Below are positions 1 to 64,000 of a stretch of 64,000 nucleotides of DNA, one piece after another. The position numbers and the translations under genes were made by a program. The stretch is from contig NZ_CP090949.1 of NCBI RefSeq assembly GCF_023823125.1, positions 3,310,001 to 3,374,000 of the forward strand. Reading direction: 5' to 3'. Under the pieces are notes generated by a model. It did not search any database. It was not told where the DNA came from and worked only from the letters and a program-made list of their open reading frames with translations. This stretch comes from Erythrobacter aurantius. GTDB taxonomy: Bacteria; Pseudomonadota; Alphaproteobacteria; Sphingomonadales; Sphingomonadaceae. Position 1 is the stretch's first letter, and every line of letters begins with the position of its first letter.

Positions 1-551
1 TCGACGGTTTCAGCGGTTGGATTGGACGGATAGCTCACCACCAGCACGCTCGGCCGCGGCACGGTGAAATTCATCGCGCTTTCGAGCGAGCGCCAATATT
101 CCTCGTCCGGTGTCGTGGGGACTGATCGAATTGTCGCCCCGGCGATGATGAACCCAAACGTGTGGATCGGGTACGACGGGTTGGGAGCGAGCACCACGTC
201 TCCGGGCGCTGTGATCGCGGTGGCCAGACTGCCCAGCCCCTCTTTCGAGCCCATGGTGACGACAACTTCGGATTCCGGATCAAGCTCCACCCCAAAGCGC
301 CGTGCGTAATAATTGGCCTGAGCCCGCCGCAGGCCGGGAATACCCTTCGATTGCGAATACCCATGCGCATCGGGTTTCGCCGCAACTTCACACAGCTTGT
401 CGATCACATGCTGAGGCGGCGGCTGATCGGGGTTGCCCATCCCCAGATCGATAATGTCCCTGCCCGCCAGGCGCGCCGCGTGCCGCATCGCATTCACTTC
501 TGCGATAACGTAAGGCGGCAGCCGCTTCATGCGGTAGAATTGTTCGTCCAT
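1..551 (-). CDS. Class I/II PLP-dependent aminotransferase, N-terminal part (cut by window edge)
   Basis: About 183 residues of the N-terminus are present; the gene runs off the left edge. The product begins MDEQFYRMKRLPPYVIAEV and contains DLGMGNPDQPPP, VTMGSKEGL and NPSYPIHTFG, which are typical of the AlaC / LL-diaminopimelate aminotransferase-like branch of fold-type I aminotransferases. These swap amino groups between alanine, glutamate or related amino acids and 2-oxo acids using pyridoxal phosphate. The PLP lysine lies outside the window. The ATG at 551 is chosen because AGGGA lies just upstream on the minus strand. The gene is divergent from phaC. The exact substrate cannot be told from this fragment. 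Confidence 0.85.
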   Translation of the reverse strand, partial: MDEQFYRMKRLPPYVIAEVNAMRHAARLAGRDIIDLGMGNPDQPPPQHVIDKLCEVAAKPDAHGYSQSKGIPGLRRAQANYYARRFGVELDPESEVVVTMGSKEGLGSLATAITAPGDVVLAPNPSYPIHTFGFIIAGATIRSVPTTPDEEYWRSLESAMNFTVPRPSVLVVSYPSNPTAETV

Positions 552-702
552 TGGGTTCCCTGACCATTTGTTCGCGACCGATGTAGTAGCGGACAGAGGC
601 GGTATTGTAGGGCATAAACGGTCGATGTGAAAAGCCGTTTGCGTTAGATCCAGGCTTGCTAAATGAGTCGGACAGGCAACGAACGAGGGAATAGGCGCTA
701 CA

Positions 703-2643
703 ATGGCTGACAAGGACAAACCGGGTGCTGGCGCTGATAACATCTTCGAGACCCTGGCCCCGATAACCGACTTCCTCGGAATGCAGGGCAAGGCCATGCA
801 GGATTTCCTTGGGCAGGCGTTTGCAAGTTCAGATGCAAGCGGCGCGTCTATCCAGTCGGGCTCGTTTCCAAAGGGCATGGATGCAGGCGAGATCGCCGAT
901 TGGGCTAAAGCGAGCGGCGAACTCCAGCAAATGTGGCTCGAATTCGTGACGGGACAGGCGCAAAAGGCCGCCGAGAACTCGACCAAGGGGAAAAGCCTGA
1001 TCGATCCGGCGCAATGGCTGGTGATCTCGCAAAGCATGATGAAGCAATTGCCGACCGGGCCGATCGAAGCGCAAACCCGGCTGGCTCAGGAATCGATGGC
1101 TCTGTGGAAGGGCGTATTCGACCGCTTTGTCACTGGCCAAACTGCGTCAGACGCAGATGCACCGGCGCTGCCACGCTCGGATCGGCGCTTTGCCGACCCG
1201 GCCTGGCGCGAGCATCCCGCATTTGCCCTTCTCCACCAGAATTACCTGATGCTGGCGGAGTATTTCCGCGAAGCGGCCGCTTCGATGGACGGTCTCGACA
1301 GCGAAAAGAAGAAGCAGCTTCAATTCGCGATCAGCGCATTGTCGGAGGCCATGAGCCCGGACAATTTTCTGCTGACCAACCCGGTCGTGATGAAACGCAC
1401 TGTCGAAACGCGCGGGCAAAACCTCGTGCGGGGCATGCGCCACCTGATCAACGATCTGAAGCGCGGTCAATTGACCCACACGGATCCTGATGCCTTCAAG
1501 CTGGGCGAGAATCTGGCGGCGTCGCCCGGCAAGGTGGTTCACGAGACACCGCTGTTCCAGCTGTTGCAATACAGCCCGTCGACCAGCGATGTTTACGAAG
1601 TGCCACTGGTGATCTTCCCGCCGTGGATCAACCGTTTCTATATCCTCGACCTGACGCCCAAGAAGAGCTTCATCAAATGGGCTGTCGACCAGGGCATCAC
1701 CGTGTTCGTGGTCAGCTGGAAATCGGCGGACGAAAGCATGAAGGATGTGGTCTGGGACGATTACATCCGGGCTCAGATCGAGGCGATCGATTGCGTTCGC
1801 GCACGGCTCAAAGTCCCGCAGGTCCACACCATCGGATATTGCGTCGCGGGGACAACGCTGGCTGCGACGCTGGCAGTGCTCGCCCGGCGCGGCGAAGATC
1901 ACAAGGTCAAAAGCGCGACCTTCTTCACGGCTCAGGTGGACTTCGAACGCAGCGGCGATCTCAAGCATTTTATCGATGACGGCCAACTGGAGCTTATCAG
2001 TCAGTTGTCGCCCGAAGGGTATCTGGACGGAAGGTACCTAGCCGCGACGTTCAATGCGCTGCGAGGCAAGGACCTGATCTGGAACTATGTCGTCAACAAC
2101 TACCTTCTGGGCGAGGACTATCCCGCGTTCGACCTGCTTCACTGGAATGGCGACGTCACCAATCTGCCGGCAAAATGGCACAATGATTATCTGCGCGACC
2201 TTTACCGGGACAACAAACTGGTCGTCCCCGATGCGCTGTCGGCGGACGGTACGCCGATCGATCTGACAAGGGTTACAACGCCCAGCTATGTTCAGGCCGG
2301 GCGCGAGGATCACATTGCTCCTGCGGAAAGCGTCTGGCGCATTACCGATCATTTTGCAGGGCCGGTGGACTTCCTGCTTGCCGGCTCCGGACACATTGCC
2401 GGTGTGGTCAACCCGCCAGCAGCGAACAAGTACCAATACTGGGTCGGCGACAGTAAAGCCGCATCGCTCAAGGAATACATCGCCGGAGCAGAAGAGCACC
2501 CCGGCAGTTGGTGGCCCCATTGGCTGGCCTGGCTTGAGCGCCAGTCTGACACCCGCGTCCCGGCAAGTGGCAAGCGCAAGCCGGGCGGCAAAGGAGACAC
2601 CGTTCTGGGCGATGCGCCGGGGAGCTATGTAAAGACCCGTTAG
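703..2643 (+). CDS. phaC: Class I poly(3-hydroxyalkanoate) synthase PhaC
   Basis: The 646-residue length fits class I PHA synthases, which polymerise (R)-3-hydroxyacyl-CoA into storage polyester at the granule surface. After an N-terminal domain of about 250 residues comes the alpha/beta-hydrolase catalytic domain. The nucleophile is Cys380 in IGYCVAGTTLA, the acid Asp536 in GREDHIAP, and the base His564 in GSGHIAGVVNPP. The lipase-like box reads GYCVAG where most relatives, as I recall them, have G-x-C-x-G-G, so one glycine is replaced by alanine. GAGGGA lies 12-17 nt upstream of the ATG. The phasin gene follows in the same direction but has its own promoter region. Confidence 0.95.
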   Translation: MADKDKPGAGADNIFETLAPITDFLGMQGKAMQDFLGQAFASSDASGASIQSGSFPKGMDAGEIADWAKASGELQQMWLEFVTGQAQKAAENSTKGKSLIDPAQWLVISQSMMKQLPTGPIEAQTRLAQESMALWKGVFDRFVTGQTASDADAPALPRSDRRFADPAWREHPAFALLHQNYLMLAEYFREAAASMDGLDSEKKKQLQFAISALSEAMSPDNFLLTNPVVMKRTVETRGQNLVRGMRHLINDLKRGQLTHTDPDAFKLGENLAASPGKVVHETPLFQLLQYSPSTSDVYEVPLVIFPPWINRFYILDLTPKKSFIKWAVDQGITVFVVSWKSADESMKDVVWDDYIRAQIEAIDCVRARLKVPQVHTIGYCVAGTTLAATLAVLARRGEDHKVKSATFFTAQVDFERSGDLKHFIDDGQLELISQLSPEGYLDGRYLAATFNALRGKDLIWNYVVNNYLLGEDYPAFDLLHWNGDVTNLPAKWHNDYLRDLYRDNKLVVPDALSADGTPIDLTRVTTPSYVQAGREDHIAPAESVWRITDHFAGPVDFLLAGSGHIAGVVNPPAANKYQYWVGDSKAASLKEYIAGAEEHPGSWWPHWLAWLERQSDTRVPASGKRKPGGKGDTVLGDAPGSYVKTR

Positions 2644-2711
2644 GCGATAAAATTGCCTTCCGAGTTTCCCGAAACGCCACCTTTTACCGATAAACCAATG
2701 CCTTAGGCATA

Positions 2712-2776
2712 TTTTTGTGCACTGCACAAAAAACTTGACTTCGCAGTTGCAATCACTATTTTGTGCAGTGCAACAC
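2712..2776 (+). promoter_or_regulatory. Phasin promoter with palindromic operator (PhaR-like)
   Basis: A perfect 10-bp inverted repeat, TTTTTGTGCA and TGCACAAAAA around one C, lies at 2712-2732. A second, imperfect copy of its core (TTGTGCA-G-TGCAACA) lies at 2761-2775. Between and overlapping them are TTGACT (2735-2740) and TATTTT (2757-2762), 16 bp apart, which could be the -35 and -10. PhaR-type repressors in PHA producers bind TGC-rich palindromes and detach when polymer forms. Assigning this operator to such a repressor is inference; no phaR gene is visible in this window. Confidence 0.6.
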
Positions 2777-2790
2777 AAAGCGAGGTTCCT

Positions 2791-3600
2791 ATGGCTGACG
2801 CCAAGACATCATCGGAAAAGACCGTGGCAAAAATCGATGCCGCGGCCGAGAAAGCTTACGAAGAGGCAGCTGTGAAGAAAACCACGGCAAGCCCGGCCAA
2901 GGTCGCCAAAGCGGTCGAGGCAGACGCGCCCAAGCCGGCAGCCAAGGCCAAAGCTGTGAAGAAGGCGGTTGCCGCTCCGGCAAAGAAGCCTGCCGCAGCC
3001 GAAAAGAAGGCACCGGCCAAGAAGGTCGCCGCCAAGAAGACCCCCGCTGCAAAGAAGCCGGCCCCCAAGAAGGCTCCGGTGGCAGCAAAGAAGGCAGCGC
3101 CCAAGGCAACTGCACCGACCCCGAACAACAGCCCCGTTACCAAACTCAAGGACACCATCATGGCAACTGCTCAAAAGACCGATTTCACTGCCCAGGCCAA
3201 GGAAATGGCTGCTGACGTGCAAGAGCGCGTGAAGGGCGCCTACGCCAAGGCTGGCGAATTCGCTTCGGAAGCTGGCGAATTCAACAAGGCCAACCTCGAC
3301 GCAGTCGTAGAAAGCGGCAAGATCTTCTTCGCCGGCGCGCAGCAGCTCGTCCGTGAGAACGTCGAAACCGGCAAGACCGTCGTCGAGACCGTCACCGAAG
3401 ACGTCAAGAAGGTCGCTTCGGTCAAGTCGCCGACTGAACTCATGCAGCTGCAGGGCGAAATCGCTCGTCGCAACTTCGACGCCGTCGTTTCGTTCGGCTC
3501 GCAGCGCACCGAAGCTTGGGTGAAGCTCTACAACGATGCTTTCGCCCCGATTTCGAACCGCGTCAGCGTCGCTGCCGAGAAGATCTCGAAGGCCGCCTAA
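2791..3600 (+). CDS. Phasin with histone H1-like Ala/Lys/Pro-rich N-terminal extension
   Basis: This is a 269-residue PHA granule-associated protein. Residues ~1-122 are rich in Ala, Lys and Pro with repeated PAKK/AAKK units, as in histone H1-like tails. From about residue 124 ([16 protein letters not shown]) follows a standard phasin_2 helical domain with [18 protein letters not shown] and [18 protein letters not shown]. Phasins coat granules; a basic tail could tie granules to DNA, as proposed for PhaM-type proteins. ATG at 2791 follows AGCGAGG. The internal Met at 3160 is in frame, preceded by AAGGAC, and would make a plain phasin of ordinary length. Confidence 0.9.
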
Positions 3601-3676
3601 GCGCCGATACAAGTTTCTGGACCGGGCCTCTCCTCTCTCTCCCAATCCCGGTTCACGAAAGCGCGCGAAAGCGCAT

Positions 3677-3714
3677 GGGCCGGACAGACCGAATATGGTC
3701 TGTCCGGCCCTTTA
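3677..3714 (+). terminator. Rho-independent terminator after phasin gene
   Basis: A perfect 14-bp stem, GGGCCGGACAGACC (3677-3690) and its complement (3697-3710), encloses a 6-nt loop and is followed by TTTACGTTTT. It lies 76 bp after the phasin stop codon. Confidence 0.85.
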
Positions 3715-3793
3715 CGTTTTGCATCGACTTTGCAGGCATTGGGCGCGAGAGACGACTTGCGAACCCGCATATGAATCCCATAATGGAAAGCCC

Positions 3794-4183
3794 ATGGCCA
3801 CGCCTTTGCCCTCCCGTGTTGTTGACATCCCCGTTTGCGGGATCGCCGTCGTTCGTGCGGCTGATGACAACAAGACGCCGGGCACCGATGGCGAAGTCGG
3901 GATCGCGACCAAGACTCGCGCAAAGCCAAAGAAGCCGAGCCAGTACAAGGTTCTGATGCTGAACGACGACTACACGCCGATGGAGTTCGTCGTCATGGTG
4001 CTCAAACGGTTCTTCAACATGGATCTCGAACAGGCGACCCGTGTTATGCTGCATGTCCACCAAAAGGGCGTCGGCGTTTGCGGCATCTTTCCGTACGAAG
4101 TGGCCGAGACCAAGGTGAACCAGGTGATGGATTTTGCGCGGCAAAACCAGCACCCGCTGCAATGCACTCTCGAAAAGGCATAA
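3794..4183 (+). CDS. clpS: ATP-dependent Clp protease adaptor ClpS
   Basis: This 129-residue protein has the ClpS core: [39 protein letters not shown] and a C-terminal [10 protein letters not shown]. ClpS binds N-degron substrates (those with bulky N-terminal residues) and hands them to ClpAP. The N-terminal ~45 residues are a flexible, family-typical extension. The ATG at 3794 is preferred to upstream in-frame starts because GGAAAG sits right before it and upstream sequence contains the phasin terminator. A DUF427 gene follows almost immediately; clpA is not in this window. Confidence 0.93.
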
Positions 4184-4190
4184 TCTGCCG

Positions 4191-4700
4191 TTGAGCCTGT
4201 TCGGCGCCCATCCGCAGCCCGATCCGGTCAAACCCGGACAGGAAAGCGTCTGGGACTATCCACGCCCCGCGATCTGCGAACCGACCGAAAGGCACATCCG
4301 GGTCATACACCAGGGGGTGGATCTGGCAGACACCCGAAAGGCCTGGCGCACACTCGAAACGAGCCACCCGCCGACTTATTACATACCGCAATCCGACGTC
4401 GCGATGGAGTATCTGGTCGCCAATCCGCGCCGCACACTGTGCGAATGGAAGGGGCAGGCACGATATTTCGATATTGTTGTCGGTGATCAGGTGATTGTTG
4501 CAGGTGCGTGGAGTTACCCGTCACCCACGCCTTCCTTTGCCCCGATCCGCGATCATCTGGCTTTCTATCCCGATCCGCTCGATCAATGCCTTGTCGATGG
4601 CGAACAGATCACTCCCCAGCCCGGCGGGTTCTATGGTGGCTGGATCAGCCAATACGAAGCCGGGCCTTTCAAGGGTGGGCCGGGCAGTCGGTTCTGGTAA
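4191..4700 (+). CDS. DUF427 domain-containing protein
   Basis: A protein of about 169 residues matching the DUF427 family: a small beta-rich domain with VWDYPRPAICEPT, WRTLETSHPPTYYIP, LCEWKGQARYFDI and a closing FPYEAGPFKGGPGS-like stretch (here QYEAGPFKGGPGSRFW). Its function is not established. The proposed TTG start at 4191 lies 8 bp after the clpS stop, with AAAAGG upstream; an in-frame ATG at 4134 would overlap clpS by 50 bp and seems less likely. The close spacing suggests co-transcription with clpS. Confidence 0.75.
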   Translation: MSLFGAHPQPDPVKPGQESVWDYPRPAICEPTERHIRVIHQGVDLADTRKAWRTLETSHPPTYYIPQSDVAMEYLVANPRRTLCEWKGQARYFDIVVGDQVIVAGAWSYPSPTPSFAPIRDHLAFYPDPLDQCLVDGEQITPQPGGFYGGWISQYEAGPFKGGPGSRFW

Positions 4701-4792
4701 AACAGGCCTGTAGATGCGCTGATAACGCGTTGGGGCATGACGCAGCCGACAATTCGCGCTAGGGGCTGGGATCAAGAGGCTTCTGACGTAAC

Positions 4793-6061
4793 GTGTTCAA
4801 CTTCATTCCCAGCATTGACCGTTATATCTTCCGCTTGGTGATCGTGCCAATGCTGGGCGTGTTCGCGCTCGCGGCATCGCTGCTCCTGCTCGACAAGATG
4901 CTGCGCCTGTTCGATTTTGTGGCGATCGAGGGCGGTCCGATCGGGGTCGTCTTCAAGATGCTGGGCGCTCTGATCCCCGAATACGCCAGCCTAGCGATCC
5001 CGCTTGGCCTGCTGCTCGGGGTGCTGCTCGCCTTTCGCAAGCTCGCGACCACCAGCGAACTCGACACCATGCGCGCAGTCGGGCTGTCATACTGGCGGCT
5101 GCTCAGGGTTCCCTATGCGATCACGCTTGTGCTGGTCGCGGTCAACGTCGCCCTGGTCTTCTACGTCCAGCCGCTGAGCCGTTATTACTACGAACAGATG
5201 GAATACGAGCTTCGATCGGGCGCGCTTGGTGCGTCGATCAAGGTTGGCGAATTCACCACGCTGGCGGACCGCATGGCCCTGCGCATCGAACAGAGCGAGG
5301 ATGAAGGGCGGCGGCTGATCGGGATTTATGCCCGCGTGTCGAATGATCGCGAACAGACACTCACCATCAGCGCGCAGGAAGGCGCGTTCCTCGCAACTTC
5401 TGACGATCCCGACACGATCATCCTGGGCCTGACCGAAGGCACGATCATTCAGGATACCGGCAGCGAGACGCCGCGCGTGCTGTCATTCAGCCGGCATGAC
5501 TTGCCGATCGACCTTCCCAAGATCGAGGAGTTTCGCGCTCGCGGGGACGCCAGCCGGGAATATATCCTCCCGGAATTGCTCAGCATCGGCTGGGCTGACA
5601 AAAGCTCGACCAAGTCGGAGCGCGATGCCAGTCAGGCGACTTTCAACTATCGCCTGGTCGAAGTTGTCATGATGCTGCTTATGCCACTGCTCGCGGTGGC
5701 GCTGGCGATACCGCCGAAACGATCCACCAGCGCGCTGGGGGTGTTCGTCTCGATCATCCTCGTGGTCGCCTATCACAAGGTCAATCAATACGGAGAAGAC
5801 GTCGCCACGTTAGGCCGGATCGATCCGATCGTGGCGCTTTGGGGGCCTTTCTTCCTCTTCGCCGCTCTTATTCTATGGATGTATTACCGGACGGCACACG
5901 TCCCCGGTGGCCAGGCGCTTGGTGCGCTGGAAACGCTGTTTGCCAAGCTCTCCAAACAAGTGAGCAAGCTGTTCGCGCGTCGCAAGCCACCATCGCTTCT
6001 GGCCGATCATTCCGCTGATCAGGCAGCCGAAAAAGACTCTCGGCTGGCTCCTGCCGAATAG
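4793..6061 (+). CDS. lptF: LPS export ABC transporter permease LptF
   Basis: 422 residues of the LptF/LptG (YjgP/YjgQ) family. It starts FNFIPSIDRYIFRLVIVPML, with a first transmembrane helix, helices 2-3 around residues 55-120, a large periplasmic beta-jellyroll domain (~130-290) and three C-terminal helices before a basic tail. With LptG and two LptB subunits it extracts lipopolysaccharide from the inner membrane and passes it to LptC/A. The start is GTG at 4793 with AAGAGG upstream. lptG follows 18 bp later in the same operon. Confidence 0.93.
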   Translation: MFNFIPSIDRYIFRLVIVPMLGVFALAASLLLLDKMLRLFDFVAIEGGPIGVVFKMLGALIPEYASLAIPLGLLLGVLLAFRKLATTSELDTMRAVGLSYWRLLRVPYAITLVLVAVNVALVFYVQPLSRYYYEQMEYELRSGALGASIKVGEFTTLADRMALRIEQSEDEGRRLIGIYARVSNDREQTLTISAQEGAFLATSDDPDTIILGLTEGTIIQDTGSETPRVLSFSRHDLPIDLPKIEEFRARGDASREYILPELLSIGWADKSSTKSERDASQATFNYRLVEVVMMLLMPLLAVALAIPPKRSTSALGVFVSIILVVAYHKVNQYGEDVATLGRIDPIVALWGPFFLFAALILWMYYRTAHVPGGQALGALETLFAKLSKQVSKLFARRKPPSLLADHSADQAAEKDSRLAPAE

Positions 6062-6079
6062 ACGAAAGGCGCACACACG

Positions 6080-7177
6080 GTGCAGCTCGACTTTTTTCCT
6101 TCCCGCTCGCTGACATTCTATCTCGCGAAGATGTTCGTGGTGCGGATCATCGCGGTCCTCGTGATGCTGGTTCTGGTGCTTCTCGCGCTCGACCTGCTCG
6201 GTTCGACGGGCAAGATCCTCGAACCGCAGGGCAATGGACAGGCTGAGATCCTGAAATACGCCAGCCTGCGTGTCCCGCAGTTGATATCGCGGTTCCTGCC
6301 GTATTCGGTGCTGCTCGCAACGCTAATCACGCTAGTGACGCTGAACCAGAATAGCGAAGTGGTGGCGATGAAGGCAGCAGGGCTGTCCGCCCATCAGGTG
6401 CTGTCACCGCTGCTGCTGACGGCGGCAGTCATTTCCGTCATCAGTTTTGGCTTTAACGAAAGGATCGTGACCCGCGCGAACGCGACGCTGAAGGCGTGGG
6501 AGGCAGTGGAATATGGGGCGATTCCAGCAGATTCGGGGGTGCGCGCCAACATCAACCTGACGGACGGTCGCAACATCCTGTCAGCGTCATCGCTTACCGG
6601 CTCTGGCGAAGGAATCGTGCTGACGAATGTCACTTGGGACGCTCGCGGGCCGGGCGGCATCGTGACGGAGCAAATCCGGGCAACCCGCGCCACCTATGCC
6701 GCGCCGGGTTGGAAGCTGGAGAACCCGCGCCGCTTCGATGTCGGAGCCACCGAGGTTGAGACGCTCGACACCGTGATTGTCGGCGAAGGGCTGACACCAG
6801 ACCAGATCGATTTGCAATCAGTCGACGTTGACGGACAAAGCTTCTGGGAACTGGGCGCAACGATAACTGCGCTGGAGTCGGTGGGGCGGAGAACCTCGGA
6901 GATGCGGGCCAAGTGGTGGCACCGGATTTCAGGCCCCCTGTCGGCCTTGCTCATGCCATTGCTGGGTTCGGTTGCCGCCTTCGGCCTTGCGCGATCGGGG
7001 CAATTGTTCGTGCGTGCGATCATCGGGATGGCACTGGGGTTCGCCTATTTCGTGGTGGACAATGCCGCCCTGGCGATGGGCAGCTTTGGCGGATATCCGC
7101 CCTTCCTCGCGGCATGGGCACCTTTCTTCCTGTTTTTGCTGGTCGGTGAGACGGTTCTGATCAGGACCGAAGAGTGA
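6080..7177 (+). CDS. lptG: LPS export ABC transporter permease LptG
   Basis: 365 residues, the usual LptG length. It begins QLDFFPSRSLTFYLAKMF, has an N-terminal membrane block with LLDLLGSTGKILE and VPQLISRFLPYSVLLATL, a periplasmic domain, and three C-terminal helices (SGPLSALLMPLLGSVAAFGL, GMALGFAYFVVDNAALAMGS). It is the partner of LptF in LPS extraction. The start is GTG at 6080. Its last bases overlap the next gene (GTGA at 7174-7177), so the downstream acetyltransferase is probably translationally coupled. Confidence 0.93.
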   Translation: MQLDFFPSRSLTFYLAKMFVVRIIAVLVMLVLVLLALDLLGSTGKILEPQGNGQAEILKYASLRVPQLISRFLPYSVLLATLITLVTLNQNSEVVAMKAAGLSAHQVLSPLLLTAAVISVISFGFNERIVTRANATLKAWEAVEYGAIPADSGVRANINLTDGRNILSASSLTGSGEGIVLTNVTWDARGPGGIVTEQIRATRATYAAPGWKLENPRRFDVGATEVETLDTVIVGEGLTPDQIDLQSVDVDGQSFWELGATITALESVGRRTSEMRAKWWHRISGPLSALLMPLLGSVAAFGLARSGQLFVRAIIGMALGFAYFVVDNAALAMGSFGGYPPFLAAWAPFFLFLLVGETVLIRTEE

Positions 7178-7692
7178 GCGGATGGTCGCTCCGCCTTGCG
7201 CGGCCCGAGGATGCCGAGCATTTCCCGGCTATCGAAAAGGCGGCAGCGCGCCTTTTTGAGACTATTCCCGAACTCGCTTATCTTGCGAACGGTGATGTCA
7301 TCCCGATGGAACGCCATTCGAGGCTGATCCGCAAAGGCCATTGCCTGACCGCACTTCATGACGACCAGTGCGTAGGCTTCATTGCGACGGAGCCATTCAG
7401 GCGGGAACTGCATATCTGGGAAATGTCGGTCGATCCCGCCTTTCAGAAGCGCGGGATCGGCGCGGGCCTGCTGCGGGCCAGCATCATAGATGCGCGCAAT
7501 TCTGGATTCCGGGCGCTGACGCTCACGACATTTCGCGACGTGTCGTGGAACGCACCTTTCTATGCGCGGATCGGTTTCGAAGAAGTCACGGCGCTTGATG
7601 CGCACCCCCGCCTCGCTGCCGAACTGGCGCTGGAGGCGGACAACGGCCTGCCGGCGGATCGCCGCTGCGCGATGATCTGTTTCCTCGATTGA
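7174..7692 (+). CDS. GNAT family N-acetyltransferase
   Basis: 172 residues with a GNAT fold: an N-terminal LRLARPEDAEHFPAIEKAAA, then the acetyl-CoA-binding motif A region WEMSVDPAFQKRGIGAGLLR (R/Q-x-x-G-x-G/A) and a C-terminal FYARIGFEEV. Such enzymes acetylate small molecules or protein amines; the substrate is unknown. The GTG start overlaps the lptG stop by four bases, so it is the third gene of the lpt operon. Confidence 0.85.
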   Translation: MSGWSLRLARPEDAEHFPAIEKAAARLFETIPELAYLANGDVIPMERHSRLIRKGHCLTALHDDQCVGFIATEPFRRELHIWEMSVDPAFQKRGIGAGLLRASIIDARNSGFRALTLTTFRDVSWNAPFYARIGFEEVTALDAHPRLAAELALEADNGLPADRRCAMICFLD

Positions 7693-7736
7693 TCGCGTCG
7701 GTCTATGCTGGCGCATCACAAAAGAGGATCAAGCTC

Positions 7737-8000
7737 ATGAAAGTCGCGCCCGCCCTCGCAACAATCGCGTTCTCGCTCGCGCTCGTAGCCTGTCAGAACG
7801 AGCCGGACGAGGCTCCCGACATCACCGAGGTCATCCCAGCAGACGAAGGGACAGACGCAGCGGCTGAAGGCGCCGAGGCCGAAACCGGCGATGATGCAGG
7901 CATCGAACCATCGGCGCCTGCGACGATGGAAAGCGGCAGCAATGAAGACGGCGGGCGGGCGATCGATCCCGAACGCAACAAGCTGCTTCCAGCCGACTGA
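7737..8000 (+). CDS. Small acidic putative lipoprotein
   Basis: 87 residues. The N-terminus MKVAPALATIAFSLALVAC is a type II signal peptide with lipobox ALVAC (Cys19 lipidated). The mature part is acidic (many Glu, Asp and Ala) with no known domain and ends AIDPERNKLLPAD. The ATG at 7737 is chosen over an upstream in-frame start because AAAGAGGA lies 9 bp before it. It is convergent with the desaturase gene (3-bp gap). Function unknown. Confidence 0.7.
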   Translation: MKVAPALATIAFSLALVACQNEPDEAPDITEVIPADEGTDAAAEGAEAETGDDAGIEPSAPATMESGSNEDGGRAIDPERNKLLPAD

Positions 8001-8003
8001 AGC

Positions 8004-9092
8004 CTACCGGGGCACCATGGTGCTGCGGGCAATCCGGGCAACCAGCGTCAACATGCCCGGGTGGTTCGCGCCTTCATAGGTCGAACCATCGCCCAGTTCC
8101 TTCGCCAGCCGGCGGTGCGCCTCGGGCAGGTCGTGATAGGGCATCGAGGGCATCAAGTGATGCAAGGCGTGATAGCGCAGCCCAACCGGAGCCCAGATCT
8201 CGGCAGCGATGCCCGGCGGCGGCACGTTGACGCTATCGAGGAATTGCGCGGTCACCGTCATCGGCTCGCCCTCGTTCTCCCAAAGATGCGCAACAAGTGT
8301 CCGCAGCTGGTTGAGCAGGGCGGTGAAGGACACGATCGCGAGCGCGATCAGCAAGGGGCGCCAGCCGAGCGCAAAGGTGCTGGCGATCAGGGCAATCGCC
8401 CAGACGCTGGCTCCGGCTTCCTGCCAGAACACCATGCGGGCAAAGTCGCCGGTTGGAGGCTTCCGACGGAAATCGGGGTTGATCGAAAGCGCCGAAAATC
8501 GCTCCCACGTGAACTTGCGCAGGGGCGGAATGATCGCGCCAAGCGGAACCAGCACACCAAACCGGATCAGCAATGCGATAGGGGCCAGCAATGCAATGAT
8601 GACGAATACCGGCAGGCTCCAAGGCTTCATCAGTGCCAGCGGCAGGTATTCCGGATCTTCCACCGTGCCGTACTGGGTGCGCTTGTGATGGATCACGTGC
8701 ACACCTTCGTACATGAAGCTAGGCGTGAGCATGGGAATGCCGACCAGCAGGTTCCAGCCGGCGCGAAATCCAGGCAACGCGTCGCGGTGGATGTGCGTCA
8801 ATTCGTGAATGAACATGAGCGCGCGATACAGCGCGAGCGATGCAACCAGACCGGCGGCGATAGCAATCGCCAGATTTTCAGTCAGGATCGCGGCAGCAAT
8901 ACCGCCATAGCCCAACGCAGCCGATATCAGCATGTCCGGCCAGTAGATCGCACCGCGCGCTTCACCCAGATCCTTGGTCAGATCACGGGCAGCGCGCAGC
9001 ATGTCCTTGTCGTCCGCAGTCTGGAAATCAGCGCGGGTCGCGCGCGGCTTCGTGGCGGATGGGGAAGTGGAAAGTGGCTGGTGCATGGTCAT
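8004..9092 (-). CDS. Membrane fatty acid desaturase
   Basis: About 362 residues with the three histidine boxes of the membrane di-iron desaturase family: HELTHIH, HVIHHKR and HALHHLMP. Four or so hydrophobic segments lie between and around the boxes. These enzymes introduce double bonds into acyl chains at the cytoplasmic membrane. The N-terminus is Ser/Thr/Ala-rich. Start candidates are ATG at 9125, 9092 or 9086; 9092 is an estimate because no strong ribosome site is seen. Substrate and position specificity cannot be assigned. Confidence 0.88.
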   Translation of the reverse strand: MTMHQPLSTSPSATKPRATRADFQTADDKDMLRAARDLTKDLGEARGAIYWPDMLISAALGYGGIAAAILTENLAIAIAAGLVASLALYRALMFIHELTHIHRDALPGFRAGWNLLVGIPMLTPSFMYEGVHVIHHKRTQYGTVEDPEYLPLALMKPWSLPVFVIIALLAPIALLIRFGVLVPLGAIIPPLRKFTWERFSALSINPDFRRKPPTGDFARMVFWQEAGASVWAIALIASTFALGWRPLLIALAIVSFTALLNQLRTLVAHLWENEGEPMTVTAQFLDSVNVPPPGIAAEIWAPVGLRYHALHHLMPSMPYHDLPEAHRRLAKELGDGSTYEGANHPGMLTLVARIARSTMVPR

Positions 9093-9237
9093 GTTGGTTG
9101 TTTCGACAAAGGGCCAATACCGCATTTGCAGCGGTTACGGCAAACCCGCTTTGCTCATAAGTGTGATCGACTGGCTTGCGCCTTAGGCCAGCAAGCCGCA
9201 AGGACGCTTTGACATAAAGCAATACGGGACAAATCCC

Positions 9238-10398
9238 TTGGCAGACGCACAGATAAGCATTGAGGCCATCACCGACAAGAACGGGCGCGAACGGTTTGTC
9301 GATCTGGGGCGAGCCTTCGCGGCTCAGCTGGAGCATTCGGTGCCGCAATTGCGCAGCGAGCAATTGGAGCTTGTCGATCCGGCAAAGAACCCGTTCTTCG
9401 GCCATGCACGCGCGCAATTGTTCATCGCCCATCGTGACGGAAAGCCTGTCGGCCGTATCTCAGCGCATATTGATGAACTTGCCTTGCAGATGCCGCCTGA
9501 GCAGGGGTTTGGCCCCGGCGTAGGAATGTTCGGCTATTTCGACGCGCAGGATGATACTGCTGCCAGCCAATTGCTCGAGACTGCCGAGAACTGGCTGCGC
9601 GATCAGGGGATGAACCGCGTCGTCGGCCCGATCTCGATGTCGATCTGGGAGGAGCCGGGTCTGCTGGTGAAGGGGCATGACCATTCGCCGGTCATCATGA
9701 TGGGCCATCACCCTGCACACTATGCGGGCTGGATCGAGGCGGCGGGATATACGCGCGCCAAGACGCTCTACACCTACGATCTCGACATTACGAAGGGCTT
9801 CCCGCCGCTGGTGCAGCGGATCGTGCAATCGGGCGAACGCAACAAGCGGATCAATGTTCGGCCCGTCAGAAAGAAGGACTGGGACGAGGAAGCAGCAAAG
9901 ATCCTCGCCATTCTCAACGATGCTTGGTCGGACAATTGGGGCTTTGTGCCGCTGACCCCGGCAGAGGTGGCTTATACCGGGGTGAAGCTAAAACCGATCA
10001 TCCACGAGGACCTGAACATGATTGCCGAGGTGGATGGCCGCCCGGTTGCCTTCATGCTGACCTTCCCGGATATCAACCACGTCCTGAAGAAGACGGGCGG
10101 AAAGCTCTTCCCGTTCGGCTGGTTCCATCTGCTCCGCTGGCTCAGGAAACCTTCGGGTTCGGACATGCGCGTACCGTTGATGGGTGTGCTCAAGGAATTC
10201 CAGAACTCGCGCATGGCGAGCCAGCTGGCTTTCATGATGATCAGCTACATCCGCGACAATGCGGCTGCCCGGTATGATTCAACTCGCGGGGAGATCGGCT
10301 GGATCCTCGAAGACAATCAGGGAATGGTGGCGATTGCCGACACCATCGAAAGCACGATCAACCGGGAATACGCAGTCTACGAAAAGTCGATTGGCTGA
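9238..10398 (+). CDS. GNAT-like (FemAB-type fold) uncharacterised protein
   Basis: 386 residues, often annotated in relatives simply as an N-acetyltransferase-like protein. Recognisable stretches are VGRISAHID, GFGPGVGMFGYFDAQDD, GMNRVVGPISMSIWEEPG and LNDAWSDNWGFVPLTPAEV. The pattern suggests two GNAT-like halves. The reaction is unknown. The start is TTG at 9238 with GGGAC 8 bp upstream; no better ATG exists upstream. It stands alone between the divergent desaturase and a response-regulator gene. Confidence 0.75.
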   Translation: MADAQISIEAITDKNGRERFVDLGRAFAAQLEHSVPQLRSEQLELVDPAKNPFFGHARAQLFIAHRDGKPVGRISAHIDELALQMPPEQGFGPGVGMFGYFDAQDDTAASQLLETAENWLRDQGMNRVVGPISMSIWEEPGLLVKGHDHSPVIMMGHHPAHYAGWIEAAGYTRAKTLYTYDLDITKGFPPLVQRIVQSGERNKRINVRPVRKKDWDEEAAKILAILNDAWSDNWGFVPLTPAEVAYTGVKLKPIIHEDLNMIAEVDGRPVAFMLTFPDINHVLKKTGGKLFPFGWFHLLRWLRKPSGSDMRVPLMGVLKEFQNSRMASQLAFMMISYIRDNAAARYDSTRGEIGWILEDNQGMVAIADTIESTINREYAVYEKSIG

Positions 10399-10443
10399 AA
10401 CCATAGCTTTCTTGCCAAAATGCGATGCCCGCCGCATGGCTGA

Positions 10444-10866
10444 ATGATGGCCATTGGCGCACACTTCCGTTCAAAGCGCCCCCGGCGCGTCATCGTTGTC
10501 GAAGACGATGCCGTGCTGGGGCTGACAATCGAGCAAACGCTGCTCGATCACGGGTTTGCCGAGGTTTCCATCTGTCCTTCCGCATCGTGCACCCTTGGAA
10601 AGCTTCGCGCAGGCAATTTCGATGCGATGGTTCTCGACGTGCATCTTGCCGACAGTGATGACGGCTGGGAAATCGCCGAACTGGTCAAGGCGTTGGGAGA
10701 TGCGCAAACGAGGATAGTCTTTCAGACCGGATCGCCGGGCGATATTCCCGAACACATCCGGCAATTGGGCCCGGTATTGGCAAAGCCTTACGATCCGGCA
10801 GAACTTGTTGCCGCGCTGACGGAAAAGCCACGTGCAGGTCTGCTCGCCTTGTTGAAACGGGCATAA
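10444..10866 (+). CDS. Stand-alone response regulator receiver protein
   Basis: 140 residues made of one CheY-like receiver domain: acidic pocket VVEDDAV, phospho-acceptor Asp in MVLDVHLAD, Thr in FQTGSP and Lys in LAKPYDP. There is no output domain. Single-domain receivers pass or buffer phosphate. In alphaproteobacteria such proteins often tune the general stress response, and this gene sits directly upstream of phyR, which makes that a reasonable inference. A strong terminator separates it from phyR. Confidence 0.85.
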   Translation: MMAIGAHFRSKRPRRVIVVEDDAVLGLTIEQTLLDHGFAEVSICPSASCTLGKLRAGNFDAMVLDVHLADSDDGWEIAELVKALGDAQTRIVFQTGSPGDIPEHIRQLGPVLAKPYDPAELVAALTEKPRAGLLALLKRA

Positions 10867-10867
10867 A

Positions 10868-10900
10868 AAAGGCCTCCACACCAATGATGTGGAGGCCTTT
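10868..10900 (+). terminator. Strong hairpin terminator
   Basis: AAAGGCCTCCACA (10868-10880) pairs perfectly with TGTGGAGGCCTTT (10888-10900) around a 7-nt loop. An A-run precedes the stem and T's close it, so it could stop transcription in both directions. It begins 2 bp after the receiver gene stop. Confidence 0.85.
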
Positions 10901-11065
10901 CGGGATCGTATCACCAGCCGCTTGGACGGGAGGGGGGTCTCGGCGGTGACAAACTGATAATGCGCACACGAGAAAGGCGTTCCCGCCGGGATCAAATTTT
11001 TCTGAAAAATATTCCATATGCAGGTAAGCCGACGCCACACGGCCGCAATCAAGCAGGAGAAGACA

Positions 11066-11857
11066 ATGTCACTGGGTCAGCAAATCGCGGCGAATCTTCC
11101 TTTCCTGCGGCGTTACGCGCGCGCTCTTACCGGGTCGCAAAGCACCGGTGATGCGTTTGTCCGCGCCACGCTTGAAGCGGCGCTGGCCGATCCCGCTCTG
11201 AAGGCATCCCTCGAGGGTGGCCGCATCCCGCTTTACCGGGCGTTCAACGCGGTATGGTCGAGCGCGAACGTCAATATCGAGCCGGTGTCGTCGCAGGCTG
11301 GCGAACACGAAGCCGGAGCGCAGAACCGGTTGGGAGCGATCACCCCGCTCAACCGTCAGGCTCTTTTACTGACCACACTCGAAGACTTCTCTCCAGCTCA
11401 AGCGGGGCAGATCATGGGGCTGGAAACCGCTCAGGTCGAATCGCTCGTCGCCGAGGCGGTCAGCGAAATTGATCGCGAACAGTCGACTTCGGTGCTGATC
11501 ATCGAAGACGAACCGCTGATTTCCATGCAACTGGAAGACCTCGTTACTTCCGTCGGCCATGAAATCTGCGGCACCGCCGCAACGCACACTCAGGCGCTCG
11601 AAGTGGTCGCAGCCAAGCGTCCCGGCCTTGTGCTTGCCGACATCCAGCTTGCCGACGGATCATCAGGTCTGGACGCGGTGGATGATATTCTCGCGATCGA
11701 CAGTGTGCCGGTGATCTTCATAACCGCCTATCCAGAACGCCTGCTCACCGGGGACCGGCCCGAGCCGACTTATCTGGTGACGAAGCCGTTTCAGGAACAG
11801 ACGGTGCGCGCCGCGATCAGCCAAGCGCTTTTCTTCGGATCGAGCAAACCGCTCTAG
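11066..11857 (+). CDS. phyR: General stress response anti-anti-sigma regulator PhyR
   Basis: 263 residues in the PhyR architecture: an N-terminal ECF sigma-like domain (residues ~1-130, MSLGQQIAANLPFLRRYARAL then ALLLTTLEDFSPAQAGQIMGL) and a C-terminal receiver (SVLIIEDEPLIS, phospho-Asp in VLADIQLAD, ITAYPERLL, LVTKPF). When phosphorylated it binds the anti-sigma factor NepR and frees EcfG. ATG at 11066 follows AGGAGA. It is convergent with its probable kinase (4-bp overlap), and nepR-ecfG lie just beyond. I see no GGAAC-N16-CGTT promoter directly upstream. Confidence 0.93.
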   Translation: MSLGQQIAANLPFLRRYARALTGSQSTGDAFVRATLEAALADPALKASLEGGRIPLYRAFNAVWSSANVNIEPVSSQAGEHEAGAQNRLGAITPLNRQALLLTTLEDFSPAQAGQIMGLETAQVESLVAEAVSEIDREQSTSVLIIEDEPLISMQLEDLVTSVGHEICGTAATHTQALEVVAAKRPGLVLADIQLADGSSGLDAVDDILAIDSVPVIFITAYPERLLTGDRPEPTYLVTKPFQEQTVRAAISQALFFGSSKPL

Positions 11858-13617
11858 AACCCATGCCCCTTTGCGGGCACCTTGCGCATCTGGAACTCGC
11901 TTCGCCTGCGCACCGGTACGCAGATCACGCAACGAACGCCTTCGGGTCTGAAATCCAGTTCGACCTTGTGCTTCAGTTCGTGGGCGACGATCTTCTCGAT
12001 CAGATCGGTGCCGAAGCCCCTCTGGCGCGCTGCCTGCACAAGCGGCCCTCCACTCTCGCTCCACTCCACCTTGGCAAGGCAATCACTCTCAAGCGACCAG
12101 CGGATGCTGACCATCCCGCCTGCCACGCTGAGCGCGCCGAACTTTGCAGCATTCGTGGCCAGTTCATGGATCGCGAGACCGAATGACAGCGCATCATTGG
12201 GTGCCAGTTCCACTGCGGGGCCTTCCAGCACCAGTTCCGCCGCATCGCCCGAAACGATGTGCGACAGTTCTGCCTCGATTACCGAACGGATCGGCGTCGT
12301 ACCCCAATCTGTCCCGGTCAGGAGGTCGTGTGTCGCCGAAAGCGCGCGGACGCGTCCTTCCAGACTGTCGGCGAAATCATCGAGCCCGCTGGCTCTGCGG
12401 CGCGTGAGCGACATGATCGAAAGCACATTGGCAAGCGTGTTCTTGACCCGGTGATTGAGCTCCTGCGACAGCGAATTTCGGATCGAATTCTGCTCTTCGA
12501 AAAAGGCAATCCGCTCCTCGTCCTCGCGAGCCTGACGGGCCAGCAGGCGCAGGATCAGCATCAGCAGGCTCGCCAGCGAAATCCCGAATATCAGCGTAAC
12601 CATCGAAAGCGGCGCCAGACCGCGTACGTCTGCAGAGTCGATCACCAACACAAGATCGCGGTTGGCGATGTTCACTGGCAGCTCGAACCTGTCGGTGCCT
12701 GCTGCCCCTGTCGACCGCGATACCAGCAAGTGCCTGTTGGCGGTCTCGGTATCGTAAAGCCGCACACCCAGTTCGGTCGGCGGCGAACGCTCGATCGCTT
12801 CGTCAAGGAACTGCCCTGCATTGAACGAGCTGAAAATGTATCCTGCCAAGGCTCGATCCTGCGTCGGCGATTGAGGCACAGAACGGTAGACAGGCATGAA
12901 GATCACAAATCCGGGAGCCTCGCCAGCGCCTTCCTGCGATAGCACGATGCGACCAGACGCCGTCGGCATCACGGTCCGCCTCGCTTCTTCCATTGCAGCA
13001 GCGCGCACCGGCTCGGAATACATGTCAAACCCGAGCGCCCGGCGATTGCGGGAAGTGTCAGGCGAAAAATAGGTGACGGGGGCGATGACCTCTCCAGCTT
13101 GTGTTACTTGCGGGCGAATATCCGGGAATTCGGGTTGCGATGCCCTCACGCGCGCGAGGTAGGCGTTGCTGCTCCCCGGCTCGATCACTTCGATCCAGCC
13201 GATACCCTCTGCACCGCGGTAATTCTGATCCAGCCGCAGTTCGGCGACGAACTGGCTGAAAGTCTGAGGGCTTACTTCATCGATGCTGGCGAAAAGAGCG
13301 GCGCCCGCGCGAAGGTAGGAGGAGAAATTGTTGCCGCGCCGTTCCAAGGCGGAAGCGATCGACTGGGCGTAATCGCGCACATCGGCCCGGCTGCTTTGCT
13401 TGGCGTTCGTTTCGATCGCATAAACACTCAAGGCGGTGATCGCAGCAATGGCGAGGAAAATCGCGGCGGGAATGGCTCTAGGATAGCGCACCAGCAGGGA
13501 TCTCGCCTGCCACGCACGCGCAAGCGCACCGGCCTCGGCAACTGCTTCAGGGCCTGCATGATCAATAGTAGGCCTGCCCGATGCGCTGATGATCTTCTCT
13601 CCCAAGCTTGCTGCCAT
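11854..13617 (-). CDS. CHASE-domain sensor histidine kinase of the HWE/HisKA_2 type (general stress kinase)
   Basis: 587 residues. A transmembrane helix (~47-68) is followed by a periplasmic CHASE sensor domain (~85-310, with GAEGIGWIEVIEPG and RRALGFDMYSEPVR), a second helix (~335-360), a HisKA_2 helix with the phospho-His in ELNHRVKNTLANV, and an ATPase domain (IHELATNAAKFGALS, GFGTDLIEKIVAHEL). Kinases of this class phosphorylate PhyR. The ATG at 13617 is used; extending upstream would run across the stress promoter and into nepR. No strong ribosome site is seen. Confidence 0.88.
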   Translation of the reverse strand: MAASLGEKIISASGRPTIDHAGPEAVAEAGALARAWQARSLLVRYPRAIPAAIFLAIAAITALSVYAIETNAKQSSRADVRDYAQSIASALERRGNNFSSYLRAGAALFASIDEVSPQTFSQFVAELRLDQNYRGAEGIGWIEVIEPGSSNAYLARVRASQPEFPDIRPQVTQAGEVIAPVTYFSPDTSRNRRALGFDMYSEPVRAAAMEEARRTVMPTASGRIVLSQEGAGEAPGFVIFMPVYRSVPQSPTQDRALAGYIFSSFNAGQFLDEAIERSPPTELGVRLYDTETANRHLLVSRSTGAAGTDRFELPVNIANRDLVLVIDSADVRGLAPLSMVTLIFGISLASLLMLILRLLARQAREDEERIAFFEEQNSIRNSLSQELNHRVKNTLANVLSIMSLTRRRASGLDDFADSLEGRVRALSATHDLLTGTDWGTTPIRSVIEAELSHIVSGDAAELVLEGPAVELAPNDALSFGLAIHELATNAAKFGALSVAGGMVSIRWSLESDCLAKVEWSESGGPLVQAARQRGFGTDLIEKIVAHELKHKVELDFRPEGVRCVICVPVRRRSEFQMRKVPAKGHGF

Positions 13618-13639
13618 GGTGTTCGTAAGGCCTGAGCAC

Positions 13640-13666
13640 GGAACAAAACAAGGCGCGCATCGTTCC
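13640..13666. promoter_or_regulatory. EcfG-type promoter, apparently usable in both directions
   Basis: The plus strand reads GGAAC (13640-13644), 16 bp, CGTT (13661-13664), the alphaproteobacterial general stress consensus, ~90 bp before nepR. The same 27 bp on the minus strand reads GGAAC (13666-13662), 16 bp, TGTT (13645-13642), about 25 bp before the kinase ATG at 13617. This suggests one site serving nepR-ecfG rightwards and, more weakly, the kinase leftwards. Confidence 0.75.
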
Positions 13667-13754
13667 CAAATCACAACGCCGCGCGATCCGATTTGGCATA
13701 GCTTGCTCAAACGGCCTATGATCGCGCGACGATTGGGATGGGAAATTTCTGCGC

Positions 13755-13964
13755 ATGGCAGCCAATGGCAAATCCGATGATGACGGCGACCGGCAAGGCA
13801 AGCCGAAGAACGCTGCGCAATCGCCTGCGTGGGCAGACGGGCTGAAACAGCTTTACGACACGGTCGTCGACGAACCGATCCCAAATTCGTTCAAGGATCT
13901 CCTCGCTCAACTTGACGCATCCGATGGCGAATGCGGCGCGTCGGGAAGCGGGGGTGAGGCCTGA
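13755..13964 (+). CDS. nepR: NepR family anti-sigma factor
   Basis: 69 residues, the usual small size. The conserved NepR core is LKQLYDTVVDEPIPNSFKDL (about residues 31-50), flanked by polar disordered ends. NepR holds EcfG inactive until phospho-PhyR sequesters it. Its TGA overlaps the ecfG ATG (13962-13966), so the two are translationally coupled. An EcfG-type promoter at 13640-13664 implies positive autoregulation. Confidence 0.92.
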   Translation: MAANGKSDDDGDRQGKPKNAAQSPAWADGLKQLYDTVVDEPIPNSFKDLLAQLDASDGECGASGSGGEA

Positions 13965-14587
13965 TGGGACAAGCCGACAACCCGCCAAAGCGCACTCCGG
14001 ATCAGAAGGCTGATTTCAGGCGCGAACTCGAAGAGGTCATTCCCCATCTGCGCGCCTTTGCGCGCGGCTTGTGCGGCAGGCCCGACATGGCTGATGATCT
14101 GGTGCAGGAAACCATGCTCAAGGCATGGGCTGCCCAAGACCGGTTTGAACCAGGCACCTCGATGCGGGCGTGGACCTTTGTCATCCTGCGCAACGCCTAT
14201 CTCACCGACATGCGCCGCAACCGTTTTCGCGGCGAATATGACGAAGGGGTCGCAGAACGTATCCTGACAGCGCCCGCCGGACAGGAAGAACCGATCCACC
14301 TGTCCGACATGCACCGCGCCCTTTTGACCTTGCCGCCGGAACGCAGAGAGGCCCTGCTGCTCGTGGGGGCAGGCGGGTTTTCCTATGAGGAAGCGGCGGA
14401 AATCTGCGGCTGCGCGATCGGCACGATCAAGAGCCGGGTGGGACGGGCCCGGGCCACGCTCAACACCATGCTGGCCGAAGGCACCATTCCGCAGCGTTCC
14501 GTCGATGACGACATCGCTCACAGCGCTATTCTCGAAGAGTTGGACGATGTTGCCGCGGGCAGAGGCGTAGCGACTGCCAAGAGCTAG
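13964..14587 (+). CDS. ecfG: ECF sigma factor EcfG (general stress response)
   Basis: 207 residues of the ECF15/EcfG type. Region 2 contains MADDLVQETMLKAWAAQDRF and MRAWTFVILRNAYLTDMRRN. Region 4 contains LPPERREALLLVGAGGFSYE and GTIKSRVGRARATL. It directs RNA polymerase to GGAAC-N16/17-CGTT promoters under general stress. It overlaps nepR by four bases. The C-terminal tail after region 4 (~35 residues) is slightly longer than in many relatives. Confidence 0.93.
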   Translation: MGQADNPPKRTPDQKADFRRELEEVIPHLRAFARGLCGRPDMADDLVQETMLKAWAAQDRFEPGTSMRAWTFVILRNAYLTDMRRNRFRGEYDEGVAERILTAPAGQEEPIHLSDMHRALLTLPPERREALLLVGAGGFSYEEAAEICGCAIGTIKSRVGRARATLNTMLAEGTIPQRSVDDDIAHSAILEELDDVAAGRGVATAKS

Positions 14588-14648
14588 AACACTTGGCGAA
14601 GCCGCTCAGGCTTGCGATAAAGGCGCAAACCGTGAGTGACATCCTGCC

Positions 14649-15824
14649 ATGAACAGCGAAGCGCCAGAAGAACAGCCACGCAGCGACAGCGCGCGCCAAC
14701 GCAATCAGCGCAGGCTGATTCTGGCGGAGCAGGAATTGCGGCTGATGTCGGCGCTGGTGCTGTTGATCGGCCTCGGACTGTTCCTTGCTCTCCCGTTCGT
14801 GCTGTCGATCGGGTCAGTGGTTTTCCTGCCGCTGGTCACCGCGATCCTGTTGACCATCCTGCTTTCTCCTTTGGCCGATCGGCTGGCGCAGCTGGGCCTG
14901 CCCAATGTCCTTGCCTCGCTTGGCGCGCTGACGGTCTTTCTCGGCATTCTGCTTCTGGCGCTCGCCCTGATCCTGCAACCTGCGCTGGACCTGTTTGACG
15001 AAATCCCGGCCATTGCAGCCACTGTCGGCCAGCGATTTGCCGATCTGCGAGAGGAATTCGCGTGGCTCGCCATGGCGAATGAGGAAATGGCCAAGCTGAT
15101 GGGCAACAGCGGCACTGTCGAAGTGGTGCTGGCAACCCCGAGCCTGCTGGAAGAAATCGCCTATTCCACCCCCAGCGTGGTGGTGGAGGTGCTGATCATG
15201 TTCCTGATGGCGTTCTTCATGATCGAGGCGCGTGTGCGGATGCGGCGGCACCTGTTGTTCGATCGCGCCAGCTTCGGCTCCAGCGTGAAGGCAGCGCGCG
15301 CCATGCGCGAGGTTCAGGACAAGGTCGCCGCATACATCATCACCGTCGGCTTCATAAACGCAGGGGTCGGAGTGGTCGTTGCGCTGGGTGCGTGGGCACT
15401 TGGGGTCGATGCCCCAATCATGTGGGGCGGGCTTGCCGCGATCCTCAATTTCATTCCCTATGTCGGGCCGCTGGCGATGACGGCGCTGCTGGCGTTGTTC
15501 GGGCTTGGCACGGCAGAGACGGTATGGCTCGGTCTGATCCCGGCCATCGCCTATATCGCGCTTCATACGGTAGAGGCGAATGTAATCACCCCATCGATCC
15601 TGGGCGCGCGCTTCACCATGAGCCCGGTAATGATCCTGATCGCGCTGTCCTATTTCACCTGGATATGGGGTGTGCCGGGCGCGCTGCTATCGGTGCCGAT
15701 CCTGCTGACGCTGACAGCGCTGTTCGATCACATCGGGCGGCCCAATCTGGTCGGTTTCATATTCGGCGAACCCTTGTTCAAGGGCGAGGTGCTAGAACGC
15801 GGCGTGAGCGACGCTCAGGCCTGA
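14649..15824 (+). CDS. AI-2E family (PerM-like) transporter
   Basis: 391 residues with about eight transmembrane segments, beginning with a charged ~30-residue N-terminus. The C-terminal half carries family-typical stretches GLAAILNFIPYVGPL, HTVEANVITPSILGARFTMS and LSVPILLTLTALFDHI. Family members export autoinducer-2 or move ions (some act as Na+/H+ antiporters); substrate not assigned. The 3' end overlaps the convergent symporter gene by 10 bp. Confidence 0.87.
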   Translation: MNSEAPEEQPRSDSARQRNQRRLILAEQELRLMSALVLLIGLGLFLALPFVLSIGSVVFLPLVTAILLTILLSPLADRLAQLGLPNVLASLGALTVFLGILLLALALILQPALDLFDEIPAIAATVGQRFADLREEFAWLAMANEEMAKLMGNSGTVEVVLATPSLLEEIAYSTPSVVVEVLIMFLMAFFMIEARVRMRRHLLFDRASFGSSVKAARAMREVQDKVAAYIITVGFINAGVGVVVALGAWALGVDAPIMWGGLAAILNFIPYVGPLAMTALLALFGLGTAETVWLGLIPAIAYIALHTVEANVITPSILGARFTMSPVMILIALSYFTWIWGVPGALLSVPILLTLTALFDHIGRPNLVGFIFGEPLFKGEVLERGVSDAQA

Positions 15825-17110
15825 TCCCGGCTGCGATCCACCGCGCTGGCGACTGCCACGTTCATCGTCACATTTCCCAGCGTGCGCATGATGTCGGGCA
15901 GCATTTCCACCGCCACCAGCAACACCAATGGCTCGATCGGTACGCCCATCGCCAAGGCAATCGGCCCGATCGAGACGACAAAGCTGATCGATCCGGGAAG
16001 CGACACCGATCCGATGCTGATCACCACCGCCACGGCGATCCCCACCAGCATCAGCGCAAACGGCACCTCGATCCCGGCCAGTGCCGCGACATAAAGCGCG
16101 ACCGCAAGGTTCATTGCCACGCTGGTCGCGCGGAAGATTGCGACGGCCAGTGGCAGCACAAATTCCGAAGTGCTCGCACGCAGGCCCAGTCGCGACGCGC
16201 TGTCCAGCATGGCCGGGAGGCTGGCAAGTGAGCTTTGGGTCGACACCGCCACCGCCTGTGCGGGCAGGATCGCGCGCGCGAACTTTGCTAGGCTGACCCG
16301 GCCAAGCACCACCGCAACTGCATAGGCGAGCAGGAAGATGAAGCCCCCCATTGCCGACACCACGAGGATGTAGTGGCCCAGAACGGCAAAAGCGCTTCCC
16401 CCGCTGCGCAGCCCCACCCCGAATGCGAGCGCGGCCACGCCAATCGGCGCGATCCACAACACCCAGCCGATGATCAGCAGCATGGCATTGGCAATGGCAT
16501 GGAAAAATCCGAGTAGGCTTTCGCCCTGACGTTCGGGCAGACGGGTGATCGCAATCGCGAACAGCGCGAAGAAAATCGTCAGCGGCAGCATGTTGGTTTC
16601 CGCCGCAGCCGCGATGATATTGGGCGCAATCAGGGATTTAAGGAAGTCCAGTATCCCCGGCACCTCCTGCCCTTCCCCCGCGCTTTCGGCGATGAAACCC
16701 GCCGCATCGGCAGGGATCTGGAACACGTCGAGCAGCCAGGGCAGGGTTACGGCAGTGAACAATCCCCCGGTGATCGCCACCCCGATCACCAGCAGCAGGA
16801 AACGCCGTGCGGCCCGCCCGGCACTGGCAGCTTCGACCATTTGTGAAAGGCCCAGCACCAGCAAGGCCGCTACCAGCGGAATGATCGTCATCTGCAAAGC
16901 GCGCAGCCACAAGGTCCCGATCAAGGCGATCGAATCCTGCAACCACATAGCCAGATCAGCCGATGAAAGGACGACGCCTGCACCAAGTCCGAGCACCAGC
17001 GCGGCGAAGGTCGCGACGACAGGCAGACGGATCGTGACCAGTTCAAACCGGCTTTCGATCGACCCGGAGCTTGCGCCAGGAGCGGCTTCTGAAGATGGAT
17101 TGTCCAACAA
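15815..17110 (-). CDS. Dicarboxylate/amino acid:cation symporter (DAACS family)
   Basis: 431 residues with repeated hydrophobic helices and the family signature AVSTQSSLASLPAML (serine-rich re-entrant loop), plus VSLPGSISFVV near the C-terminus. DAACS proteins import glutamate, aspartate or C4-dicarboxylates with Na+ or H+. The start is TTG (17110 or 17107) after AAAGGGA; no ATG fits. Compared with GltP/DctA the N-terminus carries about 20 extra polar residues. Confidence 0.87.
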   Translation of the reverse strand: MLDNPSSEAAPGASSGSIESRFELVTIRLPVVATFAALVLGLGAGVVLSSADLAMWLQDSIALIGTLWLRALQMTIIPLVAALLVLGLSQMVEAASAGRAARRFLLLVIGVAITGGLFTAVTLPWLLDVFQIPADAAGFIAESAGEGQEVPGILDFLKSLIAPNIIAAAAETNMLPLTIFFALFAIAITRLPERQGESLLGFFHAIANAMLLIIGWVLWIAPIGVAALAFGVGLRSGGSAFAVLGHYILVVSAMGGFIFLLAYAVAVVLGRVSLAKFARAILPAQAVAVSTQSSLASLPAMLDSASRLGLRASTSEFVLPLAVAIFRATSVAMNLAVALYVAALAGIEVPFALMLVGIAVAVVISIGSVSLPGSISFVVSIGPIALAMGVPIEPLVLLVAVEMLPDIMRTLGNVTMNVAVASAVDRSRDQA

Positions 17111-17212
17111 TTCGGTTCCCTTTGGGCGCTCTCACCCTTCCCTTCCGGCGATAACCGCGTCAGAAGCGCCTGACAAATGGTCGCAGACAATCATGGGGTT
17201 TGAATAGCAGGC

Positions 17213-18550
17213 ATGGCACGCAAATTCTTCGGCACGGATGGAATCAGGGGTCGCACCAATGCCGGGGTGATAACCGCCGAAACCGCGATGCGCGTTGGCC
17301 AGGCGGCGGGCAATTATTTCGTGCGCGGTGGCCACCGTCACCGGGTGGTGATCGGCAAGGACACGCGGCTTTCCGGCTACATGATGGAAAGCGCGCTGGT
17401 TGCAGGCTTCACCAGCGTTGGCATGGACGTGATCATGACAGGGCCGCTGCCCACGCCTGCAATCGCGCTGCTGACCCGTGAAATGCGCGCGGACCTCGGC
17501 GTGATGATTTCGGCCAGCCACAACCTGTATGCAGACAACGGCATCAAGCTGTTCGGCCCGGACGGGTTCAAGCTTTCGGACGAGGCCGAAGCCGAAATCG
17601 AGGCTTTGCTCGATCAGAAACCGCAGCTTGCCATGCCTGAAGGGATCGGCCGCGCCCGCCGGATCGAGGATGCGCGCGGGCGCTATATCCATGCGATCAA
17701 GCAATCGGTGTCGAGCGAAGTCAGCTTCGACGGGCTGAAGGTGGTGGTCGATTGCGCCAATGGGGCAGCCTATCAAGTTGCGCCCTCCGCCATCTGGGAG
17801 CTTGGCGCGGAGGTCATAACGCTCGGTGTCGAGCCGAATGGCACCAATATCAACGACGGGGTCGGCTCCACCGCGATCGAGGCACTGCAGGCCAAGGTGG
17901 TGGCCGAAGGTGCGGATATCGGGATCGCGCTCGATGGCGATGCCGACCGGCTGATCGTCGTCGACGAAAAGGGCAAGAAAGTCGATGGCGACCAGATCAT
18001 GGCGCTGATCGCCAGCCGGATGCACGAAAAGGGCGCACTGAAAGGCGGCGGCGTGGTCGCCACGGTCATGTCGAACCTTGGCCTTGAGCGGTATCTTGGC
18101 GGCATGGAGCTTACGCTGGAGCGCACCAAAGTCGGTGATCGCTATGTGCTCGAACGGATGAAGGAAGGCGGCTTCAACGTCGGCGGCGAACAGTCGGGTC
18201 ACATGATTCTGCTTGATCACGCGACCACCGGGGACGGATCGGTGGCGGCGCTGCGAGTGCTGGCCAGTCTCGTGCGTTCGGGGCGACCGGCAAGCGAAAT
18301 CCTGCACCAGTTCGACCCCGTGCCGCAATTGCTCAAGAATGTCCGCTACGAAGGCGGCGCTCCGCTGGACGATGCCACAGTGCGCGCGGTGATCGCCGAC
18401 GCCGAAGGCGAGCTTGAAGGCAATGGGCGTTTGGTCATCCGTCCTTCGGGCACCGAACCGGTAATCCGTGTCATGGCGGAAGGTGACGATGCGGAGCAGG
18501 TGGAACAAGTGGTCGACCGTATCTGCGACGCCGTGCGCAGCGCGACCTGA
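17213..18550 (+). CDS. glmM: Phosphoglucosamine mutase GlmM
   Basis: 445 residues, full family length. It starts [16 protein letters not shown], has the phosphoserine active site MISASHN, the metal loop DGDADR, sugar-binding GGEQSGHMI and phosphate-binding [12 protein letters not shown]. It converts glucosamine-6-phosphate to glucosamine-1-phosphate for UDP-GlcNAc, and so for peptidoglycan and LPS. A small DUF1272 gene and thiD follow closely in the same direction. Confidence 0.97.
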
Positions 18551-18563
18551 AAGGACAGACACC

Positions 18564-18788
18564 ATGCTTGAAATGCGCCCCGATTGCGAACGCTGCGGCA
18601 CCGATCTTCCCGCGCAAGCGCCCGGCGCGTTCATCTGCTCTTTCGAGTGCACCTATTGCGCCGAATGCGCCGAGGAACTCGACGATGCTTGCCCCAATTG
18701 CGGTGGCGAATTGATGGACAGGCCGACACGCGCAGCAAGTCTGCACGCCAAGTTCCCGCCCAGCACGGAGCGGAAGTTCAAGGGATGA
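18564..18788 (+). CDS. DUF1272 small cysteine-rich (zinc-finger-like) protein
   Basis: 74 residues. Cysteine pairs CERCG, CSFECTYCAEC and CPNCG are those of DUF1272 and probably bind zinc. Function unknown. The ATG at 18564 follows AAAGGA and lies 13 bp after glmM. Its stop overlaps the thiD ATG (ATGA at 18785-18788), so it is part of a glmM-DUF1272-thiD operon. Confidence 0.88.
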   Translation: MLEMRPDCERCGTDLPAQAPGAFICSFECTYCAECAEELDDACPNCGGELMDRPTRAASLHAKFPPSTERKFKG

Positions 18789-19594
18789 CCAAACCTCCCC
18801 CGCGCATCCTCTCCATCGCCGGATCGGATTCATCGGGCGGTGCTGGAATTCAGGCCGACATCAAGACGATAGCCATGCTGGGTGGCTATGCGATGACGGC
18901 GATCACCACCGTCACAGCGCAAAACACCGTCGGCGTTCAGGCCATCGCGCCGATGTCCGGCGAAGTCGTGGCGCAGCAGATCGCTTCGTGCATCGAGGAT
19001 ATCGGGGTCGATGCGATCAAGATCGGGATGCTGCACGATGCCGACATCATCACTCATGTCGCCGATGCGCTGACCGGGGTGAAGGCCCCGATCGTGCTTG
19101 ACCCGGTGATGATCGCAACCAGCGGCGCGGCTCTGATCGATCCGCAAGCGATTGCGATCATGCGCGAGCGACTGTTCCCGCTTGCGACACTGGTTACCCC
19201 CAACCTGCCCGAGCTTGCGCACCTGCTCGAACGCAACCTGACCGATTCATCGCAAATGGCTCAGGCGGCGGAGGAACTCGCGCATATGACCGGCGCGGCA
19301 GTGCTGGCCAAAGGCGGCCATACAAACGACGCGCGGATCATCGATATCCTGTATCAGCCGGGCGAAGACGCCAGCGCAGTGCAGTTCGATCATCACCGGA
19401 TCGATACCCCGCACACCCACGGCACAGGTTGCACCCTTTCAGCCGCCATTGCGACCCTGCTGGGCCACGGTCAGCCGCTTGAACATGCCGTGCGCCTAGG
19501 CCGGAACTTCGTCCGCGCCGCAATCGAGAACGCCCCCGGCTTCGGCGCCGGTAACGGTCCGCTGGGGCATCACGCGGTGCGGCGTCTGGATTAG
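18785..19594 (+). CDS. thiD: Hydroxymethylpyrimidine/phosphomethylpyrimidine kinase ThiD
   Basis: 269 residues of the ribokinase fold. Diagnostic stretches: ILSIAGSDSSGGAGIQADIK, ITTVTAQNT, IKIGMLH, VLDPVMIATSG, VTPNLPE and the anion hole HTHGTGCTLSAAIA. It phosphorylates HMP and HMP-P in thiamine synthesis. It is translationally coupled to the DUF1272 gene. The 3' end overlaps the convergent LOG-family gene by four bases. Confidence 0.95.
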   Translation: MTKPPPRILSIAGSDSSGGAGIQADIKTIAMLGGYAMTAITTVTAQNTVGVQAIAPMSGEVVAQQIASCIEDIGVDAIKIGMLHDADIITHVADALTGVKAPIVLDPVMIATSGAALIDPQAIAIMRERLFPLATLVTPNLPELAHLLERNLTDSSQMAQAAEELAHMTGAAVLAKGGHTNDARIIDILYQPGEDASAVQFDHHRIDTPHTHGTGCTLSAAIATLLGHGQPLEHAVRLGRNFVRAAIENAPGFGAGNGPLGHHAVRRLD

Positions 19595-20463
19595 CACTCC
19601 AATTGGTAGAAATCCGCGATGTGGCACCATGCCTCTTCGGCGGTTTCGCACCACTGGAACAGGTCGAGGTCCGATTTCGCAATCGTGCCTTCTTCGGCAA
19701 TGGCTTCGAAATCGACCACGCGGGTCCAGAAATCCTTGCCGAACAGCAGGATCGGGATCGGTTTCATCTTACCGGTCTGGATCAGGGTCAACAGTTCGAA
19801 GAATTCGTCAAATGTGCCGAAGCCGCCGGGGAACACTGCCACGGCCCGCGCGCGCAGCAGGAAATGCATCTTGCGCAGGGCGAAATAATGGAAATTGAGC
19901 GAAAGGTAAGGCGTCACATATCCGTTGGGAGCCTGCTCATGCGGCAGCACGATGTTGAGGCCGATAGATTCGCCCCCTGCGTCGCTGGCACCGCGGTTGC
20001 CCGCTTCCATGATCGAAGGGCCACCGCCGGTGGTGACGACGAACTGGCGCTTGCCGTTTTCGATTATCGCCTTTTCGGAAACCAGCCGGGCAAGCTTGTA
20101 GGCTTCGTGATAGTACTTCGCCTTCGCAGCGAGATTGGCTGCGACTTTCTGTTCGTATTCGCTGCCGTCCTTGGCCGCGTCGATCTTGGCCTGCGCCTGC
20201 TCGGGCGACGGGATACGGGCGGAGCCGTACATCACCATGGTCGAACCAACCCGCGCTTCGTCGAGCAGCATTTCAGGCTTCAGCAATTCCAGTTGGAAAC
20301 GGACCGGGCGCAATTCGTCGCGCAGCAGGAATTCTGTATCGCGGAACGCCAGCTTGTAGGCTGGATGCATCGTTTGCGGGGTGCGTTCGGGGGATTCGTC
20401 GGCGAACCGGCTTTCTTCACCGGCGCGGTAGAACTTGCGGTCTGTAAGGTCTTTTTCTGTCAT
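19591..20463 (-). CDS. LOG family (TIGR00730-type Rossmann) protein
   Basis: 290 residues with VVTTGGGPSIMEAGNRGASD and the PGGFGTFDEFFELLTLIQ signature of LOG/lysine-decarboxylase-like proteins, which hydrolyse nucleotide 5'-monophosphates (cytokinin-activating in some). About 80 N-terminal residues precede the Rossmann core. ATG at 20463 is preferred over an upstream in-frame start at 20499. The genomic island starts only 60 bp upstream of this start, so its promoter region is short; a GACAAC-A-GTTGTC palindrome lies at 20500-20512. Confidence 0.85.
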   Translation of the reverse strand: MTEKDLTDRKFYRAGEESRFADESPERTPQTMHPAYKLAFRDTEFLLRDELRPVRFQLELLKPEMLLDEARVGSTMVMYGSARIPSPEQAQAKIDAAKDGSEYEQKVAANLAAKAKYYHEAYKLARLVSEKAIIENGKRQFVVTTGGGPSIMEAGNRGASDAGGESIGLNIVLPHEQAPNGYVTPYLSLNFHYFALRKMHFLLRARAVAVFPGGFGTFDEFFELLTLIQTGKMKPIPILLFGKDFWTRVVDFEAIAEEGTIAKSDLDLFQWCETAEEAWCHIADFYQLEC

Positions 20464-20522
20464 GCATCGGCAAGTAGGCGCGCAGCAAGTCGCGAGCAAG
20501 ACAACAGTTGTCAGGAAAAAGC

Positions 20523-20573
20523 TGGATGCCCCGTGAGGATTCGAACCTCAATTGACGGAGTCAGAGTCCGTAG
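20523..20573. repeat. Left attachment-site repeat (tRNA-Gln 3' fragment)
   Basis: This 51-bp stretch is identical to 45523-45573 and holds the tRNA-Gln CCA end, acceptor 3' strand, T-arm and 3' half of the anticodon arm. The sequence then diverges (agaggg here, tcttacc in the true tRNA), so no functional tRNA can form here. It is the displaced original 3' end after integration. Confidence 0.92.
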
Positions 20574-20679
20574 AGGGACGTTGAATTCACTAGAGTTTTG
20601 CGAGTCTTGTTGCACCTGTGTTGCAGCAAGTCGAGGGAGAGGAGTCTGCATGGCGACACCGCTCCTCTCCCGATCATTA

Positions 20680-20958
20680 TCACCGAGTCGCCTTCAGCAG
20701 CCGCTTTTGCTTGCGCTTCCCGGTGCGGTAAACCGTGATGACGGTCGAGCCTTCGAGCACAAGCCGGGCTCCACGCAGCCGATCAAGCCGCCGCAACATT
20801 GCTCGCAACTGCTCCTCCACCTTTCGGCACTCTCGGTCGCAAACAAGAAACCCGTCTTCGACCTCTGTGCCGAGTTGCATGATGATCTCAGCGTCGCCGA
20901 GCGTGAAAGCTCTTTGGGCAAACCGTTCGGCCGCGTGCTTGGTAACTTCCAGGCTCAT
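20680..20958 (-). CDS. DUF4258-like (RelE-fold) small protein, possible toxin
   Basis: 92 residues. The pattern KHAAERFAQRAF at the N-terminus and GARLVLEGSTVITVYRTGKR at the C-terminus fits DUF4258-type proteins, which share the RelE/BrnT-like fold. Its ATG overlaps the stop of the upstream XRE-family gene (20955-20958), an order and coupling typical of antitoxin-then-toxin operons. Toxicity is not shown by the sequence. It is the gene nearest the left end of the island. Confidence 0.65.
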   Translation of the reverse strand: MSLEVTKHAAERFAQRAFTLGDAEIIMQLGTEVEDGFLVCDRECRKVEEQLRAMLRRLDRLRGARLVLEGSTVITVYRTGKRKQKRLLKATR

Positions 20959-21902
20959 GCGTGTTCTCCTTTCCCCATGATGGTGGCGAGGCGTTTCTTG
21001 GTCTCGTCGTCCAAGCTCGCGAAGTAAGCGTCTCTTGCTGCCGTCAGCCGGGTTCTTCGGCGATCAGCTGCCTCCTTGATCCACTCTGCACGGGCAGCCC
21101 CGTCGCCCTTGAGGATGTCGTTAGGGATGTCGCGCAAGGGGACTCGACCTCCCAAGAAGTCGTCTGCTGCCTCGGAATCTCCATCAAGCCACTCAAGTGC
21201 ATCCGAACGGCATATCTCGAAGCGAGGACTTTCTTCGAGTTCCCAATCTTCAAATCTGGTGTCGTCGGGCATATCCGACAGCATGCTGCGTAGAACAATC
21301 GCGAAGGGAACCGACCAGAAGTTCGGCTCGTGCTTTTGGAAATCCATCACCTCATCCTCGAATTCGAGACCGAAGATGTCGTTGTTCGCGATTGAGTGCT
21401 CTTCGACGTCGATTAGGCGGTCATCCACGGAGGCGGCGTAGCCGAGGTAGTCGGGCACGGCCTCAGCCATCATCGGCTGCGCTTCTCGGAATTGTTGCAC
21501 CCGCTCCTGCCGCATTTGCAAGCTCCGCTCAGCGGCCCACATAAAAAGAAACGGGGCGATTTCGACCACTTGGGAGTGCGTCGCCTCATATCGCAAAGCA
21601 AGCAGAGCAAACGAGTTGCGGGTGCTTTCCGACACCCTGACATTCATCTGCGCCTTCTCCTCTATTCGAGGCTCGGCGCGCTCTTTGATTTCCAATTCCA
21701 AGTCCGGGCCGCAGAGGTCTGCACTGCTAAGACCGAGTGCGCTCGCCAACTGCGTTACAACGCGAATCCGCCGCTTCTTCTGCCGCTGGGTTTCAATCCG
21801 GTAGATCGTTTGACGATCGACCTGCGCTTTATGCGCTAAATCGTCGAGGCTCATCCCTGCGGCCTCGCGAGCACGTCTCAAATTGACGGGGTTGGTGTGC
21901 AT
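20955..21902 (-). CDS. XRE-family HTH regulator with long C-terminal domain
   Basis: 315 residues. Residues ~6-60 form a helix-turn-helix of the XRE type (LRRAREAAGMSLDDLAHKAQ, DRQTIYRIET). The remaining ~250 residues are charged and unassigned, with a stretch around 85-130 (VRVSESTRNSFALLALRYEA) that looks like a ribbon-helix-helix-like segment. It is upstream of and translationally coupled to the DUF4258-like gene, so it may be its antitoxin or an island control protein. Strand and position next to the integrase support the second. Confidence 0.75.
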   Translation of the reverse strand: MHTNPVNLRRAREAAGMSLDDLAHKAQVDRQTIYRIETQRQKKRRIRVVTQLASALGLSSADLCGPDLELEIKERAEPRIEEKAQMNVRVSESTRNSFALLALRYEATHSQVVEIAPFLFMWAAERSLQMRQERVQQFREAQPMMAEAVPDYLGYAASVDDRLIDVEEHSIANNDIFGLEFEDEVMDFQKHEPNFWSVPFAIVLRSMLSDMPDDTRFEDWELEESPRFEICRSDALEWLDGDSEAADDFLGGRVPLRDIPNDILKGDGAARAEWIKEAADRRRTRLTAARDAYFASLDDETKKRLATIMGKGEHA

Positions 21903-22052
21903 AACAAACTCCTTCCAGAGCTGTCATGCATATCTGCTATCACATCAGTAGGCATAATAAGGCAAATCGCCCCAAATATCCCCGTCGTTTCGTGATCTAG
22001 CCGCATTACGCCTATTTTTTATAGGCACAAATGATGATTTGCAGACACTTCG
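21903..22052. promoter_or_regulatory. AT-rich gap between integrase end and XRE start, with a hairpin
   Basis: This holds the XRE promoter region and, at 22010-22026, the perfect hairpin GCCTAT-TTTTT-ATAGGC, which could act as a terminator after the integrase gene (stop at 22053). No gene is seen. Confidence 0.45.
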
Positions 22053-23219
22053 CTATCGCCGTTCCACGCCCGCCGGAGGGCCGAAGAGCGCCCTTTCGAT
22101 CGCATTCACCTCCAATGGGTCCTTGTCTCGCTCCTCGAACAGGTGCCCATAGATGTCGAACGTCACCTGGATCGAGCCGTGTCCGACAAGGGTCTGCACA
22201 CGCTTCGCGTTGAGGTCCTGGTCGATCCAAAGCGATGCGGCGGCATGCCGAAAGCCATGCGCTGTGTATTTGGCGACCGCTTCATCCTCGCCGTCACCAG
22301 GCTTTGTAACCCCCGCAGCGATCAGAATGGGCTTAAGGTAGTTCTTCGCCAATACGCCATGCGACAGCACTCGCCCCTTCGGACTTGGAAATACCAAGCC
22401 ATCGGCGTGGGGAGGGCAAGCCAACTTCCACTCGCGCAGTGTCGCAACGACACGGCCAAGGAGTGGGATGATCCGGAACCCCGAAACCGACTTTGGCGGG
22501 CCGAGGATGCCATCCGCATCAGCGCGCCGCTCAACACGCACGATGCCCCTCTTCATATCCACGGCACGCCACCCCAGGCCACGCAGCTCCGACGCACGCA
22601 TGCCGGTAAAGATGAGCAGTTCGACGATCGCACGTCCCATGAGGTTGTCGGACTCCGCGGCTGCCTTCAAGATCGCACGGATCTCCGCCTTCGTGGGAGG
22701 AGAGGCCCGCCCCCTCTCTCGCGGAGCCTTCGGGATTTGTACTGCCAGCGCCACATTCTTCGCCAACAAACCACGAGCCTGGGCATCAGTCAGAATAGCC
22801 TTGAAGGTCCGAAAGACACGAGTCGCCATCGCTCTTGAAAGTTCACTTAGCCAACCGTCCAGCAAAGTCCGCACTTTGGGCGCTGTGAGCTGGGAGAGCT
22901 TATGCGCGCCGCACCTCGGCACAATGTGCAAACGGATATGCTGCTCGTATGCAGCGATAGTGGTGGGCTCGCGACCATTCGCCCGCACGCTATCAAGCCA
23001 CAAATCTGCGGCCTTTGCGACGGTGATCGACACGCTATCGGGTGTATGGACGCCTCGCTGAACTTCATCGAGCGCCTTCACCGCCCACGCATCAGCGTCC
23101 TTCTTGCGCTTAAACTGCTTAGACCGGCGATTGCCTGCCGCATCCCGGTAGTCAACCTGCCAGGCAACCCCCTGCGTGCCGTCAGGTTTCCACCAGATAC
23201 GCTTACGAATTGACGCCAT
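22053..23219 (-). CDS. int: Tyrosine-type site-specific integrase
   Basis: 388 residues. An N-terminal arm-binding domain (GVAWQVDYRDAAGNRRSKQF), a core-binding SAM-like domain (~65-170) and a catalytic domain with Arg in TGMRASELRGL, Lys in PPKSVSGFRI, HGFRHAAASL, GHGSIQVTFDIYGHL (the final Tyr being the nucleophile). ATG at 23219 follows GCGGGAT and lies one base after the stop of the MerR-like gene, so the two form an operon. It most likely recombines the 51-bp tRNA-Gln repeats. Confidence 0.95.
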   Translation of the reverse strand: MASIRKRIWWKPDGTQGVAWQVDYRDAAGNRRSKQFKRKKDADAWAVKALDEVQRGVHTPDSVSITVAKAADLWLDSVRANGREPTTIAAYEQHIRLHIVPRCGAHKLSQLTAPKVRTLLDGWLSELSRAMATRVFRTFKAILTDAQARGLLAKNVALAVQIPKAPRERGRASPPTKAEIRAILKAAAESDNLMGRAIVELLIFTGMRASELRGLGWRAVDMKRGIVRVERRADADGILGPPKSVSGFRIIPLLGRVVATLREWKLACPPHADGLVFPSPKGRVLSHGVLAKNYLKPILIAAGVTKPGDGEDEAVAKYTAHGFRHAAASLWIDQDLNAKRVQTLVGHGSIQVTFDIYGHLFEERDKDPLEVNAIERALFGPPAGVERR

Positions 23220-23220
23220 A

Positions 23221-23814
23221 TTATCCCGCTTCGGCCAAAAGACGCTCTGCAAGCTCAACCACATCAAAGCCCGCGACATGGGACATTGCCTTCACGAGCC
23301 TTACGAACAGCACTCCAACGTCGATGCGAACAGCGGAAAAAGGCAGGTCCGTGGGTTGCTGATCACCGATGCAATCGGAGGCGATCCAAGTAGCCACTCG
23401 AACGCCGAGATCGCGAGGAGTCGAAAGGAGCCGGTGCATGCAACACCACGCCGTGGCCGTCCTCCCGACAGGCCATTCTCCTTCATCCACCGCCACCCTC
23501 AGTTCGTCCAGTGATACATGGTGATGGGCCAGGAACCCGAAACACTCCCTCACTACACCATCGGTGTCCTCAACAGCCGAGACTGCGTAATCAGGCGACA
23601 GGCCAGCATCGATTAGCGCAAGCGCGATCGTCACGTCAGCGAGCTGTTCGAAGTCGAACTTGGCGACTTTGCCACGCCCGGTCGCCAACCCACGCGGACA
23701 CCCCTTTTTGCGCAGATTCTCCAATCGCGCACGTAGCGCGAGCTTATCAGCGTCAGGCACGTTGAAGACATGCGCGGCGATTTTTTCGACTTCTCGTGTG
23801 GAAAGCTGGATCAT
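23221..23814 (-). CDS. Putative HTH (MerR-like) regulator upstream of integrase
   Basis: 197 residues, not recognised with certainty. Residues ~45-80 (RGLATGRGKVAKFDFEQL, then LALIDAGLSPDYAV) resemble a winged MerR-type DNA-binding segment. The C-terminal ~90 residues have no clear domain. It is the first gene of an operon with int and is divergent from the excisionase-like gene; the shared control region carries two inverted repeats. A role in controlling integration is inferred from position only. Confidence 0.6.
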   Translation of the reverse strand: MIQLSTREVEKIAAHVFNVPDADKLALRARLENLRKKGCPRGLATGRGKVAKFDFEQLADVTIALALIDAGLSPDYAVSAVEDTDGVVRECFGFLAHHHVSLDELRVAVDEGEWPVGRTATAWCCMHRLLSTPRDLGVRVATWIASDCIGDQQPTDLPFSAVRIDVGVLFVRLVKAMSHVAGFDVVELAERLLAEAG

Positions 23815-23818
23815 AAAA

Positions 23819-23894
23819 ATGACGTTATCATTGCCGTCATATCTTGACAAGCGGAAAAGCGTCCTCCATTGGATGACGGCATAGTAACCGTCAT
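23819..23894. promoter_or_regulatory. Divergent control region with two ATGACG...CGTCAT inverted repeats
   Basis: Repeat 1: ATGACG (23819-23824) and CGTCAT (23835-23840), directly before the MerR-like gene. Repeat 2: ATGACGG (23873-23879) and CCGTCAT (23888-23894), directly before the excisionase-like gene. A perfect TTGACA -35 hexamer on the plus strand lies between them at 23844-23849. The layout is that of paired operators governing the int and xis directions. Confidence 0.6.
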
Positions 23895-23911
23895 TTTGAA
23901 AGGATTCCTAG

Positions 23912-24091
23912 GTGAACTTAGATTTGATCGTCGGCGCTGATGGCGCTGCCCTTTACACAGGACTCTCCCGGCGCACCGTCTACCGGCTGGTGGACGAAGG
24001 CCACATCCCGGCCGTCCGTAAGGGGCGCCGCCTCTATTTCCGCAAGTCGGAACTGGACCGTGCGTTCAGCGCGCAGGAGGCGTTGCATTGA
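23912..24091 (+). CDS. Excisionase/AlpA-like small HTH protein
   Basis: 59 residues, starting GTG after AAAGGA. The protein reads ALYTGLSRRTVYRLVDEGHI then PAVRKGRRLYFRKSELDRAF, the standard winged-helix excisionase-family (MerR superfamily) domain. Such proteins bind attachment sites and favour excision, or regulate int. Its stop overlaps the TTG start of the next gene (24088), so they are coupled. Confidence 0.8.
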   Translation: MNLDLIVGADGAALYTGLSRRTVYRLVDEGHIPAVRKGRRLYFRKSELDRAFSAQEALH

Positions 24092-25068
24092 GCGAGAAGC
24101 GTCTCCGAGAGCTGTTCGGACTTTCCCCAGCGCAGCAAATTCGTCACTGGGCCGGCCCCGACCCGTGGAATGGACTGAGACTCGATAACAAAGTCGAGAT
24201 TTCAATGAACGCGGTGTTGCGTGACGCCGACTGCAACATAATTCGCATGCCGCTGTTTATGAAACCATGCTTTGGACAGCCATTGGCATTTGCGAGGCAC
24301 GGCGGGCAACAACCAATCTTTCATCCGAAATTCGGGACAGTTAAGAGCCGCTGCATGCGTTGCCAAGCTAAAGACGCTTGCGATCAGATCGCCAAAGCAC
24401 GGCTGACAGCAACATCGGACATCAGAGGCGCATTCGTTCGCTTTGGCCAGGCAGGCGGAAGCTTCGGCTTGAAGAACCCATCGGTTTGTCCGACTGCTCA
24501 ACGGGAGTTTGACGGCCTTGTCGCAGCACTGATCAGCCACGGCGGCTTCACTTCGATAAATGATGTAGCTGCGCTCACAGAACTGGATCGCCGGGAAGCA
24601 GAACGAAAGCGACGAGACGCGGAGAAAAAACGACTTGCGCGCCGCAAGGCTATCAAGCGAGGCATTTTCGTTCCAGAGTTTCTCGATCTCTTGGAAAGGG
24701 AGCGAGTGCAACGCGAGTTCCAACTGGTGTTGACAACATCGTGTGATGGTTTGCCGCCGAACCTGAATCGGATGCCGGTGCAATCGGCCCAAATCACTGC
24801 CGATGTATGGTTTGTGCGCGAGTGCAAACGCATTCGCGGTGAGAAAATCAATCCCTCTTCGGTCGCTAGGGCCCTGATCGAGCGCTGGCCGAATTCTTAC
24901 CCAAAAGCGCGTTTCAATACTTTGCGGCAGCGAACGGGCGCAGACCTCGATCGTGTCGCCACGCTTGAACGGCATATCGTGAAGGGCTTCAAAGAGCCGA
25001 TCTGGCCGCGCTTTGACCTGGCAGTCGCACTTAATGAACTTGATGCCGTTACCCCCTACACACCATGA
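24088..25068 (+). CDS. Hypothetical island protein with Cys motif
   Basis: 326 residues, not recognised. Start TTG at 24088 overlaps the excisionase-like stop. Visible features: CMRCQAKDAC (C-x2-C-x5-C, a possible zinc knuckle) near residue 92, a strongly basic helix around 165-190 (RREAERKRRDAEKKRLARRK), and a C-terminal part ending AVTPYTP. Placement straight after an excisionase-like gene is like replication- or maintenance-type genes of integrative elements, but no function can be assigned. Confidence 0.7.
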   Translation: MSEKRLRELFGLSPAQQIRHWAGPDPWNGLRLDNKVEISMNAVLRDADCNIIRMPLFMKPCFGQPLAFARHGGQQPIFHPKFGTVKSRCMRCQAKDACDQIAKARLTATSDIRGAFVRFGQAGGSFGLKNPSVCPTAQREFDGLVAALISHGGFTSINDVAALTELDRREAERKRRDAEKKRLARRKAIKRGIFVPEFLDLLERERVQREFQLVLTTSCDGLPPNLNRMPVQSAQITADVWFVRECKRIRGEKINPSSVARALIERWPNSYPKARFNTLRQRTGADLDRVATLERHIVKGFKEPIWPRFDLAVALNELDAVTPYTP

Positions 25069-25192
25069 GCAGGCTATTTACGAAGCGCTCGGAGTGCCGC
25101 CCCCTACATCCCGCCCATCTCAGAAGCTCACTTCGGCAGCAACTAGTGATGAAGAAATGGCGAAACTCCGAGAGTTTGCTGGCTACAAATAG
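25034..25192 (+). CDS. Possible small protein overlapping the previous gene
   Basis: A 52-residue frame starting ATG at 25034, inside the end of the preceding gene and in another frame (MNLMPLPPTHHEQAIYEAL..., ending LREFAGYK). It continues beyond the upstream stop with good open sequence, so it may be a coupled small gene or the C-terminus of an ancestrally longer protein after a frameshift. No family recognised. Confidence 0.35.
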   Translation: MNLMPLPPTHHEQAIYEALGVPPPTSRPSQKLTSAATSDEEMAKLREFAGYK

Positions 25193-25611
25193 CGTCCGCT
25201 CGAAATGTTAATAATTTAAAAATTCTTTTGCAGGCCCCTGTCAGGAGACAGGGTGCCTGGCGGAGGGCCTCATACAAGCACGCAATACTCCTCGGAGTTG
25301 GATGCCGCCGCTCTATCGGAGTGGTTAAATCTTGTTGGCAAATTGTTGACCGGAATCGAGCGATTTCGAGAAGCAAGCTAATCACCGCCACAAGCAAGCT
25401 CCCGATTCTAGAGCATTGTGCCCTTCACCAGCGAGTTCGATAAATCGCACGATTTCATCGTTTGTCCGCAAATTTGAGCCTTAAACAAGATTGGCTGAGT
25501 CAACAAAATGCAGCCACTCACTTCCCATCGCCGCCAAAGCATTGCCCACCCGACTCCCGACCGGGTCACGTCTACGCAGACTGCATCACCAACAAGAAAG
25601 GTAGTGTAGAA
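25193..25611. other. Gene-free stretch
   Basis: About 420 bp with no convincing gene. A reading frame in phase with the next gene enters from 25462 but has no ribosome site there. I see no repeat or strong hairpin. Confidence 0.5.
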
Positions 25612-26139
25612 ATGCGTAATCAAATGTTTGAATGTGAAATCAGCCGACCTGACCGGCTGGTCACCTGCTTTGTCGTCGCTTCGGACGCGCAGCGCGCTTC
25701 GGAGATCGTTCTCCAGAACGAAATCGAGATCAATCGAGAAACCCTGAATGTTAGGATCGAGCGTATCGACGAGTCATTGCCAGCCAGCAAGCGCACGGGT
25801 CTCGATACGCTCTTGACGTGTGGTGTCATTGGACTGGCGAGCTACAACGACGCTCTCGGATGGCTCACACATGCAGTGCCGGCCCCCAAGCTTCACTTCT
25901 ACCGGATCAAGGAGGTTGACGGTGACAGCTACTATATCATCGCACCCACCGGTGATGTTGCAGCGGAGGTCTACGGTAAGATCGGCAACTTCAAGAATGG
26001 TGACGCACGCCTGTTCCGTATCCTCGACGGCTTCTATGGCCTGAAGCCTGACAAGATGCGCGGACTGCTGCCTCTGCTTGAGTTTGGGCCGATCGGCCAG
26101 ATCAATTGGGCCGACGAGCGCGGCTGGCATTTGGCCTGA
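25612..26139 (+). CDS. Hypothetical protein
   Basis: 175 residues, no family recognised. ATG at 25612 is preceded by AAGAAAGG. The N-terminus MRNQMFECEISRPDRLVTCF has no signal peptide. The C-terminal half contains KLHFYRIKEVDGDSYYIIAP and a hydrophobic/aromatic end (GFYGLKPDKM...WADERGWHLA). A hairpin follows the stop. Isolated single gene of the island; function unknown. Confidence 0.6.
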   Translation: MRNQMFECEISRPDRLVTCFVVASDAQRASEIVLQNEIEINRETLNVRIERIDESLPASKRTGLDTLLTCGVIGLASYNDALGWLTHAVPAPKLHFYRIKEVDGDSYYIIAPTGDVAAEVYGKIGNFKNGDARLFRILDGFYGLKPDKMRGLLPLLEFGPIGQINWADERGWHLA

Positions 26140-26154
26140 TCTTGTCTCAAACGG

Positions 26155-26190
26155 GCTTGCCTCGAATTGGTGTTCCAGTTCGAGGAAAGC
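26155..26190 (+). terminator. Hairpin after hypothetical gene
   Basis: GCTTGCCTCGAA (26155-26166) pairs with TTCGAGGAAAGC (26179-26190), 11 of 12 positions, around a 12-nt loop. There is no U-run after it, so it may be a weak or Rho-assisted terminator. Confidence 0.45.
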
Positions 26191-27021
26191 TTGAACCTCG
26201 TGCTAACGCAATTGACTTGTGAAGCTTGGTTATAGTAGCTTCAGCGCGTTCAAAACGAAGGCGGCGGCTCTCAGCGCGCGACATTCACAGATTGTAGATT
26301 TTTGTAAATGCGCGCAGCGAAGAGGTCTGTCCAAGCATGCTGAGAGGTAGCGATTCCTGTCTGAATCTGGTTGAATAGCGCGCGAAGCAAGTCAGTTCGC
26401 TGGTGGGCCATCATAAGGATCACACCATTTTAACTGCTGTTAGCAAATCCTAGACTGAACCTCACCCTCACCATCGCTGGATTTCATGGGTATTGTTTTT
26501 AGATAAGCCCAACGGGCAGTTGCGACCACCGCCTCAAGCGGCTCGCGGCTACCGAGGGACTTTTCGGGCAAAACCGCAAAAAACGCCTATCAATTATAGT
26601 AACGACAATCGTGAAAAGTCTGCAACTAAGAGCGGGCGCAAAGCGTGCGCTTTGGCGGTCGCACATAGGCCGTGACAGAAAATAGCACCATTTTGATACT
26701 CTGTCGGATGCGGCGCGATAATTACGCAACCTACTGAGAAATAGCATTTCATATTTCCCATCGCAGCCACTGGCGCTGTTCGACAAGCCGACCAAATTCG
26801 CCCCCCCCCCACACTGGTTATATATCGGCATCAATTTGCAACGCTCAATGGATGATTGTCCTCTAAGAATTTGCGTCAGGAACCAAAGACATAAAATTGC
26901 AAGAAATCAAAGCCATTTGTGTTTAGCGTAAAGTAAATAAAGTCTTTCGGCTGCAAAGACGCTTTGCGTTTTATTTATTCGTGCAAAGCCTGTTATTGGT
27001 ATTTTATTTATCCTTGATTAT
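26191..27021. other. 830-bp AT-rich non-coding region upstream of the receiver/MarR gene
   Basis: No gene is convincing on either strand. It holds a run of ten C at 26801-26810, and a hairpin GCAAAG-ACG-CTTTGC at 26953-26967 followed by a T-rich stretch, 55 bp before the next start codon. A third GCAAAG occurs at ~26983. The long regulatory-looking leader, and the lack of a ribosome site at 27022, are notable. Confidence 0.5.
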
Positions 27022-27912
27022 ATGATTGCCTCCCTCCATGCATCTCTGACGTCTAGTCGTGAAACCGCGCCCAACGTGCTGATCGTAGATGACGATCAAC
27101 AAACTAGAGAGGAATTTTGCGAATTCCTGTCATCAGTCGGTTATTTTTGCCTCACAGCAACCGACGGTGCGGAAGCTTTGCAAACACTAGCGCGCCGACC
27201 GACGATAGGGATCGTGCTGATAGATGTAGCCATGCCCACGATTGATGGGATGTCGCTGCTAACTGAACTTGGCATTAGATTTATGCCGCACCGCCCGCTT
27301 GTGCCAATCGTAGTTACTGGCACGCCAAAGGTTGAAACGGTAATCGCAGCGATGCGCGCTGGCGCGATGGACTTTTTAGCGAAGCCTGTCGCGCCAAGAG
27401 ACCTCTTAACCTCCTTGCGCCTAGCCTCAAACAAATGGTTGATGATGAATAGCCATTTCCGCATGTTAGCCTTGCTCGAAGGCTCCGCTGACATCGGATC
27501 TCGATCGGTAACCGCAGACGAAAAGGCGTTCGGTGCCGGAACTCTCAGTCGTGACGATTTGATAGGTTTCGTCAGATCTCTCATTAAAATGCGTCACCGA
27601 CGGAATGATATATTCAAATCCACAAAGTTTTCAGATCCGTCGTGGGATATCTTGCTCGACCTAACCTCTGCGAGTCTCGAAGGTCGAGACGTACCGGCAA
27701 TTAGCACTAGCGCAGCAGCAGGCGTCCCGCTGACGACTGCTCTACGTTATGTGAAGAACCTCACAGACGACGGGATCATTAGGCGATGGGAGGACCCCGA
27801 CGACAAGCGGCGGTCACTCGTCAGGCTTGATAATGATGCGTTTGAATGCATGGTTGATTTTCTCTCGCGCGCCCACGCTCTTTTGACTGCTCCACCGAGC
27901 CCCTCGCGGTAG
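27022..27912 (+). CDS. Response regulator with C-terminal MarR-like winged helix
   Basis: 296 residues. Receiver domain at ~19-140 (VLIVDDDQQ, phospho-Asp in VLIDVAMPT, VTGTP, AKPVAP). After a linker, a winged-helix domain at ~195-285 (RDVPAISTSAAAGVPLTTAL, DGIIRRWEDPDDKRRSLVRL) of MarR/LysR-like type with the wing DPDDKRR. Such regulators are seen in sphingomonads. No kinase gene is near. The start has no clear ribosome site; a leaderless or structured leader is possible. It is the only classical transcription regulator near the surface-fibre genes, so it might control them. Confidence 0.8.
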   Translation: MIASLHASLTSSRETAPNVLIVDDDQQTREEFCEFLSSVGYFCLTATDGAEALQTLARRPTIGIVLIDVAMPTIDGMSLLTELGIRFMPHRPLVPIVVTGTPKVETVIAAMRAGAMDFLAKPVAPRDLLTSLRLASNKWLMMNSHFRMLALLEGSADIGSRSVTADEKAFGAGTLSRDDLIGFVRSLIKMRHRRNDIFKSTKFSDPSWDILLDLTSASLEGRDVPAISTSAAAGVPLTTALRYVKNLTDDGIIRRWEDPDDKRRSLVRLDNDAFECMVDFLSRAHALLTAPPSPSR

Positions 27913-28264
27913 ACGCAATGCGGCGGCAACGCCCGCTCTACGGCTCAAATTATCCATAACATAAGCCAAAGGTAGGTACCCTAGACTGTCTTCCAATTGC
28001 CATTAAACTGGCATTTGCGCTCTTTGATGACCTCTAAATCTACTCGCATGAGTTTGGGACGGGCAAACAGGTCCCATCTTGCGCTGCGTCCGTGCATTAT
28101 GACATGGAAGCCTATCGTGAATTTTTTGGAGACATGTTGCCTCTCCAGAGATCGTCTAGCATTCAGGTGTAGGCTAAGACTGCCTCTCACTTACTCATAC
28201 TCATGGTCTCTTGTGTGCACCTTTGATCGGCCTTGCTGTAAGTTTATCGCTCCCTCGCAGCTCG
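27913..28264. other. Gene-free stretch before the insertion sequence
   Basis: About 350 bp without a credible gene or repeat. Its right end is one copy of the CTCG target duplication (28261-28264) of the insertion sequence. Confidence 0.5.
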
Positions 28265-28326
28265 TGACGTGCTCCCCTGAAATGTGACCGCTTTTTGGTA
28301 GAGTCTGACGCAAGGAGTCGGACGAT

Positions 28327-28593
28327 ATGAAGCGAAGCAGGTTCAACGAAGAGCAGATCATTGCGATCTTGAAGGAGCAGGAAGCGGGCATGGCGACGAC
28401 TGAGGTCTGCCGCCGCCACGGGATCAGCTCGGCGACGTTCTACAAGTGGAAGTCTAAGTTCGGCGGGCTCGAGGTGTCCGAGGCCCGGCGGCTGCGATCG
28501 CTCGAGGAGGAGAACTCGCGGCTGAAGAAGCTGCTGGCCGAGGCGATGTTGGACAACGCGGTGCTGAAGGATCTGGCATCAAAAAAATGGTAA
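28327..28593 (+). CDS. IS3-family transposase OrfA
   Basis: 88 residues: an HTH of the transposase-8 type ([40 protein letters not shown]) and a C-terminal leucine-zipper helix ([19 protein letters not shown]). It binds the IS ends. The frame ends just after a run of seven A (28581-28587), a slippery site that would give an OrfAB fusion by -1 frameshift. Confidence 0.95.
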
Positions 28594-29477
28594 CGCCCGG
28601 CGCCAAGCGGGAAGCCGTCGCCTATGCCCGGGAGCATCACGGGGTGAGCGAGCGTCGGGCGTGTGCACTGGTTGGTGTGAGCCGCAGGGTAATCCGTTAC
28701 GAGCCTACAAGGCCAGATGACGGGGCGCTGCGGCAACGGCTGCGCGAGCTGGCGGCGGAACGCCGCCGGTTCGGCTATCGCCGCCTGGGCTACCTTCTGG
28801 CGCGGGAAGGCATCAGGCCCAACCACAAGAAGCTGCTGCGCATCTACCGGGAGGAGGGGCTGCGCGTGCGTCGCCGTGGCGGCCGGAAAAGGGCCTTGGG
28901 CACGCGCAGGCCGATGGTGCTGCCGGACGGCCCGAACCAGCGTTGGTCGCTCGACTTCGTCTCCGACAGCCTGATCTGCGGTCGGCGCTTCCGTATCCTG
29001 TGCGTGGTCGATGACTACACGCGCGAGTGCCTGGCGCTGGTGGCCGATACGTCGCTGTCGGGTGCTCGGGTAGCGCGGGAACTGACCAGCCTTATCGGCA
29101 TCCGGGGAAAGCCGCATACGGTGGTCAGCGACAATGGCACCGAACTGACCTCGTCGGCCATCCTGCGCTGGTCGCAGGAGCGCAGGGTCGAGTGGCACTA
29201 CATCGCACCGGGAAAGCCAATGCAGAACGGCTTCGTGGAGAGCTTCAATGGCCGCCTGCGCGACGAATGCCTCAACGAGACGCTGTTCACCTCGCTGGCC
29301 CATGCCCGGTTCGTGCTGGCCGCCTGGCGACACGATTACAACACGGTCAGGCCACACTCGAAACTGGGCGGGAAGACCCCCGCCGAGATCGCCGGCCAAC
29401 GTGTCTGGGGGCATGCCCCCAGACACGTTGCCATCCCATCAAACAACCATCATGAAGGAGCCAGACTCTACCTCTGA
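28587..29477 (+). CDS. IS3-family transposase OrfB (DDE integrase domain)
   Basis: 296 residues. HTH_21 region ([18 protein letters not shown]) then a retroviral-integrase-type rve domain with the DDE residues in [17 protein letters not shown] and [13 protein letters not shown]. It lies in the -1 frame relative to OrfA and overlaps it by 7 bp, so the active transposase is likely the frameshift product. No internal stop. Confidence 0.95.
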
Positions 29478-29507
29478 CTGGTAACAATCAGGGGAGCACG
29501 TCACTCG

Positions 29508-30039
29508 GCGTTGCCCCACTCCCCGCGCTTCTTTCTGCAAACTTCAGGCAGGCCCAACCTATTCACCGGCAACGCTTTCATATTCAAAAGCAAGCCGGTC
29601 CGCCGCATCATACTCTGCGAGAGCCGCAGCGAAAGTTCACCTCGCCGTCTCGGCGATGCGTGCTCGGCGATGCGTGGATTCAAACCCTCAGGAGCGAGCC
29701 AGATCCCTAGCATATACAGCGGAGGTGTCGACCTGCTTAGCTGGTCGTGCCCTCGCAAATGCAGCCACCGAAGCTGGAAGGTCTCGTCTATTAGCTCTCG
29801 TCTTCAACCCGCGCCAGAGCTCTTGCAGCAGTTGGCTTGGCCGACGCTATTCACAAATTGGCAGCCACGGTGAGCAGAAACTTACCAACTCAACACTGTA
29901 AGTCGGTATTCTTCGCATAAATATGTGTCACTTTGCCAGCGGATGACATTTCACCCCGTTATTACGTCAATGGCGCCAACTCAAGGAGCGCTCATTGTGA
30001 CCACATCACTTTTTCAAGACCAGGCAGGTTCCATTCGAG
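29508..30039. other. Gene-free stretch after the insertion sequence
   Basis: About 530 bp with no convincing gene on either strand. It includes a short direct repeat (two copies of CGGCGATGCGTG near 29652-29674). It lies downstream of the cpoB-like gene, but I see no good terminator. Confidence 0.45.
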
Positions 30040-30843
30040 TCACTTTAAGGGCACACAATCATTTAACTGCAAATCAAGTAGTTCTTCCCGCCGCGCCGGA
30101 GACAGAGTGTTTCCATAGACAGCTTCGATTTCCGAATAAACGCTACAGATCTGTTCAGCATCCACGTCATCAAGGGCGCGGAGTGCGCGTGCAAGCGCGA
30201 AGAGATTATTTGCACCAAAATTCCCGGAAGCTCCTGACTGAAAGAGTTCGAGAAAGATTGACGCGGCCTGCCCAGCCTGACCCTGTCCGAGATAAGAAAG
30301 CCCTAGGTAATAGCGGGCCTCGGCGACTCGTGTGTCTTCCGAATTATTGGCAATGAAGGTGCTCAGTGCGAGTTCTGCACTTATCCAATCCTGTGCTTCA
30401 ACAAACCCCATCGCCTGCTCATAACGATCGACGGGAAGATTAGCATCAAACTGCGTCACAACCTCTGTTGTCACCGAGGGCGCGATTGTCTGGCTCACTT
30501 CAAATGCATCAGCCGATCGCATTGTAAGTTCTTCAAGCCGGAGCTCTGCGTCTGCCCGGAAACGCTCGAGTTCGTTACTCAGTTGAGATATTGTACGCGC
30601 ATTTTCCTCTCCCAAGGCTACCATTTGCACAATCAGCCGTTCGAGTGCAGCGATACGGTCATTGAGGCGTAGCAGTTCATTACCGAGTGCCAGCTCAGGG
30701 TTCCCTCCCTTTTCCATAACGGCGACCGGATCTTGAGGCCTTACATTGGTCTGAAAGGTGTCTTGAGCAGCTAGCGGTTGCGACAAAAGCGCGGCTGCAC
30801 CAAATGCGAACCAAAGCCTCGCAACAATGAATCTATATTCCAT
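30040..30843 (-). CDS. cpoB: CpoB/YbgF-like Tol-Pal periplasmic TPR protein
   Basis: 267 residues. Signal peptide MEYRFIVARLWFAFGAAALL...LAAQ, a coiled-coil stretch at ~52-115 (LLRLNDRIAALERLIVQMVA), then TPR-like repeats ~140-260 (ISAELALSTFIANNSEDTRV, ARYYLGLSYLGQGQAGQAAS). CpoB links Tol-Pal action to peptidoglycan synthesis at division. It is the last gene of the island tol cluster, as in core tol operons. The island location suggests it is a second copy. Confidence 0.82.
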   Translation of the reverse strand: MEYRFIVARLWFAFGAAALLSQPLAAQDTFQTNVRPQDPVAVMEKGGNPELALGNELLRLNDRIAALERLIVQMVALGEENARTISQLSNELERFRADAELRLEELTMRSADAFEVSQTIAPSVTTEVVTQFDANLPVDRYEQAMGFVEAQDWISAELALSTFIANNSEDTRVAEARYYLGLSYLGQGQAGQAASIFLELFQSGASGNFGANNLFALARALRALDDVDAEQICSVYSEIEAVYGNTLSPARREELLDLQLNDCVPLK

Positions 30844-30845
30844 AA

Positions 30846-31502
30846 TCAGAACCGGAAACCAAGCCCAAGCCCGACGATCACCGAGCTAAGGCGCCGCGCT
30901 TCGGTGGCACGTATTTCGCGTTCAATACGGACTTCAGTCTTGCGACTGGTGTACTTCACATCAAAATTCAGGAATAATTGGTCGCCCAGAGCAATATCTG
31001 AACCAGCTTGAGCGACTGGTGCAAAACCTCCGATCAACTTAGAATTATATGATACGAAAGGATCCGGCGCAGAATTTTTTAATTCCAGATCCACGGCTTC
31101 ACTGTAAAGATTGAGGTGATTAATACCTAGGCCAATGTATGGCCTAATTTTTTGACTGGCAGGTGTGAAATGATACTGCAGGCTAACAGTAGAGACAAGG
31201 AGATCCGCTGAAACCAGCCTTCGACCAGTAGAGTCTTTGATTTGATAACCCGCCCCGCCCATGGAGACTTCCGCCGCGAGGTGATCGGTCAAGAACATCG
31301 TAATCGCCGCTTCAGCACCTGTCGTGTTCTCAATGTCTGCATCTACCGGCACATTTTCGCCGGGTAGATTTATCGAGAAGCCATCCAATCGCTGATGGTA
31401 AGAACCACGCGCTTTTATAAGAATATCCCCTGCATCTGCTTTGGCAGGCGCGCTACCCAATATAGCAAGAGCACCAAGACCTAAGAAGAAAACTCTTTGC
31501 AT
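30846..31502 (-). CDS. OmpW-family outer-membrane beta-barrel protein
   Basis: 218 residues with a signal peptide ending near APAKA|DA and alternating beta-strand pattern; IRPYIGLGINHLNLY and a terminal GLGLGFRF (C-terminal Phe, typical of outer-membrane barrels). OmpW proteins form small eight-stranded barrels that pass hydrophobic compounds. It lies between pal and cpoB, an unusual insertion into a tol operon, with gaps of 6 and 2 bp, so it is co-transcribed. Confidence 0.82.
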   Translation of the reverse strand: MQRVFFLGLGALAILGSAPAKADAGDILIKARGSYHQRLDGFSINLPGENVPVDADIENTTGAEAAITMFLTDHLAAEVSMGGAGYQIKDSTGRRLVSADLLVSTVSLQYHFTPASQKIRPYIGLGINHLNLYSEAVDLELKNSAPDPFVSYNSKLIGGFAPVAQAGSDIALGDQLFLNFDVKYTSRKTEVRIEREIRATEARRLSSVIVGLGLGFRF

Positions 31503-31508
31503 CGAAAT

Positions 31509-32090
31509 CTACCTTTCATTGTTCTGCTTTATTTCGGAAAATATAGTCTCACCACGTCGATTGCGCCGCTGACTTGCTTCATCGCGCACAGTGGTAATCG
31601 GCATCTGTTTGCCTAAAGATGTAACTGAAAGTTGGTCGGGCGATACGCCGCGTGCGACAAGGTAGCTACGCATCGCGGTTGCCCGCATTTCCCCTATAGC
31701 GAATTGACGGGCCCGCCCTCCGAAGAGGTCGGCATGGCCTCGCAAAGTAGCGGTGACAGCAGGATGAAGAAGGAGCCATTCCGCTTGGCGGTCAAGGATC
31801 ATTCGTGCCTGCGCGTCGAGTTGGGCGCTCCCTCTCTGAAAATAAATGATCTTGGATCCTGCAAAGGGCTGGAATAGTGGTGGTTCGGTCTCAGCAGAAG
31901 GCTCGGACACCGCGACTGTTGTAATCGGCAAAACTTTTGGAGGCATAGAAAAGATAGGAGCCGCAGGAAGTGACTGAGTAGGACGCTGGCAGCCCACCAG
32001 CGTTAAGCAGGCACTTAGCGCCAGCAGCCCTGCACCCCGTAATGTTGGCATACACAAACGCGGGTGACTTCCACTTTCGGTTTTTTTCAT
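31509..32090 (-). CDS. pal: Pal-like OmpA-domain lipoprotein
   Basis: 193 residues. Lipobox LTLVGC gives a lipidated Cys at ~34. The C-terminal OmpA-like peptidoglycan-binding domain has IIYFQRGSAQLDAQARMILD, VTATLRGHADLFGG and SLGKQMPITTVRDEASQRRN-type ends. Pal ties the outer membrane to peptidoglycan and is moved by Tol. Its start overlaps the tolB stop (ATGA). Seven A's follow the ATG region on the coding strand. The domain is more divergent than housekeeping Pal. Confidence 0.85.
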   Translation of the reverse strand: MKKTESGSHPRLCMPTLRGAGLLALSACLTLVGCQRPTQSLPAAPIFSMPPKVLPITTVAVSEPSAETEPPLFQPFAGSKIIYFQRGSAQLDAQARMILDRQAEWLLLHPAVTATLRGHADLFGGRARQFAIGEMRATAMRSYLVARGVSPDQLSVTSLGKQMPITTVRDEASQRRNRRGETIFSEIKQNNER

Positions 32091-33400
32091 GGTAGTATCT
32101 CGGACCAGTCAGGCTCAGACGAAGGACTGGTAAGTGGCACAGAGGTCAGCAGGCGACCATTCACATCGACGACGAACAGTGCGGGGGCTCCACCTTCAGA
32201 GGGGCTGCGTTGGAAAGCTATAGCTCGCCCACTTGGCGCCCAAACTGGATCCTCGTCGTACGGCCCTTCGCTAATCAACCGACTCCCGCTTCCGTCAGGT
32301 GCCATCACACCAATCCGAGCGGATCCTGCCGTGTAACTCACAAATACGATTAATCGGCCGTCCGGACTCCATGCCGGCGATCCATGAGCAGACCCGAAAC
32401 TGATGCGGTTTTGACCTCGGCCATCCCTCTGCATCACATATAATTGCGGCTGACCCGACCGGTCAGATTCAAACACGACTTTTGTTCCGTCCGGTGAATA
32501 CGACGGGCTGGTATCGATCCCGGTTGTGGCAGTAAGACGAGTTGTTTCACCGGTTGCCAACTCATACTCATAGATATCTGTAGACCCAGCTTGTGACAGT
32601 GCCAACAGGAGGCTTCGACCGTCAGGCGAAAATCTCGGCGCAGATGGGAGCCCAGCTGGAAGCCTCAGAGTTTGCTTTGCTCCAGTCCGAAGGTCGATCT
32701 GGGTTAGTTCTGGGAGCTCTGGGTTAAAGCGCAGAAAAAGAAGCGAGCGATGATCGGGGCTGAGTCGAGGCATCGAGACCAGTTCGCGTTCATCAGATAA
32801 GATAGTTTTGTTCGCTCCGTCAAAGTCTATGCCGATTACGCGGCGGGGCGATGCTGGATCATCAGGACCCGATGAAATCAAAGCGAAGCGAGTATCGAAA
32901 TGCCCGCTATACCCTGTTGCGTGAGCTACCACTAAATCGGCGCACTTATGCGCTAAACGCCGCCATTGGTGCGGAGGCACGCGGAATTCCCGCGCAACCT
33001 CACGCTCGCCGCTGAATACATCATGATAAGCACACTCATATAGCAGTGAACCATCTCCGGCACGCCGCGCCCGACCCACTACTAACGCCTGCGTCCCGCG
33101 GATCGAAGCTTGACGCAAAAGCGTCCGATCGTCGCCCCCTCGGATGGAGGGCAATGCCAGAATTTGAAAAAAGGGATCAGTCGCAAGATCGGCTCTCAAT
33201 ATGCGGGCTAGTGCAATGCCTGCGTCGACGGCACCCTGTTGCTCGACGACCACATTGCTAGTGGTGTCTGGCACGGATAGCGTAAGAGCACTGATTTCTC
33301 CCTCGGTGATGTCTACAAAAAGCCGCTCCTGCGCCACCGCTGATGGCGAACTGCAAAGGACTATCGCGAAGAACGAAATAACGGATGCTAGGGGTCTCAT
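32087..33400 (-). CDS. tolB: Tol-Pal system protein TolB
   Basis: 437 residues. Signal peptide ending SPSAVAQ, N-terminal alpha/beta domain (~25-165) and a six-bladed beta-propeller of WD40-like PD40 repeats (PSYSPDGTKVVFESDRSGQP, SPAWSPDGRLIVFVS, DPVWAPSGRAIAFQRSPSEG). TolB is periplasmic and binds Pal. It overlaps tolA and pal by four bases each, so the four genes are translationally chained. Confidence 0.92.
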   Translation of the reverse strand: MRPLASVISFFAIVLCSSPSAVAQERLFVDITEGEISALTLSVPDTTSNVVVEQQGAVDAGIALARILRADLATDPFFQILALPSIRGGDDRTLLRQASIRGTQALVVGRARRAGDGSLLYECAYHDVFSGEREVAREFRVPPHQWRRLAHKCADLVVAHATGYSGHFDTRFALISSGPDDPASPRRVIGIDFDGANKTILSDERELVSMPRLSPDHRSLLFLRFNPELPELTQIDLRTGAKQTLRLPAGLPSAPRFSPDGRSLLLALSQAGSTDIYEYELATGETTRLTATTGIDTSPSYSPDGTKVVFESDRSGQPQLYVMQRDGRGQNRISFGSAHGSPAWSPDGRLIVFVSYTAGSARIGVMAPDGSGSRLISEGPYDEDPVWAPSGRAIAFQRSPSEGGAPALFVVDVNGRLLTSVPLTSPSSEPDWSEILP

Positions 33401-34296
33401 CGCAGGTTCCTTGGATCAAATTCCACTTCGACTTCGGCCCATGCGTCATAGAGCTCGGGTGGAAGGTCGAGTGGAGCACACAGCATGATGGCACGGCGGC
33501 CGCTATTGATTAGCAACGTTACGTACGACGCATTCTCATCATTCTGTCCGACGACTGCGCTCTGAATTGGTTGACCGACAATTCCTCCTTGCCGATCAAG
33601 ACGAACACGTAGCCGTACAATTGAAGCCGCACCGCTATTGCTTGGAGGAGGATTCCAGCAGGGCATGACCTGTTCTCGAACTTTCTGTGCAAGATCAACC
33701 TTTTGGCGTACTGTTAAACTTGGCAACCCGATGGGTGTCGCCCGGCCAATGGCCGCGCCAAGAGCCGCAGAATTCAAACGACTTGGGCGTTCTTGCGAGG
33801 CAGTTGAAATACTGCTTGCACGAGAAAGTGCAGCCGCATCTAGCCGTGATTGGAAGCGCTCAGACCTTTGAGCAGGCACCTGATCGACAGATGAAGTTGG
33901 CACCTCAATCGATGCTCCAGTATCCGCCGTTAACTCTAGTTCTAGACCCGGTAAAGAAACCGGATCAGAGAGAAACCTGAAATTAGACCCATCTGCTTTT
34001 GACTGGCTTGACGTAGCAGTCTCAGCAGTTTGTTGACCCTTAAACACGGAATCCGGAATTGCCACGATATCACGCGGCTCACCCATCGTTTTCTGCGGCG
34101 ACTTAGAAGCCAATGGTAGATTACCCGCGAGTATTGGACTAGTCGAGGGCATGGCGTATTCTATATCGATAACTTGGAATTCCATGCCAGATTCCGGTGG
34201 CTCTATTTCCTCAAAATTAAACGTAATCTGAGCCAACATCGCGACGAGCCCGAAATGCAGACACACTGAAGCCAAATTGGAAAAGCGATCAATCAC
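33397..34296 (-). CDS. tolA: TolA-like protein
   Basis: 299 residues. An N-terminal transmembrane helix (LASVCLHFGLVAMLAQITF), a low-complexity middle (~60-190) much shorter than the long Ala-rich helix of enterobacterial TolA, and a C-terminal TolA/TonB-like domain (VREQVMPCWNPPPSNSGA, VRLRVRLDRQGGIVGQPIQ). It spans the periplasm to couple TolQR to TolB-Pal. The GTG start overlaps the tolR stop. Assignment rests on position as well as the C-terminal motif. Confidence 0.82.
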   Translation of the reverse strand: MIDRFSNLASVCLHFGLVAMLAQITFNFEEIEPPESGMEFQVIDIEYAMPSTSPILAGNLPLASKSPQKTMGEPRDIVAIPDSVFKGQQTAETATSSQSKADGSNFRFLSDPVSLPGLELELTADTGASIEVPTSSVDQVPAQRSERFQSRLDAAALSRASSISTASQERPSRLNSAALGAAIGRATPIGLPSLTVRQKVDLAQKVREQVMPCWNPPPSNSGAASIVRLRVRLDRQGGIVGQPIQSAVVGQNDENASYVTLLINSGRRAIMLCAPLDLPPELYDAWAEVEVEFDPRNLR

Positions 34297-34757
34297 TGCA
34301 ATTCGCCGGCTGGCCTAGTCAATGATGGGTTAGAAAGAAACGCGACCTTCGTGAAACCAGACTTTGAAATTTGTGCTACGACTTGTATTACTGAGCCGTA
34401 GGGCAAATCTCGGTCGGCTCGTACCATAACTTGCTGTTCATGAGGTGCTGGCGAATTCAATGAAAGCTGCAGCATAACATCCGCGAAATCCTCCGAAGCA
34501 ATAGGCGTCTTGCCGAGATATACTGTCTGTTGCGAATCGATAGTCACCTCAATTGGCTCCACCGATGCAACAATTCTACTCTCTTCAGAATCTGGTAGTT
34601 CAACATCAGTTCCAGTGAGAACCATTTGTCCTGTGACAATAAAGATTATCAGCAGCACAAGCATCACGTCTACCATTGGTGTCACATTTATTTCCGAAAT
34701 AAGCTCTGGACGCCTCCGGCTCCAAAGGCTCATTTCGGCTCCACCACTACCAATCAC
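34293..34757 (-). CDS. tolR: TolR/ExbD-family protein
   Basis: 154 residues. One transmembrane helix just after the conserved ELISEINVTPMVDVMLVLLI (with the essential Asp of the family), then a periplasmic domain ending in the IQVVAQISKSGFTKVAF type of ExbD/TolR. With TolQ it uses the proton gradient. Start GTG at 34757 has AAAGGA upstream and follows the tolQ stop directly; the in-frame ATG at 34733, with GGAG upstream, is also possible. Confidence 0.92.
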   Translation of the reverse strand: MIGSGGAEMSLWSRRRPELISEINVTPMVDVMLVLLIIFIVTGQMVLTGTDVELPDSEESRIVASVEPIEVTIDSQQTVYLGKTPIASEDFADVMLQLSLNSPAPHEQQVMVRADRDLPYGSVIQVVAQISKSGFTKVAFLSNPSLTRPAGELQ

Positions 34758-35471
34758 TTACGCTATCCTTTCTTTTTGGTCTGGGCGGCGAATGATGGCA
34801 TAATGACGAGAAATGGCGACATCGACGCGAGCTACAATTGCGCGCCACTCATGTTCGGTCCTCGCGAGTGCCTGCAAAATCCGGTTGTAGCCCATTGACG
34901 CCGGTATCGCGCAAAACAGCCCAATCGCAGTCGCGAACAACGCTTCGGCCATTCCCGGAGCGACCGTGGTTAGGGAAGTATCCTGTGTCTGCCCAATCGC
35001 AATGAAGCTGTTCATGATGCCCCATACCGTGCCAAATAGGCCAACAAAGGGTGCTGAATTACCAATTGTAGCAAGCCAGCCAGAATTATTCGACAACCGA
35101 ACATATTGCCGTTCCAACGCGAGCTCGGACACCGTAACTAGGCGCTGACGCATTTCGGTGTAACTACGGCTAGTATTCTCGTTGGACCATTTCCACTCGC
35201 GAGCAAGAGCATGCAAGATAGTATGAACCTTGCCATTGCCGTTATTGGCAAGCTCTCGAAGCTCATCGAATTTCTTTACTTCATCGAGAGCTTTCTTGAC
35301 CTTCAGAATTTTCTGACGCTCTATGACTATTGCAATAGTTCGCGAAATTATAACGCCCCATGAAAATATTGAAGCAACAAGTAATAGGGACATTACAGAC
35401 TGGACGACCCAATCCGCACCAAGGAAGACCTCTAAGGGCGTTAGTTGTTCTGAATTACTTCCCATTAGCAT
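34758..35471 (-). CDS. tolQ: TolQ/ExbB-family proton channel protein
   Basis: 237 residues with three transmembrane helices (first at ~22-45, then around the GWLATIGNSAPFVGLFGTVW signature, and AEALFATAIGLFCAIPASM). This is the MotA/TolQ/ExbB channel subunit. Length and the following tolR, tolA, tolB and pal identify it as TolQ rather than ExbB. Start at ATG 35471 (or 35465). First gene of the tol set proper. Confidence 0.92.
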   Translation of the reverse strand: MLMGSNSEQLTPLEVFLGADWVVQSVMSLLLVASIFSWGVIISRTIAIVIERQKILKVKKALDEVKKFDELRELANNGNGKVHTILHALAREWKWSNENTSRSYTEMRQRLVTVSELALERQYVRLSNNSGWLATIGNSAPFVGLFGTVWGIMNSFIAIGQTQDTSLTTVAPGMAEALFATAIGLFCAIPASMGYNRILQALARTEHEWRAIVARVDVAISRHYAIIRRPDQKERIA

Positions 35472-35492
35472 ATTTGATTCTCTTGCACTCGT

Positions 35493-36116
35493 TTAAGGAT
35501 TGGCGCGATGAGGACGATCTAACACCAAAGCATGAATAAGCGTCGCAAGATCTGGCAAACCCGAAGCTACGATCTTTGAACTCAGCTGAAACTCAGTAAC
35601 CGCAGTTACCATTGCCTCACTCCACTCGCCATTGACTGGCCCGGAGTACAATCCATCTTCAATTAACTTCGACTGGAGCGCTGCAAGTGCACTTTGCCTG
35701 ATTTGAAGTGATCGATTTTTATTCTCGACCACAGTTATTGGGCTCACGTTGACTTGGTGGATGGGAGCGAGAGCGCTTATCACCGAACTTGCAGCCTGCT
35801 CAATTGTTACCGTAGTTTGATCGCGACAGACTGCCTGAACGGCTTCAAGAAAAACCTGTCCATCAGGATAAGGAAGGACGTCGAAACGTTTTTCTTCAAC
35901 CCGGTTTCGCGCTGTCATGTAGCCCATCAGCCAAGAAGCATATAGGCGAGAATTTTCGTCGGTTGCCTTACGATTGAGATATTCTTGGCATGTATTTGCC
36001 CCCAAACCTCTCACAGCAAACAGACCACTCGCGTCTGCAGCGTAGGCCGGTGAGTTCAGCAGAATTGCGCCTGCCGCTGTGGCGACCAGATGGACCAATT
36101 TGAATGACTCCATCAT
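35493..36116 (-). CDS. Secreted protein with C-terminal peptidoglycan-binding-like domain
   Basis: 207 residues. Signal peptide ends NSPAYA|AD. The middle (~25-105) has two Cys and a pattern (GANTCQEYLNRKATDENSRL, ASWLMGYMTARN) like small periplasmic HdeA/Rap1a-type domains. The C-terminus (~150-200: ALQSKLIEDGLYSGPVNGEW, SEAMVTAVTEFQ) matches PG_binding_1. ATG at 36116 follows AAGGGAG. It precedes tolQ by 21 bp and is probably the first gene of the island tol operon. Function unknown; likely envelope anchoring. Confidence 0.75.
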   Translation of the reverse strand: MMESFKLVHLVATAAGAILLNSPAYAADASGLFAVRGLGANTCQEYLNRKATDENSRLYASWLMGYMTARNRVEEKRFDVLPYPDGQVFLEAVQAVCRDQTTVTIEQAASSVISALAPIHQVNVSPITVVENKNRSLQIRQSALAALQSKLIEDGLYSGPVNGEWSEAMVTAVTEFQLSSKIVASGLPDLATLIHALVLDRPHRANP

Positions 36117-36237
36117 GACAAGACTCCCTTTCCGCGGAAGCGAAGGCCTGAACAGAGATTCAATGCTCTCATCTAGACCTTCGCCCCGCCTCTGGTCATC
36201 CTCTGCCGCAACAGGCGTGGGTGACCACCAAAACATG

Positions 36238-36274
36238 CTCCGCGGGCTACCTTGCGGCGACTTAGCCCGCGGAG
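36238..36274 (-). terminator. Hairpin terminator after hfaD-like gene
   Basis: CTCCGCGGGCTA (36238-36249) and TAGCCCGCGGAG (36263-36274) form a perfect 12-bp stem with a 13-nt loop, 8 bp beyond the giant gene's stop. On the minus strand it is followed within a few bases by TTTT. It separates the hfa-like operon from the tol operon. Confidence 0.75.
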
Positions 36275-36281
36275 TTCTTCA

Positions 36282-39200
36282 TTAATTGGCTCCGATGACT
36301 GAAATAGAGCTATTGCCGATGGCGGTAGCCGAGGCAGCGTTGCCGCTGTTCTGCATGCTGCTCCCGGCAACGGCGCCGTTCGAACTCATGCTGTAGGTCA
36401 CGGTGGTCGCAACCGCGCTTACTGCGCCGGTGTTGGTCTGCTGGTTACCCAGAGCCACATTCGGCATGCCGGTCACCAGCGAACTCAACATGAGCCTGTT
36501 TTCTGCGCTGTTACCTACCGCAAAGGCAGTCGTGCTGTTGTTGCTGTTGCTGACACTTGCGTTGAGCACGCCGGCAACGCTGCCGCCGCTTGTCGCGTTG
36601 AGTGCGACCGAGGTCCCGCCGGTGGCGTTGGCGGTTACCGCACCGCTGTTCGCCTGGTCGTTTAGCAGCGCCGCATTTGCCGTAGCGACGTTCGTCGATC
36701 CGTTGATCGTCGCCGCACCAGCTGCCGCGGTGTAGCCGGCGCCAGCGGTGTAGTTCAGCGTGTTGGAAGCGCTGTTGCCGCGGGCGAGAGCCAGAGTGGA
36801 GTTGCCTTCGATCAACACCGAGCTGCCATCAAGTGATTCGAGCGCAGTCTCATCCTCAGTCGTGCCGGTTACGGCGAGACGGACAGTGCTGTTCGCATTG
36901 GCCGAAGTTGTTGCTTGGCTGGCTTGCTGATTGATCAGCGATGCCGTCGAACCAAGGTTAGCGTCGGCACCGACCGAAACGGTGTTGGCCGCTCGGTTGG
37001 AGGTCGACTCCGACCGCGTGGCGTTGCTGGACATCGAAATGCTGCCATTAACGACTCCCGTCGTCGTGACATCAGTATTGCCTATATTGTAGATGTCCGT
37101 GGTGGCAGTGGTCGTAAGCGTACCGGATGCGTTCTGCCCGTTGATCAGGGCAAAGGAACCAGTTGACTGCGCTGCGCCCGCCAATGCCACATCGGATGTG
37201 GCAATAGCTGGAGCGGTAGACGTCGAGTTGGTTGACGAAGCCGTCAAAGAGTTGGTCGCATTGTTGATCACACCGAGCGCGCTGTTTCCGTTTTGGTCGA
37301 CATTCACCGAGGATCCGCTTGAGACAACGTTCGAAACGACCTCCATGTCGCTTACAGACGAGATGGCGGCACTTGACCCGTCTTGGGAGTTAGTAAGCAC
37401 ACCTGAAGTGGCCGTCCCAGCAAGGTCGGTTCCGCGAACCGTAAGGTTGTTGGTAACTGTGTTGCCAATTGCTTCGCCATAAGCACTGTTGGCTGATACA
37501 CTCAGGCTTGCGTCAGTAATGGCCGTGTCAAGAGCACCATCGATCCCGAAGGTCGTGAACACTTCTGTGGTACTGCTGCTACCAGCAACCAAGATCTGGC
37601 TCGAAGCCAAAGCGGCATCAGCTCTGGCATCGGCTTCAGGGTCTCCCGTTGAAGCGGTGAGAACCTCTCCAGCGCCGACCGCAGTAACGCCATCGAATGC
37701 GTTGGCAGCGACAGTCACGCTATTTCCGGCCGAGTTGCCGATTGCCGAACCCTGCACCGCGTTGCTTTCGACAGCTAAAGTGCTGGCCGTGATCGCGCCT
37801 TCAACGTCGATCAAAACTCCTCCATTGTTGACGGCACCGCTCGTACCGCTCACCGGCAAGGTGACTGCGCCGGTACCAGGTGTGGTGTACGAGAACGCAA
37901 AGGTGACAGGATCATATGTGAAGTCGGTCGCAGAACCGTATTCCGCCAAGAATGCGGTTACTTGGTCGGGTGTCAGGCCGCTCAGACTTCCGCTTGCCGT
38001 GCCAGTGGTAATTGTTGCTGGGACAGTAAACGGAGCGACCCCGCCAGAGCCTGCGAACCCAATCAGAGCTGACACATCCTGACTGCTAGTTTGCAGGTTT
38101 GAAGCGCCGGCGGTGACCTGATTCAGAGTGGTGCCATCGACACTCACCGTGTTGGTAGACCGATTGCTCGCAGCAAGAGCCTGCAACAGGTTGTTGTTTG
38201 CCTCGACTGACGAGTTGGTCACGGTGCTGTTCAAGTCGTTTACGACCGAAGCACTATCGCCGAAGGTACCGCCCGTGGATTCACGGAGGCTGGCAGTTAC
38301 ATTACCGGTCCCCGCAACCTGCGTGTTTACAACGCCAAATTGTGCAGCAACAGTATTCGTATCAGTGTCGAGATAAGCATTAGCTTGAGCGCTGAGATTG
38401 CTTCCCGATAGCGATGTTCCAGATACGGTCAATGTATTGGTGGCGCGCGACGAATCTGCGGATGCCAGGACCTGATTGGCGGAGCTTACGACGGAGCCTC
38501 GCAGGATCGCGCCGTCAATTTCTGTTTCGACTGAATTGCCGCCTTCATCGGTATTCCCGTCTGCTGTGGCGAGAATGTCAGCACCCGATACGTTCTGAAG
38601 GTTCGCAACAGCAGCATCAGCCATTCCGTCTGTAGTGGTCAAATTTCCGATGCTTATGTTTGCTTGGTTTGTCGCAACGGTTCCCTGAGCTTGCGCTAGA
38701 AGAGTGTTGTTGGTGACTGCCGTGTTGGAGTCGGTGAGTGATCCGACGATGTCCATGCGGAAGGCATCAGTATCATCGGGATCAGCGGATGCTATGACGT
38801 CGGCGAGCACCTGCTGGACATTGACGACGCCATAAGCGGCGGTGGCATCGGCATCGAGAGATTGCGGAGCGCTAGTCGCCGCAGTGCCGTTCAATCCGAG
38901 TGCGACCACCTGGGCGTCGACCGAAAGTGTGTTCGCCGCAACGGTACCGCGTGCAACCGCCGACTGGCTGTTGCCCGAGATTTCGCTCGAACCCGAGATC
39001 AGGCTGGCAGCATAGTCTACGTCAATCGAACCGGTCTGGGTCGCGGTTACTGTCGACGTCGCATCATTGACCTGCAGGTTCGAAATCCCTGCAGCCGAAC
39101 CGACATCGACCCCCGTCAGCGACAGGCTGTTGCCGGCATCGCTACCGGTTGCGAACGCCTGCTGGGTGTTGCGCGTCACGGCAACGCTGGTGTTGGTGGC

Positions 39201-40955
39201 CGTGCCGTTGAGGTTGTCGCCGGTGAAGATGTCGATATCCGAGATCGTGTTACGAGCGGTAACGGTCGATCCGGTGTTGAACATCGCACTGGCAATGACA
39301 ACCGCTCCATCTGCAGCAACCGAGTCGCCGTCAGCGGAGGGGATGAGGTCAGCTGAAAGGGTAGCCGACGTATCAACTGCCGCATTTAGAGCAGTCGCTT
39401 CCAGTTCAATCGCCTGAAGCGCACGGTTGCCAGTCGCGCTGGCGGCCAGAACGTTCGAGTCGACGGTGATCGCGCTGTTGACGAAAGTGGCGCTAGCGCC
39501 ACCTTGGCCCACATTGACCTCAACATCCGAATCATCGGAATCGGCAAGAACGACAACAGTGTCGAGCTCCTGGCGGGAAGCCAGAACCGCTGAGGCATCA
39601 AACGTCGCTGATGAAGCGCCGCTGGAAATACCGGCGGTGAGATCGTTACCGTTAGCAGCCGTGGTCAAACGGTTGGACGAGACGTCGATCGAGCTAGTTT
39701 CGAGACTCGCCACATCCACGTCGACATCGACACTCAGGCGGGTCTCAAGCTCACCAGTTTGCACGAGCTGCGTATTGACACCCACGAGACCGCCGCTGGC
39801 GGTAACGTCAGAAAGAACTGTCAGCGGGTCGCCTGGCTCTCCTGCCTCACCTAGTTCGTCAATTTGTGCCGACGCAATGTTATCAGCGGCAGTATTGTAA
39901 GAAAGGCTGTCGGCCAGCGAAATCTGCGTGGTCGCAGTGTTGCCGGTCGCATTCGCCGAGGCTGTATTCGACGCAGCCGACAGGCTGCTGTTGAGGAAAG
40001 AGGTCGTGAAACCTTCCGTTTGGATCGAAGCGCGGAACTCTCCGGTGGTGACCGCCGCCGGGTCTGACGTGTTAGCGTCGAAACGCTGCGCGTTGCTGAT
40101 TGCAGCCGTGGTCGAGGTGCTGCCGTCATCCGCCGCAAGCGCAATCGAAGCATCGCGAGCGTTCGCTGTGAAGCTCGAAGTGATGGCATTGCCGTCGAGC
40201 GTGGTAGTACCGGTGACATTATCATCAGCGGTAGTGTTGATGGTCAGGAAGGTATCGGCGTTGCTGGTAGTCGCCGACGAATCAGCAGCAGGGACAGCGA
40301 CCTGAACCGACGAGACCAGAAGCGAGCCCGACAGATCGGCAACGTTCGCAGCCGAACCCGACACGTCGGTCGTGACTGCTGCGTTGGTGGTTGCAAGGTT
40401 GGTGTAGTCGACCGGCTCCGAGCCCGTGATCGTGGCTGCGTAGGTATCGCTACCCTCATTAACGACAACAACCGAAGACGTCACGTTGTCAAGGACATTG
40501 ACCGAACCCGTGGCGAAATCAGTAGCGGCAACGCCGATTTGCGCGTCCGAAGTGGTCGCATCAACTTGACCAGTGTTTGTAGAAACTGCCGACAACGCAA
40601 TACCATCATCCGGCAGAGTAGTGCTGCCAATGGTCGCCAGCGAAGCGGTTACGCCGTTACGGTTAGCGATAGCCGTGGCGTCCGCCGTGTTCTCGTTGTT
40701 GTCGAGAACGCTATTAGTGGTGTCGCCAATAATGGTGGTGATCGCATCAAAATTCGGCGTCGTCGCAGTCACGGTTTCGCTATTCGATTGTGGCGATGTA
40801 TCTCCCCCTGTCACATGGCCCTGCAAAATAGAATCGAGAACCCCGTTAGTAACAACCGTCTGCGCAGATGAAGGTACAGAAGCGGTCGCCACTGCAAGGA
40901 TCGCTATGCTTGCACCAGCCGACAGCTGCGTGCGCATTTTTTTTGAGTCAAACAT
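36282..40955 (-). CDS. hfaD: Giant repetitive secreted protein, HfaD-like surface adhesin/fibre subunit
   Basis: 1557 residues. Signal peptide ends near SVPSSAQ (residue ~32). The rest is rich in Ala, Ser, Thr, Asn, Val and Gly, with no Cys or Trp that I can find. About 15-18 repeats follow a loose pattern N-x3-A-x-A-x-GN-x-A-x-N-x-L-x-V, e.g. SNTASANATGNTATTQISLA and SNAVQGSAIGNSAGNSVTVA, roughly every 90-100 residues, the last at the C-terminus (GNAASATAIGNSSISVIGAN). This looks like a beta-solenoid or amyloid-type fibre. It follows an HfaB (CsgG)-like gene, as hfaD does in Caulobacter. A run of eight A spans codons 4-7. Confidence 0.75.
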   Translation of the reverse strand: MFDSKKMRTQLSAGASIAILAVATASVPSSAQTVVTNGVLDSILQGHVTGGDTSPQSNSETVTATTPNFDAITTIIGDTTNSVLDNNENTADATAIANRNGVTASLATIGSTTLPDDGIALSAVSTNTGQVDATTSDAQIGVAATDFATGSVNVLDNVTSSVVVVNEGSDTYAATITGSEPVDYTNLATTNAAVTTDVSGSAANVADLSGSLLVSSVQVAVPAADSSATTSNADTFLTINTTADDNVTGTTTLDGNAITSSFTANARDASIALAADDGSTSTTAAISNAQRFDANTSDPAAVTTGEFRASIQTEGFTTSFLNSSLSAASNTASANATGNTATTQISLADSLSYNTAADNIASAQIDELGEAGEPGDPLTVLSDVTASGGLVGVNTQLVQTGELETRLSVDVDVDVASLETSSIDVSSNRLTTAANGNDLTAGISSGASSATFDASAVLASRQELDTVVVLADSDDSDVEVNVGQGGASATFVNSAITVDSNVLAASATGNRALQAIELEATALNAAVDTSATLSADLIPSADGDSVAADGAVVIASAMFNTGSTVTARNTISDIDIFTGDNLNGTATNTSVAVTRNTQQAFATGSDAGNSLSLTGVDVGSAAGISNLQVNDATSTVTATQTGSIDVDYAASLISGSSEISGNSQSAVARGTVAANTLSVDAQVVALGLNGTAATSAPQSLDADATAAYGVVNVQQVLADVIASADPDDTDAFRMDIVGSLTDSNTAVTNNTLLAQAQGTVATNQANISIGNLTTTDGMADAAVANLQNVSGADILATADGNTDEGGNSVETEIDGAILRGSVVSSANQVLASADSSRATNTLTVSGTSLSGSNLSAQANAYLDTDTNTVAAQFGVVNTQVAGTGNVTASLRESTGGTFGDSASVVNDLNSTVTNSSVEANNNLLQALAASNRSTNTVSVDGTTLNQVTAGASNLQTSSQDVSALIGFAGSGGVAPFTVPATITTGTASGSLSGLTPDQVTAFLAEYGSATDFTYDPVTFAFSYTTPGTGAVTLPVSGTSGAVNNGGVLIDVEGAITASTLAVESNAVQGSAIGNSAGNSVTVAANAFDGVTAVGAGEVLTASTGDPEADARADAALASSQILVAGSSSTTEVFTTFGIDGALDTAITDASLSVSANSAYGEAIGNTVTNNLTVRGTDLAGTATSGVLTNSQDGSSAAISSVSDMEVVSNVVSSGSSVNVDQNGNSALGVINNATNSLTASSTNSTSTAPAIATSDVALAGAAQSTGSFALINGQNASGTLTTTATTDIYNIGNTDVTTTGVVNGSISMSSNATRSESTSNRAANTVSVGADANLGSTASLINQQASQATTSANANSTVRLAVTGTTEDETALESLDGSSVLIEGNSTLALARGNSASNTLNYTAGAGYTAAAGAATINGSTNVATANAALLNDQANSGAVTANATGGTSVALNATSGGSVAGVLNASVSNSNNSTTAFAVGNSAENRLMLSSLVTGMPNVALGNQQTNTGAVSAVATTVTYSMSSNGAVAGSSMQNSGNAASATAIGNSSISVIGAN

Positions 40956-41004
40956 TATTAAAATTCCCCTTGTAAAAACTTTTTCGCAACTAATTATCGT
41001 TACT

Positions 41005-42381
41005 TCATTCTATTTTTCGTATTTCAACGCGTGCGAGTTCTTGGAACCCGGGCCCGTCGCGGTAAATAGCGGTGTCAACCGAAGACGGGCGCCAAGTGAC
41101 CCTGAACTCAGATGAGCTAATGCCTCGGTTTGTCAGCGCGGACACAAGGTTAGCAATGCGCTGATCCAGCAAAGCGTCGCGCCTTGCAGGATCCCAAGTC
41201 TCGGTATCCCTAGCAACGAGAAGTAAAGAGACGGTTCTTTCCGATGCGAGACGCACTGCCATATCAAGGACCGGCTGGGCACTCGACATCAAGTTTGCAT
41301 CTCCAAATTCAAAACCAATCTGGAGCAGGCTGGTAGCTGCTGCCGCGCCGGCACCCACCGCCTCATTGAGCGAACGAACGGGAGCGACTGACGGGACAGT
41401 TGGCGCAAGAGAAAGTTGTTCTGATCCAGCATTTGCAGATTTATCGCTTCGGTCTGCTGGAAGCGATCGCCCACGCAACTCGTCTGCAGCCTCACTTGGT
41501 ATCGTATCCAATTTCTGCGACATACAGATCGATGGATCGAGATCCTTTACCGACGCGACCAGCCGTAAAACACCTTCTTCGAGCGCGGTGCGGATCCCAA
41601 GCTGCAAAGGCTCCTGACCCTTGGCGCCGATATTGATATCGAATAGCTCGGTGCCGAAAAAGCGAAAAACTCCAGCCCCAATTTCATACCCAGTAAACTG
41701 CTTTGTAAGGCTGACGGTTTTGAGAACCAGAAGCGAGCGCGTGTCGACGATCCGAAGGTCTATTGCCACACTTTGAGTGAATACCCTCGCCTCTGGACCC
41801 AAATTATTAATGGTTACCTGCGCACCGCCTGAGCGTATGTTATAATTCACTTCAGTGATACCGCCGACGATGTAATAGTCAGACTGAGCAATAGTGCCGC
41901 CGAAATATGGCAACCACGGCACCCTTTCGCCGTTGACCTCGTGAACCAGACCGTTCCCTAGCTGGCGCCGATCTGTGTAACCCAGTTCGCGTTCAGCAAT
42001 GGTTGGATCGAAGCGCTCTGCGATCCGAAGCGGTCCGCCGATCTTGCCGAGAGCGGAAAAGACCATGAGCGATCCACCCTGAGTGATCGCATTACCCTCG
42101 TTTATGGAGTACTTACCGGTGTAGTCACGGACTTCGCCGACTCCAATTACTGTTGGCTTTCCGTTTGCCGCGACCAGTTGGTCACCAAAACAGGCAAGCG
42201 CCGCCTCCATCGGTGACCTATTGTCGCGGACTGGCGCGCCAATTACGATAGGCACTTCGCGTGGGGCGACACGCTGACTATCAATCCCGCCTCCGACAGA
42301 AGTGCACCCCATCAGCAATATCGACAAAACGAGGGTCGAGCTTCTCACAACGAAGCGTCTGGAATACGGATAAAAAGTCAT
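41005..42381 (-). CDS. hfaB: HfaB-like CsgG-family outer-membrane secretion lipoprotein
   Basis: 458 residues. Lipobox ILLMGC places the lipidated Cys at 26. Residues ~35-270 are the CsgG/HfaB domain (IGVGEVRDYTGKYSINEGNA, DYYIVGGITEVNYNIRSGGA, VLKTVSLTKQFTGYEIGAGV), which forms an outer-membrane channel for curli or holdfast-anchor subunits. Beyond a linker, residues ~345-458 resemble a divergent OmpA-like domain (FEFGDANLMSSAQPVLDMAV, DALLDQRIANLVSALTNRGI). The ATG at 42381 fits the signal peptide. It lies 5 bp after hfaA. Confidence 0.85.
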   Translation of the reverse strand: MTFYPYSRRFVVRSSTLVLSILLMGCTSVGGGIDSQRVAPREVPIVIGAPVRDNRSPMEAALACFGDQLVAANGKPTVIGVGEVRDYTGKYSINEGNAITQGGSLMVFSALGKIGGPLRIAERFDPTIAERELGYTDRRQLGNGLVHEVNGERVPWLPYFGGTIAQSDYYIVGGITEVNYNIRSGGAQVTINNLGPEARVFTQSVAIDLRIVDTRSLLVLKTVSLTKQFTGYEIGAGVFRFFGTELFDINIGAKGQEPLQLGIRTALEEGVLRLVASVKDLDPSICMSQKLDTIPSEAADELRGRSLPADRSDKSANAGSEQLSLAPTVPSVAPVRSLNEAVGAGAAAATSLLQIGFEFGDANLMSSAQPVLDMAVRLASERTVSLLLVARDTETWDPARRDALLDQRIANLVSALTNRGISSSEFRVTWRPSSVDTAIYRDGPGFQELARVEIRKIE

Positions 42382-42386
42382 ACCTT

Positions 42387-42923
42387 CTATCCGGCTGCCG
42401 GCACATATTGACAAGCAGTCGAGCCGTTTACAGTCGCTGACTGGTTACCTGAGTTATTCTGATCGGTGTTAAGCGCTTGGAAATTGTCACCCCTGACAGA
42501 TGCCGACATGGAACCAGACGCATCAGCCTCGATCTCGCCACTATTGCCCTGTGTCGACGAGTTGGTACTGCCATCCCCGGGGCCACCATTGTCGTAAGTC
42601 GTGTCGCTTAGGTTGCCTTTTGCATCCGAGCTGTGACCACTCGTACTTGGGGAGTTTGCCACCGCATTCGACGCGGCGTCATTGCCGGTCGCGGTAGAAT
42701 TAACGGAACAATTGTACTGATCGTTAATATAGGTGTTGTAGATCGGGGCTGAGTAAAAACCATTTATTCCCCTCTGACGCACTTCCTCAAGGTACATCAG
42801 AGCGGATCGCTCAGCGGGCGTAAGAAATTGCCAAGCGATGTTTTCACCTACATTGTTGGCCATAGCCGAATGAGCGACGCCGCCCACTAGAAGCATGGCC
42901 ATAAAGAGAGATTTCTTGAACAT
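42387..42923 (-). CDS. hfaA: HfaA-like small secreted fibre/anchor subunit
   Basis: 178 residues. Signal peptide ends HSAMA|NN. The mature protein has an N-terminal conserved part (GENIAWQFLTPAERSALMYL, SAPIYNTYINDQYNC) and a low-complexity Ser/Asn/Gly-rich remainder with stretches such as NSTATGNDAASNAVANS that echo the HfaD-like repeat. Two Cys may pair. In Caulobacter HfaA is a secreted holdfast anchor protein. ATG at 42923 lies 10 bp after the EAL gene stop. Confidence 0.75.
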   Translation of the reverse strand: MFKKSLFMAMLLVGGVAHSAMANNVGENIAWQFLTPAERSALMYLEEVRQRGINGFYSAPIYNTYINDQYNCSVNSTATGNDAASNAVANSPSTSGHSSDAKGNLSDTTYDNGGPGDGSTNSSTQGNSGEIEADASGSMSASVRGDNFQALNTDQNNSGNQSATVNGSTACQYVPAAG

Positions 42924-42933
42924 TAGCGATAAC

Positions 42934-44262
42934 TCACTTTGAATTGCGTGGTGGCGTGACTGGCACTTCGGCGAGCTTACGGCGGGCAGACCGAGGGGCC
43001 TGGTGGCCGCTTGCCCAACACCTAGAAAGGCGCGGGGGACCACACCACGCCCCCTTCATTAAGTCAGCTCCAGCCTCCACCGCAGTAGTGGCGGCAAGGG
43101 CGTCATCCACGCCGTCGACTAGCACTTGCGCTCGCAATGCCCGACCAAGCCCGATTAAGTGAGGCAGAGCCGACCCCAAGCGGGCTGGCATCCCCGCCGA
43201 AATAAAGTGACGGTCTATTGAAACGATATCGGGCTCAAATACCGAAGCGTCACGCAACGAGGTTTCACCGAGTCCGAATTGACCGATAGAAATACGGCAT
43301 CCGGCCCGCCTAAGCCCAGCCAATGTTTCACCCACGCCTAACACCGAGGCTCCGCCTAATGGACCTCGTAATTCAAGAATTAGATCACGTGCGACGCCAC
43401 CTTTTCGCAGAAGTTTTGTGAGCAGCTGCTCCCAAAAGGCCGTATCCGCAAAGCTTTCAACTGCAACCGTTACCATCAGTGCGACTGCCCCCGGAGAAGC
43501 AAGCAATTCGTCCACCGCACGCGAGGCAACATAACGGTCGAAAAGACGAACCAAGCCCAGCCGCTCTGCCGCCGCAATTACGCGCCCCCCAACTTCGAGT
43601 TGCCCATTTGCATCTATTGTTGCAAACTTGCCCTCGACAATTGCCGATGTGCCGGGCAATGCGGCGAACCTAACCGGCTGCCAACAGACCTCAACGTCGA
43701 TAGGCGACCCCATCTTACTACGGTAACCACCCATTGCCGCCAACGCTGGCGAAACAACAGCCATATCCATCGCATGATCGCTTCTCGATTGCTCAGAAAC
43801 CGTTGGGCTCAGCTCGTCGGCAGCATTTACAGCTATCGCGCCATTGCGAGGACGCTCGCGAACCAGCGCGGATCCTACCAAAACCAAATGCACAACAACG
43901 CCGTTAATCGTCAGAGGCCGAAGCATGAGATCCACAATTAACGACTGCAGCCACTCACGTCGGTCGTCAGACACCGCTGGCAAGTTGGCCGCCACAGGGT
44001 CGCGAACATACACTTCTAAACCACAATCGAATCTTGGCTCGATCAGCGCCATGCCACACAATGTTTCTGAAACTCGATCCATCAGGACGGCAAGAGCAGA
44101 CCGACCAAAACCCGGCCCAAAAGACACCTCTAACTGGACGAAATTTGCAATCCTGAGCTCAAAACAAAAATGCCCCGAGTCACCGCCTAAATCGCGCCGC
44201 AAGACAGGGTGCGGAACAACATTATCCACAAAATCCCCAGTCCACCCTACCATACCCGTCAA
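42934..44262 (-). CDS. Degenerate EAL-domain protein
   Basis: About 442 residues. The C-terminal EAL fold (~190-420) is clear: CWQPVRF for the usual YQP, VEGKFA in place of EALxR, QFGLGETSL for DDFGTGYSSL, DIVSIDRHFI for the lobe-6 strand, VDGVDD for AEGVE and GADLMKGAWCGPP at the end. The key Glu/Asp metal ligands are changed, so c-di-GMP hydrolysis is unlikely. The N-terminal ~180 residues are unassigned. The start is uncertain: TTG 44262 has GGGAGG upstream; an open frame extends to 44376. It is the first gene of the hfa-like operon. Confidence 0.7.
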   Translation of the reverse strand: MTGMVGWTGDFVDNVVPHPVLRRDLGGDSGHFCFELRIANFVQLEVSFGPGFGRSALAVLMDRVSETLCGMALIEPRFDCGLEVYVRDPVAANLPAVSDDRREWLQSLIVDLMLRPLTINGVVVHLVLVGSALVRERPRNGAIAVNAADELSPTVSEQSRSDHAMDMAVVSPALAAMGGYRSKMGSPIDVEVCWQPVRFAALPGTSAIVEGKFATIDANGQLEVGGRVIAAAERLGLVRLFDRYVASRAVDELLASPGAVALMVTVAVESFADTAFWEQLLTKLLRKGGVARDLILELRGPLGGASVLGVGETLAGLRRAGCRISIGQFGLGETSLRDASVFEPDIVSIDRHFISAGMPARLGSALPHLIGLGRALRAQVLVDGVDDALAATTAVEAGADLMKGAWCGPPRLSRCWASGHQAPRSARRKLAEVPVTPPRNSK

Positions 44263-44540
44263 AACTACTGCCCTCCCGAAGGCAATTGCCGCTCCTTTCC
44301 GACCCCTTTGGAGTCGATCAAGGAGAAACCCCTTGAGACGCGTTGATGGCACCCCGGCGGTTCGTGGACACGGCAAATTGCTGCCACTTACGGCTCAAAC
44401 TACATCCATAGTGGTGGGAACCTCTGTCAAACAGGACTTACGTGGTTTCGTGTCGAATGTCCGACACACAGATAAGTCCGGAATTTCAGGTTGTTGCAGG
44501 ATTTGGCCCTACGTCAAATTTTCTGAATGGAGACACCATA

Positions 44541-44711
44541 ATGGTTTGGTTTTCCAAAATCGAAATTCTTATGGCTTTGGGTTTGAAGATAAAGCCTCGC
44601 CAGTTTCTTGAACTCGCGCTTTTCTCATTGGTAGATTTTGCGCTGCAACGTGCACAATCATGGATAAACCGGAATTACTATCAAAATTGGCAAGAGCGGT
44701 GGTATAACTGA
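44541..44711 (+). CDS. Possible 56-residue protein
   Basis: ATG at 44541 with GGAG 8 bp upstream opens a frame of 56 codons (MVWFSKIEILMALGLKIKPR ... ending YQNWQERWYN). It is aromatic-rich and partly hydrophobic, diverges from the EAL gene and has no family I recognise. A GTGTCG-N6-CGACAC inverted repeat lies ~85 bp upstream (44450-44467). Confidence 0.35.
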   Translation: MVWFSKIEILMALGLKIKPRQFLELALFSLVDFALQRAQSWINRNYYQNWQERWYN

Positions 44712-45522
44712 CCCGCACTTCTTGCCGCCAAAGCAATGCCCATCTGGGCTACTGGCTGCTCTTTTAGGAATGCCGGTGATTAATATCACGACCAGCCTGG
44801 CGCTGATCGCAAGTTGCCGTTCATCGGCCGGAATGCTTGAGCGGTCCAGAGCATATCATGATAAGCTTCTAGGTGTTGAAGGCGGTCAGGGCTTTTGAAC
44901 ATGCCACGAGCATTGAGAAGCTTGCCATCCACGACGCTTTTCATTCAGAGGAATGTTACAAAATATCCAATCTTTGAGAACAAGATGATATCCCCTAATT
45001 ATACGATACTCGATTAGCAATTTCCCCACAAGTTCAGTTCTCTAACTCAAGAGACGTCTCCGGCTAAATATATTTTTACCACCTTAAAACCACCTGATCT
45101 TCCCTCTGTGAAAGTCGAGTACCTGATCTGCGAAAAGGTTCATGAGATTGAAACCGAGCGCGCTCAAAATTTTAGCCAAGTCGGAAGAAAATTCGAGGAC
45201 GCTAGCCTACAGCCACTCTTCATTCGCTCCCTAAAAGATTTTGTTGGCCTAGATGGCAGTAATGAACTTCTTTCCGCTATAAGAATAGTCCAGAGTCCTA
45301 CCCGGAGTTGAGCATGCCTATCCTAGTGTTGCCTATCGGCCGGTGTGGAATGTAAATTCGCCATCCACCAAGAGCTTTGTGCTGCATGCCGCATTCATGT
45401 TGCAAGGAGTCGCCGTGCCTCCACGAGAAATGGCGGGAATCAGTGGAATTACGGAGAACGCGAAAGAACACGCGGAAATGCACAAGGGGATCACGCACGT
45501 CTTTGTTTTATCAAGCGAAATT
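44712..45522. other. AT-rich non-coding right end of the island
   Basis: About 810 bp without a convincing gene. A 67-codon GTG frame at 45108-45311 has no ribosome site. The last ~100 bp lead into the right attachment repeat. Confidence 0.5.
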
Positions 45523-45573
45523 TGGATGCCCCGTGAGGATTCGAACCTCAATTGACGGAGTCAGAGTCCGTAG
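45523..45573. repeat. Right attachment-site repeat within tRNA-Gln
   Basis: Identical over 51 bp to 20523-20573. It covers the tRNA-Gln 3' part from the CCA end to the anticodon arm. The bases beyond 45573 continue the true tRNA, so the element supplied the 3' end that keeps the tRNA whole. Confidence 0.92.
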
Positions 45574-45596
45574 TCTTACCATTAGACGACGGGGCA
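45523..45596 (-). tRNA. tRNA-Gln (anticodon CTG)
   Basis: The minus strand reads TGCCCCG...CGGGGCA with a 7-bp acceptor stem, an encoded CCA at the 3' end (45523-45525), the T-arm GAGG-TTCGAAT-CCTC and the anticodon arm ACGGA-CTCTGAC-TCCGT. The anticodon CTG reads CAG (Gln). It is the integration site of the island and remains intact. Its 5' half and promoter lie outside the island, to the right. Confidence 0.93.
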
Positions 45597-45760
45597 TTAC
45601 CGCGCGCAGAATCAGATTGCTCTGCCGTGCGAGACGCGCCTGTTAGGTTCGCAAGACTGTGCGGTCAAGGCCGACTTGCTTGCTCTTGCCCTGCACCGCT
45701 GTTAGATTTGGCTTCAGGTGCTGGCGCTCCATTCGCGTCAGTGAGAAGAAAGAATGATTT

Positions 45761-47080
45761 ATGGCGGATACGCTTCCGCCGGACGAGAACAGGAGAGCTG
45801 GTAAAAACAGGGGCGACAGGTCCGGCAAAGTAGCCGATTTTCGCTACAAGCGCTCCCACCAGCCAGGCCAGAGGCCGAACGAGAGGTCCAATGCCAAACG
45901 CGCTCCGAAAGCGCGCAAAGGCGATGGCAACGAAACACCCAAAACGCGCGGACAGCGCGGAACCGCCCCGCGTGGCCAGGCCTTGCGTGGAGCAGCGGGC
46001 CGACCGGCCGCAGGTGCGCCTCAAATGCGCGGAGAAGCATACGCCGCGCTGGATCTCGGGACGAACAATTGCCGCCTGCTGATCGCGCGGCCTTCAGGTC
46101 GCGACTTTACCGTAATCGACGCCTTCAGCCGCGTGGTAAAACTGGGCGAAGGGCTTGCAACCAGCGGCCGGCTTTCGGACGAGGCCATGGACCGGGCGCT
46201 GGGCGCCCTGTCCATCTGCGCGGACAAGCTGCGCCGCCGCAATGTCCGCCTTGCCCGATCGGTGGCGACAGAGGCATGCCGCAGGGCCGAAAACGGAGCG
46301 GAATTCATCGAGCGGGTGCGCCGCGAAACCGGCATCGTGCTCGACATCATCAGCGCCGAGGAGGAGGCCCGGCTGGCCGTTCTGGGCTGCCACATTTTGC
46401 TCGAACAGGGTGAAGGCCCGGCTGTCATCTTCGACATCGGCGGCGGCTCGACCGAGCTTGTACTGCTTGAACCGGGCGGTCGCATCCCGCGCATCATCGA
46501 CTGGCAAAGCGTGCCCTGGGGCGTGGTATCCCTGACCGATACCGTGGGCCGGGGAGAGGACAGTCGTGCTGCACGGCTGGATCGCTACGCCCGGATGCGG
46601 CAACTGGTGTCGGACAGTTTCGCCCCCTTCGCTCAGCGCATTGCATCAGCCGCCCAGTGCGACGACATCCGCCTGCTGGGCACCAGCGGCACTGTCACCA
46701 CACTGGCGAGCCTCCATCTTGAACTGCCGCACTATGATCGCAAGGCGGTGGATGGTTTGATCGTACCGTCCCATGCCATGCGCACCATCAGCAGCGATCT
46801 GTCCGCGATGTCTCCGGAGGAGCGCAGCGAATTGCCATGCATCGGGCAGGATCGCGCCGATCTGGTGGTGGCAGGCTGCGCCATTCTCGAATCGATACTC
46901 GACCTGTGGCCGGCAGAGCGGCTCGGAGTTGCCGATCGCGGCATTCGCGAAGGGATCTTGCGCAGCCTGATGGCCGCGGAACGCCAGAGCGAGCGCAGCC
47001 TGCGCGCGCTCAACGAAATGCGGGCGAGCAAACCGCGCAGGCCAAACGGGCACAAGACTAACGGGCAGGGGTCCAAATGA
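45761..47080 (+). CDS. Ppx/GppA-family phosphatase
   Basis: 439 residues. A basic, Arg/Lys/Pro-rich N-terminal tail of ~90 residues precedes the actin-like ASKHA domain: ALDLGTNNCRLLIA (phosphate 1), ATEACRRAENGAEFIERV, VIFDIGGGSTELVL (phosphate 2) and LLGTSGTVTTLASLHL. The family hydrolyses polyphosphate or pppGpp. The long basic tail, which might bind polyP or RNA, is unusual. It overlaps rlmE by four bases. Confidence 0.9.
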   Translation: MADTLPPDENRRAGKNRGDRSGKVADFRYKRSHQPGQRPNERSNAKRAPKARKGDGNETPKTRGQRGTAPRGQALRGAAGRPAAGAPQMRGEAYAALDLGTNNCRLLIARPSGRDFTVIDAFSRVVKLGEGLATSGRLSDEAMDRALGALSICADKLRRRNVRLARSVATEACRRAENGAEFIERVRRETGIVLDIISAEEEARLAVLGCHILLEQGEGPAVIFDIGGGSTELVLLEPGGRIPRIIDWQSVPWGVVSLTDTVGRGEDSRAARLDRYARMRQLVSDSFAPFAQRIASAAQCDDIRLLGTSGTVTTLASLHLELPHYDRKAVDGLIVPSHAMRTISSDLSAMSPEERSELPCIGQDRADLVVAGCAILESILDLWPAERLGVADRGIREGILRSLMAAERQSERSLRALNEMRASKPRRPNGHKTNGQGSK

Positions 47081-47742
47081 CACGTTCAGGCCGCAACCCG
47101 GAACGGCGGGTCAAGACCGCCAAGAAGCGCACCGAAAGCTCGACCCGCTGGCTGCAACGCCAGCTCAACGATCCCTATGTCCGGCAGGCCAAGGCCGACG
47201 GGTACCGCAGCCGCGCCGCTTACAAGCTGATCGAACTGGATGATCGGTTTCGCCTGATTCGCGGGGCGAAACGTGTGGTCGACCTTGGCATTGCACCGGG
47301 CGGGTGGAGCCAGGTCGTGCGGGCCAAAGCTCCCAAATCCCAAGTCGTCGGCATCGACCTGTTGCCGACCGAACCGATCGACGGCGTCACGATTTTCCAG
47401 ATGGATTTCATGGACGACAAGGCCCCCGCGATGCTTGAAGAAGCGTTGGGCGGCGCGCCCGACCTTGTGCTGTCGGATATGGCGGCAAACACGGTGGGCC
47501 ACAAACAGACCGACCATTTGCGCACGATGGCTCTTGTCGAAGCGGGGGCATGGTTCGCGGTGGAAACGCTGGAAAAAGGCGGGGCCTTCGTCGCCAAGGT
47601 GCTGGCTGGTGGAACCGACACCGAATTGCTGGCGCTGCTGAAAAAGCATTTCACCAGCGTCAAACACGCGAAACCTCCGGCAAGCCGCAAGGACTCGTCG
47701 GAGTGGTATGTTGTGGCGCAGGGATTCAAGGGGCGCGACTGA
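47077..47742 (+). CDS. rlmE: 23S rRNA (uridine-2'-O)-methyltransferase RlmE
   Basis: 221 residues, FtsJ/RrmJ fold. SRAAYKLIELDDRF holds the first catalytic Lys, VVDLGIAPGGWSQVV is the SAM-binding site, VLSDMAANTVGHKQTDHLR has the Asp, and GGAFVAKVLAG the second Lys, followed by SSEWYVVAQGF. It methylates the A-loop uridine of 23S rRNA. ATGA overlap with ppx indicates an operon. Confidence 0.95.
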   Translation: MTRSGRNPERRVKTAKKRTESSTRWLQRQLNDPYVRQAKADGYRSRAAYKLIELDDRFRLIRGAKRVVDLGIAPGGWSQVVRAKAPKSQVVGIDLLPTEPIDGVTIFQMDFMDDKAPAMLEEALGGAPDLVLSDMAANTVGHKQTDHLRTMALVEAGAWFAVETLEKGGAFVAKVLAGGTDTELLALLKKHFTSVKHAKPPASRKDSSEWYVVAQGFKGRD

Positions 47743-47751
47743 ACGCGCCCC
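47730..47751. terminator. Hairpin between convergent rlmE and cytochrome genes
   Basis: GGGGCGCG (47730-47737) pairs with CGCGCCCC (47744-47751) around ACTGAA, which contains the rlmE stop. No U-run follows in either direction, so termination is plausible but not certain. Confidence 0.5.
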
Positions 47752-47760
47752 GAGATTGGA

Positions 47761-48423
47761 TTATTCGGCTGCTTCTGCTGCCGGAGCAGCCTCGGCTGCG
47801 ACTTCGCCTTCGGCGGCTTCTTCAGCGACCGGCTCTTCTGCCGGAGTGAACTCAGGCAGGGCAAGGCTGCTGCCGTTCGCGTTCATGTAGAGCGCCACGG
47901 CGGCCCGGTCTTCGATGCTGGACAGACCAGCAAAGCCCATCTTGGTGCCATCGACGTAACCGCGCGGGTTCTTGAGCCACTCGTTCATTTCGTCCCAGCC
48001 CCACTGGCCGCCGTGACTCGCCATGGCCGAGCTGTAAGCATAGCCGGGAGCATGACTGCCGATGGCTGTTCCCATAACCCCATAGAGGTTCGGGCCGACA
48101 CCGTTGGCACCGCCCTGATCGATCGAGTGGCAGGCCGAGCACTTGGCGAAGACTTTTTCGCCATCTTCGACAGTCACGGAGGCCAGCGCTTCGGCGAAGG
48201 AAATTTCTTTCGTGCCGGAATCTTCCTCAACCGCGCCTTCGATCACGTAACCCAACTGTTCGGGGCGTTCCGGATCGTAGCCGTGGAAATACTTGTCCGC
48301 GAGGATCGAAAAGCCAAGGCCGAGGCCGGCTGCAAAAAGCACCCAACCCGCTGCGGTGTTGAACAGATCGCCCGAGCCCTGATCCGCGCCCTGCGAAGCT
48401 TCATTGTTGGTTTCTTGTGTCAT
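47761..48423 (-). CDS. Membrane-anchored class I cytochrome c (CycM/c552-like)
   Basis: 220 residues. A single N-terminal transmembrane helix (AAGWVLFAAGLGLGFSILAD) anchors a c-type cytochrome domain: heme motif CSACH in VFAKCSACHSIDQGG, proline loop GPNLYGVMG and Met ligand in GTKMGFAGL. An acidic Ala/Glu-rich tail of ~35 residues follows. Such cytochromes carry electrons from the bc1 complex to cytochrome oxidase. Confidence 0.92.
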   Translation of the reverse strand: MTQETNNEASQGADQGSGDLFNTAAGWVLFAAGLGLGFSILADKYFHGYDPERPEQLGYVIEGAVEEDSGTKEISFAEALASVTVEDGEKVFAKCSACHSIDQGGANGVGPNLYGVMGTAIGSHAPGYAYSSAMASHGGQWGWDEMNEWLKNPRGYVDGTKMGFAGLSSIEDRAAVALYMNANGSSLALPEFTPAEEPVAEEAAEGEVAAEAAPAAEAAE

Positions 48424-48555
48424 CCCGGCGCTCCCTTAATGCGCCCCCTTGGCCCGTGCAAGGCGAAACGCATCACCATCTGGTGCATCAAACGCAAGAA
48501 GCGCCAATAGCCCCACTTGCCGACAACGCAAGGGGGCTCTAGCAGGCTGTCAACC

Positions 48556-49449
48556 ATGCACAGCTTTCCTGGCCCCGCCCTTTCGATAGTCGAAGAACTG
48601 CGCACCGCTGCCGCGGCCGATCCGGCGTGTGCCATCGCGTTTCAAGGTTCTCCCGGTGCAAATTCGCATCGCGCGGCAATGGAAGCGCGCCCTGAAGCGC
48701 TACCGCTTCCATGCTTCAGTTTCGAAGACGCGCTTGAAGCGGTGAAGGACGGGCGCGCGGGTCAGGCGATCATCCCGATTGAGAATTCGCAGCATGGCCG
48801 GGTGGCCGACATCCATTTCCTGCTACCCGAAAGTGGCCTTGCCATTGTCGGCGAATACTTCATGCCGATCCATCACGCGCTGATGGGCCTTGGCGAAGGA
48901 CCATTCGAAGCCGCCTACAGCCACCCTCAGGCTTTGGGTCAGTCGCGATTCTTCCTGCGGGAGCGGGGCATTGTTCCGCTCAGCTATGCCGACACGGCTG
49001 GCGCTGCCGCCTTTGTGGCCGAGAAAGGCGACCCGACGGTTGCTGCCATCGCGCCCGCCATCGCGGCGGAACTTTACGGCTTGGATATCGTCGAGCGCAA
49101 TGTCGAAGACAGCGATGACAACATGACGCGTTTCGTGATCCTCGCGGACAAGCCGACCTTCATCAATGTCGACGCCGGAAAACCAGCCATCACCACCTTC
49201 GTCTTCGAAGTGAAGAACATTCCGGCGGCGCTTTACAAGGCGCTGGGCGGGTTCGCCACCAACGGCGTCAACATGACCAAGCTGGAAAGCTACCAGCAAG
49301 GCACCAGCTTTTCCGCCACCCGCTTTTACGCCGACATCATCGGCATCCCCGGCGATCCGGCAGTCGATCGTGCGTTGGAGGAATGTGCGTTTCATTCCAA
49401 GGAATTGCGAGTGCTGGGCACCTACGAACAGGGCCGCAAGCGCGGTTAA
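48556..49449 (+). CDS. pheA: Prephenate dehydratase
   Basis: 297 residues. Catalytic domain with IAFQGSPGANSHRAA, IIPIENSQHGRV and DNMTRFVIL (the Thr-Arg-Phe of the active site), then a C-terminal ACT domain (TTFVFEVKNIPAALYKALGG, NMTKLESYQQG with the ESRP-like motif changed to KLESYQQ). It makes phenylpyruvate for phenylalanine. ATG at 48556 is preferred to an in-frame start 39 bp upstream. Confidence 0.95.
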   Translation: MHSFPGPALSIVEELRTAAAADPACAIAFQGSPGANSHRAAMEARPEALPLPCFSFEDALEAVKDGRAGQAIIPIENSQHGRVADIHFLLPESGLAIVGEYFMPIHHALMGLGEGPFEAAYSHPQALGQSRFFLRERGIVPLSYADTAGAAAFVAEKGDPTVAAIAPAIAAELYGLDIVERNVEDSDDNMTRFVILADKPTFINVDAGKPAITTFVFEVKNIPAALYKALGGFATNGVNMTKLESYQQGTSFSATRFYADIIGIPGDPAVDRALEECAFHSKELRVLGTYEQGRKRG

Positions 49450-49521
49450 CCCCAAAGCACCAGCGAAAAGACGCCAAAGCCTGTTGCACCGCCGGTGTGG
49501 CCATGCCACCAGTGCGCTTGC

Positions 49522-50247
49522 ATGACCAACGCTGTGCAGACCATTCCGGCAGAACAGGGCGCACCTGCCGCAATTCCTGTCGCCAGCAGCCCTCCTGCCA
49601 ATGCAGCGGGCGCGCCCGATGGCTGGCAGGAACTGCGCGGCGATCCCGACATCCAGTTTGAAGAGATCACCCTGGTCCCGCCAGACCCGCCCGAGCCCGG
49701 ATGGCTGGCAGAGCTGCTGGGTGCTGTGCTTGATTTTCTCGCCTCGATACTTGCCCCGGTGGGCCAGGCGCTCGGCCTTTCATGGCCGGTGCTGCAATGG
49801 GTGCTGCTGGCCTTACTGGCGGCGTTCGTCCTTTATCTGCTGGCGCGCACATTCGGCCCTCTGGCACAACGCGCCAAAGCTGCACGCCGGGCGCGCAGCG
49901 AGCCGGAATGGGCGCCAGACCGCGAAGAATCGCTTGCCCTGCTCGAAGATGCGGACCGTTTGGCCGCCGAAGGTCGCTTTGACGAGGCGACTCACCTGTT
50001 GCTGATCCGCAGTGTCGGGCAGATCGCGCGGGCACGGCCCGACTGGGTCGAACCTTCGAGCACCGCGCGCGAACTTGCCGCCCTGCCCGCGCTTTCCGAC
50101 AAAGCGCGCGGAGCCTTTGCCACGATTGCCGAGCGGGTCGAACGCAGCCTGTTCGCGCTTACCGCTCTCGACCGTACCGATTGGGAAGCGGCCCGCACAG
50201 CCTATGCCGATTTCGCGCTCAGCCGGATCGAAGGAGGCAAGGCATGA
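49522..50247 (+). CDS. DUF4129 membrane protein
   Basis: 241 residues. A Pro/Ala-rich N-terminal part, two close hydrophobic stretches (LAELLGAVLDFLASILAPVG, VLQWVLLALLAAFVLYLLAR) and a cytoplasmic C-terminal domain with LLEDADRLAAEGRFDEATHL, the DUF4129 pattern. It is the first gene of a six-gene MoxR-type cluster; its stop overlaps the next ATG. Function unknown; probably a membrane partner of MoxR. Confidence 0.85.
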   Translation: MTNAVQTIPAEQGAPAAIPVASSPPANAAGAPDGWQELRGDPDIQFEEITLVPPDPPEPGWLAELLGAVLDFLASILAPVGQALGLSWPVLQWVLLALLAAFVLYLLARTFGPLAQRAKAARRARSEPEWAPDREESLALLEDADRLAAEGRFDEATHLLLIRSVGQIARARPDWVEPSSTARELAALPALSDKARGAFATIAERVERSLFALTALDRTDWEAARTAYADFALSRIEGGKA

Positions 50248-51542
50248 GCACCGGCATTCAGCGGGCACGCGGCGCATCGCCATTCAGCCGGGGTGGTTTC
50301 CTGGCGGTGCTGGTGGTGGGCTTCATCGCATTTCTGGCCATGCTCTATTTCATCGCCACGGGCGATACCGGTGAACCTGACAGCGGCGGCGAAGCGCATG
50401 CCGCGGCTGACGGGATCAACGGCTATTCAGGGCTGGCAAGGCTGCTCAAGGCGAATGGGTACACCGTCGAAACTTCCCGCAGCCGCGCCGGGTTCGAGAC
50501 GACCGACCTGCTGATCCTTACCCCTCCTGCATTCACCGACCCTGAGGAATTCGCCGAAATCCTGAATAATCGCGAGTATCTCGGCCCGACTCTGGTGATC
50601 CTGCCAAAATGGCAGGCGATCAAACCCCGCGATGATGTGATCGAGGCAGACGAGGAACGGATGCAGGACGATTGGGTCAGCCTGATCGACGCAAGCGCGC
50701 AGGACTGGACCAGCGAGCTGCCGCCCCCCTTCAAGCTTACCCATGAAATCGAGAAACTCGAAGACGATGCGGCAACATCATGGGGCGGGCTGGAATTGTC
50801 GGGCGAGCTTCCGACCAGAACAATCAGCTATGCCGAATCCGGCGCAGGCCTTGAGCCTTTGATCGTTGATGCCGGTGGCCATGCGCTGGCGGTTCAGGTC
50901 GTCGGTGAAGAAGGCAGCGAATACTACGAAAACGCGCATTGGGTCATGTTCGTGGCGGAACCGGACCTCATGAACAATTACGGGCTTGCCGATCCGACCC
51001 GGGCCGCCGCCGCGCTCGCATTGGTGCGGGAGGCTGGATATGGCGATACCGATGCGATCACGATCGACCTGACGCTCAATGGCTATGGCGGTTCGGTCAA
51101 CCTCTTGACCCTCGCCTTCCAGCCGCCATTCCTTGCCGCAACGTTGTGCCTGATCCTCGCCCTGCTGATCGTGGGCTGGCGCGCTTTCTTGCGGTTCGGG
51201 CCGACGGCGGCCCCTGCGCAGGAACTGGCTTTCGGCAAGCGCCGGCTGGTCAGCAATGGGGCCGGGCTGATCGTGCGCGCCCGGCGGATGCGGCTGCTGG
51301 GCGAACCCTATATCGCGTTGATCGAGCGCAAGCTGGCCCATGCGCTCGGCCTTGCCCGGGCGGATGAGGAAACGCTCGACGCTGCCGTCTCTCGCCGATT
51401 GCCCGGTGAAGAAAGCTTTTCCAGCCGCGCCGCACGGCTGCGAGAGGCGGAACGCCCGGTCGACATACTGCGCGCCGCGCAGGCCCTTTACGAGCTTTTG
51501 CACAAGACATCTGGCCATTCAGAAAGAGAAGCATCCCGATGA
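50244..51542 (+). CDS. DUF4350 domain-containing membrane protein
   Basis: 432 residues. One N-terminal transmembrane helix ([20 protein letters not shown]), a GATase-like DUF4350 domain (~60-250: [35 protein letters not shown]), a second helix near 305-325 ([20 protein letters not shown]) and a cytoplasmic tail. ATGA overlap with both neighbours; part of the MoxR operon. Confidence 0.85.
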
Positions 51543-52546
51543 GCACAGAAATGGACACACCGCAGCAACAATCCCCGCAAGCCGGCGCGATGACGCTGCA
51601 ACAGGTGCGCGATCTCGCACAGGCCATCCGCGCGGAAGTGGCAAAAGCGATTGTCGGGCAGGATGCCATGGTTGATCACCTGCTAGTCGCCCTGATCAGT
51701 CAGGGTCACGTCCTGCTCGAAGGGCCTCCGGGGACGGCCAAGACGTTCCTTGCGCAGGCATTCTCCACCGCGCTCGGCCTAGATTACGGGCGCATCCAGT
51801 TCACGCCCGATCTGCTGCCGGGCGACATCCTCGGCTCCAACCTGTTCAATTTCCAGACCAGCCAATTCACGCTGACGCGTGGGCCGATCTTCTGCGAATT
51901 GCTGTTGGCGGACGAAATCAACCGCACACCGCCCAAGACACAGGCCGCGCTGCTCGAAGCGATGCAGGAACGCCGCGTGACGCTGGACGGGGAAACCCAC
52001 CAGTTGCCGCCCCGCTTCATGGTGGTCGCAACCCAGAACCCGATCGAAAACCAGGGCGTCTATCCCCTGCCCGAAGCCCAGCTTGACCGGTTCCTGTTCA
52101 AGCTGCTGGTCCCCTATCCCGACGAAGCCGAAGAAGCCCGGATCGTTGCCACCTATGGCTCGCGCTCAGGTCCGCAAAAACCAGCCGATCTGGGGGTCAC
52201 ACCCGTATCCAACGCGCAGATGCTGGCCACCGCCAGTGCCGCGCTGGATCATGTCACCGTGGCCGACGAGATCACCCAGTATGTCGTGCGGTTGGTGCGG
52301 GCGACGCGGGAGCATTCCGAACTGGCTGTCGGCGCATCGCCACGCGCCGCTGTGATGCTCGCAAATGCCGCCCGAGCGCGGGCCGCGCTTGAAGGGCGGG
52401 CCTATGTCATTCCCGACGATGTCAAGGCGCTTGCAGTATCGGTGTTGCGTCACCGCCTGACACTTAGCCCCGCTGCCGAAATCGAAGGGCGCGACGTGGA
52501 AGCGCTGGTGGCCGAATTGATCGACGCGACCCAGGCGCCACGATGA
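51539..52546 (+). CDS. MoxR-family AAA+ ATPase
   Basis: 335 residues. Walker [13 protein letters not shown], Walker [21 protein letters not shown], sensor [20 protein letters not shown] and the MoxR-type C-terminal lid. MoxR proteins act as chaperones that load VWA- or DUF58-domain partners. The DUF58 partner follows 30 bp later. Confidence 0.95.
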
Positions 52547-52576
52547 TCGGCAGGATGGTGATCGACAAACGCTAGC

Positions 52577-53908
52577 ATGGCATTCTCCCTGCCCCTTGTC
52601 CCGACCAAGCTCGCCGCGTGGCTGATAGCCGCCTTCGCGCCGTTGGCTTTGGTGATCGGCTCCGTTTCGCCAGAGCTATGGATCATCGCGCCGGTTGCCG
52701 CCGTGGCCCTGATCGCGTTGGTGGTGATCGATGGGCTGATGGCAGGCGGAGTGCGCGAATGGCAGTTTGTAGCGCCCGCCGACACGGAAGTGGGGCAGCC
52801 GTGCGCGCTCGATGTCCATGCGCGCTTTGCAGGGCGCATGGTCGGCAGGCCAAGGGCGGCGCTGGAATTCGATCCCCGGCTGGGCGAAGCGGGCAAGGCA
52901 GTGCTGGGGCTTGTGCACGATGATGAAACCGCAACCCACAGCGGCACCACCGAAGTAAGGCCGGAACGGCGCGGCACGGGCGACATCAGCCGCGCATGGC
53001 TGCGCTGGTCAGGACCACTGGGTCTTGGCGCGCGGCAATCGGTCAAAACGCTTGATACTCAGGTGCGCATCTGGCCCGATCTTTCACCGGTTCGCTCGCG
53101 CGAGTTGCAGACCTTTCTGCGCAACGCCCAGACCGGGCTGATCGCGCGGCGTATTCGCGGCGAAGGCACCCAGTTCGAGGCTTTGTCGGAATACGAACCG
53201 GGCATGGACCGGCGGCGGATCGACTGGAAGGCCAGCGCGCGGCACAACCACCTTTATGCCCGCGAGAACGAAAGCGAGCGCAACAACCAGATCGTCTTTG
53301 CCTTCGATTGCGGACAGGCGATGTGCGAACCGGTGGACGGCCTGCCGCGCATCGACCGGGCGGTGTCGGCCGCGCTCACCTGTTCCTATGTCGCCCTGAA
53401 AGGTGGCGACAAGGTTTCGCTCTTCGGCTTTGCCCAAAGGCCGCAGGTGATGACGCCGTTTGTGGCGGATTCGCGCGCGTTCCACCGCTTGCAAAGCGCG
53501 GCGGCGGGCCTCGATTATGAACCGGTCGAGCCCAATTTCACCCTTGCGCTGGCAACGCTGACTTCGAAACTCAAACGCCGTTCTTTGATCGTGCTGTTTT
53601 CCGATTTCACCGATCCTACGGCGGCGGAAATGATGATCGAAAGTATCGGGCGACTGGTGAACAAGCATCTGGTGCTGTTCGTCACCATTGCCGACAGCGA
53701 GCTCGAAAGTTTCATCGACGAGGAACCGGGCGATGTTGCGACGCTTGCCCGCTCGGTGACGGCGGACACCCTGCTGCACCAGCGCCAGATCGTGTTGCAG
53801 CGGCTCCGTCGCATGGGCGTCGACGTGATCGAAGCGCCCTATCGCCAGATCGGGTATCGTCTGATCGACAAGTATTTCCTGATCAAGAACAGCGAGGCAA
53901 TCGGATGA
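52577..53908 (+). CDS. DUF58 domain-containing protein
   Basis: 443 residues. Two N-terminal transmembrane helices (~10-55), then the DUF58 signature EYEPGMDRRRIDWKASARHN and a VWA-like domain (VFAFDCGQAMCEPVDGLPRI, LIVLFSDFTDPTAAEM). DUF58 proteins are usual partners of MoxR ATPases. The start codon is ATG at 52577; its 3' end overlaps the SpoIIM-like gene. Confidence 0.92.
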   Translation: MAFSLPLVPTKLAAWLIAAFAPLALVIGSVSPELWIIAPVAAVALIALVVIDGLMAGGVREWQFVAPADTEVGQPCALDVHARFAGRMVGRPRAALEFDPRLGEAGKAVLGLVHDDETATHSGTTEVRPERRGTGDISRAWLRWSGPLGLGARQSVKTLDTQVRIWPDLSPVRSRELQTFLRNAQTGLIARRIRGEGTQFEALSEYEPGMDRRRIDWKASARHNHLYARENESERNNQIVFAFDCGQAMCEPVDGLPRIDRAVSAALTCSYVALKGGDKVSLFGFAQRPQVMTPFVADSRAFHRLQSAAAGLDYEPVEPNFTLALATLTSKLKRRSLIVLFSDFTDPTAAEMMIESIGRLVNKHLVLFVTIADSELESFIDEEPGDVATLARSVTADTLLHQRQIVLQRLRRMGVDVIEAPYRQIGYRLIDKYFLIKNSEAIG

Positions 53909-54984
53909 AGGCGCCGATGCTGGGATCGTGGTTTGGCCGCCAGGAAATGGCCGCACCCGCCGATATCGAGAGCGCGGCGCTGCGTTCCGATCGTTTCCGG
54001 CTGGAACGCGAAGGCGACTGGCGGCGGCTCGAAGACATTATCGCCCGAATGGAAAAGGGCGGGCTCAAGCGGATCGACGATGACGATCTGCTGGCGCTGC
54101 CGACGCTGTACCGAACCGCCGCATCCAGCCTGTCGGTCGCGCGTGAAACTTCGCTTGATCTCGCCACACTGTCCTATCTCGAAAGTCTCGTCCAGCGTGC
54201 GTGGTTTCAAGTCTATGGTCCGCGAAAGGGATTCTTCGCCTGGCTGCGCGAGTTTCTTTTTGGCGGATGGAGCCGCGCGGTGCGCGAAATCTGGCTCGAC
54301 ATCTGCATCGCGCTGTTCGTGATGGTGGCGGGCGCGGTGGTTGGCTGGCTGCTCGTGGTGCAGGATCAGGACTGGTATTATCGCCTTGTCCCCGCCCAGA
54401 TGGCCGGGGGGCGGGTGCCGGGTGCCAGCCGGGAAGAATTGCTTTCCACCTTGCAGGTTGAGGAAAGCACGGGCGGCCTGTCCGCTTTCGCCGCCTATCT
54501 GTTCAGCAACAATGCGGGCGTTTGCATTCTCGCCTTCGCGCTCGGATTTGCATTCGGCATCCCTTCGCTGATGCTCCTGATCCACAACATGGCATTGCTG
54601 GGCGCAGCGCTTTGGCTGTTCAACGAAGCCGGGCTGCTGGTCGAATTCTCGGCCTGGCTGAGCGTGCATGGCACCACCGAACTGTTCGGCATCCTGCTGG
54701 CGGGTGCCGCCGGCCTGCATATCGGGCGGTCGATGGCGTTTCCGGGCGACCGTTCGGTGCTTGATGCGGCGTCTGCCAGCGGCAGGCGGAGCGCGGTGGT
54801 GATGGTGGGCGTGGTGATCATGATGATCGTTGCCGCCTTGCTGGAAGCCTTCCCACGCCAATTGGTCGCCGCATCGGAAAGCCGCTTTGCAATCGGCGGG
54901 GCGTTCCTGACGTTCTGGCTCGCCTATTTCTTCCTCTACAAGCCGCGCAGGCTCGATCATGACACTGCGGAGGAAGCCGCATGA
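53905..54984 (+). CDS. SpoIIM-family (DUF95) membrane protein
   Basis: 359 residues. A soluble N-terminal part of ~120 residues, then about six transmembrane helices. The stretch LFSNNAGVCILAFALGFAFG carries the Asn-rich SpoIIM/YahC pattern and HGTTELFGILLAGAAGLHIG the second conserved patch. Not a sporulation gene here; the family is common beside MoxR/RDD genes. ATGA overlaps on both sides. Confidence 0.87.
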   Translation: MKAPMLGSWFGRQEMAAPADIESAALRSDRFRLEREGDWRRLEDIIARMEKGGLKRIDDDDLLALPTLYRTAASSLSVARETSLDLATLSYLESLVQRAWFQVYGPRKGFFAWLREFLFGGWSRAVREIWLDICIALFVMVAGAVVGWLLVVQDQDWYYRLVPAQMAGGRVPGASREELLSTLQVEESTGGLSAFAAYLFSNNAGVCILAFALGFAFGIPSLMLLIHNMALLGAALWLFNEAGLLVEFSAWLSVHGTTELFGILLAGAAGLHIGRSMAFPGDRSVLDAASASGRRSAVVMVGVVIMMIVAALLEAFPRQLVAASESRFAIGGAFLTFWLAYFFLYKPRRLDHDTAEEAA

Positions 54985-55910
54985 GCAGCGCCGCCCTCGC
55001 GAATGCCGACAAGCGCGCGCGGGTGCTGGTCACGCCCGAGGGCATCGCCGTGCCGGTCAAGGTGGCCTCACGCGCATCGCGGTTTGGCGCGCTGGCACTC
55101 GACTCCATGTTCCTCAACATTGCGCTGGTCCTGTTCCAGATCTTGCTCAGCCTGACTATCGGCGGCGCTGTCGAGGATCTGGCCGATGCGGCCGACCAGT
55201 CGATTTCCGGGGCTGCTGAATTCCTCGTCGTGATCCGGATCCTGTTCGTCTTCATTGCGTGGTACGGGTATTTTCTGGTGCAAGAACTCGGCCCGCGCGG
55301 CGCCACGCTGGGCAAGCGCGCGGTCGGTATCCGCATCGCCGCGCGCGGCGGGGGCAGGCTGACCCCCGAAGCGGTGATCGCCCGCAATCTGCTGCGCGAT
55401 ATCGAGATATTCTATCCGCTGATCTTCATCATCGTCACGCTAATCACCAGCGCCGCCGGGATCGACGGCGGCAGCATGATCTGGGCGGCCTTGCTGTGGT
55501 TCCTTGTGTTCGCGCTGTTCCCGTTCTTCAACAAGGACGCGATGCGCGCAGGCGACGTGATCGCAGGCACTTGGGTGATCGACGCGCCGCGCACCAAGCT
55601 GGCCGAAGCGCTGTCCACCCAAGGCGCCGCTGCCGATGCGACCAGCGAAACCACCGGGGTACGCTATGAGTTCGGTGAAGAAGAGCTGTCGGTCTATGGC
55701 GAGCATGAGTTGCAGACGCTCGAGCGGTTGCTGCGCGAAGCCCGGCCCGAGGCATTGGCCGCAGTCCACGCCACCATCTGCCGCAAGATCGGATGGGATC
55801 CGGGCGCAGGCGACGAACGCGCTTTTCTCGAAGCCTTTTATGCGCAATTGCGTGCCAAGCTCGAAGGCGACATGCGCTTCGGCAAACGCAAGGCGGACAA
55901 GCATTCATGA
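54981..55910 (+). CDS. RDD-family membrane protein
   Basis: 309 residues. The RDD motif region is ASRASRFGALALDSMFLNIA, followed by transmembrane helices and GPRGATLGKRAVGIRI and ARNLLRDIEIFYPLIF, typical of RDD proteins. A cytoplasmic C-terminal ~90 residues follows. Part of the MoxR operon; overlaps the next gene's ATG. Confidence 0.87.
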   Translation: MSSAALANADKRARVLVTPEGIAVPVKVASRASRFGALALDSMFLNIALVLFQILLSLTIGGAVEDLADAADQSISGAAEFLVVIRILFVFIAWYGYFLVQELGPRGATLGKRAVGIRIAARGGGRLTPEAVIARNLLRDIEIFYPLIFIIVTLITSAAGIDGGSMIWAALLWFLVFALFPFFNKDAMRAGDVIAGTWVIDAPRTKLAEALSTQGAAADATSETTGVRYEFGEEELSVYGEHELQTLERLLREARPEALAAVHATICRKIGWDPGAGDERAFLEAFYAQLRAKLEGDMRFGKRKADKHS

Positions 55911-56851
55911 CGATTTCACGGCGCGGATTTGTGGCGGGATCGCTCATCGCGGGGGCGATGCTGCCCGGCTGTTCGCTGCGCCTGCCCGAAGTGACACCGC
56001 CCGAAACGGGTCCGGGCAACCGCTATGCCGCAATGCTGCGCCAGGTCGAAGGCGAAGCGAACGGGACGCTGGGCGTGGAACTGATCAATCTTGCCACGGG
56101 CCGGTCCGTCGGGATCAACCGCGATCGGCGGTTCGGTCATGCTTCATCCTTCAAGCTTTCGCTCGCAGCCAAGGTGTTGCAGCGCCACGCCAGCGGAGAG
56201 GATGATGCGGATCGCCTCGTAACGTGGAGCGAAGCCGATTTGCTGGCCTACGCACCCTTCACCCGCGAACGGATCGGCACCGGGGCCACTATACGCGAAT
56301 TGGCGCGGGCGACGCAGGTGACTTCGGACAACACCGCCGCCAACCTCCTGCTGCGCGAAATTGGCGGCCCGCCGGCGCTCACCGGCTTCTGGCGCTCGAT
56401 TGGCGATGAAGTGAGCAGGGTCGACCGGTGGGAACCGGAGATGAACATCGTCCCGCCGAGCGAATATCGTGACACCACCACCCCGGCCGCCATGGCGCGC
56501 ACCGTGGCGAAGATCGTCTATGGCGATGTGCTGCCGCAGGCTGAGCGGTCCGATCTAAAAAGCTGGATGGTCGAGACCAACACGGGGTTGCGCCGCGTGC
56601 GCGCGGGGCTGCCCGAAGGCTGGGTGGCGGGCGACAAGACCGGCACAAGCGGGCTGATCGGCACCGATGGCAATTACATCGACATCGGGTTCGCAGAAAG
56701 CCCTGACGGGCTGCCGCCGATCATATTCGCCTGCTATCTGAGGGCGCGGCAGGCGGATGACGATATGCAGACCCGCGCCGAGACTGCACTGGCGCGGGTT
56801 GGCGAGGTGATTGTGCGGTTTGCCCGCGATAAATCCGGGCTGATCGACTGA
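55907..56851 (+). CDS. Class A beta-lactamase-like serine hydrolase, probable Tat lipoprotein
   Basis: 314 residues. N-terminal SRRGFVAG twin-arginine motif and lipobox LPGC (Cys22). Active-site motifs: SSFK with nucleophile Ser80, SDN at 140-142, EPEMN with the general base Glu176, and KTG at 244-246. All catalytic elements of a class A beta-lactamase are present. It is translationally coupled to the RDD gene, so it sits as the last gene of the MoxR operon. Whether it hydrolyses antibiotics or cell-wall fragments cannot be told. Confidence 0.9.
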   Translation: MTISRRGFVAGSLIAGAMLPGCSLRLPEVTPPETGPGNRYAAMLRQVEGEANGTLGVELINLATGRSVGINRDRRFGHASSFKLSLAAKVLQRHASGEDDADRLVTWSEADLLAYAPFTRERIGTGATIRELARATQVTSDNTAANLLLREIGGPPALTGFWRSIGDEVSRVDRWEPEMNIVPPSEYRDTTTPAAMARTVAKIVYGDVLPQAERSDLKSWMVETNTGLRRVRAGLPEGWVAGDKTGTSGLIGTDGNYIDIGFAESPDGLPPIIFACYLRARQADDDMQTRAETALARVGEVIVRFARDKSGLID

Positions 56852-58021
56852 TCAATGATCGGGCGTATTGCCCGAACCCGCCCCATCCTCTCCTCCAAAG
56901 ATAGCGACTTCGTTCATCCCGTCGCTGTTGGCGCGGCCGCGATACATGCCGGTGGTGTTGAAGCTGTAAAGAGCGTGGCCCTCGGGCGTGACGAGGATAA
57001 TGCCGCCATCACCGCCAAGCTCGGCAACTTCGGCCATGACGTCATCGGCAGCCCTCTGAGCCCGCCGAGCATGCCAGATCTGGCGAGATGTCTCACCATC
57101 TCCAGTAACCATTTCGCGAAGTTCACCAGTCAGACCATCTTCAGGGATTGGTGTGACAACGGGCGCCTGACCTGCAATCCGCAACCTTGTGCAAATCTCC
57201 TGCGCCACGCCGACGCGGATGAAATATTCACCCCATCCTGTCGCCGAGACCGCGCAGGAGCGGTTGTCCGCATAGGTGCCCGCGCCAATCACCGGGGCAT
57301 CGCCAATGCGGCCCCAACGCTTGCCAGTCATCCCGCCGGTCGACGTGCCCGCCGCCAGATTGCCGTGCTGGTCCAGAGCGACCGCGCCGACCGTTCCGAA
57401 CTTGTGATCGACATCGAGCGCAGACAACTCACGCGCCTTCATCCGTTCGAGCGCCTGCCGCCGGGCCTCCGTCGCGAACCATTCGGGCGGGGTGACTTCA
57501 AACCCGCGTTCGGTCGCAAACTGCTCCGCGCCCTCCCCCATCAGGAAGACGTGCGGGCTGTCGGTGCGCACCATGTCGGCGAGCAGGATCGGGTTCCTTA
57601 CTGTGGTAACGCCCGTCACCGCCCCAGCGCTGCGATCGCGACCGTCCATGATCGAGGCGTCGAGTTCGTTGCGCCCTTCCCATGTGAACACCGCGCCGCG
57701 CCCGGCATTGAACAGCGGCGAATCCTCCATCGGGATGATCGCCGCTTTCACTGCGTCCATCGCGCTGCCGCCTTCGGCCAGCACCTTCGCCCCGGCGTCC
57801 AGCGCCTGCTGCAAGGCTGCCTCATACTCCGCGCGCCGTTCCGGCGTCATGTTGTCCGGGCTGAGCGTGCCTGCCCCGCCGTGGATCGCGATCGACCATT
57901 TGGGAGCTTCGTCCATCGGGGCATCCTTATGCGCCTCGGCATGGGCCGGGGAAAGGGTGGGAAGGAGTGCGAAAAGGCCGGCAGTGATCGCGGCAAGGAC
58001 AGCGTTTTTCATGGGTTGCAT
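56852..58021 (-). CDS. Isoaspartyl peptidase/L-asparaginase (Ntn hydrolase)
   Basis: 389 residues with a signal peptide ending TLSPAHA. The proenzyme cleaves itself before Thr in HKFGTVGAVALDQHGNLAAG; the freed Thr is the nucleophile. SIAIHGGAGT and DSPLFNAGRGAVF are the conserved alpha-subunit motifs and TSTGGMTGKRWGRIGDAPVI the beta-subunit motif. It removes isoaspartyl or asparagine residues. Start ATG 58021 or 58012. It is convergent with the beta-lactamase gene with no gap. Confidence 0.92.
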   Translation of the reverse strand: MQPMKNAVLAAITAGLFALLPTLSPAHAEAHKDAPMDEAPKWSIAIHGGAGTLSPDNMTPERRAEYEAALQQALDAGAKVLAEGGSAMDAVKAAIIPMEDSPLFNAGRGAVFTWEGRNELDASIMDGRDRSAGAVTGVTTVRNPILLADMVRTDSPHVFLMGEGAEQFATERGFEVTPPEWFATEARRQALERMKARELSALDVDHKFGTVGAVALDQHGNLAAGTSTGGMTGKRWGRIGDAPVIGAGTYADNRSCAVSATGWGEYFIRVGVAQEICTRLRIAGQAPVVTPIPEDGLTGELREMVTGDGETSRQIWHARRAQRAADDVMAEVAELGGDGGIILVTPEGHALYSFNTTGMYRGRANSDGMNEVAIFGGEDGAGSGNTPDH

Positions 58022-58073
58022 GGCTAACCCAAAGCGCGGCATTACACCAGCACTTGAAACGGGAGACAACACC

Positions 58074-59021
58074 ATGAGCGCTTTTGGCAAAACCAGCACC
58101 ACCGATGATGTGCTGGCGGGCATTGATCTGAGCGGCAAGACGGTGTTCGTCACCGGCGGCAATTCCGGGCTGGGCCAGGAAACGGGCCGGGCGATGGCCG
58201 CAAGAGGCGCTCACGTCATTCTGGCAGGCCGCGACCAGTCAAAGCTGGATGCGGCGGTGGCCGCGATCAAGGCGGAGCAGCCCGATGCCAAGCTGGAAAC
58301 GATCATCTGTGATCTCGGTTCGCTCGACAGCGTGCGGGCCTGCGGGGCCGAGGCGAATGAGCGGTTCGACAAGATCGACCTGCTGATCAACAATGCAGGC
58401 GTGATGGCCTGCCCGCTGGGCCACACCGCCGACGGGTTCGAAATGCAGTTCGGCACCAATCACCTTGGCCATTTCGTGCTGACCAAATATCTCATGCCGC
58501 TGGTCGAGGCGGGGCAGGACAAGCGGATCGTGAACCTGTCGAGCCGCGCGCATCATATGGCGCCGCTCAATCTCGAAGATCCCAACTTCGAAAGCCGCGA
58601 TTACAACGAATGGGCGAGCTACGGTCAGGCCAAGACGGCCAATGTTCTGTTCAGCGTCGGACTGGAGGATCGCTTCGCTTCGAAAGGCATCAACGCCTAT
58701 GCCGTGCATCCGGGCGGCATCCAGACCAATCTGGGCCGACACATGACCGAAGAGCAGTCGGCAGCCCTCATCGCACGGGTCAGCACAAGCGATCCCGACT
58801 TCGCGTGGAAGACCATCCCGCAAGGTGCAGCGACGCAATGCTGGGCTGCCACCGCGCCCGAGCTCGAAGGCAAAGGCGGAGTTTATTGCGAGGATTGCCA
58901 CGTCGCCGAAGTGGACGACGAAAGCAGCAGCGGCGGTGTGCGCAGTTATGCGCTGGACAAAGGCACTGCCGACGCGCTTTGGGCTCTGAGCGAGCAGCTG
59001 ACGGGAGAAACCTTCGCCTAG
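58074..59021 (+). CDS. Short-chain dehydrogenase/reductase
   Basis: 315 residues, Rossmann fold: NAD(P)-binding TGGNSGLGQ, NNAGVM, and the catalytic YGQAKTAN (Tyr-x3-Lys). It is close to the retinol-dehydrogenase/WW-oxidoreductase-like SDRs (long, with NHLGHFVLTKYLMPL). The substrate is unknown. ATG at 58074 follows GGGAGA. It is convergent with the alpha/beta hydrolase (4-bp overlap). Confidence 0.92.
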   Translation: MSAFGKTSTTDDVLAGIDLSGKTVFVTGGNSGLGQETGRAMAARGAHVILAGRDQSKLDAAVAAIKAEQPDAKLETIICDLGSLDSVRACGAEANERFDKIDLLINNAGVMACPLGHTADGFEMQFGTNHLGHFVLTKYLMPLVEAGQDKRIVNLSSRAHHMAPLNLEDPNFESRDYNEWASYGQAKTANVLFSVGLEDRFASKGINAYAVHPGGIQTNLGRHMTEEQSAALIARVSTSDPDFAWKTIPQGAATQCWAATAPELEGKGGVYCEDCHVAEVDDESSSGGVRSYALDKGTADALWALSEQLTGETFA

Positions 59022-59956
59022 TCGGCAAGGAATTCCCTCAGCAACGCCAGCGTGTCTTTCGATTCCCGCGTCGGCACGATCGCCATGAAGACGTGCGGCG
59101 CGGCTTCGTATTCGTATAGCTTCGCATCCACGCCCGCATCGCGCAGTTTGCCGGTGAAGGTGCGGGAATCGATGATGAAAAGGTCATGCCTGCCGGTCCA
59201 GATGCGCGTCGGCGGCAGCAATGCGAGATCTTCCTTCGCGGTGTAGAGCGGGCTGCATTCAGCGCTCGCCGGATCACGGTCGCCCGCGAACATCTCTCCG
59301 CAAGCGCGCAATGTGCCGATCTTCAGCATCAGGTCATGCGGCTCGACCGCGGCAATCGCCGGATCAGCCATGGTGACGTCGAGCCATGGGGCGAACAGCG
59401 CCAGCTTGCCCGGTTGCGGCCCGCCAGCCTTTGCCAGCCGCAGTGCGAGGCTGAGCGCCATATGCCCGCCCGCGCTATCACCGTTGAGGACAATCTTCGC
59501 CGGATCGTGGCTTTCCGCCAGCTTTGCAAAGGCAGCATCGGCGACGGCATCCTGCACCTGATGCGAATGTTCCGGCACCACCTCGTACATCGGCAGGGTG
59601 ACGCTGACGCCGCATTGCTCGACCATCGCGGCGGCAAGCGGCCAATGCTCCTTGAACATCGGCAGCACGAACCCGCCACCGTGGAAGTAAAGCATGTGCC
59701 ATTCGCCCCGCCCGCTTTTCGGGTGCAGCGTAATGACCTTCTGCCCGGCTGCCTCCCACTGCTCGACATCGAATTTGGCGGAAAAACCCGCAGGCATCGG
59801 CGCGTCGCTTGGCACGCTGCGCTGTTTCATGTGCTCGCGGAATTCCGGCGCCGTGTGCGGAAACACCGGCTTGCGGGTGCTCATCAGCCATTTCACGAGC
59901 CGCATCAGCAGGCTCGGCTTCGCGCTGCGCAATTCGATCGAGGCGTCGGTCAGCAT
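59018..59956 (-). CDS. Alpha/beta hydrolase, HSL (hormone-sensitive lipase)-like esterase
   Basis: 312 residues. Oxyanion motif HGGGFV in MLYFHGGGFVLPM, nucleophile elbow GDSAGG, Asp in GRHDLFIIDS and His in EAAPHVFM. This is the HSL/bacterial esterase group acting on short-chain esters. ATG at 59956 is chosen because GGGGAGAG lies 7 bp upstream. Confidence 0.9.
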   Translation of the reverse strand: MLTDASIELRSAKPSLLMRLVKWLMSTRKPVFPHTAPEFREHMKQRSVPSDAPMPAGFSAKFDVEQWEAAGQKVITLHPKSGRGEWHMLYFHGGGFVLPMFKEHWPLAAAMVEQCGVSVTLPMYEVVPEHSHQVQDAVADAAFAKLAESHDPAKIVLNGDSAGGHMALSLALRLAKAGGPQPGKLALFAPWLDVTMADPAIAAVEPHDLMLKIGTLRACGEMFAGDRDPASAECSPLYTAKEDLALLPPTRIWTGRHDLFIIDSRTFTGKLRDAGVDAKLYEYEAAPHVFMAIVPTRESKDTLALLREFLAD

Positions 59957-60016
59957 CGTGTCTCTCCCCTTGACGCGGAAACTGGACGAGCCAGCCATCA
60001 AGTCAAGGCCGCAGCG

Positions 60017-60805
60017 TCAGGGATTGATCGCGACCACGATCCCTTCGTTTAGCCAGCGGCCCAATATCGCACCGGCGCGCATGGCCGCATTTTGGATTGC
60101 CTCTTCGGAAGGGTCCGGATCGTCACCGATCAGCATTCCGATCAACTCACCATAGCTTGCTCCGCTCTGTATCGCGGCAAAGGCGGCTGCGTGATCGGCT
60201 TCAACGAGGGTGAATGTCGGCCGTTCTCCTTCGCGCCAGACGAGGCAGCATTGCGATTGGGACAAGCCTAAATCGGGCTGCTCATCGCCGCTACCCAGAG
60301 CGCGCCACAGCGCCTCCAGATCATGATCGACCAGCCGCGTCCTGGCCCGCGGTTGCAAGGCCAGCCGCATTTCGCCCCAGTCTTCATCGCCGAAATCCGC
60401 GACAGCATGCGCAAAGTCCTGCGGCGTAAAAGGCTCCCAATCGGGCGCGGTCGCCAGTTCCAGCATCGCCCATTCCAGCCAGACGAGTTCGGCGACCTCG
60501 GGCCTGTCCGCAAACAGGGCCGCGCAGGTCCGGTCAAAGCCCTGCCCCGCCTCGTCGATCGTCCAGCCCGCAGGCGGATTGGCGATTGCATGGTTGATCG
60601 CGGCCTGGGCGAAGGCCCGTTCGCCGACATGAAGCGCCGTGCGCTCAAACGTTTCGGCCAGCGCGCCCATGATCGCCGAACGGTAATTGCCGCGATAGAC
60701 CGCCAGCCCTGCAACCTGGGAATTGCCCCAACCTGCGGGCAGGGGCGCTTCATCGTCGAGCAGCGCGCACAGGAACGCGCCTTGTCGCTCCGCCAGCGAA
60801 GTCAT
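60017..60805 (-). CDS. bufC: BufC-like DUF2063 protein (bufferin maturation partner)
   Basis: 262 residues. N-terminal DUF2063 domain (RQGAFLCALLDDEAPLPAGW, GLAVYRGNYRSAIMGALAET, FERTALHVGERAFAQAA). Members bind the precursor and help MNIO enzymes. It overlaps the bufB stop by four bases, as in other bufferin operons, which supports the role. The C-terminal part is less conserved. Confidence 0.87.
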   Translation of the reverse strand: MTSLAERQGAFLCALLDDEAPLPAGWGNSQVAGLAVYRGNYRSAIMGALAETFERTALHVGERAFAQAAINHAIANPPAGWTIDEAGQGFDRTCAALFADRPEVAELVWLEWAMLELATAPDWEPFTPQDFAHAVADFGDEDWGEMRLALQPRARTRLVDHDLEALWRALGSGDEQPDLGLSQSQCCLVWREGERPTFTLVEADHAAAFAAIQSGASYGELIGMLIGDDPDPSEEAIQNAAMRAGAILGRWLNEGIVVAINP

Positions 60806-61659
60806 GCCGCCACCAGAGCGCTGCCGGCAATGTCGCGCGCACGATCAAGCTCGGCCAGCAATTCGGGTAAGGGTGGAATGTTCTCGTCCCGCTCGATCAT
60901 GGTGGCGACCGGCTGCGGCAACATCGCCATCGCCTGCGCGTAAAGATCCCACACCGGATCGATCACCGGGCGATCATGCGTGTCGATGATGATATCGCGC
61001 TCCGCCGTCGCCGGATCATGGCCCGCAAGGTGAATTTGCCGCACCCGGTCAAGCGGCAGGCCCGCGAGATAATCCCTTGCCGAAAACCCGTGGTTCTGCG
61101 CCGAGACATAGATGTTGTTCACATCCAGCAGCAGATAACACCCCGTTCGCCGTGCCATTTCGGAAAGGAATTCCCACTCGGCCATCTCGTCTTCGGGGAA
61201 GGTCAGATAGCTCGACGGGTTTTCGAACAGCATCGCCCGGCCCAGCGCCTCTTGCGCATGGTCGATATTGGCGCACACCGTATCCAGCGCCTCGCGCGTC
61301 AGGGGCAACGGCAAAAGATCGTGCGAATTGTGCGCGCTGGTGCGCGTCCAGCACAGGTGATCGGACACCCACAGCGGCTCGATCCGCTGCTCCAGCCGTT
61401 TCAGCTTCGCGAGATAATCGTGATCAAGCCCGCCCGCCGATCCGATCGACATCGACACGCCGTGGATGATCACCGGCAGTTTTTCGCGCACCTGCTCCAG
61501 AATGCGCAGCTGCCGCCCGCCTTCGATCATGTAGTTTTCGCTGATCACCTCGACGAAATCGACCGGCACATCGCCCTGCAGAAAATCGTCGTAATGCGTC
61601 CGCCTCAGCCCGAGGCCAAAACCGCCAAACGGCGCAATCGGATCGGATGGGGCAGGCAT
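60802..61659 (-). CDS. bufB: MNIO-family (DUF692) iron oxidase BufB
   Basis: 285 residues. Multinuclear non-heme iron oxidase family motifs are all present: GFGLGLR, EVISENYM, HGVSMSIGS, SDHLCW, FENPSSY, LDVNNIYVSAQNHG, IHLAGHD and DTHD (Fe ligands His, Asp, Glu). Such enzymes turn Cys residues of bufferin precursors into thiooxazole-type groups that bind copper. First gene of a divergent bufBC operon with its own SigF-type promoter. Confidence 0.93.
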   Translation of the reverse strand: MPAPSDPIAPFGGFGLGLRRTHYDDFLQGDVPVDFVEVISENYMIEGGRQLRILEQVREKLPVIIHGVSMSIGSAGGLDHDYLAKLKRLEQRIEPLWVSDHLCWTRTSAHNSHDLLPLPLTREALDTVCANIDHAQEALGRAMLFENPSSYLTFPEDEMAEWEFLSEMARRTGCYLLLDVNNIYVSAQNHGFSARDYLAGLPLDRVRQIHLAGHDPATAERDIIIDTHDRPVIDPVWDLYAQAMAMLPQPVATMIERDENIPPLPELLAELDRARDIAGSALVAA

Positions 61660-61701
61660 GACGGCTCCATAGCAGAATTTATCAAGAGACTCGCATGTGT
61701 G

Positions 61702-61726
61702 TTCGTCCGCCAGCGCACGCGGTTAC
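61702..61726 (-). promoter_or_regulatory. SigF-type promoter for bufBC
   Basis: On the minus strand GTAACC (61726-61721) is followed after 15 bp by CGAA (61705-61702), ~45 bp before bufB. It mirrors the promoter facing bufA. The consensus known for Caulobacter SigF is, as I recall, GTAACC-N16-CGAA; here the spacer is one base shorter. Confidence 0.7.
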
Positions 61727-61761
61727 AGACAGGCGAAATACAAATTTCCGACACCCCGACT

Positions 61762-61787
61762 GTAACCGCCTGCCGAACCGGCGCGAA
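61762..61787 (+). promoter_or_regulatory. SigF-type promoter for bufA-doxX-sigF-nrsF
   Basis: GTAACC (61762-61767), 16 bp, CGAA (61784-61787), about 60 bp before the bufA start. This exactly fits the SigF-type consensus as I recall it, and the sigma factor gene lies in the same operon, so autoregulation is likely. Confidence 0.8.
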
Positions 61788-61849
61788 ATACCGGGCAGTT
61801 CCGGCAATGGTGCCGGAGCGGACGAAACGAAGCCTTCGGGAGAATTGTC

Positions 61850-62131
61850 GTGAAAGCCAAATCGATTGCCGGGATCGCCGGTCTTGCTCTTACTGCCGGG
61901 ATTGCCGCCGGGCTCGCCACCACACCGGTCGCGGCGCAGGGCGCAAAGGAAAAGTGCTACGGCATCGCGCTGGCAGGCAAAAACGATTGCGCTGCAGGCC
62001 CTGGCACCAGCTGCGCCGGAACCTCGACCCGCGATTATCAGGGCAACGCCTGGAAGTATGTCGACAAGGGCACCTGCACCAGCATCGAAACGCCCAAGGG
62101 CAAAGGCTCGCTGACCCCGATCGATCGCTGA
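61850..62131 (+). CDS. bufA: Bufferin precursor peptide BufA (DUF2282)
   Basis: 93 residues. Signal peptide ends TPVAAQ|GAK. The mature part has four Cys in the bufferin arrangement: [29 protein letters not shown] and [11 protein letters not shown]. Bufferins are periplasmic RiPPs that sequester copper after MNIO modification. Start GTG at 61850 with GGGAGAA upstream. It is first in the rightward operon; a hairpin separates it from doxX. Confidence 0.93.
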
Positions 62132-62147
62132 TCTGCAAACCGGGAAA

Positions 62148-62181
62148 GATCGGCCTGTCAGGCAAAGACAGCGGGCCGATC
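62148..62181 (+). promoter_or_regulatory. Intercistronic hairpin between bufA and doxX
   Basis: GATCGGCC (62148-62155) pairs with GGCCGATC (62174-62181); the 18-nt loop holds an inner TGTC/GACA pair. There is no U-run. It could stabilise or partly terminate the bufA message, giving more precursor than downstream protein. Confidence 0.55.
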
Positions 62182-62202
62182 ATCCTGTCTCAGGAGGAAT
62201 TC

Positions 62203-62676
62203 ATGAACGCTATCACATCCCTTTGGGCACGGCTCACCGGCATCCTGTCAGGCGCCGCCGTCGAAAGCATTGCCCTGTTCACCACCCGCGTCGCACTTGC
62301 CGGGATTTTCTGGCGGTCGTACCAGACCAAGGTGGAAGAAGGCACACTGCTCTCGATCAGCGATGTCCAGTACATCATTTTCGAAAACGAATTTGCGGGC
62401 CTGCCGTTGTCGCCCGATCTCGCCGTGCCACTGACGGTCTATGCCGAATTCGCATTTCCGATCCTGCTGTTCATCGGTTTGTTCAGCCGGATTTCGGCAG
62501 CCGCGCTGGCAGTTATGGCTCTGGTGATCCAGCTTTTCGTGTTTCCGACATGGGATCACTTCTTTGGCTGGGACATCACGGTGCTGGCGCTGGCCGCCAT
62601 CATCATCAGCCGGGGGCCGGGCCTGATCAGCCTCGATACCCTGCTGGGACGGATCACGGGTGTGAAAGCCGCCTGA
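62203..62676 (+). CDS. DoxX-family membrane protein
   Basis: 157 residues, four transmembrane helices with LFTTRVALAGIFWRSYQTKV, YAEFAFPILLFIGLFSR and LFVFPTWDHFFGWDITVLAL, typical of DoxX proteins found in bufferin loci, where they probably handle quinone or electron supply. ATG at 62203 follows AGGAGGAATTC. It is followed by the sigma factor at 1 bp. Confidence 0.9.
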   Translation: MNAITSLWARLTGILSGAAVESIALFTTRVALAGIFWRSYQTKVEEGTLLSISDVQYIIFENEFAGLPLSPDLAVPLTVYAEFAFPILLFIGLFSRISAAALAVMALVIQLFVFPTWDHFFGWDITVLALAAIIISRGPGLISLDTLLGRITGVKAA

Positions 62677-62677
62677 C

Positions 62678-63208
62678 ATGGTCGCGGACGAACCCACCTT
62701 TGCCCGACTGATGATTGCGGCACAGGATGGCGATAAAGTCGCCACCAATGTGCTGCTCTCGGAAGTCGGGCTGTGGCTGGAGCGGTATTTCCGCCGCCGG
62801 GTGCCACCGCATTCCATCGACGATCTGGTTCAGGACGTGCTGATCGCATTCTATACCAAGCGCGCGACCTGGGATCCCGATCGTCCGTTCCTGCCGTGGC
62901 TGGCCGCAATCGCGCGCTATCGTTGGGTCGATCACCTGCGCCGGGTGTACAAGCACGACGGCAAGGAACTGATGGAAGATGACGCCGTAGAAGACAGCGA
63001 AGAAGAAGTGGTGATGGCCCGCGTCAGCCTTGATCGGCTGTTCGGGCAATTGCCGCAGAAGCAGGCGGAAGCGATCGAACTGGTGAAAATCGCCGGATTG
63101 TCGATTAGCGAGGCCGCGCAAAAAACCGGGCAGAGCGAAAGCCTGGTAAAAGTGAATATCCATCGCGGCCTGAAGAAGCTGGCCGCTTTGGTCGAGAAAG
63201 CAGACTGA
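62678..63208 (+). CDS. sigF: ECF sigma factor, SigF-like
   Basis: 176 residues. Sigma-70 region 2 (SIDDLVQDVLIAFYTKRATW, RPFLPWLAAIARYRWVDHLR) and region 4 (LPQKQAEAIELVKIAGLSIS, SESLVKVNIHRGLKKLAALV). Paired with a DUF1109 anti-sigma factor as in the Caulobacter SigF-NrsF system that controls bufferin genes under metal stress. It likely reads the two GTAACC promoters in this locus. Confidence 0.9.
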   Translation: MVADEPTFARLMIAAQDGDKVATNVLLSEVGLWLERYFRRRVPPHSIDDLVQDVLIAFYTKRATWDPDRPFLPWLAAIARYRWVDHLRRVYKHDGKELMEDDAVEDSEEEVVMARVSLDRLFGQLPQKQAEAIELVKIAGLSISEAAQKTGQSESLVKVNIHRGLKKLAALVEKAD

Positions 63209-63209
63209 C

Positions 63210-63875
63210 ATGGACAAATACCCCAACCGCGAAGATCTGATCGCCGCATTGACCGAGCAGGCTGCGCCCGTTCGCCGGGTCAAGCCGTTCGAAGGCGCGC
63301 TGCTGATAGGTTTTGCCACGCTGGTCGCCGCCGTGGCGTCGATCGTCATTCACGGCTTCTGGAACGGGTTGGTCACGGGTGAGGCATCGGGCTTTTTCTG
63401 GATCACCAACGGCCTGTTGCTGGTTACGGGTACGGCCAGCGCCCTGACCTTGGCTGCGAGCGCACTGCCCCGTGTCGGTGCGAAATCCAGCGGGGCCTGG
63501 TGGAGCGCGGCAATGCTCGCAGTCGTCCCGGCCGCAGCGATCATCATGCTGGTGTCTTTTGAGGCGACGCATGATCATTCTGCCGGTGCGCTTGCCGATC
63601 CGGCGGTCTGGTATTGGGAATGCGCGGCCTATGGGCTGTCGGCTGGATTGCTGGTCGCAATTGCCGCCGTGCTGTTCCTGCGCCGGGGCGCTCCGGTTTC
63701 ACTGGAGCGCGCGGGCTGGCTGACGGGGCTTGCAGCGGGAACGCTCGGCTCGGTTGCCTACGGCATCACCTGCCCGCTCGATTCGATTGCCCATGTGGGG
63801 ATCGTCCATGTCGTCCCGGCGGCGCTGGGTGCCCTTGCCGGTCGCCTTGCGGTTCCGCCGCTGATCCGCTGGTAA
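63210..63875 (+). CDS. nrsF: NrsF-like (DUF1109) membrane anti-sigma factor
   Basis: 221 residues with an N-terminal cytoplasmic part, about six transmembrane helices and two conserved Cys regions, WYWECAAYG and GITCPLDS, as in NrsF, where Cys pairs are thought to sense metal or redox stress and release SigF. It starts one base after the sigF stop. Its length and topology fit. Confidence 0.9.
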   Translation: MDKYPNREDLIAALTEQAAPVRRVKPFEGALLIGFATLVAAVASIVIHGFWNGLVTGEASGFFWITNGLLLVTGTASALTLAASALPRVGAKSSGAWWSAAMLAVVPAAAIIMLVSFEATHDHSAGALADPAVWYWECAAYGLSAGLLVAIAAVLFLRRGAPVSLERAGWLTGLAAGTLGSVAYGITCPLDSIAHVGIVHVVPAALGALAGRLAVPPLIRW

Positions 63876-63938
63876 GGGACGAAGGCTAGCCGGTCCGCCG
63901 CCTGTAGCTAAGGCAAGACCGGACCCGCCAAGCCCAAG

Positions 63939-64000
63939 TCACAACCATTTCCAGCGCCAGAACAGGAACAGCTGGAGCGACATTACCACAGCGCAGAGTC
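63939..64000 (-). CDS. C-terminal end of a possible membrane protein
   Basis: The minus strand reads through ...VVMSLQLFLFWRWKWL and stops at 63941-63939. The open frame enters from the right edge. Hydrophobic and aromatic residues suggest the end of a membrane protein, but only ~20 residues are visible, so confidence is low. Confidence 0.35.
   Translation of the reverse strand, partial: LCAVVMSLQLFLFWRWKWL

Follow-up and report, generated by a model that had tools for sequence, protein, structure and literature searches.

A mobile second Tol-Pal joined to a divergent HfaB/CsgG-like fibre pore in Erythrobacter aurantius and other Sphingomonadales

The island and its twelve-gene run

The locus lies in a 64,000-nt stretch of Erythrobacter aurantius contig NZ_CP090949.1 (hereafter the window, to which all coordinates refer) and is carried by a 25-kb element, flanked by 51-bp tRNA-Gln repeats and with a tyrosine integrase inside. 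The two repeat copies are spaced exactly 25,000 bp apart. All twelve genes of the run are on the minus strand (30040-44376), with intergenic gaps of -4 to +49 bp from the HfaB-like gene through the CpoB gene, and the run is probably read as a single transcript:

20523..20573, minus: left end of the island, a 51-bp direct repeat of the tRNA-Gln 3' part
22053..23279, minus: tyrosine integrase of the island (PF00589, 75.3 bits)
30040..30843, minus: CpoB/YbgF-like periplasmic TPR protein (TIGR02795, 52.4 bits, cut-off 90.1)
30846..31502, minus: OmpW-like outer-membrane barrel (PF03922, 76.8 bits)
31509..32090, minus: Pal-like OmpA-domain lipoprotein (lipobox LVGC, by eye; OmpA, 67.1 bits)
32087..33400, minus: TolB paralogue (TIGR02800, 314.5 bits, cut-off 343.15; PD40, 116.8)
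33397..34296, minus: TolA-like protein (from position and alignment with core TolA)
34293..34757, minus: TolR/ExbD-like protein (ExbD, 95.0 bits; TIGR02801, 109.6)
34758..35471, minus: TolQ/ExbB-like proton channel (MotA_ExbB, 105.1 bits)
35493..36236, minus: PG_binding_1-domain protein (Pfam, 30.7 bits)
36282..40955, minus: giant HfaD-like surface protein, 1557 aa
41005..42414, minus: CsgG/HfaB-like outer-membrane pore lipoprotein with C-terminal Pal/OmpA-like domain (CsgG, 60.6 bits; NF037935, 200.9)
42387..43043, minus: HfaA-like small secreted protein (open frame; likely start ~120 bp further in)
42934..44376, minus: EAL-domain protein, longest frame (Pfam EAL, 88.3 bits)
45523..45596, minus: tRNA-Gln(ctg), attachment site (right repeat copy at 45523-45573)

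All the genes that the original prediction had placed on one strand within a tRNA island are thus present, and the repeats and integrase confirm the island. An empty site is found in 15 of 29 loci from the same genus (one of the 15 matching only in part, where the locus ends): there the island's left-hand neighbour gene (19591-20499) sits within ~1.5 kb of Ppx/GppA (45761 in the window). The longest EAL frame reaches 44376 with a TTG start, so that 44262, where the run had been taken to end, is one possible start.

The fibre pore and its neighbours

The pore protein is a divergent HfaB/CsgG relative. It scores 60.6 bits with the Pfam CsgG family (PF03783, cut-off 20.8), and its closest named model is HfaB, with 200.9 bits versus 43.5 for the CsgG model, under the HfaB equivalog cut-off of 300 (NF037935). 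A CsgG-type pore fold is predicted, CsgG being the best match of a structure model of modest confidence (mean pLDDT 60.5). In these two respects the protein resembles curli CsgG, in contrast to the absence of any CsgE or CsgF Pfam match among the twelve island proteins (the NCBIfam scan covered 11 of the 12, without the EAL protein). A separate csgG-type locus is found in the same genome at 1.25 Mb.

At E 0.001 the models for HfaA (NF037934) and HfaD (NF037936) found nothing in this genome, with positive controls in Caulobacter vibrioides. The HfaA-like protein has only a chance-level match to RclB (E 0.033), and the last 500 residues of the HfaD-like protein are predicted to be all-beta and solenoid-like. 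The HfaABD label attached to these genes therefore stands for HfaB, as a divergent relative, and falls for HfaA and HfaD. In Caulobacter the gene order is hfaA-hfaB-hfaD, and the island is like it by position only, in the succession of a small secreted protein, a CsgG-like lipoprotein and a larger surface protein. It differs from HfaABD, described as the holdfast anchor of Caulobacter crescentus (PMC6707917), in the extra OmpA-like domain of its low-scoring HfaB-like protein, in the two failed family models, in the size of the HfaD-like protein (1557 aa against a 374-position HfaD model) and in being joined to Tol-Pal, OmpW and CpoB.

The OmpA-like domain at the C-terminus of the HfaB-like protein had gone unmentioned in the original prediction. 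It aligns with the Pal profile over 79 columns (hhalign 95.4%, E 1.9e-8); PF00691 was not matched there, CsgG being the sole Pfam family at E 0.1. In Pal, the key Asp is thought to contact the wall peptide. By eye, the key Arg is in register and the Asp one column off, so wall binding by the HfaB domain is uncertain. Pore relatives that lack tol genes have the same domain, so it did not come in together with the tol block. The complete Pal retained beside it indicates that HfaB has not replaced Pal. Relatives of the PG_binding_1 protein are also present in eight tol-less loci.

A second Tol-Pal that recurs with the pore

Tol-Pal counts as core machinery of division and of the envelope. The same strain has a core tol operon ~100 kb from the island, so the island set is a second Tol-Pal and not, as would have undone the original prediction, the only copy. 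It shares with the core Tol-Pal-CpoB system the gene set and the TolQ-TolR-TolA-TolB-Pal order on one strand, then CpoB, and differs in being mobile, in being joined to a fibre pore and in having OmpW between Pal and CpoB. Its proteins fall under the NCBIfam equivalog cut-offs (TolB 314.5 against 343.15, TolR 109.6 against 127.3, TolQ 182.8 against 221, Pal 81.8 against 125.35 and YbgF 52.4 against 90.1 bits) and thus represent a paralogue rather than an equivalog. The TolQ-like protein scores equally for ExbB (185.5) and TolQ (182.8), while the best PDB match of the Pal-like lipoprotein (TIGR02802, 81.8 bits) is Pal itself (2hqs, 66.6 bits). The TolA-like protein, for which, as for the HfaA-like and HfaD-like ones, Pfam and NCBIfam gave no family within the limits applied, has one N-terminal membrane segment (by eye) and a TolA-like C-terminal domain. 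Identity of the window TolB to the core TolBs in the comparison is 36-39%. The window TolR keeps its NVTPxVDVML motif, including the Asp, which we take to be the proton-carrying residue and which is kept (as NVTP/NITP-x-VD) in 7/7 island TolRs; the TolQ membrane motifs are kept in 6/6 compared.

The same gene run is found in six other Sphingomonadales genomes, on one contig in four and split by contig ends in two, so the predicted neighbourhood link does recur. TolR to CpoB, with the OmpW-like barrel and the CpoB/YbgF homologue, are present in all six and TolQ in five, the sixth being cut by a contig end. OmpW and CpoB therefore accompany Tol-Pal in 7/7, and core TolB is likewise kept in all six and the window. 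One genome has two extra giant fibre genes between tolQ and tolR. In Novosphingobium hassiacum and S. indicum BiD32, contig breaks fall within the giant gene. The order and content from EAL to CpoB are conserved down to 43–47% TolB identity, and the surroundings, as far as the fetched flanks extend, differ from those of the window; a conjugation-type ATPase gene is found in the flanks of five of the other cassettes.

Island TolB and Pal each have a single origin, forming one clade apiece (100/100 in both trees), and the neighbouring branch of island TolB is core TolB from its own order (98/94). The TolQ tree holds five island rows, with S. indicum and Sphingosinicella missing. Over the few genomes available, the divergence of island HfaB follows that of island TolB (rho 0.87) and not that of core TolB (-0.03). 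The agreement weakens when genomes are left out: without the window the values are 0.66 (permutation share 0.07) and -0.26, and without both the window and S. indicum 0.61 (permutation share 0.17) and 0.02. Agreement with the one TolB and none with the other would follow from joint movement of the whole cassette, and there are signs of transfer in this form. Purifying selection was detected in one genome pair.

A single apparent origin, together with the integrase element in the window and the conjugation-type ATPase genes near five of the others, would also suit a tol block that came to lie there by chance, became fixed in a single mobile lineage and shares no function with the fibre. We consider this most improbable, since order and content have been kept over such TolB divergence in differing surroundings, fibre genes sit within the tol run itself, and among the matches listed from 396 genomes (at most four candidates scored per genome, sorted best first) no island-type TolB was seen without the pore. 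Strong support for a second Tol-Pal dedicated to the fibre locus comes from the single origin, the signs of inheritance as a unit and the fibre genes within the tol run. This part of the original prediction is upheld; a need of export for Tol-Pal is not, because of the 49 genomes searched that carry a pore of this family (drawn from 50 of the best 80 of 392 pore loci), 43 showed no second TolB, and Tol-Pal is therefore probably dispensable for export as such. Drafts and MAGs are numerous in this set, and in one genome (G159) no full-length TolB was seen at all, so some of these absences may be gaps. In the survey of the order, 7 of 10 pore relatives are without Tol-Pal (of the three positives, G332 and G404 are apparently G114 and G117, two genomes already reached by name, judging by contig numbers and coordinates), and large HfaD-like genes are found beside tol-less pores too. 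The joined form was seen in one order only, with one apparent origin. A comparison of clusters used the 120 listed of 1020 HfaB clusters and 71 of 78 TolB clusters, omitting the seven lowest, near core level, and gave HfaB/TolB pairs of equal length. No paper on the pairing of Tol-Pal with a fibre pore was found in the open-access papers searched.

Possible roles of the dedicated Tol-Pal

The recurrence of the pairing in several bacteria suggests the co-option of a division machine for the handling of a surface fibre. That the two work together appears very likely to us, and we put at somewhat better than even the chance that the Tol-Pal paralogue serves to position or stabilise a fibre pore tethered to peptidoglycan. 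In this reading the operon would be a mobile surface-fibre assembly unit, in which the HfaB-like protein would form a CsgG-type outer-membrane pore passing the HfaA-like and giant HfaD-like proteins to the surface, with the Pal-like domain and the PG_binding_1 protein possibly tying the pore to the cell wall. In the core system, Pal bound to the wall is mobilised by proton-driven force and captured at the division site. By analogy, the added, diverged and dedicated set from TolQ to CpoB would most likely gather and stabilise wall-tethered pores or the nearby membrane at the septum or new pole, where the fibre would then be displayed and anchored, while the EAL protein may link expression or activity to c-di-GMP. 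Positioning or anchoring as the actual mechanism has a little less than an even chance; no evidence of targeting was found. Also against this explanation are the majority of pore relatives, which manage without Tol-Pal, the Pal-like domain on tol-less pores and its displaced Asp, the co-divergence resting on few genomes, the single order and apparent origin of the joined form, the modest confidence of the HfaB model, the sub-equivalog scores of TolQ, TolR, TolB, Pal and CpoB, and the EAL motif residues, kept in the other six copies and degenerate in that of the window (by eye).

Since rings of pores and secreted proteins of 1500 residues would stress the outer membrane, the second Tol-Pal, CpoB and OmpW could instead serve to hold this membrane to the wall at the pores, rather than act on the fibre. 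OmpW and CpoB do travel with Tol-Pal in every cassette, outer-membrane stabilisation is given as the accepted role of the core system (PMC12204202), and curli defects with raised sigma-E are reported for tolA and pal mutants of E. coli (PMC5745457). However, all seven genomes already have a core TolB, and no second one was seen in most relatives that have a large HfaD-like gene, so we find such protection rather unlikely as the main role.

CsgG-type channels are not known to need an input of energy. Force-assisted export would depart from this: proton-motive energy from TolQRA, delivered through TolB either to the pore, by way of its Pal-like domain, or to the substrate, would drive or gate export of the giant HfaD-like protein, a TonB-like use of Tol-Pal. 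The domain is recognisably related to Pal, a known TolB partner, tolQ and tolR have HfaD genes between them, and the TolR Asp and TolQ motifs are conserved; but tol-less pores also have large HfaD-like genes beside them, and a complete Pal is kept alongside the Pal-like domain, which makes this reading decidedly unlikely. Slightly less so, though still a long shot, is the proposal that Tol-Pal has become a dedicated proton-driven motor of the fibre pore, in which TolB acts on the pore's Pal-like domain, with the proton-motive force moving, gathering or opening pores. If true, this would make it the first CsgG-class fibre system to be energised, as well as a horizontally mobile device for polarity or adhesion.

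A mobile second Tol-Pal travelling with a fibre pore shows that a core machine can be captured as an accessory of a surface structure. It offers a natural test of the possible uses of Tol-Pal force, of the way in which the envelope holds CsgG/HfaB pores and of the placement of fibres at particular sites, which can be addressed in named carrier strains such as Novosphingobium hassiacum DSM 14552. Among known energy couplers, HasB is of TonB type, without TolB or Pal. It is described as a dedicated TonB paralogue, and resembles the island set as an energy-coupling paralogue serving one outer-membrane partner (PMC12204202). PorE of the type IX secretion system, a CpoB-TolB-Pal fusion according to the same source, is similar in that TolB-, Pal- and CpoB-type parts work with a protein export system, and differs in being one fused lipoprotein of another phylum, with no CsgG-type pore named, and in lying outside the T9SS operon in P. 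gingivalis (PMC12204202).

The cassette, its island and the core operon

In the window, positions 3310001-3374000 of a genome assembled as a single contig of 3.42 Mb, the fibre and Tol-Pal genes form one gene run, with intergenic gaps of -4 to +49 bp from HfaB to CpoB and an HfaD-like protein of 1557 aa. An IS3-type transposase gene (28327-29477) stands beside the operon end.

44376 down to 30040, minus strand: EAL, HfaA-like, HfaB-like (the pore), HfaD-like, PG_binding_1 protein (PGB), TolQ, TolR, TolA, TolB, Pal, OmpW, CpoB
28587-29477: IS3-type transposase, large frame, integrase core by Pfam
28327-28593: IS3-type transposase, small frame, by position

The original prediction placed this cassette on a tRNA island, which is borne out: 51-bp copies of the 3' part of tRNA-Gln flank a 25,000-bp element holding the gene run and a tyrosine integrase, and the site is empty in 15 of 29 same-genus loci, where the island's two flanking genes lie at most ~1.5 kb apart. 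The spacing of the two repeat copies (window 20523-45573) is exactly 25,000 bp. Nor is this the strain's only Tol-Pal, since a core tol operon (Pal, TolB, TolA, TolR, TolQ) lies ~100 kb from the island. Its TolB groups with Croceicoccus estronivorus (34 rows compared), and a Ppx/GppA protein flanking the island has its closest named relatives in Erythrobacter, at ~80% identity; both place the strain most likely in the Erythrobacter group of Sphingomonadales. The island copies form one clade each in the TolB and Pal trees (both 100/100), and the nearest branch to island TolB is the core TolB of this order.

The HfaABD-like label of the prediction stood for the layout, which is HfaABD-like and of the CsgG family, but not for strict membership. 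The HfaA and HfaD models, both of which ring in Caulobacter, find no match in the window's genome, and HfaB, TolQ, TolR, TolB, Pal and CpoB all fall below model cut-offs. Because of this the cassette is best named a divergent paralogue of Tol-Pal coupled to a CsgG-family fibre system of HfaABD-like type, which falls outside the holdfast anchor family.

Recurrence and joint inheritance

A pore profile retrieved 392 relatives, the best 80 of which were used further as named loci, and a TolB model search was run in 49 genomes among these. Six of the 49 proved to encode an additional full-length TolB: Novosphingobium hassiacum, Novosphingobium sp. B1, a Novosphingobium MAG, Sphingosinicella MCMED-G19, Sphingomonadales M0605 and Sphingobium indicum BiD32. 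The neighbourhood link sought in other genomes thus exists, as in four of these six the second TolB shares the pore's contig, with gene order and strand as in the window. The giant gene is cut by a contig break in N. hassiacum and S. indicum: one contig stops after HfaB, and another opens with part of an HfaD-like gene, the tol block coming next; the cassette is presumably continuous across the break. In S. indicum neither PGB nor TolQ was seen. In Sphingosinicella, tolQ and tolR are separated by another two giant HfaD-like genes, also on their strand; the first of these has a signal-like start of its own ~77 bp after tolQ, and an HfaD-like gene lies just before tolR in S. indicum as well.

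The HfaB proteins of the seven carriers, window included, group as a single clade (SH-aLRT 93 in a quick tree, not starred). Their pairwise identities correlate with those of five island proteins, TolB, Pal, TolR, OmpW and CpoB (rho from 0.83 to 0.87, permutation share from 0.0075 to 0.022), but not with those of core TolB (-0.03, 0.41) or core Pal (0.31, 0.22); island against core TolB gives -0.11. Without S. indicum the HfaB correlations are 0.88 with island TolB and 0.14 with core TolB; without the window, 0.66 (permutation share 0.07) and -0.26; without both, 0.61 (0.17) and 0.02. The contrast with core TolB therefore holds, although its strength is partly due to the window, without which the correlations fall. 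As the cassettes of Sphingosinicella and S. indicum are 88-98% identical and their core TolB 59%, the sequences point clearly to transfer, and the cassette appears to move as a unit. Nine genes of this close pair have dN/dS of 0.04-0.24. When protein clusters built from public genome and metagenome data were compared, 120 listed HfaB and 71 TolB clusters gave seven exact matches in size of the longest contig, an indirect sign of co-occurrence; one matched pair is the known MAG.

Outside the gene run, the only island gene with a relative in the others' fetched flanks is a response regulator (window 27022-27912; 40%, near the cassette of Novosphingobium B1). Response-regulator-like genes, read by eye, adjoin hfa loci L051 and L052. 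The far-side flanks of five of the six other carriers share a gene for a conjugation-type ATPase (Pfam-scanned in one); the ~10 kb seen beyond the M0605 cassette contains none. Four of the six have, on the same contig, another hfa locus that lacks tol genes and whose HfaB belongs to a different clade (L122 and L088, L041 and L081, L042 and L079, L043 and L074); the two pores are ~27-37 kb apart in three, and in N. hassiacum the distance to the tol block is ~17 kb.

Possible role of the second Tol-Pal

In Caulobacter, HfaA and HfaD are reported to depend on HfaB for their presence at the cell surface (PMC6707917). In the other 43 of the 49 pore genomes the TolB model search found no second full-length TolB, and HfaA- and HfaD-like genes stand at most of their loci. 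Since the base unit of pore, HfaA-like and HfaD-like genes occurs in many genomes where a second Tol-Pal was not found, simple fibre export probably does not need one. Force-assisted export would be one rival role; CsgG-type export is not known to draw energy from Tol-Pal. Envelope protection would be another. E. coli tolA and pal mutants are described as curli-defective (PMC5745457), and PorE, a CpoB-TolB-Pal fusion, as tied to type IX secretion (PMC12204202). The added tol block contains the parts by which core Tol-Pal moves and holds a wall-binding lipoprotein, and the pore protein itself bears a Pal-like domain; for these reasons we tentatively favour, at somewhat under even chances, a second Tol-Pal that places and anchors the pores.

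Distribution of the pore

Long HfaB occurs in one of 114 genomes of the genus, the window's own (1021.8 bits; next 53.3). At E 1e-60 the family profile found the pore in 10 of 396 genomes of the order and 6 of 385 of the class. The pairing of an HfaB-OmpA fusion and a giant HfaD-like gene is frequent in Comamonadaceae (L046-L072 and L092; Variovorax, Xenophilus), where the fetched flanks hold no tol genes, and at least six Variovorax genomes among the best 80 loci carry two such loci each. The window's own genome has a separate curli-type locus at 1.25 Mb (L129:7791-13430), with CsgG, three Gln/Asn-repeat proteins and, upstream of CsgG, a small gene that looks like CsgF, the latter two read by eye.
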